Positions 1 through 37,038 of a stretch of DNA of 37,038 nucleotides are shown one piece after another (position 1 is the first letter of the stretch; every line of letters starts with the position of its first letter). The notes beneath the pieces were generated by a model. It was not told the origin of the DNA. It did no database searches and was given only the letters and a program-made list of their open reading frames with translations. Source of the DNA: Candidatus Rifleibacteriota bacterium (GTDB lineage: Bacteria; Muiribacteriota; Ozemobacteria; Ozemobacterales; Ozemobacteraceae); the NCBI GenBank assembly GCA_012520995.1, contig JAAYNI010000041.1:1-37038 (forward strand), in the 5' to 3' direction. The position numbers were made by a program, and so were the translations under genes.

Positions 1-204
1 AACTGGCGAAGACTAATTATTGTTAGTCCTCATCTCTTTTCAAAAAGACCTGTTTGTTTTTGTTGGATGTGTTTTCATCGGATGTCGTTTTCAATGAGCT
101 CGCGGCGTTTTTTTGCCGCCCTGCCGAGGCAGGACTTTTACTATAACACCGACCCCGAAAAAATGCAAGCATTTTTCTCAAAATATTTAAAAATTATTTT
201 GAGA
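1..204. other. Non-coding left edge with small hairpins
   Basis: No convincing gene is seen here. Three inverted repeats are visible. GACTAA/TTAGTC at 11-28 is followed by a T-rich tract and could be a weak terminator of a gene off the left edge. CCTGCC/GGCAGG lies at 120-133, next to GCGGC/GCCGC at 102-119. An AT-rich palindrome (CTCAAAATA/TATTTTGAG) spans 177-203 and abuts the first dispersed repeat. No function can be assigned to any of them. Confidence 0.4.
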
Positions 205-325
205 GTGATGAGTGGCGAGTAAGAACATGAAACCACGAAAACCACGAAAAAAGAGCAAAGCCTTTTCTAAACCACAGAACACACTGCTGCTTCGCAGAGG
301 GAGCAGGGGTTAGGGGGTCGGGGAG
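205..325 (-). repeat. Composite dispersed repeat, copy 1
   Basis: Three modules lie side by side: a GATGAGTGGCGAGT tract (about 207-222), CCACGAAAA repeats with a TTTCTAAACCACAGAAC tract (about 230-281), and a 44-bp module at 282-325. The 44-bp module is nearly identical, in reverse complement, to 14024-14066 (about 40 of 43 positions). The CCACGAAAA and CACAGAA modules recur at 4900-4982, 14067-14118 and 20395-20455. An 83-codon minus-strand ORF across this stretch is made of repeat sequence and is not called as a gene. Confidence 0.8.
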
Positions 326-425
326 ACTGTAACAAACAGTGGGTAGTGGGTAGAAAGCACAAAAAAAACAACGCATAGTCATTAGCAAAACAAAACAATT
401 ATTAATTTTGGAGGGAGCTAAAGAA

Positions 426-549
426 TTCAACTCGCCACCCGCCACGCACCACTCACCACTCTAGTGCGGCTGCTGCATCATATAAGCATGAGTTATTTCT
501 TGTCTCGGTTGTCTTTGAATACACAACTTTTAGATGTCGCACTGGTGCC
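426..549. repeat. CTCGCCAC tract plus CTAGTGC-bounded element, copy A
   Basis: A TTCAACTCGCCACCCGCCAC tract (426-460) leads into an element that begins CTAGTGCGGCTG at 461 and ends near GATGTCGCACTGGTGC (534-549). The two ends are imperfect inverted repeats of each other. The left end matches the element at 3574-3662 over about 17 bases. At about 87 bp and non-coding it looks like a miniature mobile element or REP-like unit. Between it and the next gene lies another CCACGAAAA motif at about 561-571. Confidence 0.65.
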
Positions 550-615
550 CCTCTTGATAAAAACCACGAAAAACTTTAAAATAAAAGATAAGAGGAAAAG
601 AACAAGGTGAATGTC

Positions 616-1614
616 ATGGGCAAACAGGATTCGATAACTAAGCAATATATGTCAGACAACGAAAAATTTGCTGATATTTATAACATGTATATTTATAACG
701 GCAAACAGATTATAAAGCCTGAAGACCTTCAAGAACTTGATACTTCTGAGCTCGTTTTACCTTTTTCGGGAAAGAAGCTTATATCAGTACAGCGTTATCG
801 CGACATTTTCAAATCTCTTACACTCAAAACTACCGGTAAAGCCATATATGCTCTCGTAGGCATAGAAAACCAGACTCATATCCACTATGCTATGCCAGTA
901 AGAGATATGCTCTATGCTGCATTGAGATACTCAAAGCAAGTGCAGGATTTAGCAAAGCAAAACAGGCAGAAGGCCGCTGATTCAAGCGAATTTCTCTCAG
1001 GTATTTCAAAAGAACAAAAACTTATCCCAGTAATTACTTTGATAGTCTACTTCGGAACAGAGCCTTGGGATGCTCCGACATCTCTGAAAGAGATGCTGTG
1101 TGAATTAGACGAAGTATTGGACAAGTATGTGCAGGACTATAAAATATATGTTGTTTCGGTGCATTTGCCGGACAAAAAGATTGCAAAACTTCAAACTGGC
1201 TTAAGAGAAGTTTTTCAGTTTGTTAAATATTCTCCAGACAAAAAACAGTTGCCCAATGTTTTGAATAAAAATAAACGCTTTAAAAAGCTTGATAAGGAAA
1301 CTGCATTCCTTATCAAAGCTATTACCAACGTGGATGTGTCCATCGATCCGGAAGAGGAGGAAGTCGATATGTGCCAAGCAGTTAAAGATTTGATTGATGA
1401 CAGAACAAAAGAAATTCAGGCTGAAATAATTGAGCTTGAGAAAGCAAATAAAAAAGCTAGAGAAGAAGGCAGAGAAGAGGGTGAGCAAGTAGGCATGCTA
1501 AAAGTTCTTAGCGGCATGGTGCAAGACAACGTTATTTCTCTTGCGGAAGCAGCGAAGCGCATGAAAATGACAGTTGCTAAATTCAAGAACGCAGCTAAAA
1601 AGGTCGCTCTCTGA
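616..1614 (+). CDS. Rpn family recombination-promoting nuclease/putative transposase
   Basis: The 332-residue protein begins MGKQDSITKQYM, matching the usual start of Rpn/YhgA-like PD-(D/E)XK proteins as I know them. Asp63 (in QRYRDIF) and Glu84-x-Gln86 (in LVGIENQ) fit the nuclease core, followed by the characteristic HYAMPVRDMLY stretch at about residues 90-100. The C-terminus is a Lys/Glu-rich helix and a short helical tail (AEAAKRMKM). Family members are DNA endonucleases that raise RecA-independent recombination, and copies spread in genomes. I chose ATG 616, with AAGGTG six bases upstream, over the in-frame GTG at 607. It stands alone among dispersed repeats. The family call is firm; activity is inferred. 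Confidence 0.85.
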   Translation: MGKQDSITKQYMSDNEKFADIYNMYIYNGKQIIKPEDLQELDTSELVLPFSGKKLISVQRYRDIFKSLTLKTTGKAIYALVGIENQTHIHYAMPVRDMLYAALRYSKQVQDLAKQNRQKAADSSEFLSGISKEQKLIPVITLIVYFGTEPWDAPTSLKEMLCELDEVLDKYVQDYKIYVVSVHLPDKKIAKLQTGLREVFQFVKYSPDKKQLPNVLNKNKRFKKLDKETAFLIKAITNVDVSIDPEEEEVDMCQAVKDLIDDRTKEIQAEIIELEKANKKAREEGREEGEQVGMLKVLSGMVQDNVISLAEAAKRMKMTVAKFKNAAKKVAL

Positions 1615-1661
1615 AAAAAAGTGCTCAGCGGCCTGTGAACCGTGGAGTTGTTTAGGACAAT

Positions 1662-1706
1662 TTATCCGCAGATGAACGCAGATAGGATTTTTAAGCTAGC
1701 TTAAAA
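1662..1706 (+). repeat. Dispersed repeat with AAGCT palindrome
   Basis: TTATCCGCAGATGAACGCAGATAGG is followed by the palindrome GATTTTTAAGCTAGCTTAAAA (1686-1706). The same pair of modules in the same order occurs at 20472-20518, where the palindrome has perfect 12-bp arms. It sits between the Rpn gene and the pilin gene. Confidence 0.7.
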
Positions 1707-1843
1707 CGTAAAAAAATTTTTACAAATCTATCCTGTTTTTCAGCCTTGAGATTATGCCTTTGATTAACTAAATTCTATACTGTAAGGCAAATAGTTTTCA
1801 TGACCCAATTTAATATCACATGCCGTACAAAAGGAGTTTATTA

Positions 1844-2311
1844 ATGAAAAAAGGTTTCACACTACTAGAATTATTGCTTGTCGTAGCCATTTTGGCTATA
1901 GTCGCCGCAGCCGCTATTCCACAATACAGCAAAGAAGCTCAGGAAGCTATTGACACTGCGAAAAGAGCCAGTTTCATGGCAGCTTACGGCAATGCAGTTT
2001 CAACTGCCAATATTCACGTTTCTTTAGTTAAGACTTCAGATAGCACTAAGACTTTAGATGCTACAGCCGCTACCGGTGGAAAGATTTTGAATTTGAAAAA
2101 CTTAGGTTCTCCCACAACATCAAGAACTTTTTCCAATAAGAAAAATAAAAAATATATTGTTTCTGCTTTCCTGATTGAAACTGCCGGTTCAGAACAGCTC
2201 CAAATATTCTACCATCCAGGCGAGACCGAACCCACTGATGCTCCTACAGCAGCTGAAGTTATCGGAGATCCAGCCACTGCTTGGAACACTATCAAAGACG
2301 TAGCTCCCTAG
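1844..2311 (+). CDS. Type IV pilin-like protein (prepilin, class III signal)
   Basis: The 155-residue protein starts MKKGFTLLELLLVV. This is a prepilin peptidase signal with Gly4 before the cleavage site and Phe1/Glu5 in the mature protein, then a hydrophobic helix to about residue 25 and an Ala-rich amphipathic extension. The rest (about 120 residues) is a small globular headgroup with no disulfide-forming Cys pair seen. An upstream in-frame ATG at 1820 is rejected because AAAGGAG (1829-1835) lies 8 bases before ATG 1844. A TATACT box at 1776-1781 could be a -10 element. No pilus assembly, ATPase or peptidase genes are nearby, so this is an orphan major or minor pilin or a pseudopilin. Assembly must depend on genes elsewhere. 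Confidence 0.85.
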   Translation: MKKGFTLLELLLVVAILAIVAAAAIPQYSKEAQEAIDTAKRASFMAAYGNAVSTANIHVSLVKTSDSTKTLDATAATGGKILNLKNLGSPTTSRTFSNKKNKKYIVSAFLIETAGSEQLQIFYHPGETEPTDAPTAAEVIGDPATAWNTIKDVAP

Positions 2312-2398
2312 TAGTATAAACACAAACAACTCCCTGATATCGAAGCTTTTTGATTTATTGAAATCAATTTCATATCGGAGCTTAGAAGCAATTAAAAG

Positions 2399-2438
2399 TC
2401 AGGCTTGCGCCAAAAACGCGCAGGCCTGATTTTCTTTT
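2399..2438 (+). terminator. Rho-independent terminator of the pilin gene
   Basis: TCAGGCTTGCGC (2399-2410) pairs with GCGCAGGCCTGA (2418-2429), leaving one mismatched or bulged position, across a short A-rich loop. TTTTCTTTT follows immediately. It lies about 90 bases after the pilin stop and isolates that gene as a single transcription unit. Confidence 0.85.
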
Positions 2439-2495
2439 AGAAAACATAGATTTTTTCAGCTTTTTACACTCTAAACTTTACATTTCACATTATTC

Positions 2496-2640
2496 AGTGG
2501 ACAGTGGTTCAATTAAATCAAAGAGCTACTTTCTTACTGGCTGTCTCATTTTTAAATATCTGCGTTCATCTGCATCATCTGCGGATTATTCTTTCCTCGT
2601 TCAACTGCCCACCGCCCACTGACAACTGTCCAGTGTTGTT
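2496..2640. repeat. Dispersed repeats: CAGTGGACAG and ATCTGC modules
   Basis: A CAGTGGACAGTGG module (about 2496-2508) and an inverse version (CCCACTGACAACTGTCCAGTG, about 2613-2633) flank an ATCTGCGTTCATCTGCATCATCTGCGGAT tract (2559-2587). The same words appear around 7711-7765. No gene is supported between 2439 and 2722; the 63-codon plus-strand ORF there is composed of these repeats. Confidence 0.6.
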
Positions 2641-2722
2641 AGTGCTACGGCAAATCTGTCATGTAAGATTTAGTTTATTAACTTGTACAGCATAATAGGC
2701 AACTATCAGCTGCAACAAAACA

Positions 2723-3025
2723 CTATGCCTTTCTATCCAGCGGCACGACTGCAAGCGTTTTCCCCAGTGGAGCCAGAACCTTTAAAACCGTTTCTATTTG
2801 CGGACTGGTGATTCCCTTTTCCATTCTGGAAATAACAGGCTGCTTTACTCCGCTCATTTCCTCCAGCTTTTTCTGAGTTATACCCTTTTCTTGCCTGGCA
2901 GTAATAAGTTCTCTTATAACTGCAACTCTTAAATCGCTCTCAGCTATTTCCTCTGGAGTTAAAATGCTGTCAATAAATTCTAAAGCATCTTTTCCGATAG
3001 CGCTATCAACAGGCGTTTTAGTCAT
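2723..3025 (-). CDS. XRE-family antitoxin (HigA-like)
   Basis: The 100-residue protein has a helix-turn-helix domain at about residues 34-95. It shows the LITARQEKGITQKKLEEMSG, KQPVISRMEKG and SPQIETVLKVLAPLGKTL segments typical of HigA/Xre antitoxins, and the N-terminal 30 residues are acidic. It would neutralise the upstream toxin and autorepress the pair. Its ATG overlaps the toxin 3' end by 8 bp. AAAGGAG sits 8 bases upstream inside the toxin gene, so translation is probably coupled. Toxin-first order is the usual higBA order. No terminator is seen after the stop. Confidence 0.88.
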   Translation of the reverse strand: MTKTPVDSAIGKDALEFIDSILTPEEIAESDLRVAVIRELITARQEKGITQKKLEEMSGVKQPVISRMEKGITSPQIETVLKVLAPLGKTLAVVPLDRKA

Positions 3026-3380
3026 AACTAACGCTCCTTTCCGTCAAGTCAGCAAGGTTTCGTTTTGCCTTTTCAATTTCTCTCGCCGGAGTCTTTTGCG
3101 TCTTCTTTGTGAAGCAGTGGAGCAAGACATAGCTCCCATTTGCCCAGCCCACAAAGAATATTCTATCCCTTAGGGGTCTAAGCTCCCATATATCTCCTAC
3201 AATGTGCTTCATATATGGCTCTCCCGCTTTAGTTCCCAATTCACTCAATATTTTTATATAGTCTCTTATCTTATTGAGTTTTATTCGGCTGTCTTTGTCC
3301 TTTTTGGCAGCCAACTCAATTAAATAATCCTCTACTGGAGCTTTGCCGCTCCTGTCTTTGTAAAAATGAACTTTATGCAA
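3018..3380 (-). CDS. RelE/HigB-type toxin (phage Gp49-like family)
   Basis: From a TTG start at 3380 the protein is 120 residues and begins HFYKDRSGKAPVEDYL after the initiator, as family members do. It ends with the hallmark ELRPLRDRIFF, YVLLHCFTKKTQKTP and AREIEKAKR segments. These proteins are ribosome-dependent mRNA interferases or gyrase-acting relatives that arrest growth when the antitoxin is lost. The reading frame stays open upstream to 3572, but that extension has no family similarity and its first residues are encoded by a dispersed CTCGCCAC repeat, so I reject it. AAGGCGG lies 8 bases before the TTG. It forms an operon with the antitoxin. The family is firm; the exact start is less certain. 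Confidence 0.82.
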   Translation of the reverse strand: MHKVHFYKDRSGKAPVEDYLIELAAKKDKDSRIKLNKIRDYIKILSELGTKAGEPYMKHIVGDIWELRPLRDRIFFVGWANGSYVLLHCFTKKTQKTPAREIEKAKRNLADLTERSVSYD

Positions 3381-3429
3381 TACGAGTTCCGCCTTCTCTA
3401 CCTTATTATACTTAAAAGTTATAAAACAG

Positions 3430-3527
3430 TCAATAACTCTTAACTCATCAGTGCTAGCACTGATAAAAGCTGGCATGCCCAAAGAAACCGTCGCCAAGAT
3501 CATGAAAGTGGACATCAGCCTGCTCTG
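3430..3527 (+). pseudogene. Possible remnant of an Rpn-like C-terminus
   Basis: On the plus strand, antisense to the rejected toxin extension, an open frame reads LALIKAGMPKETVAKIMKVD, ends ISLL, and stops at a TGA at 3525-3527. This resembles the short helical C-terminal tail common in Rpn-family nucleases (a lone alpha-helical module after the coiled region). No start or nuclease core is present upstream, because the toxin gene begins at 3380. I read it as a decayed fragment cut off by insertion of the toxin-antitoxin pair. Chance coding is a real alternative. Confidence 0.3.
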
Positions 3528-3540
3528 AACAAACAGTCTA

Positions 3541-3662
3541 AACAATTCAACCCGCCACTCACCACTCGTCACTCTAGTGCGGCTGTGTCATCTGGAACAA
3601 ACTAATTTTTGAAAAGCAAGATAAGATTTTATAGGTAACTTTTAATGAAAACACAGCACTAG
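3541..3662. repeat. CTCGCCAC-type tract plus CTAGTGC-bounded element, copy B
   Basis: AACAATTCAACCCGCCACTC and following tracts (3541-3573) lead into an 89-bp element from CTAGTGC (3574) to GCACTAG (3656-3662). The termini are inverted repeats: CTAGTGC-GG-CTGTGT against CTAGTGC-TGTGT, read from each end inward. Read in reverse, its first about 30 bases match the elements at 4763 and 12355. The element ends 40 bases before the chromate transporter start. Confidence 0.7.
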
Positions 3663-3702
3663 CGGCGCTTGATTTTTTTATCCAGATGCAATAGCATGCG
3701 TC

Positions 3703-4242
3703 ATGCCGATTTTATTCAAATTATTTGCTATATGCTTCAAAATAGGAGCCTTCACGCTGGGCGGCGGTTACGCCATGATTCCATTGCTGAAGGCTGAAAT
3801 AGTCGACAAACACAAATGGATAGAACCTGAAGAGTTTGTCGAATTGCTTGCCTTGGCACAATCATCACCAGGCCCGGTCATAATCAACACATCGATTTTT
3901 ACCGGTTACAAAATCGCCGGCTTTTGGGGCTCTATCGCTACGGCAGCAGGCTCCGCCATGCCTTCTTTTTTGATTATACTGCTGGTCGCCATGTATTTTA
4001 CAGATATCAGAACCAACACTCATGTAGACGCTGTATTTAAAGCTTTGAAACCTGCAATTCCAGCTTTGATTTTGGCTCCTGTCTGGCGAATGGCCAAGGA
4101 AATAAACGCTGGCTTAGGCACAGCTGTTATAATAGCTCTTGTCGTGCTGGCCGTAGGAGTTTTCAAGATGTCAGCGATCCACATTATAATCGTCAGCATT
4201 CTGATTTCGCTTTTGATCAAGAAAGAGGAGAATAAGGAATGA
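3703..4242 (+). CDS. Chromate transporter family protein, single CHR domain (first half)
   Basis: The 179-residue membrane protein carries the CHR signature: FKIGAFTLGGGYAMIPLL near the N-terminus, then LAQSSPGPVIINTS at about residues 49-62, and five to six hydrophobic helices. Long ChrA proteins have two such domains in one chain. Here two short ones are encoded in tandem, the known short-chain CHR pair, which likely assemble as an antiparallel heterodimer in the inner membrane. Chromate efflux is the family assignment, but the real substrate in a non-metal-stressed lineage is unknown. ATG 3703 lacks a clear Shine-Dalgarno site. Another ATG just upstream (3696) is out of frame. The gene overlaps the next by 4 bp. 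Confidence 0.9.
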   Translation: MPILFKLFAICFKIGAFTLGGGYAMIPLLKAEIVDKHKWIEPEEFVELLALAQSSPGPVIINTSIFTGYKIAGFWGSIATAAGSAMPSFLIILLVAMYFTDIRTNTHVDAVFKALKPAIPALILAPVWRMAKEINAGLGTAVIIALVVLAVGVFKMSAIHIIIVSILISLLIKKEENKE

Positions 4243-4766
4243 GCCTCTACTGGGCGCTTTTCAAGGCTTTCTTTATCATAGGATTATTCGGCTTCGGCGG
4301 CGGATATGCCATGTTGCCTATGATCAACCAAAAGGTTACTCAGGCTCCCAACTTTTGGCTTACAGCCGAGGAATTTTCAGACATAGTCGCCATTTCAGAG
4401 CTGACTCCAGGACCCGTTTCAATAAATACCGCTACTTTCGTGGGATTCAGAGTCACAAACAGCGTTTGGGGCTCTCTTTTGGCTACTGTCGCTGTTTGTC
4501 TGCCGTCATTTATAATAATGCTGACTCTTACCAAGCTGTATATGAAATACAGAAGCGGAAAGAATGCAGACAAGATATTTGCAGGCCTGAAACCTGTAAT
4601 ATTAGGACTTATAGCCACAGCAGGCATTTCACTTATAAGCAAAGAAACTTTCATAGACTGGAAAAGCTATGTGATTTTTATTCTGGCTTTCGCAGGCATA
4701 ATCAAAAAGCTGGATCCCATAAAGATGCTGCTGGCCATCGGTCTCGCCGGCCTTCTCATTTACTAG
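4239..4766 (+). CDS. Chromate transporter family protein, single CHR domain (second half)
   Basis: This 175-residue paralogue of the preceding gene has FFIIGLFGFGGGYAMLPM and AISELTPGPVSINTATFVG in the same places. It begins with ATGA overlapping the previous stop, with GAGGAG upstream, so the two subunits are translationally coupled. Family knowledge says the paired short CHR proteins are both needed for transport. The TAG stop codon (4764-4766) is at the same time the first bases of a dispersed CTAGTGC element, so the original C-terminus may have been altered by that insertion. No terminator is seen downstream. Confidence 0.9.
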   Translation: MSLYWALFKAFFIIGLFGFGGGYAMLPMINQKVTQAPNFWLTAEEFSDIVAISELTPGPVSINTATFVGFRVTNSVWGSLLATVAVCLPSFIIMLTLTKLYMKYRSGKNADKIFAGLKPVILGLIATAGISLISKETFIDWKSYVIFILAFAGIIKKLDPIKMLLAIGLAGLLIY

Positions 4767-4982
4767 TGCTGTGTTGCAGCTAAAACTTCCTTTTAACAGA
4801 CATCCAGCTCTACGATAAATCATCGTTGGCAGGCACTAAGATCGCACAGTGACGCGTGATGGGTGGCGAGTGGCGGGAAAAACCTATCAAAACAACTCTA
4901 TCCTTTTCCGTGTATTCTGTGTATTCTGTGTATTCTGTGGTTTAGTAAAGGTTTTGGTGTTTTTCGTGTTTTTCGTGGTTTC
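4763..4982 (+). repeat. CTAGTGC element copy C plus tandem and CGTGGTT modules
   Basis: An about 90-bp element starts CTAGTGCTGTGTTGCAG at 4763, on the stop codon of the transporter gene, and runs to about 4852. It is about 84% identical to the reverse complement of 12267-12355 by direct comparison. After it come a GTGATGGGTGGCGAGTGGCGGG tract (about 4857-4877), three perfect tandem copies of the 9-mer TGTATTCTG (4911-4937), and a GTTTTTCGTGTTTTTCGTGG tract (4958-4977). All modules recur elsewhere in the window. No gene lies between 4767 and 4994. Confidence 0.8.
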
Positions 4983-4994
4983 ACAAGGGGTTTC

Positions 4995-7289
4995 TTATTG
5001 TTTTTCCAGAGTTGATTCGTAAGTTTCGTCATCGGCACGCTCGACACGGTTTCTGCCGTTTCTCTTGCACACATACAAAGCGCTGTCAGCCATCTTGATC
5101 ATCTCGGCTATACTCTTCGGATTATTCGCCGGAATAGCACAAACGCCTACGCTTATAGTGACTTTCAAATCGCCGGCTTCGCTTTCGAAAACAGCGCTTT
5201 CAACCGCTGCTCTCAGACGCTCGGCAAACTGCATGGCGCCATCGGGCTCTGTTTCAGTAAGCAAAACGCCAAACTCTTCTCCGCCGTATCTGCCAGCTAC
5301 GTCAGTCTCTCTCACGACTTCTCTCACCAAAGTAGCCACTTCCTTGAGAACAAGGTCGCCTATTTGGTGCCCGTAAGTGTCGTTAAATTTCTTGAAGTGG
5401 TCTATGTCAGTCATTATATAGGCAAGAGGAGTTTTATATCGGGCTGCGCGTCTGAATTCTTCTTCCATTCTGGATTCCAAATGTCTGCGAACAACAAGTC
5501 CCGTCAAACCGTCGACTGTCGCAAGATTATAGAGCCTCGCTTTTTCGATTACCACTGCAGCCTGATTTGCCAGAATGACGGAAGTTCTCAGGTCATCTTT
5601 GTTAAAAGCGGAAGCCTGACTGCTTGAAAGGTTCATTACGCCTATCGGGTTATCACGGATAGTCAGAGGCACGCAAATCAAAGACTTAACAAGGCTTTTC
5701 TCATTGCCGCTTTGCGAGAAAGTTCTATCATGAAGGGTGTTTTGTATCAAGCGAGGACGATTTGAGCTGAAGACTTCTCCGGCTATACCTTTGCCCATCT
5801 TGAACATATCTTTGATATCAGAGCCGGCTTCTGCTTTTTCGTCAGGTTCAGCTGTAAGAACAGCTCTCTCAACAAGCTTTTCGTATTTGCCGTCTAACAG
5901 ATAAATAGAGCCTCTTTCAGCATTCAAAGCGGTAATGCCCTTTTCAACTATAGAGTTGAGGGTTTTCTCCAAGTCGCCCATAAAACTCACCGCTCTTGAA
6001 ACTTCGTTGATAACAGCAAGCTCTTTGACTCTCTTAACTAAAAGGCTGTTGGTTCTTTTAAGCTCCTGGAATTGCTGAATAAGCCTTGTAACTGCCCATA
6101 TGACCGGCAACATAATAGCCACAGGAGTTACTATGAGCACATAATCATAATAGAAAAGCAGAAGAGCGGAAAGCAGCCAAAGAGGAGAAGCCGCCAAAAG
6201 CAACAAGTCCGCCCAAATTTCCTGATAACGCCAGAGCAACAAAGCTGCCGCCATCGCGAACATAAAAATCAGCAATATAGCGGTTGTATAAGAAACGCGG
6301 GTAAAGATCCTGTTTTGAAAGATATCATAGAGAAGATTGGCGTGAATTTCCACACCAGGAATCCCGCCGTAGGGCGAAAACTTCAGATCTTCCGCAACAC
6401 CTTCAGCAGTCATGCCAATCAAAACAACCTTTTTAGCCAGCACAGACGAAGGCACTCTGCCGTTCAGAACATCGGCATAAGTGCAAGAAGAAAAGAAGTT
6501 GTGCTTACCCGAATAGTTGACCAAGTAAGAATACATGCCTTTCTTGGCGGCAGGCTCATAGGAATAATCACACCTGAGAGTGCGGCCTCCGATCTTGACT
6601 GTCTTATCAAGATCATTCAGCTCAGGTTCAGCCTCAAAATAGGCTTGAGCTATAGCCAAGCCGAATATCCAGCTGTAAAACTTATCGGTGCTTTGAAGAA
6701 GTTTCAGCTTTCTGATTACGCCGTCCGGGTTCAAGTCTTTATAGTTTATGTCTATATAGCCCTCGTATGGAACAGCTTCTTCAAGAATAGGCGCAGGCCT
6801 GCTTATTGCAACCTGCTTTTTGAAATCGCCAATTTCATTATCCCAAACGAGTTCAGATGAGAAATTGTGCGGCAAAACGACTTTTCTGAATCTGCGTATT
6901 GCATCAGCAAAGGCTTTATCATCTTTCTCTCCGTATGGGGAAGGCTCAGAAAAAATGATATCAAAAGCCGCCAAGGAAGTTCCAGAGTCGCGAAGCACAT
7001 CTAAGAGCCTGCCATGGGTTTCTCTGGGCCAAGGCCAATTGCCCAATTCATCCAAGCAATCGCCCGTAATGTTTACCAAAAGTATGTCTCTGCAAGGCGG
7101 GAGTTCGCCTCTGGTAGAGAATCTGAAATCTAATGTGGCATTCTCGATAGTATTGAAATAGCCGTAGTAAAAGAAAAGCGAGAAAATTGCGGCTATTAGA
7201 AGAGCCAATATAAATTCCCACCCTGGAAACAGCATGCTGTTCCTGGCGGAAATTTTCTTTATTCTGTCTGAAAGTTCGTATTCACTCAT
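4995..7289 (-). CDS. CHASE2-GAF-GGDEF diguanylate cyclase
   Basis: The 764-residue sensor makes c-di-GMP from two GTP. Residue numbers here count from the GTG at 7298. A membrane helix (about 27-48) precedes an extracytoplasmic CHASE2 domain (about 50-330, with LGNWPWPRETHG and the KFSPYGGIPGVEIHANLL block). Three helices follow (about 336-405), then a coiled linker, a GAF domain (about 441-590) and GGDEF (about 593-757). The catalytic motif is GGEEF (672-676), the metal site DIDHFKKFND is intact, and RETD (663-666) is a canonical product-inhibition I-site. I prefer ATG 7289; the Shine-Dalgarno site is weak. It is monocistronic, flanked by repeats. The signal sensed is unknown. Confidence 0.93.
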   Translation of the reverse strand: MSEYELSDRIKKISARNSMLFPGWEFILALLIAAIFSLFFYYGYFNTIENATLDFRFSTRGELPPCRDILLVNITGDCLDELGNWPWPRETHGRLLDVLRDSGTSLAAFDIIFSEPSPYGEKDDKAFADAIRRFRKVVLPHNFSSELVWDNEIGDFKKQVAISRPAPILEEAVPYEGYIDINYKDLNPDGVIRKLKLLQSTDKFYSWIFGLAIAQAYFEAEPELNDLDKTVKIGGRTLRCDYSYEPAAKKGMYSYLVNYSGKHNFFSSCTYADVLNGRVPSSVLAKKVVLIGMTAEGVAEDLKFSPYGGIPGVEIHANLLYDIFQNRIFTRVSYTTAILLIFMFAMAAALLLWRYQEIWADLLLLAASPLWLLSALLLFYYDYVLIVTPVAIMLPVIWAVTRLIQQFQELKRTNSLLVKRVKELAVINEVSRAVSFMGDLEKTLNSIVEKGITALNAERGSIYLLDGKYEKLVERAVLTAEPDEKAEAGSDIKDMFKMGKGIAGEVFSSNRPRLIQNTLHDRTFSQSGNEKSLVKSLICVPLTIRDNPIGVMNLSSSQASAFNKDDLRTSVILANQAAVVIEKARLYNLATVDGLTGLVVRRHLESRMEEEFRRAARYKTPLAYIMTDIDHFKKFNDTYGHQIGDLVLKEVATLVREVVRETDVAGRYGGEEFGVLLTETEPDGAMQFAERLRAAVESAVFESEAGDLKVTISVGVCAIPANNPKSIAEMIKMADSALYVCKRNGRNRVERADDETYESTLEKQ

Positions 7290-7315
7290 GATTAGCACTG
7301 TTTTTATTTCAGGAT

Positions 7316-7764
7316 ATATTTATCCACAGATTACACAGATTAAGAACCAAACACTCAACATACTACGATGTTTACTGTGACCCTCTTCTTAAATCTGGAT
7401 ATTTAATAAAGCTTTCTAAATATCCAAGTTCGAGAAGATGCTCACATAAAAACATGAATATTTTTACTTGTCTCGTTTGCTTCAAAAAAGCTATTAAAAC
7501 AAATGCTCTGAGATACCGGCAAACAGTTATAAATCTTGATTGAGAGATATTTAACAGCAGCTTAGAGCAGTTGTTACTTGCAATATTGAGTTCTAAAACA
7601 ATTTACACTACCCACACCCCACTGTTGTTAGGCATCTGTCCTTAATCAGAGGCTAGGACAAAAATTGTGATTATGCGGTAGCAGAATGCAATTTTTGACC
7701 AATTTTGCCCTCATCTGTGTGAATCTGTGTCCATCTGTGGATAAAAAGTTCTGTCCACTGTCCA
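7316..7764. repeat. Gene-free stretch with several dispersed repeats
   Basis: This 465-base gap holds TTATCCACAGATTACACAGATT (7319-7340). ATAAAAACATGAATATTTTTAC with a nearby CGTTTGCT word (about 7447-7482) is similar to 20566-20601. A TTGAGTTCTAAAACAATTTACACTACCCACAC boundary (about 7589-7621) is shared with 14002 and 12217. An ATCTGTGTGAATCTGTGTCC tract (7712-7731) is followed by GTCCACTGTCCACTAGTC ending at the stop codon of the next gene. Read on the minus strand, that gene's TAG stop is the first base triplet of the TGGACAGTGGACAG repeat. No coding region or terminator is recognised. Confidence 0.6.
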
Positions 7765-8859
7765 CTAGTCAGTGTTTTTAGATGCTCGGGCTTTCTTATA
7801 TTTTTTCAACACTCTCTTGTAAAGACGGCTGTTTTTAGACAGAAGTCTGAGAGCTTCTCTATAGTTCCTGGCAGCTTTTTTGTTCTGCTCTTTTTTCTCA
7901 AATCCGTCAGCTCTTTCTTCATAGAGACGGGCCAATCTTTCTTTAGCCGCTACAAACTGGCTTGCATATATATTTCCCGAGCTCTGGAAAGCCGGCATAA
8001 GAGGGTCTGCTGCAGAGTAAGAAGAGAAAAGAGACAAGGCTTCTTCATAGTCCTTGACAGCAGCTTCCCAGTCCCCGGAACGGGCTTCGTCATCTTCCAG
8101 CTCTTCCTCGTTGCTGATGCGTTCATTTATGGTGTTCTGCATCTGTTGATAGCGTTGTTCTTCTTCCTCTTCCAGAACGCTCGGTTTTATAAAAGCAGCC
8201 TTTTCAAGCTGTCTGTGAGCCGCTCTATATCTATTTTTTTCCAAAGAGCGGGCAATACTGTCCAAATAGGTTTTGAAGACAACCATCTTGGCTTCGTCAC
8301 AAAGTTCGTTTACGTAAAGTTTAAACTTATGATCATCCGGCAGGTTTCTTGCAATATCCAAAGCCGTATCCAATTCAAATATGGCCTCACCATAGTTGCC
8401 AACTTCAATAAGCTGTTCACCGCGTTTAACGTGCGGAGTCAGTCTTCTATACATCTGGCTGTCACGTAATAATATTTTCTCTTTATCCAAAAGAATTTTG
8501 ATTTCTTCAAGCTGTTCCAAATTTTCAGCATCTGTCAGACGCATAGCATCTTCAAAGGCTGCAATAGCGGCTTCCCTGTTTTTATAGGAACTTTCAAGAA
8601 TGCCACGCTCTTTATGAGCCACAGCAAGGTGTTGTTCGGCAACTTTAAGTCTTGAACGGCAATCTTTCAACTTGGTTTCCGCCTGCGAAAGAATAGCGGG
8701 TGTCACGGCTTCAGCTTCTGATTCAGTAAGAAGAGCTTTAAGCAATTCAATAGCCTTAAGCAAAGCTATTCTTTCTCCACCCCAAGAGCCTCTCAGGGAT
8801 TCCTGTTCAGCCTCTGCCATAAATCCTATAGCTTTATTGAGTTTTTCAACATTCTGCAT
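7765..8859 (-). CDS. Cytoplasmic TPR/coiled-coil protein of unknown function
   Basis: The 364-residue helical protein has no signal peptide. Residues 1-125 are predicted coiled helices rich in Glu, Lys and Ala. TPR-like pairs follow at about residues 145-200 (QLIEVGNYGEAIFELDTALD), 255-300 (SGDWEAAVKDYEEALSLF) and 318-350 (EKKEQNKKAARNYREALRLL). An acidic run (EEEEEQ) lies near 235-240. It is the last gene of a three-gene minus-strand operon, 22 bases after its neighbour, with a GAAAGGAAAGAGAG Shine-Dalgarno region. Its role is presumably scaffolding with the secreted TPR protein or the membrane protein upstream, but nothing specific is recognisable. The TAG stop coincides with a dispersed repeat. 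Confidence 0.75.
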   Translation of the reverse strand: MQNVEKLNKAIGFMAEAEQESLRGSWGGERIALLKAIELLKALLTESEAEAVTPAILSQAETKLKDCRSRLKVAEQHLAVAHKERGILESSYKNREAAIAAFEDAMRLTDAENLEQLEEIKILLDKEKILLRDSQMYRRLTPHVKRGEQLIEVGNYGEAIFELDTALDIARNLPDDHKFKLYVNELCDEAKMVVFKTYLDSIARSLEKNRYRAAHRQLEKAAFIKPSVLEEEEEQRYQQMQNTINERISNEEELEDDEARSGDWEAAVKDYEEALSLFSSYSAADPLMPAFQSSGNIYASQFVAAKERLARLYEERADGFEKKEQNKKAARNYREALRLLSKNSRLYKRVLKKYKKARASKNTD

Positions 8860-8881
8860 ATCTGTTTAACTCTCTTTCCTT

Positions 8882-10432
8882 TCAAAGTTCCTTTTTAAGT
8901 CTTTCTGACGCTGTTTTCGAGTCGTAGAAATCAATTCCGTCTTCATCAGTTGAATCAAGCTCTTCGTATGTAGCGCTGGCGCCGCCATAGTTCTCTTGAC
9001 GATACTGAGTATAGCCCAAAAGCGATTTTGCGTCTTCATTAGCAGGGTCTAGCCTAAGAAGTCGATAAATGGTCTTTTCGGCTTCCGAAAAATCTTCGTT
9101 CTGTATGTAAATAAGAGATTTGTTCCACCAGAGAGCAGGCGCCTGAGCATGAGCCGCTTCCAGTTTTTCGAACTCCTGCATAGCCTTTTCATATTCAGCG
9201 TTTTTCATGAGTTCCAAGCCCTTCTGGAAAGCAGGGTTTTTCTTCAACAAAGCGTCCGCATCCTCTAAACTAAGAGAATCTTTGGCAGCAGCCGAAGCTT
9301 CAGCTTTTTTAGCCGCCGAAACATTTTTTCTGGCTTCGGCAATATCTATTTTGCCTTCCGCTTTTGCATATTCCATCAAGGCTACAACATACTTGGCTCT
9401 TGAAGAAGCAGGAAAACCTGCAACAAATGCTTTGCCCCATGCAGAAACTGCATCATGCAACCCCAAAAGAGCTCTATGTCTGATAGACTGGTAGTAGGCT
9501 TCTTCCACGTGAGGACTTGTCTGATGGGCAGTCAAAATAGAATCGTAAAGCTTGCAGGCTTCAAGAATTTCACCAAATTCTGAGGTTTTTGCTGCCAGTT
9601 TCATTATAACATCAGCTTCTCCTGATTTGCCTGAAAGTTCTTTTTGCTGATCTTGCAAAGAGAGAATCTCGGTAATCATTCTAGCCTGCTGATCAGCTGT
9701 AAGAGAGGGCTTATATAAAGCTTCAGCTATAAGAGCTGCCGTATCGGAAGAAACAGATTTTGGAGCTGCGACAGGTTGTTGAACCGGTTGTAAAGAAGGC
9801 TGAGAAGCAGTCTTAGGAGCCTGCGGTTTTTCTGTTTGAGAAGTTCGAGGAGCTTGAGGCTGCTGAACAGCTACTTTCTCAGGTTCGGCTTTTTGAACAG
9901 GAGGCGTTGACGGCTTTTGAGGTTCTTTAGGAGACGGAGACTTTTGAATCGCCTGCTTCTTTACAGGAGCCGGAAGCGCCTGCCCTGCTGTTTTCATTAT
10001 ATTGGCGGCTAAGCTCAGATATGGGCTTTGCGGATTCTCACTCTGGATAATTGAATACCAATTCCGGGCTTTTTCATGATTTCCGGTTGCGGTATGAATA
10101 TGAACCAGCTTATAGCAGGCTTCGGCCTTCTCTTCAGGAGAAACTCCCAAAGCTATGAATTCTTCGAAAAGAGCCGCGGCTTCGGCATAATCGCCATTCT
10201 CTACCTTGGTATCTCCGAGCATGAAAGCAGCGAGACTTTTCTCTGTCTTGTTTGAAGCCAAGTAAAGAGCCTGCTCAAAATTTTCGGCAGCCTCGGCCAA
10301 ATCACCTGAAGCCTTGAGTCTTATTCCTTTTGAAATATAAGTAGTAGCTCTCTCGCGGGCATCAGCCGGCAAAAGAAGTAAAGCAAACAAAGCAAATGCT
10401 GAAAGCAGAACCCAAAATTTAGTTTTTTTCAT
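8882..10432 (-). CDS. Secreted TPR protein with Pro/Gln-rich linker
   Basis: The 516-residue protein starts MKKTKFWVLLSAFALF and has a signal peptide with a probable cleavage after ADA near residue 24. N-terminal TPRs (about 28-140, for example SGDLAEAAENFEQALYLA and NGDYAEAAALFEEFI) are joined by an about 80-residue Pro/Gln/Lys-rich linker to a C-terminal helical block with further TPRs (AEYEKAMQEFEKLEAAH, NEDFSEAEKTIYRLLRLDP). It probably acts in the periplasm as a scaffold. An upstream in-frame start at 10504 is rejected because AGGTGG sits five bases before ATG 10432 and the signal peptide then starts correctly. It overlaps the upstream membrane protein gene by 14 bp, so it is operonic. 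No enzyme domain is seen. Confidence 0.8.
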   Translation of the reverse strand: MKKTKFWVLLSAFALFALLLLPADARERATTYISKGIRLKASGDLAEAAENFEQALYLASNKTEKSLAAFMLGDTKVENGDYAEAAALFEEFIALGVSPEEKAEACYKLVHIHTATGNHEKARNWYSIIQSENPQSPYLSLAANIMKTAGQALPAPVKKQAIQKSPSPKEPQKPSTPPVQKAEPEKVAVQQPQAPRTSQTEKPQAPKTASQPSLQPVQQPVAAPKSVSSDTAALIAEALYKPSLTADQQARMITEILSLQDQQKELSGKSGEADVIMKLAAKTSEFGEILEACKLYDSILTAHQTSPHVEEAYYQSIRHRALLGLHDAVSAWGKAFVAGFPASSRAKYVVALMEYAKAEGKIDIAEARKNVSAAKKAEASAAAKDSLSLEDADALLKKNPAFQKGLELMKNAEYEKAMQEFEKLEAAHAQAPALWWNKSLIYIQNEDFSEAEKTIYRLLRLDPANEDAKSLLGYTQYRQENYGGASATYEELDSTDEDGIDFYDSKTASERLKKEL

Positions 10433-11726
10433 TGCCACCTGTTTCCATTTTACGCATATCTTTATGTATAGAAAAGGATAATGCAAAGAGCAGGACAAGT
10501 TCAAGTATAATAAAATATATGAATGGTCTTTTGTTCAGTGGTTTAACTTCACATTTTTTTTCAAACTGAAGCCACATGGAGTCAGAGTGATTTCCGCGCT
10601 TTGAGAACAAAGGAAGAGATGAGCTGAAAGAATCGCCCGACTTGCCGACAGAAGAGCTTGAAGAATTGCTCTGCGAAGAATACAGTTTGAGACTTGCCCC
10701 GGAATTTGAGCAAAACTGCATCAAATTATCGTTTAAAAGAGGCAGACGCGCTTCAAGACAATAAGAAAGATTTCTCGAAAGATCGCGTACAGGCAAAAAA
10801 ACAGAAACAAAATAAGCCTCTGAATCATTATCCTGGGAAATATCACCAATAAATAAAGATGAACCTTTTTTTATTGCCGCCAAAGCTTCTTTACGGAAAC
10901 GAGAATTATCCGAAAAACTGCCTAATGCTGAAATCTTTTGTCCAGATAAGGTCAAAAGAAAAAGGCTTTTCATATTATAACGGTTTAAAAGAGACGAAAG
11001 AACCTTTTCTGCCTCTTCTAATAAAGCAATTTTCTCAAGCAAAGGCGTTGAAAAGGTTTCAGCGGCGGGTCTCACAGAATTCTGAGAAAGGTTTTGTTCT
11101 CTGTCTATAAATTCTGCTTTCAAAGAGTCTCTGCCCCAAATATCCGAAGAAAACGATTCGAAAAACATGTTTGAAACTCCGGAAAGAAACAATGAGATTT
11201 CTTTGGATGAAACAGGCTTCTTCCGTTTTTCAAAAAGATCCGTGATATGACTGTCGCTTATAAAAAAAGAAGCTAAATTAATCAAAAAAGGAGAATCGGT
11301 TCTGAAGATCAAGGTTCTTAAAAAAGCTTTTGGAAAGTCTATTATCTGTAAAAGACGTTCTTCTTTGTTGTAATTATAACGCTCCAAGTCTTGCAAAAAA
11401 TAATTGAAAGATGTCAGATTTGCGTCAGAAAAATCCTGAGCGGCTTTTATTAAACGAACCGCCATAAGATTCTCCGGCAATTGCTTTAGTTGAGGCAAAG
11501 AAGCAGCAAACGCAAGAGCGGTTTCATAATTTTTAAGGTTATTTTGTATTGCAAGCGCACAAAACTCTGTTTGTTTTAAAAGAGCTGATTCTGCCTCTGA
11601 TTGCCTGACATCTTGCAAAGTTAAAATGCCAAAAAAAAGCAACAAAGTCAGTATTGCAGAGAAAGCGATAAGGCAGATCGCTGCCGTCTTTATTAGCATA
11701 AGAGCAGTAAAAATATTTTTTTTCAT
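10419..11726 (-). CDS. Two-helix membrane protein with extracytoplasmic sensor-like domain
   Basis: The 435-residue protein has an N-terminal membrane helix (about 9-36), an about 360-residue extracytoplasmic region, and a second helix at about 400-420 followed by 15 cytoplasmic residues. The layout resembles Cache-type receptor ectodomains: a long helical stretch, then a segment with SLFLLTLSGQKISALGSF and SEAYFVSVFLPVRD strands. There is no kinase, HAMP or GGDEF output. A Ser-rich stretch lies at about 350-375. It heads the operon with the two TPR proteins, which could carry the output. No clear Shine-Dalgarno site precedes ATG 11726. I do not recognise the family by name. Confidence 0.75.
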   Translation of the reverse strand: MKKNIFTALMLIKTAAICLIAFSAILTLLLFFGILTLQDVRQSEAESALLKQTEFCALAIQNNLKNYETALAFAASLPQLKQLPENLMAVRLIKAAQDFSDANLTSFNYFLQDLERYNYNKEERLLQIIDFPKAFLRTLIFRTDSPFLINLASFFISDSHITDLFEKRKKPVSSKEISLFLSGVSNMFFESFSSDIWGRDSLKAEFIDREQNLSQNSVRPAAETFSTPLLEKIALLEEAEKVLSSLLNRYNMKSLFLLTLSGQKISALGSFSDNSRFRKEALAAIKKGSSLFIGDISQDNDSEAYFVSVFLPVRDLSRNLSYCLEARLPLLNDNLMQFCSNSGASLKLYSSQSNSSSSSVGKSGDSFSSSLPLFSKRGNHSDSMWLQFEKKCEVKPLNKRPFIYFIILELVLLFALSFSIHKDMRKMETGGNEKN

Positions 11727-11791
11727 AAAAAGCTAAGTTTTTCCCGGACTATTGCCGATGTATTTCGAAAGGAAACTAGGGAGGAACAAAA

Positions 11792-11926
11792 ATGCTTTGT
11801 CCACAATGCGCATCGCCAATGAACCAGAAACTTCATAAAGGCATCAATTCGCCTTATTTTACCTTAAAATGCAAATGCTGCCAATTCTTAATGTTATACG
11901 GCGCAGAAAATGCTAGTGGCAAGTGA
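11792..11926 (+). CDS. Small zinc-ribbon protein (44 residues)
   Basis: The sequence starts MLCPQCASPMNQKLH, and CKCCQF follows at residues 27-32. CPxC (3-6) plus CxC/CC (27-30) give a four-Cys zinc-ribbon knuckle pair 20 residues apart. AGGGAGG (11778-11784) sits 7 bases before the ATG, which strongly supports translation. The last residues (ASGK) and TGA stop fall inside a dispersed GCTAGTGGCAAGTGATGAG repeat, so the natural C-terminus may have been replaced. It diverges from the sensor gene with 65 bases between starts. Its function is unknown; similar small zinc ribbons are often nucleic-acid or protein binding. Confidence 0.6.
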   Translation: MLCPQCASPMNQKLHKGINSPYFTLKCKCCQFLMLYGAENASGK

Positions 11927-11965
11927 TGAGTGGCGAGTTGAATTGGTTAGACTCGATTACTAAAA
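11913..11965. repeat. CTAGTGGC/GGCGAGT dispersed repeat
   Basis: CTAGTGGCAAGTGATGAGTGGCGAGTTGAATTGG is followed by TTAGACTCGATTAC. It is the inverted form of the TTGAGTCTAAACAATTCAACTCGCCAC boundary seen at 12217 and elsewhere. It overlaps the end of the zinc-ribbon ORF. Confidence 0.6.
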
Positions 11966-12032
11966 CTAATAACTGCTTTAAGATGCCAATAAATAACTGA
12001 AATATTTATTATTTAATAAATTTTTTATAACA

Positions 12033-12075
12033 AAAGCGGGCTGAAACAAAAAATTCAGCCCGCTTTATAATTTTA
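12033..12075. terminator. Strong bidirectional terminator
   Basis: A perfect 13-bp stem, AAAGCGGGCTGAA (12033-12045) with TTCAGCCCGCTTT (12054-12066), encloses an A-rich loop. T-rich flanks lie on both sides. It sits between convergent units: the zinc-ribbon gene (plus) and the LysM protein gene (minus). The remaining gap to 12227 is AT-rich with nothing recognised. Confidence 0.9.
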
Positions 12076-12216
12076 GCTATTTAAAAGTTAGAAATTCCAA
12101 GTGTTTGTTGCAGGTAAAAGTTCACTATATTGAACATTTTTTTTGAAGTTTCGTTCTCTGTTTTTTAAATTTTAAAATTTCGATTATTTATGAGCTTCTT
12201 AAAGCAGTCTTTGGCT

Positions 12217-12355
12217 ATAATATTGAGTCTAAACAATTAACTCGCCACCCGCCACTAACCACTCATCACGGTGCGATCTTAGCAGCTGCTAACAATGATT
12301 TATTGTAGAGCAAGATGCCTTTTAAAAGGAAGTTTTAAATGCAACAAAGCACTAG
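12217..12355 (-). repeat. TTGAGTCTAAACAATT boundary, CTCGCCAC tract and CTAGTGC element copy D
   Basis: TTGAGTCTAAACAATTAACTCGCCAC and the CCGCCACTAACCACTCATCAC tract lead into an 89-bp element (12267-12355). Its reverse complement begins CTAGTGCTTTGTTGCA on the TAG stop codon of the LysM gene. About 75 of 89 positions match copy C at 4763-4852, including the internal TAAAACTTCCTTTTAA and CTAAGATCGCAC words. The element separates the gene from its terminator. Confidence 0.8.
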
Positions 12356-13656
12356 TAGTGGTATTGCAAGAGCCACTGCAACCTGTAATCGTATCCGAAG
12401 AACATCTCATTCTTAAGTGATATAGGAGCAGCCACTGTTATAGCCATGCCTTCTTTGACGTGATATCTCAAGCCGAGAGTCAAATCAGTGCTTTTGCCTG
12501 AGTTTACAAGGTTATAATAGTTAATTTCCCCCATAAAGGTGAAAGAATCATTGGCCTTGTAATCAAAGCCGGCATTCAGGAAAACCCCATCTCGAGAGCT
12601 GTTACTGCCACCAGCCTGATATCCGCCGTTAAGGTGGACATTTCCGCCCGTTTCTCTCTTGCTGGAAATACCGGCAAAAATCTCCCAAGCATTGTCACTT
12701 TCAACATTGCCGATAGTAATATCGCTGGTCGGAAATATAGCGCCGAGCCCTAAAGATGAAGCCATATTTTCATTTTCGGAAACAAATTTAAAGCGAAGCT
12801 CTATATCACCCATACCGGAATCACTGCCGTCTACAAAGTTGTAGGTGAGAGGAGCATAAATATCGTATGACTCGAAAGGCATATTCATGGCAACTTCAAA
12901 GTTCTCAGCCGAATAAGTCAGCAATATGGGGAAAATCCACTGATCGCCGTCCTCACCGCTGACCATGCGTTCTCCTTCTCTTTTGACGACCTTGTTCCAC
13001 TTCATACCGAAACCTGTCGAAAAAGCGCTTTCGCCCAGAGTATAGGAAGAAAAGGTATTTATAAGGCCTGTAAGACCATTAAAGGAAACGAAGTTTTCCT
13101 TCGCTGGTTTCAGTTTTTCTGATTCGCCTGGCAAAATGATTTGAGGCAAACCGCCTGAAGAATAAATCACCGGGTCTTCAAGACTCACAGGGGGCAACGG
13201 AAGAGTTTTCACCGGCTCATAAACGACGGGCTTCTGAGTTCTTACAGGAGCTTTTGAAACAGGAGCGGCATCAGCTGAAGGAGGAACCGGAGTCTGATAA
13301 ACCTGTCTATTGAGAGTGCCTTGTCCTTTTTCAAGTGAAAGAGTAGGAATATCTATAACCTGTCCCTGACGAAGAGAGGCAGGATTTTCTATATTGTTTG
13401 CGCTTGCGATAAGTTTCCATTTGGTTGTGGTGCCAAAAAACTTTTGCGAAATAGAACCGAGAGTATCTCCTTTTTTTACGGTGTAAGTCTGATAGCCTCT
13501 CTGCTTCGGCATAGGTATAGCATCGAACGACAATATATCATCCTGAGACAATATTGGCGGAGCCATTGAATAAGCGTTGTAGTAACTACTGGCGAAAAGT
13601 GTCGCAGGCAGAAGAAGCCCCGCAATCAGGATTGAAGTTATTTGCCGTTTTTTCAT
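12352..13656 (-). CDS. LysM-domain envelope protein with C-terminal beta-barrel-like domain
   Basis: The 434-residue protein has a signal peptide (about 1-23, MKKRQITSILIAGLLLP). One LysM domain spans about 57-104 (YTVKKGDTLGSISQKFFG through QGQVIDIP), followed by a Pro/Val-rich linker to about 185. An about 245-residue region of alternating hydrophobic beta strands follows, rich in Gly and aromatics and ending in a Tyr-His-Tyr terminus, as in outer-membrane barrels. It recalls the MetA-pathway (phenol-degradation) type barrels in layout. LysM should bind peptidoglycan glycan while the barrel sits in the outer membrane, giving a wall-to-membrane tether. AAAGGA lies 11 bases before the ATG. 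The stop codon is shared with a dispersed element. Confidence 0.82.
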   Translation of the reverse strand: MKKRQITSILIAGLLLPATLFASSYYNAYSMAPPILSQDDILSFDAIPMPKQRGYQTYTVKKGDTLGSISQKFFGTTTKWKLIASANNIENPASLRQGQVIDIPTLSLEKGQGTLNRQVYQTPVPPSADAAPVSKAPVRTQKPVVYEPVKTLPLPPVSLEDPVIYSSGGLPQIILPGESEKLKPAKENFVSFNGLTGLINTFSSYTLGESAFSTGFGMKWNKVVKREGERMVSGEDGDQWIFPILLTYSAENFEVAMNMPFESYDIYAPLTYNFVDGSDSGMGDIELRFKFVSENENMASSLGLGAIFPTSDITIGNVESDNAWEIFAGISSKRETGGNVHLNGGYQAGGSNSSRDGVFLNAGFDYKANDSFTFMGEINYYNLVNSGKSTDLTLGLRYHVKEGMAITVAAPISLKNEMFFGYDYRLQWLLQYHY

Positions 13657-14002
13657 GGAACCCGGGGTCCTTTCATTTATTTTATGAAAATTGTTCTCCT
13701 GCTATTTCGGTAAGCTCAAAAAAATAGTTAACCATACCGGAAAGATTTTTAAGCACAGCTTTAAAATCAGGGAGTAGGGCGTAGGGCCTAGGGGGGGGAG
13801 TAAAAGACAAGTCCGAGCCTAATACTTGCTTTTCGATTCATAATAAATATTTGCAAGCCTTTTATAAGATATATTCTGCTAGATAATTTTTTGTTTCTTT
13901 AATTTTTTCTCTTGATTTATGGCATATAGGCATTAGCAGTTTTTTATGTCAGAGTTTAAGCTGTTTATCAGCTACTTAAAGAAATTATTAGTTTCAGCGA
14001 TT
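13657..14002. other. Gene-free AT-rich gap
   Basis: Upstream of the LysM gene there is no coding frame that I trust. A G-rich tract (about 13771-13800, GGGAGTAGGGCGTAGGGCC followed by eight G) resembles the opposite-strand version of the CTACCCACACCC modules at other repeat sites. The part from 13800 to 13980 is AT-rich and shares only loose words with the gap near 12130-12220. Confidence 0.4.
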
Positions 14003-14118
14003 GAGTTCTAAACAATTTCACTACTCCCCACACCCTAACCCCTGCTCCCTCTGTGAAGCAGCAGTGTATTCTGCGGTAAAAAAAAAGTTTTTCTTATTTC
14101 GTGTTTTGTTTCGTGCTT
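14003..14118 (+). repeat. Composite dispersed repeat, copy 2
   Basis: TTGAGTTCTAAACAATTTCACTAC (from about 14001) runs into the 43-bp module CTCCCCACACCCTAACCCCT and onward (14024-14066), which mirrors 282-325. It is followed by TATTCTGCGG, an A-run and TTTCGTGTTTTGTTTCGTG, matching the modules that follow the same sequence near 228-281. So at least two adjacent modules are conserved as a block. It lies just upstream of the recombinase gene. Confidence 0.75.
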
Positions 14119-14194
14119 CAAAATGGTTTTTTGCGCTCACTTTTGCCCAGGGTTCTTCCGATAGGTTTACAAAGAAATAAAAAACGGAGCAAAC

Positions 14195-15100
14195 ATGTCT
14201 TTCCAATTGCTGGAACAATTCCTGAATTATCTCACTGTCGAAAAAGGCTTGAGAGAGAAGACCATTGCGGCTTATCGCTCTGATCTCGAAGACTGGATTA
14301 AATTCGCCGAAGAACGCGAAAGAAACATAATAAAACCAGGCGTAGAAAACCTGCTCAGTCTTTACAGCATTGAAATGCACGATCAAGACTTCTCGCCCAG
14401 AACCATGGCCAGAAAAACCTCCGCTTTGCGCGGCTTTTACAGGTTTTTGCAAAGAGAATCCATAATAGATTTCGATCCCATGGCTTACATTGAGAGACCC
14501 AAAACAGGCAGACCTCTCCCTAAAGTCTTATCCAGAGATGAGATGGAATTAATTCTTGAACAGCCTGATACATCCAAGCCTCTTGGAATCAGAGACAAAG
14601 CCATGATGGAACTGCTCTATGCAACAGGAATACGCGAATCAGAACTCATTGATATTCAAATAGGCGATATCAATTTCCAAGGCGAATTCATATCCGTAAA
14701 AGGAAAAGGCGGCAAAGAAAGAGTCGTGCCTGTCGGCGATCTGGCTCTTGAAGCGGTGCAAAGCTACCTTTTCAAAGCAAGAAACACTCTCTGCCAAGAC
14801 ATAACCGAAAGAACCATGTTTCTGAACTCCAGAGGCAATCCTCTTTCTCGCATGGGAGTTTGGAAAATTATCAGAAAATACGCTTTATCCGCCGGTTTAG
14901 GGAAAGATGTTTCACCCCATATTTTCAGACATTCCTGCGCGACTCATATGCTTGAGGGCGGAGCAGGCATAATGGCTGTACAAGAAATGCTTGGACACGC
15001 AGACATATCAACAACCCAAATTTACACACATCTTTCTACCAAAGAGCTCAGAAACATACATAAAAGTTCTCATCCCAGATCGACAAAAGAAAAAAAATGA
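14195..15100 (+). CDS. xerD: XerC/XerD-type tyrosine recombinase
   Basis: The 301-residue protein has an N-terminal SAM-like core-binding domain (1-100) and a C-terminal catalytic domain. The catalytic residues are Arg147 (ATGIRESEL), Lys171 (VKGKGGKER), His242/Arg245 (PHIFRHSCATHML), His268 (LGHADISTTQIYTH) and nucleophile Tyr277. Length and spacing match XerD almost residue for residue (E. coli R148, K172, H244, R247, H270, Y279, from memory). It resolves chromosome dimers at dif. Whether it is XerC, XerD or a sole XerH-like enzyme cannot be decided here. CGGAGC lies 5 bases before the ATG. It overlaps the next gene by 4 bp. It is full length with no phage genes nearby. Confidence 0.9.
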   Translation: MSFQLLEQFLNYLTVEKGLREKTIAAYRSDLEDWIKFAEERERNIIKPGVENLLSLYSIEMHDQDFSPRTMARKTSALRGFYRFLQRESIIDFDPMAYIERPKTGRPLPKVLSRDEMELILEQPDTSKPLGIRDKAMMELLYATGIRESELIDIQIGDINFQGEFISVKGKGGKERVVPVGDLALEAVQSYLFKARNTLCQDITERTMFLNSRGNPLSRMGVWKIIRKYALSAGLGKDVSPHIFRHSCATHMLEGGAGIMAVQEMLGHADISTTQIYTHLSTKELRNIHKSSHPRSTKEKK

Positions 15101-18100
15101 AACACCTCTATTGGCTTGCCAAGAAAATTAACTCTAACAGAGCGGCGGCAACCGCTATGGCAGTTTTTTGCCTGATTGCCGCTGTTTTTATGACGGCAAG
15201 CCTGAACAGAGCAAAAGCCTCGGACAGTCTTCAAACAGAGCTGCAAGAAGAAAATTCAAATGCTGAAAACATCATTTCTGATGAAACTGAAAAAGACACA
15301 AAGAATTCTGTCGCAGAATCCGCCGAACTTTTAACTGAAGAGCATAAAGCGCAACTTAGAGGCTCAACATCAGGAGGACACGGAAAAGATGTTTTTCTGG
15401 TAGAACCTTCCGATGCTCAATTTTATGAAGGCGGATACGCCTATGATATAACTGTCGAACCTATAGAAGTTGAAATATCATACAGCAAACCCGCTGATGT
15501 AAAAACAACTCAAGAAACAGAACCCGAAATAGCAACTCCTGCCGAAGATGCTATTTCATATGAAACCTCTGCTGACAAAGTCTTCACAGAAGATATTGCT
15601 GACCAGGAAAAGCCGACAAAAACCTCTACGCCCGGCGAAGAAGGCACAATAGGCAGCGATACCGCCACTCTGGCATATCAAGACGACTTTATAGAGCTTG
15701 AGATTATAGATCTGCCGGAAGAAACAGAAGACATATCACTTTCAGAATTGGATGAAAAAGAACTGGCGGAACGGCAAAAAGACTTAGAAATAATTCAAAA
15801 GAGCATGGGCGACGAAGAAAGCCAATCCGAAGCTCTTAAACAAGCCAAGCTCTTCTGGGGTGAAACAGAAAAACCCAAGAAAAAAGGCTACAATCTGAAC
15901 ATATCAGGAACCAAAACCTTCGATCTTAAGAGATCAGATATTTCCGGCGATGTAGGACACTTCATTTCCAAATATCCGGACGCGCACCCTGGAAGCAAGA
16001 TAGACCAGAGCCTTCACTTGGAAATAAATGGAAACATCACAGAAAACGCGACAGTTCACGCCGTCTTGGATGACACCGAAACAGAGGACAGAAGATTCAC
16101 TGTAGATATAAACACGCCTAAATGGCATCTGGTCTTGGGTGATTTTCAATTCAAAATAGACAACGCCGAACTTTCCGTCTTTCCGAAAGAAACTCGAGGC
16201 ATACTGGCTCACGGCCGTTTCACCAAAAATTACGAGGCCATGTACATATTCGCTCAATCCAAAGGCGTATCTAGACGCGAGCAATTCAGAGGAGCAGGTC
16301 AACAGCAAGAATACAGATTGCAGGGGTCTCCTGTTTTACAAAACTCGGAAAAAATCACAATTGACGGAAGACCTATAACCAGGGGCATAGATTACTTAAT
16401 AGACTATGACGACGGTCTCATCAAATTTTTGCCTAAAGTTCTGCCTATTGAAATAACCTCTTGGATAGTAGTCGAATATGAACTTACCAAAGATGCCATG
16501 CCATTCAAACGAAATATGTATGGCACAAGACAAATATATAAAAAGGACGAAAACCGAAAACTGGCTCTCACTTGGTTGAAGGAAGTTGACGACACCTCCG
16601 GCAAAAACAAAACCGACAGTGATACAGCAAGTTCCACAAGCCAGATTACTCCTATGAGCCATGACTTGCTCTTTGGCGATTTCCATTGGAAACTTTCCGA
16701 GCAGTTCTCATTAGAAGGGGAAATAGCCAAGTCAAAATTCGAAGCGGACAAAAAGAATCTGCCAAGCGCTCCCGAAACTAAAAAAGCCTATGCGGGAAGA
16801 ATAGAACTGACAGGAGAAAGCTCCCGAATGAAAGCAGATTTGTCGCACAAACGCTCTGAGGCAGGGTTCAAAGCAATCGGCAGAGAAAAGGGAATAATAG
16901 AAGTGGGCGAAAGAGGTCCAATGGATGACGTGCGTCTGACAAACATGCGTTTGACTTTTAAACTAAGCAACTTCTGGAGCATTTTTGCAGAAGGCGAAAA
17001 AACCGAAACAAACCTGGATGAAAACCCGGCTGAATCCAGCGTTGATTTGGAGCTGAGAAACGCAGGCATTATCTTTGAACGTGAAAAACACAAAGAAAGA
17101 TTCGAAATACGCAAAGGCAAGCAGATTGACAGAGAATTATCTGCTACAAAACAAGGCGATCTGACTAAAAACACGGCTGCCGCTGTATATGACAGAACTT
17201 TCGGAGCAGTTAAAACTCAAGCCAAATACGATCTTGTGGAATATGTCGATGCCATAAACATAGCCTCAGGCTCAAAAGTCATTCAAACCTTTGCCAACGC
17301 ATCTTCCAGAAAAGCCGGCAACTTCAGCTGGACCGCTTCTGTCTCCGAGATAAGGGTCGATGACGGATTCGTAAGCGAAGGGCCAAGATCTGAAACCAAC
17401 AACTGGACTTTGGATGTCTCTTACGATCCCTCACGCAAATTCTCTGCCAGAGGCGAATTCCAATTCAGACGCGAAGATGACTTTTATAATAATTCCAGAA
17501 ATGACAGCGCCATAATCGACTCAAACATAAAATATGAGCCCACTCAAGACATAAAAACGCAACTTAAATACAAGATAGAAAACACCTCGAAAATCACAAG
17601 AGATCCTTCATTGGATCCCGTAGATTATATAGTTCCTGACAGTCTGCCTACTTCAGAAAAGGAAAAAACTGAGGTTATAAACAGGTTTGAAAACCCGGTC
17701 GAGAAAATCACCGCAAGCTTTATGACAGACTATCGCATTACAGACAGAATCTCAGCCTATGTGGATTTGAGAAGACGCGAGATCAATGACAAGCACACAA
17801 AGCTGAATATCTCTGAAATAGACAGACAAACCTATGAACTTAAGTTTACTCCTCTGAAAAATATAATGGTCATAGCGGAATATGACAAAGGTTACAGCAT
17901 AAACAATGACAGCAAAAGCCGTTTAGACGACACAGGGAAGCTTTTGCAAATCAACAGTGAGCTGAAAAATGGCTACAAGCTTGAACTTTCATATGAGATT
18001 TACGAAGAAGACGACATTTACGCCAGCCAAAACGACAAAACGGTCAAAAGCAAGATTTTGGATCTTCAACGGGCATTATCTCCAAAACTCACTGTTGGAA

Positions 18101-18408
18101 TGGCTTTGCAGCACGACAACATAAGCTCGGCAACCCCCTCAAAAGAGTTTGAAAAACGCGTCTTTGCAACCTACACCCCGGCAAACTTCAATAAGCGATA
18201 TAAACTCTTCGCAAATCACACTGATATAGAAAACGTTCAGAAAAAAGAAGATGGAAGCAGATATGAATACGGCCTCTCCTTCTCGCAATTTATTGGCGCC
18301 GATACAATGCTTGACGGCGAAATTAAACGAGTGCATTCCGACAAAACCGCCCTTGGCGATGCCTATTCAGCTACAGTTATAAACGCCAAAATGGTTATCA
18401 CATTCTGA
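15097..18408 (+). CDS. Large putative outer-membrane beta-barrel protein
   Basis: The 1103-residue protein has an N-terminal signal segment (about 16-41, with cleavage near AKA-S) and an acidic low-complexity region (45-260, rich in Glu, Thr and Ser). From about 263 to the end it consists of alternating beta strands ending in a hydrophobic strand with terminal Phe (NAKMVITF), typical of outer-membrane proteins. At about 418-445, KITIDGRPITRGIDYLIDYD followed by DGLIKF resembles the strand repeat seen in SprA-like and other large outer-membrane proteins. It may be a translocon, porin or structural barrel. ATG overlaps the recombinase stop (ATGA), so it is co-expressed with it. The 3' end overlaps the convergent lpxK by 11 bp. 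The family is unknown to me. Confidence 0.75.
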   Translation: MKHLYWLAKKINSNRAAATAMAVFCLIAAVFMTASLNRAKASDSLQTELQEENSNAENIISDETEKDTKNSVAESAELLTEEHKAQLRGSTSGGHGKDVFLVEPSDAQFYEGGYAYDITVEPIEVEISYSKPADVKTTQETEPEIATPAEDAISYETSADKVFTEDIADQEKPTKTSTPGEEGTIGSDTATLAYQDDFIELEIIDLPEETEDISLSELDEKELAERQKDLEIIQKSMGDEESQSEALKQAKLFWGETEKPKKKGYNLNISGTKTFDLKRSDISGDVGHFISKYPDAHPGSKIDQSLHLEINGNITENATVHAVLDDTETEDRRFTVDINTPKWHLVLGDFQFKIDNAELSVFPKETRGILAHGRFTKNYEAMYIFAQSKGVSRREQFRGAGQQQEYRLQGSPVLQNSEKITIDGRPITRGIDYLIDYDDGLIKFLPKVLPIEITSWIVVEYELTKDAMPFKRNMYGTRQIYKKDENRKLALTWLKEVDDTSGKNKTDSDTASSTSQITPMSHDLLFGDFHWKLSEQFSLEGEIAKSKFEADKKNLPSAPETKKAYAGRIELTGESSRMKADLSHKRSEAGFKAIGREKGIIEVGERGPMDDVRLTNMRLTFKLSNFWSIFAEGEKTETNLDENPAESSVDLELRNAGIIFEREKHKERFEIRKGKQIDRELSATKQGDLTKNTAAAVYDRTFGAVKTQAKYDLVEYVDAINIASGSKVIQTFANASSRKAGNFSWTASVSEIRVDDGFVSEGPRSETNNWTLDVSYDPSRKFSARGEFQFRREDDFYNNSRNDSAIIDSNIKYEPTQDIKTQLKYKIENTSKITRDPSLDPVDYIVPDSLPTSEKEKTEVINRFENPVEKITASFMTDYRITDRISAYVDLRRREINDKHTKLNISEIDRQTYELKFTPLKNIMVIAEYDKGYSINNDSKSRLDDTGKLLQINSELKNGYKLELSYEIYEEDDIYASQNDKTVKSKILDLQRALSPKLTVGMALQHDNISSATPSKEFEKRVFATYTPANFNKRYKLFANHTDIENVQKKEDGSRYEYGLSFSQFIGADTMLDGEIKRVHSDKTALGDAYSATVINAKMVITF

Positions 18409-19399
18409 TTCCCGCTTTTTCAAGCTCCTCAGTGAATGTGAGGCCTGATAGCGGAGCAGAAACTATTTTCAAATGGTGGATATCATACTTGAGGCGAAGT
18501 TTTTCAGGTATTTTTACCAAGTCTTTTTCGGTACATATCATTTTGAGTCCCTCTTCTTGGCAATATTGCCCAAAAGCTTCAATTTCCTCTTTTGTGTAAG
18601 CGTGGTGGTCTCTCAACTCAACCGGAATCTTAGGCTCAATCCCCAGAGAAGCCAACTGAGCATAAAAACTTTTTGGATTGCCTATCGCTGAGAGAGCCAG
18701 AAATTTTTTGTCAGCAAACTCTTCCAAAGCCTCTCCCTTTCCATTGTAAACGCCTTCTGTCTTGGTCATAACCTTGATTATTGGAATATCCGAAGCATAT
18801 TCTCTCAAACGCCTTTTTTCAGCATCTATTTTTTCAGAGGATACACTTTCACATCTGGTCAACATCAAAACATCCGCCTCTTTCAAACGTTCCATAGGCT
18901 CTCTTAAACGCCCGTAAGGTAAAAGACGGGCATATTTGTCGCTGATTGTGGCATCCCAAAGAACTATGTTTAAATCAGGCATTAAACGTCTGTATTGAAA
19001 ACCGTCGTCAAGAAAAATAAGTTCCGGTTTAAATTTTATCTGAGCCATTTTGGCAGAATGAGCCCGATTTTTGCCTATCAGTATTGGCACATCAGGAAAA
19101 TGTTTGTGCATAAGAATTGACTCATCAGTCAGCCCTTCTACGAGGTTGTCATCAGACAAAAGCTCATAATAGCTGCGTTCATAGTTCGACCTGTAACCGC
19201 GAGTCAAAACAAGCCTTTTTCGTCCTGCAGTTTCTTTCAGCAACGCCAAAAGCAAAGGGGTTTTTCCTGTGCCGCCAGTGCTGAGATTGCCGACTGAAAT
19301 AACCTTGGCTTCCGGGGAAAATTTCAAAAAATCAAAACAGTCGAAAAACTTTCTCTCACTCTTGGTTACAGAAGCATATAAAGAAGTCAAAAAACTCAT
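18398..19399 (-). CDS. lpxK: Tetraacyldisaccharide 4'-kinase
   Basis: The 333-residue enzyme phosphorylates the 4' position of the lipid A disaccharide, the sixth step of the Raetz pathway, at the inner membrane. The P-loop VGNLSTGGTGKTP (residues 36-48) and LDDGFQYRRLMPDLNIVLWDA are the two hallmark blocks. LTRCE, AIGNPKSFYAQL, DHHAYT and TEKDLVKIP follow in the usual order. The length fits the family. Its ATG overlaps the previous gene stop by one base (TAATG), so expression is coupled to the pyruvyl transferase. Presence of lpxK implies an LPS-bearing outer membrane. The N-terminal hydrophobic anchor is shorter than in many homologues. Confidence 0.93.
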   Translation of the reverse strand: MSFLTSLYASVTKSERKFFDCFDFLKFSPEAKVISVGNLSTGGTGKTPLLLALLKETAGRKRLVLTRGYRSNYERSYYELLSDDNLVEGLTDESILMHKHFPDVPILIGKNRAHSAKMAQIKFKPELIFLDDGFQYRRLMPDLNIVLWDATISDKYARLLPYGRLREPMERLKEADVLMLTRCESVSSEKIDAEKRRLREYASDIPIIKVMTKTEGVYNGKGEALEEFADKKFLALSAIGNPKSFYAQLASLGIEPKIPVELRDHHAYTKEEIEAFGQYCQEEGLKMICTEKDLVKIPEKLRLKYDIHHLKIVSAPLSGLTFTEELEKAGIRM

Positions 19400-20364
19400 T
19401 ATTTAAAATTTTCCTTAATATATTCTCTTAATTCCTGCTTCATTCTATTGAAAATGAAGCAGTTTTCTTCTGAAAAACCCTTGCGGGCACTCGCAAACTT
19501 TGAGTTTTTCAAAGAAAAATCAGGGATCCCTGTCTCTCTGCAAAGTTCGGAAACCTTTGAGTCATAAGGAGCAAACTTGCAAGACAAGCTGCTTCTGGCT
19601 GCTAACAAAGCCATATGATAGCGCATAGCGCAAACTTTCTCAGCCTTTCGTAAAAGCTTTTCAAAGTCGGTTAGAGATTTTACAAGAACCGCCTCTTGTT
19701 CGTAAAGCTTTTCCAAAAATACTTTGTCTTCCATTCTGCAAGCGACAGGCAATATTTTTTGTCCATTAAGATTTTTCGGAAGTAAATCAGATGGAATATT
19801 GAAATCTTTAAAAGGTCTTAGGTTTATCAATAACAAACCGTCTTTTTTCGGCTCAATAGAATCGCAAAGAAAAAGTCCCCAAGAAAGATCCGTGCCTCTG
19901 AAAGCCTTTCCGGATTCTCCTCCCAGATTTTTATAAAGCTCAAGCGAGTATGAATCTCTCAACCAAGCTTTATCAACAAACTTCAAAGCAATTCTTGAAA
20001 AAAGTTTTCCAAGAGGGCTTTTCAAAGGACCTAAACCTGCGCCCAAAAGCACAACCTTGCAGCCGGCTAGCTTTGCAATAAACATGCGCAAAGCATAAAA
20101 TGTGACTCCTTCTAGAGAAGCATCTTGAAGAATGCCGCCGGAAAAAACTGCCAAATCGCAAGCAAAAGCCTTTTTAAAAAAGCTTAAAGCCGCGATAAAA
20201 CCTCGCCTTTTTACTGGTTTGGCTGACAAGTTATGCCGCTTATCGGCGACAAAAGAATGGCCTGCAGTGACAAAAACCTCAGAATTCTTAGGCAAAAGCT
20301 CTAAGAGTCCTGAGAGTATTAATTCATCGCCTAAGTTGCCCTCGCCGTAAAAGCCGACCGCCAT
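19399..20364 (-). CDS. Polysaccharide pyruvyl transferase family protein (CsaB-like)
   Basis: The 321-residue protein starts MAVGFYGEGNLGDELIL, the N-terminal nucleotide-binding loop of the CsaB/PS_pyruv_trans family. It continues with VFSGGILQDASLEGVTFY, LGAGLGPLKSP, DKAWLRDSYSLEL and the C-terminal AMRYHMALLAA motif, which carries the conserved Arg-x-His. Members transfer ketal pyruvate from phosphoenolpyruvate to cell-wall or capsular sugars. Sitting one base before lpxK suggests the acceptor is LPS or an outer-surface glycan, which is inference. I reject an in-frame ATG at 20412 because its 16-residue extension is encoded by a TTTTCGTGGTTTC dispersed repeat. A clear Shine-Dalgarno site is missing at either start. 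Confidence 0.87.
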   Translation of the reverse strand: MAVGFYGEGNLGDELILSGLLELLPKNSEVFVTAGHSFVADKRHNLSAKPVKRRGFIAALSFFKKAFACDLAVFSGGILQDASLEGVTFYALRMFIAKLAGCKVVLLGAGLGPLKSPLGKLFSRIALKFVDKAWLRDSYSLELYKNLGGESGKAFRGTDLSWGLFLCDSIEPKKDGLLLINLRPFKDFNIPSDLLPKNLNGQKILPVACRMEDKVFLEKLYEQEAVLVKSLTDFEKLLRKAEKVCAMRYHMALLAARSSLSCKFAPYDSKVSELCRETGIPDFSLKNSKFASARKGFSEENCFIFNRMKQELREYIKENFK

Positions 20365-20394
20365 TATTTTTAAATTCACAGAAACAAAAACCTT

Positions 20395-20545
20395 TTGAAA
20401 CCACGAAAACAAAATACTTTTCTAAACCACAGAACACACAGAATACACGGAAAAAGAACAATAACATTTTTTATCCGCAGATTACACAGATGGGATTTTT
20501 AAGCTCAGCTTAAAAATCAGTGCCGCGTGACACGTGGCGAGTGGC
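20395..20545. repeat. Composite dispersed repeat, copy 3, with perfect palindrome
   Basis: Modules in order: TTGAAACCACGAAAAC (about 20395-20410), TTTCTAAACCACAGAACACACAGAATACACGG (about 20420-20451), TTATCCGCAGATTACACAGATGGG (20471-20494), the palindrome GATTTTTAAGCT/AGCTTAAAAATC with a single base between arms (20494-20518), and GTGACACGTGGCGAGTGGCG (about 20526-20545). The same modules are met singly at 228-281, 1662-1706, 4857-4982 and 7319-7340. The first module forms the false N-terminus of the pyruvyl transferase ORF. Confidence 0.8.
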
Positions 20546-20565
20546 GCGCAAGGACTAAACTCCAT

Positions 20566-20700
20566 AAAAATATAAATATTTTTACAGCGTTCGTTTGCTC
20601 AATAGCAATTTCGAGATGCCTATATTACTAAGCAGATACTGATTTGCATTAATATTTTAGAATAAAAATCGGTAAAATATTCTACACGCCGCTGGTTATT
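20566..20700. other. Gene-free stretch with a diverged repeat
   Basis: ATAAAAATATAAATATTTTTAC with CGTTCGTTTGCTC (20566-20601) resembles 7447-7483. Beyond that I see only AT-rich sequence with no coding frame. Together with 20413-20957 this makes an about 590-base gap between hutU and the pyruvyl transferase. Confidence 0.4.
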
Positions 20701-20729
20701 AGAATCTGCGTTTAAGAAAGTAATGCGAT

Positions 20730-20817
20730 GCAAAAACGATTTTAGTTTTTGCAAAGTCTCAGTTTAAAAGAGATATTTAGCAAAGTTATTTGATAAATAG
20801 CTCGTTTGAACTGAGAC
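20730..20817. ncRNA. Structured non-coding element: two adjacent hairpins
   Basis: GCAAAAAC (20730-20737) pairs perfectly with GTTTTTGC (20745-20752). Directly after it, 30-nt arms 20756-20785 and 20788-20817 form a long hairpin with only two bases between arms and 25 of 30 positions paired (26 with a G-U). Such a long near-palindrome in otherwise AT-rich sequence is not expected by chance. It could be a transcribed small RNA, a folded single-strand recombination substrate, or a miniature inverted-repeat element. No T-run follows, so it is not a standard terminator. The RNA label is the most tentative part; the fold itself is seen directly. Confidence 0.45.
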
Positions 20818-20861
20818 ACGATCAAAAATTATAGAATATAATTTTTTAGCATTGCTTTCTT

Positions 20862-20945
20862 CATCTGTGTAAATCTGTGTCATCTGCGGATTTTAAAGTT
20901 TTTGGGTTCTTATCTGTGTTCATCTGTGTAATCTGTGAATAGTTT
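20862..20945. repeat. ATCTGTGTAAATCTGTG dispersed repeat
   Basis: CATCTGTGTAAATCTGTGTC and ATCTGCGGATT, then TATCTGTGTTCATCTGTGTAATCTGTGAATAG, form two related tracts downstream of the hutU stop. They are the reverse strand of the ATCCACAGATTACACAGAT module seen at 7319 and 20471. An 81-codon minus-strand ORF running through here is a by-product of the repeat. Confidence 0.7.
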
Positions 20946-20957
20946 TGTCTTTTAAAA

Positions 20958-22979
20958 TTAATCGAAGATCTTGGCGATCGCTTTTTGAACTTTGTCTTCA
21001 TCTGGGATAAAAGGCAAAGTGATATGAGTGCCTGATTTTCGGTTATTAACTTCAGCAGCCACGCCCAAAGCATTTTCGCATCTGCCCCAAGCGCGTCTGG
21101 ATACACCGCAAAGAGTATCCCACATCATAGCGGATTTGATAATAGCGTCTATTCGCTCGCTGCCGTCCAGAACCAGTCCGAACCCGCCATTTATCGACTT
21201 GCTTATGCCTACTCCGCCGCCGTTATGGAGAGCCACTAAGCTCATGCCTCTTGCCGCATTGCCTGCATAGCAGTGAACAGCCATATCTGCAGTAATATTG
21301 CTTCCGTCTTTGATGTTGGCGGTTTCTCTGTATGGCGAATCCGTGCCGCCTGTGTCATGGTGGTCTCTGCCGATCATTATGGGGCCAGTAAGACCTTTTC
21401 TGACCAGCTCGTTAAACTTGAGAGCTATGTTTGTGCGGCCGTCAGCATCCTGATAAAGAATTCTGGCCTGAGTGCCTACCACAAGAGAGTTTTTTTCCGC
21501 ATCTCTGATCCAAATATAGTTGTCTCTGTCCTGAGCTCTGCGATCAGGATTGATACATTCCATAGCGGCTTTATCTGTTACAGCCAAATCGGATTTTTTG
21601 CCTGAGAGACACACCCATCTGAAAGGTCCATAGCCATAGTCGAAAAGCATGGGTCCCATAATGTCTTCGACATATGAAGGAAAAATAAATCCTTCTCTGG
21701 GATCATGTCCGTTTTTGCATATTTCCTTGACTCCGCTGTCGTACACAGCTCTCATGAAGGCATTTCCGTAATCGAAGAAATAGGTGCCATTTTTAACCAG
21801 ATTTTTAATAGCTGAGAAATGAGCTTTAAGAGACTTGTCTACCAGCTTCACAAACTTTTCTCTGTCTTCAGCCAGCATTTTGGTTCTTTCCTCAAAAGTC
21901 AATCCTTGCGGGCAATAACCGCCGTCATAGACAGCATGACAGGAAGTCTGGTCTGAAAGCAGGTGGATTTTTATATTCTCTTTTGCGGCATATTCAAGCA
22001 AATCTACTATATTTCCATGAAAAGCTACAGAAAGAGGTTTTTTGTTCTTGAGATATTCAGCCGCCAAATCAAAAGCTTCTTTCGGAGTATCCGCAACCTG
22101 CTGAACCCAGCCCTGTTCAAGGCGGGTTTCGATTCTGCTTCTGTCGACTTCGGCGACAACAGCCACTCCGCCGGCCATTTCCATAGCTTTCGGCTGAGCG
22201 CCGCTCATACCGCCCAAGCCTGAAGAGACAAACAAATAGCCTTCAAGGTGTTCATCATTTTTCAAACCGTATTTCAAACGAGCTGCATTCACCAAGGTAT
22301 TGAAAGTGCCATGAACTATGCCTTGCGGACCTATGTACATCCAACCACCGGCAGTCATTTGTCCGTAGTTGGAAACGCCGAGCTGCATGGCTCTGTGCCA
22401 TTCTTCCTGATTGTCAAAGAGCCCGACAAAGAGACCGTTTGTGATAATTACTCTGGGAGCTGTAGGAGAAGATTTGAAGAGTCCGAGGGGATGCCCCGAC
22501 ATTACAGCCAAAGTAGTGTTTTCATCAAGAACTTCAAGGTATTTCATGATAAGGCGGTATTGCATCCAGTTTTGGCAAACCTGGCCTGTTTCGCCGTAGG
22601 TTACAAGCTCATAGGGGTAAAGAGCCACAGCAAAATCCAAGTTGTTGTCTATCATTACCTGGAAGGCTTTGCCGTCCACGCATTTGCCTTTATACTCATC
22701 AATTGGCTTGCCGTAAATGCGGCCTTCAGGTCTGAATCTGTAGCCGTATATTCTGCCGTGAGTTTTCAGTTCTTCCAAAAACTCGGGAATCAACTGGTCA
22801 TGAAACTTTTCCGGAATGTATCTCAGAGCGTTTTTCAGAGCCGTAATAGTATCAGATTTGCTGAGGTTAAATCCTCTGTCGGGGGCTCTTCTTATGCCTT
22901 TTTCAAACTTGGGATAATCAGGAAGAAAATCATCCAGCTTAATTGTCATAGCCGCAGAAACGTCAATATTGCCAATCAT
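20958..22979 (-). CDS. hutU: Urocanate hydratase (long form)
   Basis: The 673-residue cytoplasmic enzyme converts urocanate to imidazolonepropionate with tightly bound NAD+, the second step of histidine degradation. Diagnostic blocks include QTGQVCQNWMQYR-like GETGQVCQNWMQYRLIM, SGHPLGLF, GGWMYIGPQGIVHGTFNT, SSGLGGMSGAQPKA (NAD loop), GGVAVVAEVDRSRIETR, SDQTSCHAVYDGGYCPQGL and GRDHHDTGGTDSPYRET. The length matches the about 675-residue subgroup (as in streptococci) rather than the about 555-residue Pseudomonas type. GGAGGT lies 5 bases before the ATG. No hutH, hutI, formiminotransferase or permease is adjacent, so any histidine pathway must be scattered. It is divergent from the RRM gene. Confidence 0.95.
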   Translation of the reverse strand: MIGNIDVSAAMTIKLDDFLPDYPKFEKGIRRAPDRGFNLSKSDTITALKNALRYIPEKFHDQLIPEFLEELKTHGRIYGYRFRPEGRIYGKPIDEYKGKCVDGKAFQVMIDNNLDFAVALYPYELVTYGETGQVCQNWMQYRLIMKYLEVLDENTTLAVMSGHPLGLFKSSPTAPRVIITNGLFVGLFDNQEEWHRAMQLGVSNYGQMTAGGWMYIGPQGIVHGTFNTLVNAARLKYGLKNDEHLEGYLFVSSGLGGMSGAQPKAMEMAGGVAVVAEVDRSRIETRLEQGWVQQVADTPKEAFDLAAEYLKNKKPLSVAFHGNIVDLLEYAAKENIKIHLLSDQTSCHAVYDGGYCPQGLTFEERTKMLAEDREKFVKLVDKSLKAHFSAIKNLVKNGTYFFDYGNAFMRAVYDSGVKEICKNGHDPREGFIFPSYVEDIMGPMLFDYGYGPFRWVCLSGKKSDLAVTDKAAMECINPDRRAQDRDNYIWIRDAEKNSLVVGTQARILYQDADGRTNIALKFNELVRKGLTGPIMIGRDHHDTGGTDSPYRETANIKDGSNITADMAVHCYAGNAARGMSLVALHNGGGVGISKSINGGFGLVLDGSERIDAIIKSAMMWDTLCGVSRRAWGRCENALGVAAEVNNRKSGTHITLPFIPDEDKVQKAIAKIFD

Positions 22980-23153
22980 TTAAGACCTCCGCCTTGAAAA
23001 ATTTATATATTGCAGAAATCCTAATATAATTATCCTTATTTGGCAATTTTAAGGATAAAAAACTTGATCTTTATAAAGATATATTGGAAACTGAATATAG
23101 AGGGGAGGCGTTCTACCTCCTAATGATTTATTGTATTAGAGGAGACCTTCAGC
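22980..23153. promoter_or_regulatory. Divergent intergenic region with 5' leader hairpin of the RRM gene
   Basis: This AT-rich spacer must contain the hutU and RRM gene promoters; TTGCCA with a 17-base gap to TAGGAT (minus strand, about 23020-23048) is a weak candidate for hutU. Ahead of the RRM gene, GGGAGG (23103-23108) pairs with CCTCCT (23116-23121). The same CTCCT could instead pair with the AGGAG Shine-Dalgarno site at 23140-23144. A 13-codon ORF (ATG 23123, stop 23162-23164) overlaps the RRM start out of frame. A two-state leader is possible but unproven. Confidence 0.35.
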
Positions 23154-23405
23154 ATGCCATCTAAAATTTTTGTCGGGAATCTGCCCTTCAGCGTTGACAA
23201 CCACCAGCTTGAAGAAGCATTCAAAAGCTTCGGCGAAGTCATAAGCGCCAAAGTAATTCAGGACAGACGAACCGGCAGGTCGAGAGGATACGGATTCGTA
23301 GAATTTTCAGAGCAAACTGCAGCAGAAGCAGCCGTTGACGGCAAAAACGGTCAAGAAATGAGCGGCAGAAAACTCACAGTCAGCTTGGCAAAAAAACAAG
23401 AATAG
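23154..23405 (+). CDS. RRM-domain RNA-binding protein
   Basis: The 83-residue protein is a single RNA recognition motif: RNP2 is KIFVGNLPF (3-11) and RNP1 is RSRGYGFVEF (about 42-51), each with the aromatic residues that stack on RNA bases. A short basic tail follows. Bacterial one-RRM proteins of this type (as in cyanobacterial Rbp) are often cold-induced and bind U- or G-rich RNA; targets here are unknown. GAGGAG sits 9 bases before the ATG, and a terminator follows, so it is monocistronic. The leader hairpin upstream could allow control of translation. Confidence 0.93.
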   Translation: MPSKIFVGNLPFSVDNHQLEEAFKSFGEVISAKVIQDRRTGRSRGYGFVEFSEQTAAEAAVDGKNGQEMSGRKLTVSLAKKQE

Positions 23406-23498
23406 AAACGAGCTTAAACTAAGAGAGGATAAAACCGGAAGAAACAGCGAACTTTTGTTTGCCGACACTTACTTCCGCTTTACACTTCAGATTAACCG

Positions 23499-23538
23499 CC
23501 GCAGGTTTTGCACACAAAGCCTGCGGGTTTTGTCTTTT
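23499..23538 (+). terminator. Rho-independent terminator of the RRM gene
   Basis: CCGCAGGTTTTG (23499-23510) pairs with CAAAGCCTGCGG (23515-23526) at 11 of 12 positions plus a wobble, with a CACA loop. GTTTTGTCTTTT follows. It lies about 95 bases after the RRM stop. Confidence 0.9.
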
Positions 23539-23593
23539 CTATAAGATTTTCAATTATTTAGCAACATCTCAAACCGCTTATCAGTTTCAGTGT

Positions 23594-23682
23594 TTGAATC
23601 CAAACATTCAACTCGCCACACGTCACCCGCCACTCATCACCTGCATACTCGCCCTCTCTGTCTACACCGAGCACTGAGCACT
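23594..23682. repeat. CTCGCCAC dispersed repeat
   Basis: TGAATCCAAACATTCAACTCGCCACACGTCACC and CGCCACTCATCAC are followed by ACCGAGCACTGAGCACTG. The left part matches the TTGAGTCTAAACAATTCAACTCGCCAC boundary found at six other sites. It lies directly upstream of the operon promoter at 23693. No gene is present between 23406 and 23748. Confidence 0.65.
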
Positions 23683-23692
23683 GTTTTTGAGA

Positions 23693-23722
23693 TTGACATA
23701 AGCCTCTCTCTTGCCTTAAAAT
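23693..23722 (+). promoter_or_regulatory. Sigma70-type promoter of the five-gene operon
   Basis: TTGACA (23693-23698) is a consensus -35 box. TAAAAT (23717-23722) follows after 18 bases, or TTAAAA after 17. It is about 27 bases before the TTG start of the first gene and directly after a dispersed repeat, leaving a very short leader. Confidence 0.7.
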
Positions 23723-23748
23723 ATCACTGCTGAAGGGGGGAACCGCAA

Positions 23749-25299
23749 TTGTCTGAAAACAACCCTAATTTTGATATTTCCGTTTATCTGTCGCAAATGC
23801 AAACAGACGAGGAGATCGTCCTCGCAAATTTGGCCTTTGATCCTCCTATGATAGGCAGACAGCTCATAGAAAACCATTTCACCGAAGACGATTTTCAAGG
23901 CTCTCACGCAAACAAAGTATTGCTCTCTGCCATGCTTGAAACATTCGAAGAAAGCGGCAATATTACCTTAGCCGATCTCACAGCAAAACTTTTAAGCAAA
24001 AAGTCAGGAAAAAAAACTCTGCTGGATATTGCAGGAGGCGAAGAAAGAATCAACGGATTAATGATATCCCCTTTCAGCAAAGATGGAGTTCGGCAAGAAG
24101 AAGACATAGAGGAAACCCTTGAACGAATCAGAGCCAGAAATGTCAGGCACTCCGCCAGAAGACACCTGCTGCACTATTCCGAAAGCATGCTCTCAGAGGA
24201 AAAAGACCATCTGGAAATCCTCAACGACTGTATCCGCAAACTCAGAGAAGTTCTGCTGAAAGGCAGTCATACTTACATCAGCACCATAAAGCGCAATTTC
24301 AACGCCATGGAAGAAATGGTGGCAGACAGGCGACTTGCCAACAAGCATTATTTAGGCCTTAAAACCAACTTTCCCCTTTTAATGGATAACCTGAGCGGAT
24401 TCCAAAAAGAATACTATCTAATCACAGCTGGTGCAGGCATGGGCAAATCCACTTTCGCGACTCAGCTAGCTTGGGACTTGGTAACACTGAACCCCTACTT
24501 GAACGTCATTTTCTTCACATTGGATCTGAATCGTTTTGACGTTTTAACAAAAATAACAGCTCAAGCAGGAAAAGTCCCGATAGACTATGTGAAAAACCCT
24601 TTCTCCGTCAGACCCGACCTTGAAGATCAACGCCTAAAAGCCATAGAAGCTGTCAAAAAAGTAGATGACCGCCTTACAATAGTTGACGAATCAACAGGCC
24701 GTCTTTCAATAGATGATATAAAACGCCAAACAAAGAGAATTCGTTTAGAACGCGGCGGCGAAGTCGCAGTCATAATAGATCCCATTTTCAAAATACAGCA
24801 CAAAAACCAGCATGCTATCACTTTCAACGACTCTTCAAATTTTCTCTCCTCAGAACTCAAAAGCCTGAGCGCAGTCGAAGGAGTCACAGTCATAGCTACC
24901 GCAGGCTTGCCGAAAGCAGTAAGCAACAGGCGGCCGGTTAAAGAAGACTTGGCCGAAATAATGGGACTTCTTTATGATCCTTACGCCGTTTTCTTCCTAT
25001 ACTGCGATTACCTTAACGATTTCGAAACACCTTTTCTTGAATGGGAATGGGGCAAAGAAGACAGCTTCATGATTCCAATCACAGAAGCTTTTGTGGCCAA
25101 AAATAAAATGGGACACACAAACGCCAGCATTTTTTTCCGATATTACGAAGCTTATTCCAAGTTCGAAGAATGTGCCCCGCAAGAAGTAGAAAACTATGCA
25201 GCTATGGTGGAAAACCTGGCCAAATACAAAGAATACAAAGACCTGCGTAAAAATGACCCGGCAGGCGACAGTGACTACATTAGGAAAGAAGAGTTCTGA
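23749..25299 (+). CDS. DnaB-family RecA-like ATPase, divergent
   Basis: The 516-residue protein has an N-terminal helical domain like the DnaB N-domain (residues about 15-110, QTDEEIVLANLAFDPPMIG), a linker helix and a RecA-like core. Walker A is AGAGMGKST (227-235, Lys233) and Walker B ends at Asp344 (VAVIIDP). The C-terminal AKNKMGHTNASIFFRYYEAY and SKFEE correspond to the DnaB KNRNGPTG and YTRFE block. Loops differ strongly from replicative DnaB and the context is a signalling/scaffold operon, so it is likely a specialised paralogue rather than the replicative helicase. It starts at TTG 23749 with AGGGGGG 8 bases upstream. Two bases separate it from the TPR gene. Confidence 0.8.
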   Translation: MSENNPNFDISVYLSQMQTDEEIVLANLAFDPPMIGRQLIENHFTEDDFQGSHANKVLLSAMLETFEESGNITLADLTAKLLSKKSGKKTLLDIAGGEERINGLMISPFSKDGVRQEEDIEETLERIRARNVRHSARRHLLHYSESMLSEEKDHLEILNDCIRKLREVLLKGSHTYISTIKRNFNAMEEMVADRRLANKHYLGLKTNFPLLMDNLSGFQKEYYLITAGAGMGKSTFATQLAWDLVTLNPYLNVIFFTLDLNRFDVLTKITAQAGKVPIDYVKNPFSVRPDLEDQRLKAIEAVKKVDDRLTIVDESTGRLSIDDIKRQTKRIRLERGGEVAVIIDPIFKIQHKNQHAITFNDSSNFLSSELKSLSAVEGVTVIATAGLPKAVSNRRPVKEDLAEIMGLLYDPYAVFFLYCDYLNDFETPFLEWEWGKEDSFMIPITEAFVAKNKMGHTNASIFFRYYEAYSKFEECAPQEVENYAAMVENLAKYKEYKDLRKNDPAGDSDYIRKEEF

Positions 25300-25301
25300 C
25301 A

Positions 25302-27191
25302 ATGCACACCACTGAAGTAGAAATGCTTTTGGAAAAAGCGGCAAAAGCCCAAGAAAATGGCAGCGTAGAGCTTGCCGTTATTGAATACGAAAAGCTGCTG
25401 GAAATAAACCCTGACGAGCTGGATGCTCTAAGAAACCTTGCAAAGCTCTACAGCTTCAAGGATCAGCCACGCAAATCCGCAGAGCTTCTAATAAAAGCAG
25501 CCAAAGTTGCCCCCGACAATCCTGAAGTTCTCACTTCCGCAGGAGAAATTTTGGCAAAACTCGGCAACTACGAAGAAGCGCTTGAACATTATAAAGAGGC
25601 GGAAATACTGCGTCCCGATGATATTTACATAAACAGGTCAATAGCCAATATTTACAGAGCTATGGGCAAGTTCAAAGATGCAGCCGCCAAACTGCTCTCA
25701 AAACCGGATGCTCTCAAAACCGACTATGACGAACTGCTTGAACTTGCGGGAGATCTCAAGATGCTCGCCAGATACGAACAAGCTCTTGAGCTGTTTCAAG
25801 ACGCATCAACCTTGAGACCCGATGAACTGCCTCCTCTCAAAGGCATCTACGACTGCCAAATAAAACTGGGCAACAAAGACAAAGCCACAGCCGCATTAAA
25901 AAAAGCCGTATTGCTTAAGAGAAACGATCAAACCATTATAGCCAAACTTGCCGAAACTTATGCAACAGACGGCCAATTCGCAGAGGCTGCAAAAACCCTT
26001 AAAGACGGCATAGAAAATATAGGAGACGCTCCCATTCTCAAGCAGAAATTGGAAGAAATCTCCAGAAGATTGCCCGTTCTCAAAAAGAAGAATGCTCCGA
26101 GCTTGCAGATCGGCGAAGAAGTATGCGAGACGGAAGTCTTTGACATACTTGACTCGCTATACGCAGGCGATATCGTTCCCAAAAGAGCCCTCTACGAACT
26201 GGAAATGCTAAGACATAAGCATCCTGGCGACTCACTGGTCGTAAGAGAGCTGGCTGCTCTTTATTTGCAATCAGGCGCGGCTGACAGAGCTGCGGAAATT
26301 TATTCGGAGCTGGTCTTGACCTATCCGGTCATACCAAAATTCAGAGTAGATCTCTCCAGAGCTTTGGCCGCATCCGGTGACATAGACGCAGCCACAGCAA
26401 CCATCACCTCGGCAAAAGAAGAACTTGGAAATCTCCATGAACTTGAAATAGCCCATATAGAGCTTTGTATTCTCAACCGCAATATGCCGGAAGCCGACCG
26501 CAGACTTGAAGCCTACCTGAACGAATTGCCTGACGACCCCCACGCCCTTTTTCTCTATGCCTACACAGCTCTCAGGCGCGGCAAATTCCGCATATCCGAG
26601 ATGTCTTTCGAAAAGATTCTTACTCTGGGCAAACAAGACGAAGAAGTCTTGCTCTGGTATTCAAGACTCGCTTTGCTTACGGGCGAGCACGACAAAGCCA
26701 TCAAAGCATGGAGAACTCTTGACGACGGTTTCACAAGTCTTGTGGAAGTAGTTTCCGTAGCAGAACTCCTTATAGCTGCAGGACGATTTGACGAAGTTCC
26801 CGCAGAACTCGCCAAAATCGGAGAATATGCTCCAAACTTTATAGAAGATCATCTGCTTTTTGCAAAAGCCTTCTTTTATGCCGCCGATTTCAATACTTCC
26901 CAGAAAGAGCTGGAATTTGTTTTAAAAATGTCAAACGAACATCCTGAAGCCCTTGCCATGGCAGCTATTTCAGCTCTTATAAAATTCAAGGTCGCAAAAT
27001 TTTCAGTCTGCTGGAGACAAGCCTTACAAATAGACTCTCTCTACGCAATACTGCCCTTCGTAGTATTGAAAGAAACCCTTGGCTTTTCCCATCGCGAAAA
27101 AATCAAAAATGAAATCAGAAAAATGCTTCGCATAGCGACACTGCCTCAAGTAGCCAGAGAACGTCTCATGGCCTTGGGCGATATTTTTTAA
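25302..27191 (+). CDS. TPR-repeat scaffold protein
   Basis: The 629-residue protein is built almost entirely of tetratricopeptide repeats. Clear units include NGSVELAVIEYEKLLEINPD (about 18-37), LGNYEEALEHYKEAEILRPD (about 87-106), LARYEQALELFQDASTLRPD (about 156-175), TDGQFAEAAKTLKDGIENIG (about 222-241) and more in the C-terminal half. No signal peptide or membrane segment is seen, so it is cytoplasmic. It is the second gene of the operon, starting two bases after the ATPase stop. It probably holds partners of the ATPase or the FHA protein together. No enzymatic motif is present. Confidence 0.85.
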   Translation: MHTTEVEMLLEKAAKAQENGSVELAVIEYEKLLEINPDELDALRNLAKLYSFKDQPRKSAELLIKAAKVAPDNPEVLTSAGEILAKLGNYEEALEHYKEAEILRPDDIYINRSIANIYRAMGKFKDAAAKLLSKPDALKTDYDELLELAGDLKMLARYEQALELFQDASTLRPDELPPLKGIYDCQIKLGNKDKATAALKKAVLLKRNDQTIIAKLAETYATDGQFAEAAKTLKDGIENIGDAPILKQKLEEISRRLPVLKKKNAPSLQIGEEVCETEVFDILDSLYAGDIVPKRALYELEMLRHKHPGDSLVVRELAALYLQSGAADRAAEIYSELVLTYPVIPKFRVDLSRALAASGDIDAATATITSAKEELGNLHELEIAHIELCILNRNMPEADRRLEAYLNELPDDPHALFLYAYTALRRGKFRISEMSFEKILTLGKQDEEVLLWYSRLALLTGEHDKAIKAWRTLDDGFTSLVEVVSVAELLIAAGRFDEVPAELAKIGEYAPNFIEDHLLFAKAFFYAADFNTSQKELEFVLKMSNEHPEALAMAAISALIKFKVAKFSVCWRQALQIDSLYAILPFVVLKETLGFSHREKIKNEIRKMLRIATLPQVARERLMALGDIF

Positions 27192-27224
27192 AAACTCGCA
27201 AAACAAAAAAAAACATAGCTAATC

Positions 27225-28562
27225 ATGAAAAAAAACAAACTAAAATTAGACCCAAAAAACAAAGAGCTTCTCGCAAAAGCTCTCAAAGATGCCGAAAAAC
27301 TGAACAAAAAATCTGCCAGAACCTTTATTACAAACTTCATAGATCTGGGAGGCTACTCAGTGGCGGTATTGCTGGACAGTCTCCATCTAATGCCCTCTCA
27401 TATGAGAAAATATGCGCTGGAAAACCTCAGCTACTTTTTTCTGTATGGCGGCTCCCACACAAAGAAACTTTTAAAAAGACTTATAATCGCGATAAAACGC
27501 TCAAAACCCTATTACAGACCTCAAGTCTTGGCAATGCTGGCAGACCTGCTATTCAGATCTCAATTCGAATGCTCGGATAAAAGAGCTTTGAGAATAGCCA
27601 ACAGCCTAAGCAGCGAAATAGAATCGCAATTCCGAAAAAGCACGAAACTCAGCCAAGCCGCAGCTCCCTTGGCATTTGCCTACAGGGCGGAACTGGAGTT
27701 CCTGCTGCCTCACATGCTGAAAGCCCTCAACAATTCTCTTAGCCAAGAAAGCTCCTTCTCTGAATACCTTTTTATTGAAGACGCAATTACAGGCATACAA
27801 AACATAGGCGGCAAAGAACTTCTCAAGTTTTTGGCCAATCCGACCTCAAAACAAGCCCTGGTTCACTTGAAAATGGCTTGGCGCAACCGCGATCCCGACC
27901 TTCTGAAGAAAATACTCAGAATAGCCAAACAACTAAGCGAAGATTTCCCTAAAGCTCTTGTCTCCTTCGCCTCCCAATCCGAAATGGCCGTTTCTTTCTA
28001 TCCTTTCCTGACAGAAGCAGCCGAAAGCGAAGAGCCTGAAGTGGCCTCAATGGCAAAAAAAGCCCTCCAAAAAGACATGGAAAGCAATTTCTCCATGCTC
28101 GCTTCCTGCCTAAATGAAGAATCTCCTGAAGCCAGAATCGTCGCCATCAACTCTATGAGCGGATTCCCAAAAGAGCTTTCAGGCGAACTGCTAACAGCCG
28201 TTGCAGGAAATATAAAGGAACCCTTCTCTGTCAGAGTTGCAGCCATAGAAGCTCTTTATTATCAGAAAAATGCTAATGCTATCGAAAAAATATTAACATT
28301 ACCGGAAATTCCGCCGCAAATTAAATCCAGAGCCAAAGTCTATCATGCAATGGCAAAACCTCGCAAATCTGCTATTAAAACTCTGACAAAATACTATTTA
28401 AACTCCCCGAAAAATGAAGCGGACGATCTGGAATTCTACTTATCAACATATTCTGCGCGAAGCGATTTGCCCTACTTAAACAAATTAGCTGAAACACTGC
28501 CGATACAAAACAAGAGCAGAATAGAGAAAATCATTTCCTCTGCAAAAGGAAGAAACAAATGA
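27225..28562 (+). CDS. HEAT-like helical-repeat protein
   Basis: The 445-residue, Lys-rich, all-helical protein has paired helices of about 30-40 residues through its length (for example YYRPQVLAMLADLLFRSQ, EEPEVASMAKKALQKDM, ESPEARIVAINSMSGFP, PFSVRVAAIEALYYQKN), as in HEAT or PBS-lyase repeats. It has no signal peptide. Such solenoids bind proteins; no catalytic residues are evident. ATG 27225 follows a 33-base gap without a clear Shine-Dalgarno site. The 3' end overlaps the next gene by 4 bp. It is the third gene of the operon. No specific family name is recognised. Confidence 0.72.
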   Translation: MKKNKLKLDPKNKELLAKALKDAEKLNKKSARTFITNFIDLGGYSVAVLLDSLHLMPSHMRKYALENLSYFFLYGGSHTKKLLKRLIIAIKRSKPYYRPQVLAMLADLLFRSQFECSDKRALRIANSLSSEIESQFRKSTKLSQAAAPLAFAYRAELEFLLPHMLKALNNSLSQESSFSEYLFIEDAITGIQNIGGKELLKFLANPTSKQALVHLKMAWRNRDPDLLKKILRIAKQLSEDFPKALVSFASQSEMAVSFYPFLTEAAESEEPEVASMAKKALQKDMESNFSMLASCLNEESPEARIVAINSMSGFPKELSGELLTAVAGNIKEPFSVRVAAIEALYYQKNANAIEKILTLPEIPPQIKSRAKVYHAMAKPRKSAIKTLTKYYLNSPKNEADDLEFYLSTYSARSDLPYLNKLAETLPIQNKSRIEKIISSAKGRNK

Positions 28563-29998
28563 AGATTTCTATTACTGACAAACAAGGAAACGTTCTATAC
28601 GAAGGAAGCCCGAAACTCACCGACGACGGCATCACAATAGGCACCTCGCCTGATGCCGGAATAAGAATAACAAAAATGGGCATAGCATCTGAACAGATAC
28701 GCCTCAGATTTAACTCGGAAGGCGATTTGACACTCCATGATATACAGAGTCCTTTCGGGACAAAAGTCGACGGCAAAACAATAAAACCCGGATTCATAAC
28801 CGTTATTCCGGAAGAGTGCATCATAGAAATGTCAGAGGATGTCTTCGTGACCCTTTCCAAAGAAGCAAGCGTCACATCAGAAAAAAATTATTCCGAAACA
28901 TTCTTTCCATATTTTCTGGCGAGAAACGAAACCTATGTGCGCGAAGCTTTTGATGACATAAGAACAAAGATTCCGCGCGACTATTATTACGCTCTCTCAT
29001 CTCTTGAAGGCGAGCTGGTCGGAAAAATAAGAGAACTTTCGGCAGTTCTGGATATAAGTTATGCCATAAACGCCATAGCCAGTTTCTCAAGACTTTTAGA
29101 TTTCACTCTGGAAATGTCCTTAGCCGTCACTGGCGCCGAAAGAGCATTAGTATTGCTCTTCAACGAAGATCTTAACAGGCTTGAGCCGGCAGCGGACATG
29201 AATTTCTCTCAAAAAGACATAAACAGAGAAATGAGAGCAATCTGGCCGATAATCAAAAAAACTTTCGAAACCGGAACCGCAGCAATCGGACCCGCCAGAA
29301 ATTTTCCCTCGGACAGCCCTTCAACAACATTAGCAGAAACAGGCATAGAGTCAATCGCCGTTTTGCCCCTGCAAGAATTTTCCGCGATAATAGGCGTTCT
29401 TTACATTGACTCAAAGCAATTGTCTCCTTTGCTCACGGTCAAGTCAGAACAGCTCCTCAAGGTTTTCGCATCACAAGCCACCACAGCTATAACCAGAGCC
29501 AAACTTCTGCACGAGGCCACTGCGGATCCTGTTACAGGAGCAGCCAACCAAACATTTCTTATGCGCCGCCTCGCAGAAGAATACCATCGAGCAATTCGCC
29601 ACGAAACCCCTCTTTGCGTTCTCTTGGGCGAGATCGACGGTTTTTCCTCCATGGAGAGAATATACGGACAAGCAGGAGTAAAGCGTCTGCTGAAAAACAT
29701 CGCGGCTATTATAGCAGGCGAAATGAGAATACATGATTTGGCAGCCAGGACAAGAAACGATCTTATGGCAATAATTCTCCCCGAAACGCCTCTGGAAGGC
29801 GCAAAAACAGTAGCGGAAAAACTGAGAAAAACAATTGCCAACACAAGATTCAGAGTAGGCGACAGCTCTGTCGGATTGACTATGTCTTTCGGAACTGCCA
29901 TATTGCTAAAGTCGGCAAAAAAACCCTCAGATCTCCTCACTATGGCCTCAAAATCTCTTGAAAGAGCCAAAGAACTGGGCGGAAACAGAGTCATATAA
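28559..29998 (+). CDS. FHA-GAF-degenerate GGDEF protein
   Basis: The 479-residue cytoplasmic protein has an FHA-like domain (1-100, DDGITIGTSPDAGIRI, SPFGTKVDG), a GAF domain (about 175-320) and a C-terminal GGDEF-fold domain (about 322-479, beginning ADPVTGAANQTFLMRRL). The catalytic GGDEF is replaced by RNDLM (399-403), and the Mg-binding Asp and substrate Asn-Asp of the usual DIDxFKxxND are replaced in EIDGFSSMERIYG. RIHD (390-393) remains exactly five residues before the motif, which is the I-site spacing. So it is probably not a cyclase but may bind c-di-GMP. The FHA domain would read phosphothreonine; no Ser/Thr kinase is in the window. It starts with ATGA overlap. Confidence 0.87.
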   Translation: MKISITDKQGNVLYEGSPKLTDDGITIGTSPDAGIRITKMGIASEQIRLRFNSEGDLTLHDIQSPFGTKVDGKTIKPGFITVIPEECIIEMSEDVFVTLSKEASVTSEKNYSETFFPYFLARNETYVREAFDDIRTKIPRDYYYALSSLEGELVGKIRELSAVLDISYAINAIASFSRLLDFTLEMSLAVTGAERALVLLFNEDLNRLEPAADMNFSQKDINREMRAIWPIIKKTFETGTAAIGPARNFPSDSPSTTLAETGIESIAVLPLQEFSAIIGVLYIDSKQLSPLLTVKSEQLLKVFASQATTAITRAKLLHEATADPVTGAANQTFLMRRLAEEYHRAIRHETPLCVLLGEIDGFSSMERIYGQAGVKRLLKNIAAIIAGEMRIHDLAARTRNDLMAIILPETPLEGAKTVAEKLRKTIANTRFRVGDSSVGLTMSFGTAILLKSAKKPSDLLTMASKSLERAKELGGNRVI

Positions 29999-30016
29999 AA
30001 AAGTGAGAAAGAAAAC

Positions 30017-31636
30017 ATGCTGGACAACAAAAAATTAAACGAATTAGAAAAACTCATAGGAATTAAAACGCCGCAAACTCCTAAAGGCGGCATAGAAAAC
30101 TTGGCAAAAGATATAGTCAAAGGAGCCGACAAAAAACAAAATTCTCAAACCGAGACTCCTCACGACCGTTACTGGGAAATCCAGAAACTTTTCATAGCCA
30201 TGCACGACAAGCATGGAAAAGACTTCGCCTTTTTCCTCGCAGATCTCCTAGACATATTAATCGACGGAGAAATGCAGCATAAATTTGTCATGGAGATGTT
30301 CGACGCAAAAACAAAAAACATGAAACAGATAGCAGCAAAAGCTGCTGACGGAACCTCTCAAGAAAAAGAGCGAGCCAGAAAACTGCTCAACCAGACGATG
30401 CAAATAGCGAAAGCTGAAGTTGGCGGCAGCAAAAGAGTTTTCACAACACATTTCATAAAGAGAAAACGCCTTATTACAGAAATCTTTTTAAACACTCTGG
30501 AATATGAAACCTGCAAAAAGCTGATTAAACATATAGAAAACACCTGCTCAGAAATACTCGAAGATGAAATTCCTGAAACCAGGGAAAAACGCTTGGAAAC
30601 CCTGAACGAAATACTCGACAATCTCCGCTACGAAACATGTGAGAAGGATGTCTACAAAATATGGGCTATTCTGGATGCAGACAATTTTAAATATCTTGAA
30701 GAAGTCTTCTTCAAGAGCAAAGAAATCTACCTCGTAAGACCCGATTTTTATGATGACTTGGATAAAACCTACAGAGAAGGCAAAAATCTTATAAAACTGC
30801 TCCTTAAAGATCTTGAGGATTCGGAAGACCTGGACTCCGCAAAACAAGAGATTTATATTTCCTACTTGCAGGATATCAGAGACATATACACGCATCATCA
30901 CTTCGTGCTTAAGCACTACTACTCTACCAGACCTAGAAAAAGCAAAAAAGAGCTGGAGGATGAAACAGACGAGTTCAATGAAAAAATTTCCGAACTTCGC
31001 GAGCAAATAGCAGAAATGCGCGAAGAAAACGAAGAACTTCAAATTTCCTGCGATCAAGCAAAAGCTTCGGAAAGATTCTGCAAAGCCGAATGTGCCGACT
31101 TGGAGCAAAAACTCAAAAAATATAATCCGGGAGAAGTCAGAAAACAGCTGAATTCGGCAGAAGCCAAAGTCAACGCCATGGAAAAAGAGCTTAAAGCAAC
31201 CCTCCTGGAAGATGCCGAGTTGAGAACAGACTTCATGGAGCTGGCCGAAGAAAACCAAAAGCTGCTTGAAGAACTCCAAAACCTTAACGCCTTGCCCGAT
31301 GAATCAGCATACTCAGTCAATGATATGCTGAAAAACAAAAGAGTCGTAATTTTCGGAGGCGTAGGAAGAGATCACTATGCCGCAGTCCTGAAAGAAGCTG
31401 GAGTAAAATACGAAGACTACGAATGGTATGACGGCTACCACACGATCAGCCAAGCCAGAACAGCTGAAATAGTCGGAAGAGCCGATTTAATAGTAGTAGT
31501 CACAAGCTATGCCGGACATCTCCTTCTTTACCAAGTAAGACCCTGCATAGAAAAACACCAGCTTTTCCTGAAAATTCACAGCAGCGGCGCAGGCTCGCTC
31601 AAAAAAGAAATAAGAAACCACTATTCAAAAAAATAA
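30017..31636 (+). CDS. Coiled-coil protein with C-terminal DUF2325 domain
   Basis: The 539-residue protein has an N-terminal helical region (1-300) of unknown type, a long coiled coil (about 308-420, KISELREQIAEMREENEELQ) and a C-terminal DUF2325 Rossmann-like domain (about 436-535). The latter shows KRVVIFGGVGRDHYAAVLKE, GYHTISQARTAEIVGRADLI and SSGAGSLKKEI. DUF2325 has no settled function; the GGVGRDH loop looks like a nucleotide or phosphate binding turn. It is the last gene of the five-gene operon, 18 bases after the FHA gene. Enolase follows 108 bases later with its own promoter. No membrane segment is present. Confidence 0.8.
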   Translation: MLDNKKLNELEKLIGIKTPQTPKGGIENLAKDIVKGADKKQNSQTETPHDRYWEIQKLFIAMHDKHGKDFAFFLADLLDILIDGEMQHKFVMEMFDAKTKNMKQIAAKAADGTSQEKERARKLLNQTMQIAKAEVGGSKRVFTTHFIKRKRLITEIFLNTLEYETCKKLIKHIENTCSEILEDEIPETREKRLETLNEILDNLRYETCEKDVYKIWAILDADNFKYLEEVFFKSKEIYLVRPDFYDDLDKTYREGKNLIKLLLKDLEDSEDLDSAKQEIYISYLQDIRDIYTHHHFVLKHYYSTRPRKSKKELEDETDEFNEKISELREQIAEMREENEELQISCDQAKASERFCKAECADLEQKLKKYNPGEVRKQLNSAEAKVNAMEKELKATLLEDAELRTDFMELAEENQKLLEELQNLNALPDESAYSVNDMLKNKRVVIFGGVGRDHYAAVLKEAGVKYEDYEWYDGYHTISQARTAEIVGRADLIVVVTSYAGHLLLYQVRPCIEKHQLFLKIHSSGAGSLKKEIRNHYSKK

Positions 31637-31674
31637 CCCTTTTCCGCGCTTATCATAGCAAGGAAAAGCCAAGC

Positions 31675-31703
31675 TTTAAAACTTTAGAAACTTGTGATAG
31701 AAT
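31675..31703 (+). promoter_or_regulatory. Probable promoter of eno
   Basis: TTTAAA (31675-31680) and TAGAAT (31698-31703) are separated by 17 bases, about 42 bases before the eno start. The -35 box is weak. It is the best pair in the 108-base gap, and no terminator is visible between the operon and eno, so readthrough is also possible. Confidence 0.4.
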
Positions 31704-31732
31704 CCCATTGTCGGATTTCTATACAGCAATAA

Positions 31733-33052
<1,320 letters not shown>

Positions 33053-33062
33053 AACTGTCTTA

Positions 33063-33103
33063 AAAAGAGACCTTGTGCCTAATAACGGCGCCAGGTCTCT
33101 TTT
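33063..33103 (+). terminator. Rho-independent terminator of eno
   Basis: AAAAGAGACCT (33063-33073) pairs perfectly with AGGTCTCTTTT (33093-33103). An inner GTGCC/GGCGC pairing extends the stem within the 19-base loop. The stem ends in T residues and works in both directions in principle. It starts 10 bases after the eno stop. Confidence 0.9.
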
Positions 33104-33180
33104 CAGATTAAATACCCTCCAGGCTTGCACTTTTAAACTTTTAATAGCTAATAGATTTTTATTGGTCTCAGAAACTAATC

Positions 33181-33208
33181 CGGCTGTATTTTCCAAAAAT
33201 CACAGCCG
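33181..33208 (+). other. Leader hairpin before the TPR/peptidase-MA-like gene
   Basis: CGGCTGT (33181-33187) pairs with ACAGCCG (33202-33208), with an inner ATTTT/AAAAT pairing. It is 30 bases before the TTG start and has no T-run after it. It could be a leader structure or a relic. Function is unknown. Confidence 0.3.
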
Positions 33209-33237
33209 CTTGACTTGGGTTCAAAGGAAGAGAAGCT

Positions 33238-35553
33238 TTGAAAAAAAATCTGATTTTAAATATTTTACTTTTAACTCTGATTTTTGCTCTGCTCCCACCG
33301 CTGTTCGCCAATCCCGAAATGCTCAAAGATGCTCAAGAAGCTTTTTCAGCACCTAACAGCAGACCTCAAAACGATCTCTACAAAAACTCAAGACAAGCTA
33401 TTGCAACCGGCAATATAGCAGCCGCAAGACTCTATGCCTTGAGACTTTTTTTTGACGGAAGCAGAAATCCGAATCTTCTAAATCTATTAGCCTTGATAGA
33501 ACTGGAAGACAGAAACGTCCTTATGGCCGCTGAGTGGTTCAGAAAAGCGGAGTCACTTTCAAAACGCAATCAAGTGGCAACCCGTTATTTATCAAGGTTG
33601 CCATCAGAACCCACCGCCATACCCGTAAATCCCGCCGAGCTGCCGCAACATCTTTACGATATAGCAGCCTCTCTCCCGAAGCTCACACAAGCCCTTTCAA
33701 ACAGCAAGCTTCACAAAGAAACAATGCTTAAAGCCATTGAGCGTGGACAGTTGTACTTAGCTCTGGCGCTTTCCGAAGAATTTGAAAAAAAATATCCCTC
33801 TCCGGAAGCTTCCGGTCTAACAGCGATGTGCGCATATTATCTTGGCAGAAACGCTGATGCCCTTCAAACCGCAAAAGCAGCTCTTTCGCAAGATCCTTAC
33901 GAACCTTATGCTCTTTTTGCTAAAGCGATGATAGAGGACACACACCCCGCCTCTTCTGTCGGCAACTATATGAACGCTCTTTATTATTTAGACCGCTGGC
34001 AGGAAGTTTTGAGCGAAGTTGACAATTACAATACTTCCAACCCGCGCTCTGCAGGGGGATACATAGCAAAAGCCCGCATAATGCTGGAAATGCATAATAT
34101 TGAAGGAGCAGCTGAAGCGTTGCAGCAAGCCGGAATAAGAGAACCGGGCAACCCGGAAATAGACCTGCTTTGGGTCTCTTATCTCTTGCAGCGGGACGAA
34201 CCGGAAAAAGCCTCCCGAAGGCTTGAAAATGCAATGAAACGAGGTTATAACATTCCCTCTGTTTATTTGACAGCAGCACTTTTTGCAATTCAGTCCGGAA
34301 AATATCAAGAAGCGCGCATGATAATTGACGATATGCCCTCTTATTTGCCTTTCAATGACCTTGAGGCATATCCGCTTTATGTAACAACCCTTATAATAGC
34401 CAGAGACATGACTAAAGCACAAGAGGTATTAGCCATATGGCGAGCCAAAGCCGGTGAAAGAAGCATGTATTGCTATATATCAGCTCTCTACAACTTCTCG
34501 CTCGGCAATAATACGGAAGCAATCAAATGGCTTGAAAAAGGCTTTGAACAAAATCCTGACAGAATCGACATTCTAAAGGTTTTGTCAGAATTTCCGGCTA
34601 TGGCGCTCAATCAGGAACTCTATGCCAAAATCAGCAGCAAGCTTAATTCTGTAATATTCAGCGGATCTTCCGTTTATAAATCTTCGCCCGCAATTGACCT
34701 GCCAGATTTTGAAGCAAAAAAAAAACAGACTGAACAACAATTAAGCAATCAGCCGCCAATTCAACAAGCATCTGTTGCAGGGCAACCCTTAATTAAATTC
34801 CCTGACGAAATGAGCCAAGCAAACATAGACTACTTCCACAGAGAAATATCTACAGCCTGCGCAAACATCGAACATATCTTAAAAACAGGAAAAAACATAT
34901 CAGCAGAAGTTGTCACTAAAGAGCGATATGGACCGACCATAGTTCTCTATGATGCAGCCGCTCATAAAATTATAGTTTCTGAAAATTACAGAGACTACGG
35001 CATGATTAAAAGCTTCTTGCTTTCCATATATCCTGATGCCACTGAAACACATCTCAGCGAAACCACCAGCCTTTACCCTGGACATCTCTTGATGGTTGCC
35101 TCAGCCAGAGCCCTCCTCAGAGAGAAATTCCCCGAAATGAAAAACAACGATACCTCCAATTGGCTGGCTCTTGGATTAGCGCAGATACTTTCTGAACACC
35201 CGAAGCCTCTGAGTCATACGCTTTTAGCAGCAAATCATTCAATTAAAACTTCGCAATCAGCTTTTTTAAGTGAAGAAAAGCTGAACAAAGCTATTCTAAG
35301 CCGTTACAGCAGCCCCGCAGATATTGCTGTAGAAGAAGCTCAAAGCTATTTAATGACAGCTTGGCTGATGAAACAAAGCAATAAAAATGAAGGAACCGCC
35401 AATATACTTAAGCTGATGCAGGCAAACCTCAAAGGAGAACCCTTTGAAAAATCTCTGCAACAGATATTCAAAGTCGATCGAAAGACCTTCGACAAGTCAT
35501 GGAGAGAAGCAGCTGAATGGTGTCTTTCTGAAGGCAAACCCTATCAGTGGTAA
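33238..35553 (+). CDS. Secreted TPR protein with peptidase-MA-like domain lacking the zinc motif
   Basis: The 771-residue protein has a signal peptide (about 1-25, ending PPLFA-N), an N-terminal TPR solenoid (about 40-480) and a Gln-rich linker (about 490-515). The C-terminal region (about 530-771) is shaped like the peptidase MA/gluzincin family: a helix (GHLLMVASARALL), NWLALGLAQIL (641-651, where active forms have WLxEGLA) and a tail AQSYLMTAWLMKQ...LKLMQANLKGEPFEKSL...FDKSWREA. The HExxH zinc motif is absent (His616 is followed by LLMVA), and the EGLA Glu is Leu, so it is likely a non-catalytic pseudo-peptidase. It starts at TTG 33238, with AAAGGAAG 8 bases upstream. It leads a three-gene operon. 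Confidence 0.75.
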   Translation: MKKNLILNILLLTLIFALLPPLFANPEMLKDAQEAFSAPNSRPQNDLYKNSRQAIATGNIAAARLYALRLFFDGSRNPNLLNLLALIELEDRNVLMAAEWFRKAESLSKRNQVATRYLSRLPSEPTAIPVNPAELPQHLYDIAASLPKLTQALSNSKLHKETMLKAIERGQLYLALALSEEFEKKYPSPEASGLTAMCAYYLGRNADALQTAKAALSQDPYEPYALFAKAMIEDTHPASSVGNYMNALYYLDRWQEVLSEVDNYNTSNPRSAGGYIAKARIMLEMHNIEGAAEALQQAGIREPGNPEIDLLWVSYLLQRDEPEKASRRLENAMKRGYNIPSVYLTAALFAIQSGKYQEARMIIDDMPSYLPFNDLEAYPLYVTTLIIARDMTKAQEVLAIWRAKAGERSMYCYISALYNFSLGNNTEAIKWLEKGFEQNPDRIDILKVLSEFPAMALNQELYAKISSKLNSVIFSGSSVYKSSPAIDLPDFEAKKKQTEQQLSNQPPIQQASVAGQPLIKFPDEMSQANIDYFHREISTACANIEHILKTGKNISAEVVTKERYGPTIVLYDAAAHKIIVSENYRDYGMIKSFLLSIYPDATETHLSETTSLYPGHLLMVASARALLREKFPEMKNNDTSNWLALGLAQILSEHPKPLSHTLLAANHSIKTSQSAFLSEEKLNKAILSRYSSPADIAVEEAQSYLMTAWLMKQSNKNEGTANILKLMQANLKGEPFEKSLQQIFKVDRKTFDKSWREAAEWCLSEGKPYQW

Positions 35554-35566
35554 AAAGGAGTTCTTT

Positions 35567-36175
35567 ATGATTTTCAAACAAATCAAAGTCGGCCCAATGG
35601 AAAACTTCTCTTACATGTTTGCCGATGAAATAACAAGAGAAGGGGCTGTTACAGACCCAGGTTTTGACTATAAAAAACTTGTAAAAATAGCCAAAGACGA
35701 AAATATCAATCTAACGGCAATTTTTTTGACACACAATCATTACGATCACACACAGGAAACAAAAGCTCTCAAGTCACATACCGGAGCCAAAGTTTACGCC
35801 CACCCTGAAGCTGAACGTCTTCTTCGCGGAAACGTATCTGTAGATGCCTTGATTAACCACGGCGACAAAGTCATGTTAGGTTCTGTGGCGGTTGAATGCA
35901 TACACACTCCAGGACATTCACCAGGAAGCGTGTGTCTTCTTTTAAACGACAAATATCTTCTGACAGGAGACACATTATTCGTAGGAAACTGCGGGAGAGA
36001 TGACCTTCCCGAGAGCTCTCCTAATGAGCTTATTAAAAGCCTTAAGCTGCTATATAGCCTGCCCGATCACCTGCTGGTGTGTCCTGGACATGACTATGGC
36101 GAAACACCGACATCCCTTCTAGGAGAAGAAAAACAAACCAATCCTTGTATGCTGACAGCAATTAAATTGCCCTAA
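35567..36175 (+). CDS. Metallo-beta-lactamase-fold hydrolase (glyoxalase II-like)
   Basis: The 202-residue protein keeps all metal ligands: THNHYDH (His56, His58, Asp60, His61), His117 in HTPGHSPGS, Asp135 in TGDTLF and His175 in CPGHDYG. The order and GRDDLPESS, PGHDYGETPTSLLGEEK and TNPCM segments place it with hydroxyacylglutathione-hydrolase-like MBL proteins, which cleave thioesters such as S-lactoylglutathione. The substrate here is uncertain. ATG 35567 with AAGGAG six bases upstream is chosen; an in-frame ATG at 35444 would overlap the previous gene by 110 bases and lacks similarity. It lies 13 bases after the TPR gene, so it is operonic. Confidence 0.9.
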   Translation: MIFKQIKVGPMENFSYMFADEITREGAVTDPGFDYKKLVKIAKDENINLTAIFLTHNHYDHTQETKALKSHTGAKVYAHPEAERLLRGNVSVDALINHGDKVMLGSVAVECIHTPGHSPGSVCLLLNDKYLLTGDTLFVGNCGRDDLPESSPNELIKSLKLLYSLPDHLLVCPGHDYGETPTSLLGEEKQTNPCMLTAIKLP

Positions 36176-36207
36176 GTATCCGATAAACATTCAGGAGGTA
36201 AATTCTT

Positions 36208-36702
36208 ATGAAGAAATTTTTGTTAGTCTGCTTTTTAATTTTATCCGCTTTGACAAGTGCCACAGCCATGACAGAAATAGTTGAGCTTCCAATCTTGGTA
36301 CACAGCTCTAACGTGATTGCAAAAGCAACTGTCATGAAAGTCAGAACCTACAAGCTTTTTGCAAGCGATGAAGTAGTTTCCAGCAATGTAATCAAAATAG
36401 AAAACGTGCTTTATGGCGAAGGTCTTGTTGACGGAGAAATGATTATCGTAAATACCAGTCCGCAGTATGAAGATGATGTAGCCCTAAAAGAAGGAGATCG
36501 GGCTATTTTCTTCCTCGCTCAGGATGACGAAGGCAAGTATTTTATAAATTACGGTTTCCAAGGCGCTTGGTTCTTTGACGATGAAGGCTTTTACGGTTTC
36601 GCTCAGTTGAAAAGCATAGAAGATATTGAAGATGCTCTGAACATCGACCCTGAAGAGTTGACTCGCATTATCGACGAAACTTTCGAACCTGAACAGCCCT
36701 GA
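36208..36702 (+). CDS. Small secreted protein of unknown function
   Basis: The 164-residue protein has a signal peptide (MKKFLLVCFLILSALTSATA, cleavage after Ala-Thr-Ala) and no lipobox. The mature part is acidic and beta-rich: SSNVIAKATVMKVRTY, VIKIENVLYGEGLVDG, KEGDRAIFFLAQDDEG, FINYGFQGAWFF. The order of a transient secretion step, an IxxxxVLxG strand and an EGDRxIFFL strand resembles the small secreted OB-like proteins common in environmental genomes, but no function is known. AGGAGGT lies 8 bases before the ATG, one of the best sites in the window, so it is probably well expressed. It is the third gene of the operon and is followed by a terminator. Confidence 0.78.
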   Translation: MKKFLLVCFLILSALTSATAMTEIVELPILVHSSNVIAKATVMKVRTYKLFASDEVVSSNVIKIENVLYGEGLVDGEMIIVNTSPQYEDDVALKEGDRAIFFLAQDDEGKYFINYGFQGAWFFDDEGFYGFAQLKSIEDIEDALNIDPEELTRIIDETFEPEQP

Positions 36703-36783
36703 TAACAGCCTAGCTGCAAACTTCTAAAACAAAAAAGCCCTCTTTCGAGCGGTCAGATAGGGATTTATAATTCCTGAAAAATT

Positions 36784-36819
36784 CGGCATAGTCGTTGATA
36801 TTCGGCTATGCCGTTTTTT
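36784..36819. terminator. Bidirectional terminator between convergent genes
   Basis: CGGCATAGTCG (36784-36794) pairs with CGGCTATGCCG (36803-36813) at 11 positions including one wobble, with an 8-base loop. TTTTTT follows on the plus strand and an A-run precedes it on the other, so it can end both the secreted-protein operon and the minus-strand recombinase. Confidence 0.88.
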
Positions 36820-36822
36820 CGT

Positions 36823-37038
36823 TTAGTTTGGTAAGTCGATAGCGCCAATGCAGTTATAGAAAATTTGAATCCGCTGGGTTCTGCGACCATCTATCTTTTC
36901 AGCCTTGAATACTATAATTTTGTCAATGAACTCTCGAATAATCTCTGCATCCAACTCTGTAATTTCTGTGTATTTTTTAACCAGTGCCAAAAAGCGGTCG
37001 GTATTGAGGGACTGTTCATTTGCTGTATCAATGGTATG
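36823..37038 (-). CDS. Large serine recombinase, C-terminal fragment (DUF4368), truncated by window edge
   Basis: The last 71 codons of a minus-strand gene are visible: [38 protein letters not shown] and [20 protein letters not shown] then TAA. This matches the DUF4368 tail of large serine recombinases of the TnpX/CcrB-like group, which excise and insert mobile elements. The catalytic Ser domain would lie beyond the right edge. It is convergent with the secreted protein operon, with a shared terminator. The similarity to Firmicutes-type recombinases suggests an acquired element. Confidence 0.8.

Follow-up and report, generated by a model that had tools for sequence, protein, structure and literature searches.

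Two conserved gene modules meet in a five-gene array of a Candidatus Rifleibacteriota genome

A compact five-gene array

The window (the whole 37,038-nucleotide stretch of DNA analysed here, from a Candidatus Rifleibacteriota genome) contains five closely spaced genes on the forward strand, designated A to E. Gene A (23749–25299) has a TTG start codon with AAGGGGGG upstream and encodes a DnaB-derived RecA-fold ATPase (Pfam DnaB_C, 3.6e-22). It is followed by genes for a TPR solenoid protein (B, 25302–27191; TPR_19, 3.2e-32) and a HEAT-repeat solenoid (C, 27225–28562; HEAT_2, 1.8e-6). Protein D (28559–29998) comprises a degenerate FHA domain (5.5e-6), a GAF domain (GAF_3, 7.9e-10) and a GGDEF domain (2.5e-25) that is degenerate, with RNDLM in place of GGDEF, and retains an intact I-site, RIHD. 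Protein E (30017–31636) has a helical N-terminal domain, a long coiled coil and a C-terminal Rossmann-like DUF2325 domain that scores above the Pfam cut-off (PF10087; 1e-8, 35.7 bits against 33.6). An earlier reading made from the letters alone (the sequence-only reading) had reported these five frames in this order with gaps of 2, 33, −4 and 18 bases, all of which we reproduce. It had also placed the products in the cytoplasm, in agreement with the absence of an N-terminal hydrophobic segment from all five proteins.

The array is preceded by a sigma-70-like promoter, TTGACA-18-TAAAAT (23693..23722, +), in line with the same reading. This site matches 11 of 12 positions of the consensus, the only basis of the assignment, and is the top match within 10.4 kb. 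Because the same scan returns 22 sites, against 12.6 ± 3.2 in shuffled sequence, the promoter is only suggestive. A terminator-like stem (23499–23526, +) 3′ of the upstream RRM gene marks the left limit of the operon, and we infer that the five genes are transcribed as one unit. Genes C and D share four bases (ATGA), making an assembly join at their boundary unlikely. An enolase gene (31745–33052, +) directly follows E after 108 bases; in genus g5 (G011 and G017) NFACT-A-B-C has an enolase gene about 3–4 kb on its upstream side, which may be a vestige of a shared gene order.

Elsewhere the window carries a gene for a YhgA-like putative transposase (PF04754; 607–1614, +) and, on the reverse strand, a row of two TPR-protein genes and a third open reading frame without a Pfam match (7765–11726). 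A tyrosine recombinase gene (PF00589, 8e-49) overlaps by four bases an open reading frame of 1103 residues that has no Pfam match, and together (14195–18408, +) they resemble a mobile or recombination unit made up of two genes.

Gene order in related genomes

The sequence-only reading had treated the five genes as a single machine, an interpretation that does not survive comparison with related genomes, in which the order splits into A-B-C and D-E. A, B and C form an unbroken row in each of the other 21 family genomes, mostly with gaps of −10 to +55; B comes directly after A throughout, and C, the third gene, is confined to this family. D stands immediately before E wherever both can be read, and the pairing holds, at gaps of −23 to +82, in all 18 genomes in which D and E are complete. 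E is found in 23 of 24 family genomes, and no E was found in other families of the phylum. The two modules adjoin in the window only: adjacency is excluded in 19 of the 21 relatives and could be hidden by contig ends in the other two (G009 and G015). They lie about 50 kb apart in G020. A conserved five-gene system is thus ruled out by the gene order in 21 relatives, and we consider the two-module structure very likely. The array is real and operon-like, but was misread as a single system.

D-E has conserved neighbours of its own. Among the 18 genomes in which D and E are both intact and downstream sequence is present, 13 have genes for an ECF sigma factor and an anti-sigma-like protein after the pair, the sigma gene lying directly after E in 12 of these and behind a SpoIIE gene in one. 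The anti-sigma-like label reflects gene position and a Cys-containing N terminus, and a Pfam scan of this protein gives no match. HAMP-SpoIIE phosphatase genes lie upstream of D in several genomes. Beside D-E in the window there is no sigma, anti-sigma or SpoIIE gene, and the window's genome lacks a close orthologue of the D-E-linked ECF sigma factor (best match 34%). Because the modules adjoin in the window alone, are kept apart in 19 of 21 relatives and have lost the linked sigma orthologue here, we conclude that the five-gene set is a lineage-specific join, observed once.

It could nevertheless be argued that the five proteins form one ancient regulated machine in which D, through c-di-GMP and phosphothreonine, and E directly control an A-B-C ATPase complex. 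The tight spacing with its C/D overlap and the universal or nearly universal presence of both modules in the family point this way, as does G014, in which a single contig carries both in like orientation, separated by about 22 kb. The exclusion of adjacency in nearly all relatives, the separate neighbourhood of D-E and the loss of phosphothreonine contacts from the FHA domain (below) make this improbable.

We favour the account in which two ancient modules were brought under one promoter in the window's genome, to which we assign a probability of roughly 50%. This genome (2.84 Mb, 96% complete) is the sole representative of its genus in the compared set, in a family whose members range from 2.4 to 8.3 Mb. 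A competing possibility, which fits the favoured account except in its last step, is that rearrangement in a smaller genome produced the join as a neutral by-product and that the modules are functionally unlinked. The long branch of the window proteins, the synteny around the modules, in which the window differs from relatives, and the missing sigma orthologue agree with a neutral join, whereas the common strand, the four-base overlap and the intactness of both blocks do not; we judge its chances to be somewhat short of even.

The same genes occur in relatives that are metagenome-assembled genomes of Candidatus Riflebacteria, Ozemobacter and Rifleibacterium, with more distant carriers among Wallbacteria, Muiribacterium and assemblies labelled Cloacimonadota. 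One peptide pattern, TP[FL]LEW[EQD]W, served to scan 84,980 species, and relatives that lack it would have escaped; a search of genome contigs with a single E sequence gave no matches. An anti-phage role was considered and set aside, since PADLOC yields just weak generic TPR, HEAT and GGDEF matches. In the literature on DUF2325 and on Riflebacteria and Ozemobacter we found no account of these genes, neither of the conserved DnaB-derived ATPase trio nor of the D-E pair.

Protein A, a DnaB-derived ATPase

Protein A has a strong match in 36 of 37 phylum genomes, in one copy each (the G027 copy is split over two contig pieces, and G030 lacks A), and is a nearly universal ATPase of the Riflebacteria–Wallbacteria–Muiribacterium lineage. 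The sequence-only reading had allowed that A might prove to be the organism's only DnaB. It is not: the same genome encodes an ordinary, canonical DnaB (G000:C41:58303–59070) as well as RadA and DciA. The latter was detected in seven of eight genomes, making A unlikely to be a missing helicase loader. Weak IstB/DnaC matches on frames of about 450–510 residues, close to DciA in several genomes, are probably DnaA. A second DnaB relative, a DnaB_C protein of about 800 residues whose N terminus bears a zinc-ribbon-like Cys pair and which also has a long stretch of low complexity, is encoded at L002 (G000:C92:153136–156924), and matches of this size occur in many family genomes.

The profile alignment of A spans the full length of DnaB, including the N-terminal domain, which is present in A of the window's family and absent in families f2, f3, f4, f7 and f8. 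An AlphaFold model (pLDDT 82) matches the DnaB structure 4ESV in Foldseek (E=7e-23), while A scores 95.9 bits against the DnaB equivalog TIGR00665, for which the cut-off is 385. We read 32 A proteins against the genome's own DnaB, with residue roles as in 4ESV. All 32 keep the Walker A GK[ST] and the Walker B Asp. All 32 also have Asp for the catalytic Glu (SLEM), KNK for the Arg finger KxR, and have lost the Arg of the DNA-binding RESG loop, where the Gly is not kept at its position either; the genome's own DnaB has the Glu, and KQR at the finger. The motif-3 Gln is missing from A. KNK is reminiscent of the trans-acting lysines of RecA. It also stands in place of the RadA motif KNRFG, which reads KNRYG in the L004 sequence. 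A has a complete DnaB fold, but these changes suggest that it is probably not a helicase and that hydrolysis would be slowed by the Glu-to-Asp change. The Walker motifs are not proof of activity, and ATPase activity of A is a prediction.

In 20 of 20 family members the last residues of A are [ED]E[FL] (-EEF in the window), preceded by a linker of low conservation; this suggests a docking peptide. Docking on B is a weak proposal, because A of family f5 has a similar acidic-hydrophobic tail and no TPR gene after it. We also considered mimicry of the SSB tail; the SSBs read here end in acidic residues followed by VPF or IPF, so that the likeness to EEF is a resemblance only. Identity to family orthologues is 51–63% for A, 32–42% for B and 23–27% for C. 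A is the constrained member, and the scaffolds B and C drift.

The neighbourhood of A differs between families. In f3, f7 and f8 A is flanked immediately by ligA on its upstream side and by a TPR gene on its downstream side (L144, L145, L143, L170, L147, L148 and L141). In the window's family ligA is absent from beside A, and the commonest upstream neighbour is NFACT/RqcH, at about half of the loci; the DNA link of A may therefore be only ancestral. The sequence does not bear out the machine on DNA suggested by the sequence-only reading, the DNA-loop Arg being lost across the A family, but with ligA-A-TPR as the order in three other families a DNA context stays possible.

These observations bear on two readings of A-B-C. 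If A were a working DNA motor, RadA-like or an accessory helicase using other DNA contacts, B and C would load or recruit it at repair forks. DnaB homology along the full length, the ligA-A-TPR order and the invariant Walker motifs are consistent with such a motor, but the loss of the DNA-loop Arg, loop Gly and motif-3 Gln, the replaced catalytic Glu, the missing N-terminal domain in f2, f3, f4, f7 and f8, and the DnaB, RadA and DciA already encoded render it unlikely. A-B-C could instead act on proteins as a KaiC-like or chaperone-like ATP switch, for example on the side of ribosome quality control. The lost DNA contacts, the TPR and HEAT partners, the NFACT neighbour and weak KaiC-family matches of A relatives argue for this second reading. 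NFACT is not a universal neighbour, however, and lies 1–2 kb from A in several genomes; together with the ligA link in other families this leaves action on proteins a minority possibility.

In the favoured two-module account, A would be a DnaB paralogue turned non-helicase ATPase, probably an ATP-dependent ring or filament in which trans-acting Lys residues (KNK) replace the Arg finger. Its role would be that of an ATP switch, assembling on a protein partner or remodelling it, with B and C as its scaffolds and the conserved -EEF tail, past the variable linker, as the likely docking peptide. The ligA-A-TPR order in the three other families would point to action at replication or repair sites. 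We offer this ATP-switch role of A-B-C tentatively.

The D-E pair and known systems

The c-di-GMP reader that the sequence-only reading saw as possible in D holds up. The I-site RxxD is present in all 17 genomes listed, and R390 and D393 are invariant over 14 aligned rows; since GGDEF domains commonly have this Asp anyway, the information lies in the Arg alone. Genera g3, g5 and g10 retain an intact GGDEF motif, g2 and g7 have altered versions (ASDEF and SGEEF, of which SGEEF may still work), and g1, g4, g6, g9 and g11 have lost it, so its decay probably took more than one loss on the tree. A GAF domain precedes GGDEF in D, as it does in PelD. From these motifs we consider D probably to be a c-di-GMP receptor, with binding of the nucleotide the better bet. 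The phosphothreonine reader proposed for the FHA domain is weakened: of 20 orthologues, three have the Arg of 'GR' and none has the Asn of 'NG', and D of the window has neither. The window's genome also encodes a PilZ protein, and about 21 kb from D the window carries a CHASE2-GAF-GGDEF protein (4995–7298, −) with an intact GGEEF and an RETD I-site, a probable active diguanylate cyclase by its motifs.

Protein E is 539 residues long, with a mean column identity of 61% that peaks in the DUF2325 domain. Its model (pLDDT 76, pTM 0.46) consists of a helical N-terminal domain, a pair of long helices and a head that is Rossmann-like, and no PDB or viral structure matches the fold at E<0.001. Open frames of about 620–690 residues in several family genomes (L030, L031 and L032) give weaker matches to the DUF2325 part of E and may represent a paralogous family.

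Under the favoured account, D would sense a small ligand (GAF) and c-di-GMP (I-site) without synthesizing c-di-GMP, and would hand its state to E, with its coiled coil and Rossmann-like DUF2325 head. The output in most relatives would probably be the adjoining ECF sigma/anti-sigma pair; some genera also have SpoIIE phosphatases close by. In the window, where the sigma pair is gone and D-E stands behind A-B-C, the c-di-GMP readout probably accompanies the ATPase module and may tune it. Because the join is known from one genome, the case for a functional link between them depends on a single event, and we regard such a link as doubtful. The fullest version, in which DnaB-derived non-helicase ATPases of a lineage-wide, near-universal class build, with TPR/HEAT scaffolds, a core complex located at sites of replication or repair, and this complex is under c-di-GMP control through D-E in the window's lineage, would be a long shot.

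The A family is the most interesting part of these results, as a near-universal gene without an assigned role in a group of uncultured bacteria. A protein that keeps the whole DnaB body and has lost the DNA-gripping parts would show a replicative helicase fold reused as a switch. D-E provides a natural series in which a cyclase loses its active site yet keeps its c-di-GMP site, a useful test case for the evolution of receptors out of enzymes. An interaction of the modules in the window's genome, if it exists, would link c-di-GMP to a core ATPase complex.

Among known systems, A shares with the DnaB replicative helicase (PF03796, TIGR00665; 4ESV) the full-length fold, N-terminal domain and both Walker motifs, but differs in the catalytic Glu, Arg finger and DNA-loop Arg in 32 of 32 proteins and coexists with a true DnaB. 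RadA/Sms, a DnaB-type branch-migration motor (PMC5512693, PMC4786428), is likewise a RecA-fold ATPase found besides DnaB, but in a Pfam scan A has neither a zinc finger nor a Lon-like domain, and a genuine RadA coexists with it. A degenerate GGDEF domain with an intact I-site is a known type of effector, and D resembles the c-di-GMP receptors PopA and PelD (PMC5052742) in its inactive GGDEF motif and intact RxxD; D, whose c-di-GMP binding is predicted, adds an N-terminal degenerate FHA domain and an obligate DUF2325 partner. E has its C-terminal domain in common with DUF2325 proteins (PF10087) such as Cj1384 (PMC9426514), but Cj1384 is a single-domain protein of 104 residues, whereas the far longer E adds a helical domain and a long coiled coil. 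Finally, the neighbourhood of D-E in most relatives resembles SpoIIE-phosphatase and ECF sigma/anti-sigma regulatory clusters, in contrast to the window, where D-E stands beside the ATPase trio.

Follow-up and report, generated by a model that had tools for sequence, protein, structure and literature searches.

Receptors for c-di-GMP that derive from dead diguanylate cyclases and keep the product-binding I-site are already known as single cases, and SgmT, CdgA and PelD are reported to bind c-di-GMP with this pattern (PMC3509222, PMC3271064, PMC7112168). CdgA (Bd3125) from Bdellovibrio bacteriovorus has a degenerate GVNEF motif, is inactive as a cyclase and binds the ligand with a Kd of about 2 µM, according to PMC3271064. 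PelD from Pseudomonas aeruginosa and Bacillus cereus is described as a GAF domain followed by a degenerate GGDEF domain with RxxD; in B. cereus PelD the R395A substitution reportedly abolished binding, and the third arginine of the I-site is essential (PMC7112168). In SgmT from Myxococcus xanthus, the arginine at +31 is R794, and a histidine kinase and a receiver lie between the two domains (PMC3509222). Among active cyclases, DgcB from Bdellovibrio is reported to fuse a phosphothreonine-binding FHA domain to GGDEF, with c-di-GMP clamping the GGDEF dimer at the I-site and a kinase proposed as the input (PMC6733907). WspR from Pseudomonas aeruginosa is an active response-regulator cyclase which binds c-di-GMP in crystals, and its R198A and R242A variants are described as highly active proteins that purify nucleotide-free (PMC2270323).

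The window analysed here (the whole stretch of DNA, 37,038 nucleotides) encodes a protein which can be compared with these systems. The features of the locus are:

27225..28562, + strand: HEAT-repeat protein (ORF list and Pfam), with a 4 bp overlap with the candidate receptor gene
28559..29998, + strand: FHA-GAF-degenerate GGDEF protein of 479 aa (ORF and Pfam), a proposed c-di-GMP receptor
28631..28831, + strand: FHA domain, aa 25-91 (Pfam and residue counts)
29090..29494, + strand: GAF domain, aa 178-312 (Pfam)
29516..29989, + strand: degenerate GGDEF domain (genome profile match of 92.7 bits, C100:29516-29989)
29597..29599, + strand: R347, counterpart of WspR R198, the partner-chain I-site arginine (WspR alignment)
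29726..29737, + strand: I-site RIHD, aa 390-393, with R390 and D393 (read from the ORF translation)
29753..29767, + strand: RNDLM replacing GGDEF, aa 399-403 (read from the ORF translation)
29819..29821, + strand: K421, in place of the third I-site arginine, +31 from the R of RxxD (alignment counts)
30017..31636, + strand: DUF2325 protein of 539 aa, obligate genomic neighbour (Pfam and linkage counts)

Pfam places the GGDEF domain of the 479-aa protein at aa 320-477 (89.5 bits). The host genome contains ten GGDEF matches: six strong ones (161-176 bits), the one in the window and three weaker degenerate ones. The initial annotation had read RIHD five residues before RNDLM, which is correct (the intervening residues are LAART), and had pointed to an intact cyclase with equal spacing elsewhere in the window, which was found as well: the gene at 4995-7298 encodes a CHASE2-GAF-GGDEF protein (Pfam) with RETD-VAGRY-GGEEF. 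Its comparison with CdgA- and PelD-like proteins is apt, and SgmT, as described, fits too.

By analogy, the window protein is most likely a receptor of the CdgA, SgmT and PopA kind, derived from a cyclase that has lost its activity. It carries a degenerate A-site, RxxD five residues upstream and the partner-chain arginine R347. CdgA likewise has RxxD five residues upstream of its degenerate motif, but it belongs to another organism and apparently has other domain partners, and no DUF2325 neighbour is described for it in the available part of the report (PMC3271064). PelD shares the order of GAF and degenerate GGDEF with RxxD, whereas it is presented as a membrane protein of a Pel polysaccharide operon (PMC7112168) and has no FHA. 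The PelD family is absent from the Pfam matches of the window protein at E up to 0.1, and no pel genes were found among the neighbours scanned (9 window proteins and 10 from relatives' loci). The third I-site arginine, given as R794 in SgmT and R402/R395 in PelD, is replaced by K421 in the window protein. Lysine also stands at +31 in WspR, of which R198, R242 and D245 align with R347, R390 and D393 (the pairing of R198 with R347 was obtained by counting 44 residues back from WspR R242 in the alignment). WspR differs in being an active enzyme, and so does DgcB, which shares the fusion of FHA to GGDEF but, as reported, resembles the intact kinase-linked paralogue described below rather than the window protein (PMC2270323, PMC6733907). 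Neither the GR/SxxH residues of a DgcB-type FHA nor GG[DE]EF (RNDLM instead) is present in the window protein.

We searched 24 genomes of the family (Candidatus Riflebacteria, Ozemobacteraceae) and found matches to the gene at E up to 1e-50 in 22 of them, with 28 copies in total. An alignment used as query gave 19 loci in the named genomes, and a single-protein query gave no relative. As for the genomes without such a match, G015 has an N-terminal fragment at a contig edge (54% identity over residues 1-99), and in G007 the DUF2325 gene lies close to where a contig begins. Outside the family, no full-length relative including FHA was found among the matches listed (95 genomes), which covered only GAF and GGDEF. 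Most copies (23 of 28) are directly followed by a DUF2325 gene on the same strand, with 30-163 bp between the matches, and the association holds for all degenerate copies (23 of 23, one of them frame-broken), hereafter the linked copies. They occur once per genome, except for two in G012, and 22 of the 23 have an open full-length frame. The frame-broken copy of G021 was left out of the alignment, so that 22 linked copies were analysed. This copy, the GWC2_50_8 receptor (L031/L109, G021:C205), is split in two frames beside an unresolved stretch, which may be an assembly fault, and its downstream piece reads RIND at the RxxD position. Over the phylum, DUF2325 was found in 23 of 39 genomes, all within the Ozemobacteraceae.

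For the remaining five copies, DUF2325 is absent from the contig (one of these, G002:C180, stops within the gene), and a Ser/Thr kinase homologue lies directly upstream of all five (tblastn; L032, L043, L044, L046 and L059). The kinase was identified by Pfam on the L043 protein, and this query had no match in the linked loci searched. A tree of 27 copies parts linked from unlinked ones with support of 99-100, provided that the root lies between them. Gene context divides the family into degenerate genes with DUF2325 and intact genes with a Ser/Thr kinase.

Ten catalytic positions were scored. The PleD residues used as reference in this work are numbered D327, K332, N335, D344, R390, K442 and R446. 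All ten are kept in each of the four intact paralogues that cover the region (4 of 4), two are kept in the window protein and three to eight in the other linked copies. The linked copies form a graded series with 7-8, 4-5 and 2 of the 10 catalytic residues left and one lineage at 3. Their motifs are RNDLM, GPDSF, GSDSF, GADSF, GADTF, GAETF, SGEEF and ASDEF, with GGDEF in five copies (L024-L028). Since these five retain GGDEF together with 7-8 of the 10 residues, the linked form may have had weak activity at an earlier stage. The equivalent of PleD R446, a residue named together with K442 in the SgmT paper (PMC3509222), is gone in all 22 linked copies. By comparison, none of R347, R390, D393 and K421 varies across the 22 linked copies (alignment A2).

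The site rates in the linked clade agree with this distribution. The I-site has a mean rate of 0.18 (ranks 9-17 of 163), and only 0.035% of random four-site sets are equally slow (permutation p 0.00035). For the domain as a whole the mean is 0.84, and for the catalytic positions it is 0.99, with 78% of random sets as slow or slower. In the control, 45 intact RxxD cyclases of the family, the two sites do not differ in their slowness, with rates of 0.079 for the I-site and 0.064 for the active site and a domain mean of 1.06. Compared with this control, constraint has been lost at the active site of the linked copies and retained at the I-site. The receptor-type pattern suggested by the initial annotation is thus recovered, with the I-site among the slowest positions and the active site at the background rate, and so is the expected conservation of RxxD under a drifting GGDEF (all 22 aligned linked orthologues have RxxD, and all 22 show altered catalytic positions). 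Its statement that the metal and substrate residues are lost is close to correct, with 2 of the 10 catalytic positions left, but went slightly too far: D401 (third position of the motif) is kept, and E358 is a conservative Glu in place of the first metal Asp. No terminal branch of the tree is longer than that of the window copy (0.86 substitutions per site), and retention of the I-site along this branch was rejected as significant by itself (p 0.58).

The loss of catalytic residues, the retained binding site and the fixed DUF2325 neighbour together suggest that the protein probably senses c-di-GMP and does not make it. Judged from its sequence, we consider it likely to be a catalytically dead I-site receptor that acts with the DUF2325 protein. 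Intercalated c-di-GMP dimers would be bound at the I-site by R390xxD393 and K421, with R347 coming from the partner chain, as in WspR. The ligand might clamp two chains, or the GGDEF domain onto the protein's own GAF/FHA part, and the signal would be handed to the adjacent coiled-coil DUF2325 protein. The modelled GGDEF domain of the window protein fits c-di-GMP-bound 3ign with an rmsd of 1.0 Å. The AlphaFold model of the protein has a pTM of 0.48, so the relative placement of the domains was left out of the argument.

The FHA domain has decayed too. In the window protein, the phosphothreonine-binding residues are mostly gone, with GT for GR, ASEQ for SRxH and P for T, where GR, SRxH and T are what we take to be the FHA consensus. 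Of the 22 linked copies, 19 lack the Arg of GR and 17 lack the Ser of SRxH. The window copy has lost both, and all five unlinked paralogues keep both. With its FHA intact, the kinase-adjacent paralogue resembles DgcB and appears to be a cyclase under phospho-control. The DUF2325-linked paralogue, to go by these residues, appears to have given up its catalytic output as well as its phosphothreonine input. It probably originated through gene duplication in a family whose members also include kinase-coupled FHA-GAF-diguanylate cyclases; in the DUF2325-linked duplicate, catalysis and the greater part of the phosphothreonine pocket would then have been lost and the I-site retained. Three things are new here: an architecture in which the FHA has decayed, a DUF2325 gene as obligate partner, and a graded series that occurs alongside intact sister genes. 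Because graded intermediates and intact sister genes occur in one family, the step from enzyme to receptor is traceable. Among the open-licence papers listed for DUF2325, for Riflebacteria with c-di-GMP or GGDEF, and for FHA with a degenerate GGDEF receptor, none describes this combination in its title or abstract.

The main rival to a c-di-GMP receptor is a structural role, because the lineage carries the I-site arginine almost everywhere. We examined 78 GGDEF domains from the high-scoring matches in the family and from the window's own genome, of which 3 were degenerate and 75 intact, a sample biased to intact domains by its high scores. Among the intact ones, 45 have RxxD, 30 have RxxxD, with an extra residue before the motif, and none lacks the Arg. 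RxxD by itself was rejected as too weak a mark of a receptor: with R-x(2,3)-D in 75 of 75 intact domains, RxxD is supplied by ancestry and may have a structural role in the lineage. All 75, the 30 with RxxxD included, have R347, D393 and an R either at 390 or next to it. At position 421, 74 of the 75 have R, compared with K in each of the 22 linked copies and in the 4 of 4 paralogues with sequence there. The three other degenerate GGDEFs of the genome (L008, L009 and L010; G000:C74, C46 and C39) also keep R347, R390 and D393, and are possibly further receptors, to go by these residues. The GGDEF fold could accordingly be a pseudo-enzyme scaffold with no task beyond dimerisation or docking of the DUF2325 protein, with RxxD held for the fold or an interface and without c-di-GMP, much as CdpA is reported to depend on a degenerate GGDEF but not on c-di-GMP (PMC3974145). 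We regard such a scaffold as unlikely, since WspR R242A and R198A are reported as active enzymes, so that these residues are not required for the fold (PMC2270323), and since RxxD is quoted for about 53% of GGDEFs generally, which leaves about 47% without it (PMC3974145).

The sensed ligand could instead be GTP, GDP or (p)ppGpp, if the degenerate A-site has kept the ability to bind a guanine nucleotide. This reading would fit the retention of D360, D401 and N330 in the window protein, and PleD was crystallised with ppGpp and pppGpp according to the titles of the structure entries. The reading is nevertheless very improbable, as the window protein lacks the G-G of the motif and the equivalents of K332, N335, D344 and R446, and the active-site positions evolve at the background rate. 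Decay of the gene toward loss, which the long branch of the window copy and the broken frame in G021 might suggest, hardly deserves credence and is largely refuted by the open frames in 22 of 23 linked copies, their regular presence at one per genome (two in G012) with DUF2325 fixed beside them in 23 of 23, and the 29 of 33 otherwise invariant GGDEF positions that the window copy keeps.

The fixed linkage offers a testable partner for DUF2325, a domain of unknown function. The DUF2325 protein is modelled with a helical N-terminus and, at 310-422, long helices resembling a coiled coil. Its DUF2325 domain lies at the C-terminus, which is modelled as alpha/beta and is highly conserved. Foldseek gave no fold match with E below 0.2, the best E in a sequence search of PDB was 0.029, and the only NCBIfam matches were coiled-coil SMC families far below the cut-off. 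None of the four open-licence papers that a full-text search listed for DUF2325 deals with c-di-GMP, going by title. Downstream of DUF2325, 14 of the 23 linked copies have an ECF sigma gene at a distance of up to 400 bp, and in 12 of them it is no more than 75 bp away. In one further copy the distance is about 3 kb, and in the remaining 8, the window included, the gene was not found. The best match to this ECF in the window's genome has 34% identity and is on a different contig. At L048, the gene after the ECF sigma starts with HLKSCSDCR (read by eye) and has no Pfam match. We take this motif to be typical of zinc-binding anti-sigma factors and the gene to be a putative anti-sigma. The pair might form a dedicated c-di-GMP relay, leading in most lineages onward to the downstream ECF sigma and putative anti-sigma; we hold this extension to be doubtful. 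If true, it would be the first signalling role for DUF2325 and a new c-di-GMP route into ECF-sigma-controlled transcription. Elsewhere in the genome, an ECF sigma homologue (G000:C52:47586-48089) and an HD-GYP-type domain (48514-48957) lie on the same strand about 0.4 kb apart, which is a possible further link of c-di-GMP and ECF, going by gene position.

The c-di-GMP repertoire of the genome includes 6 intact GGDEF, 4 HD-GYP-type (HD_5) matches and a single weak PilZ match, and the profile search found no EAL domain in it. It follows from the GGDEF, HD_5 and PilZ counts that c-di-GMP is likely made and degraded here, and that non-PilZ receptors are likely. In the window, DnaB-like ATPase, TPR and HEAT genes (23749-28562) lead directly into the candidate receptor gene, and the HEAT gene and this gene likely share a transcript. 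The TPR and HEAT genes were rejected as parts of the system, being not conserved beside the gene in relatives (one weak TPR match, L060). Together with the DnaB-like ATPase gene, they may have been added in this lineage only, since none of the three is conserved there in the relatives examined. Upstream of the gene in several Riflebacteria (L048:2865-8799, and similarly L050-L053), there are large HAMP-SpoIIE phosphatase-like proteins that belong to a single cluster, often as tandem pairs.
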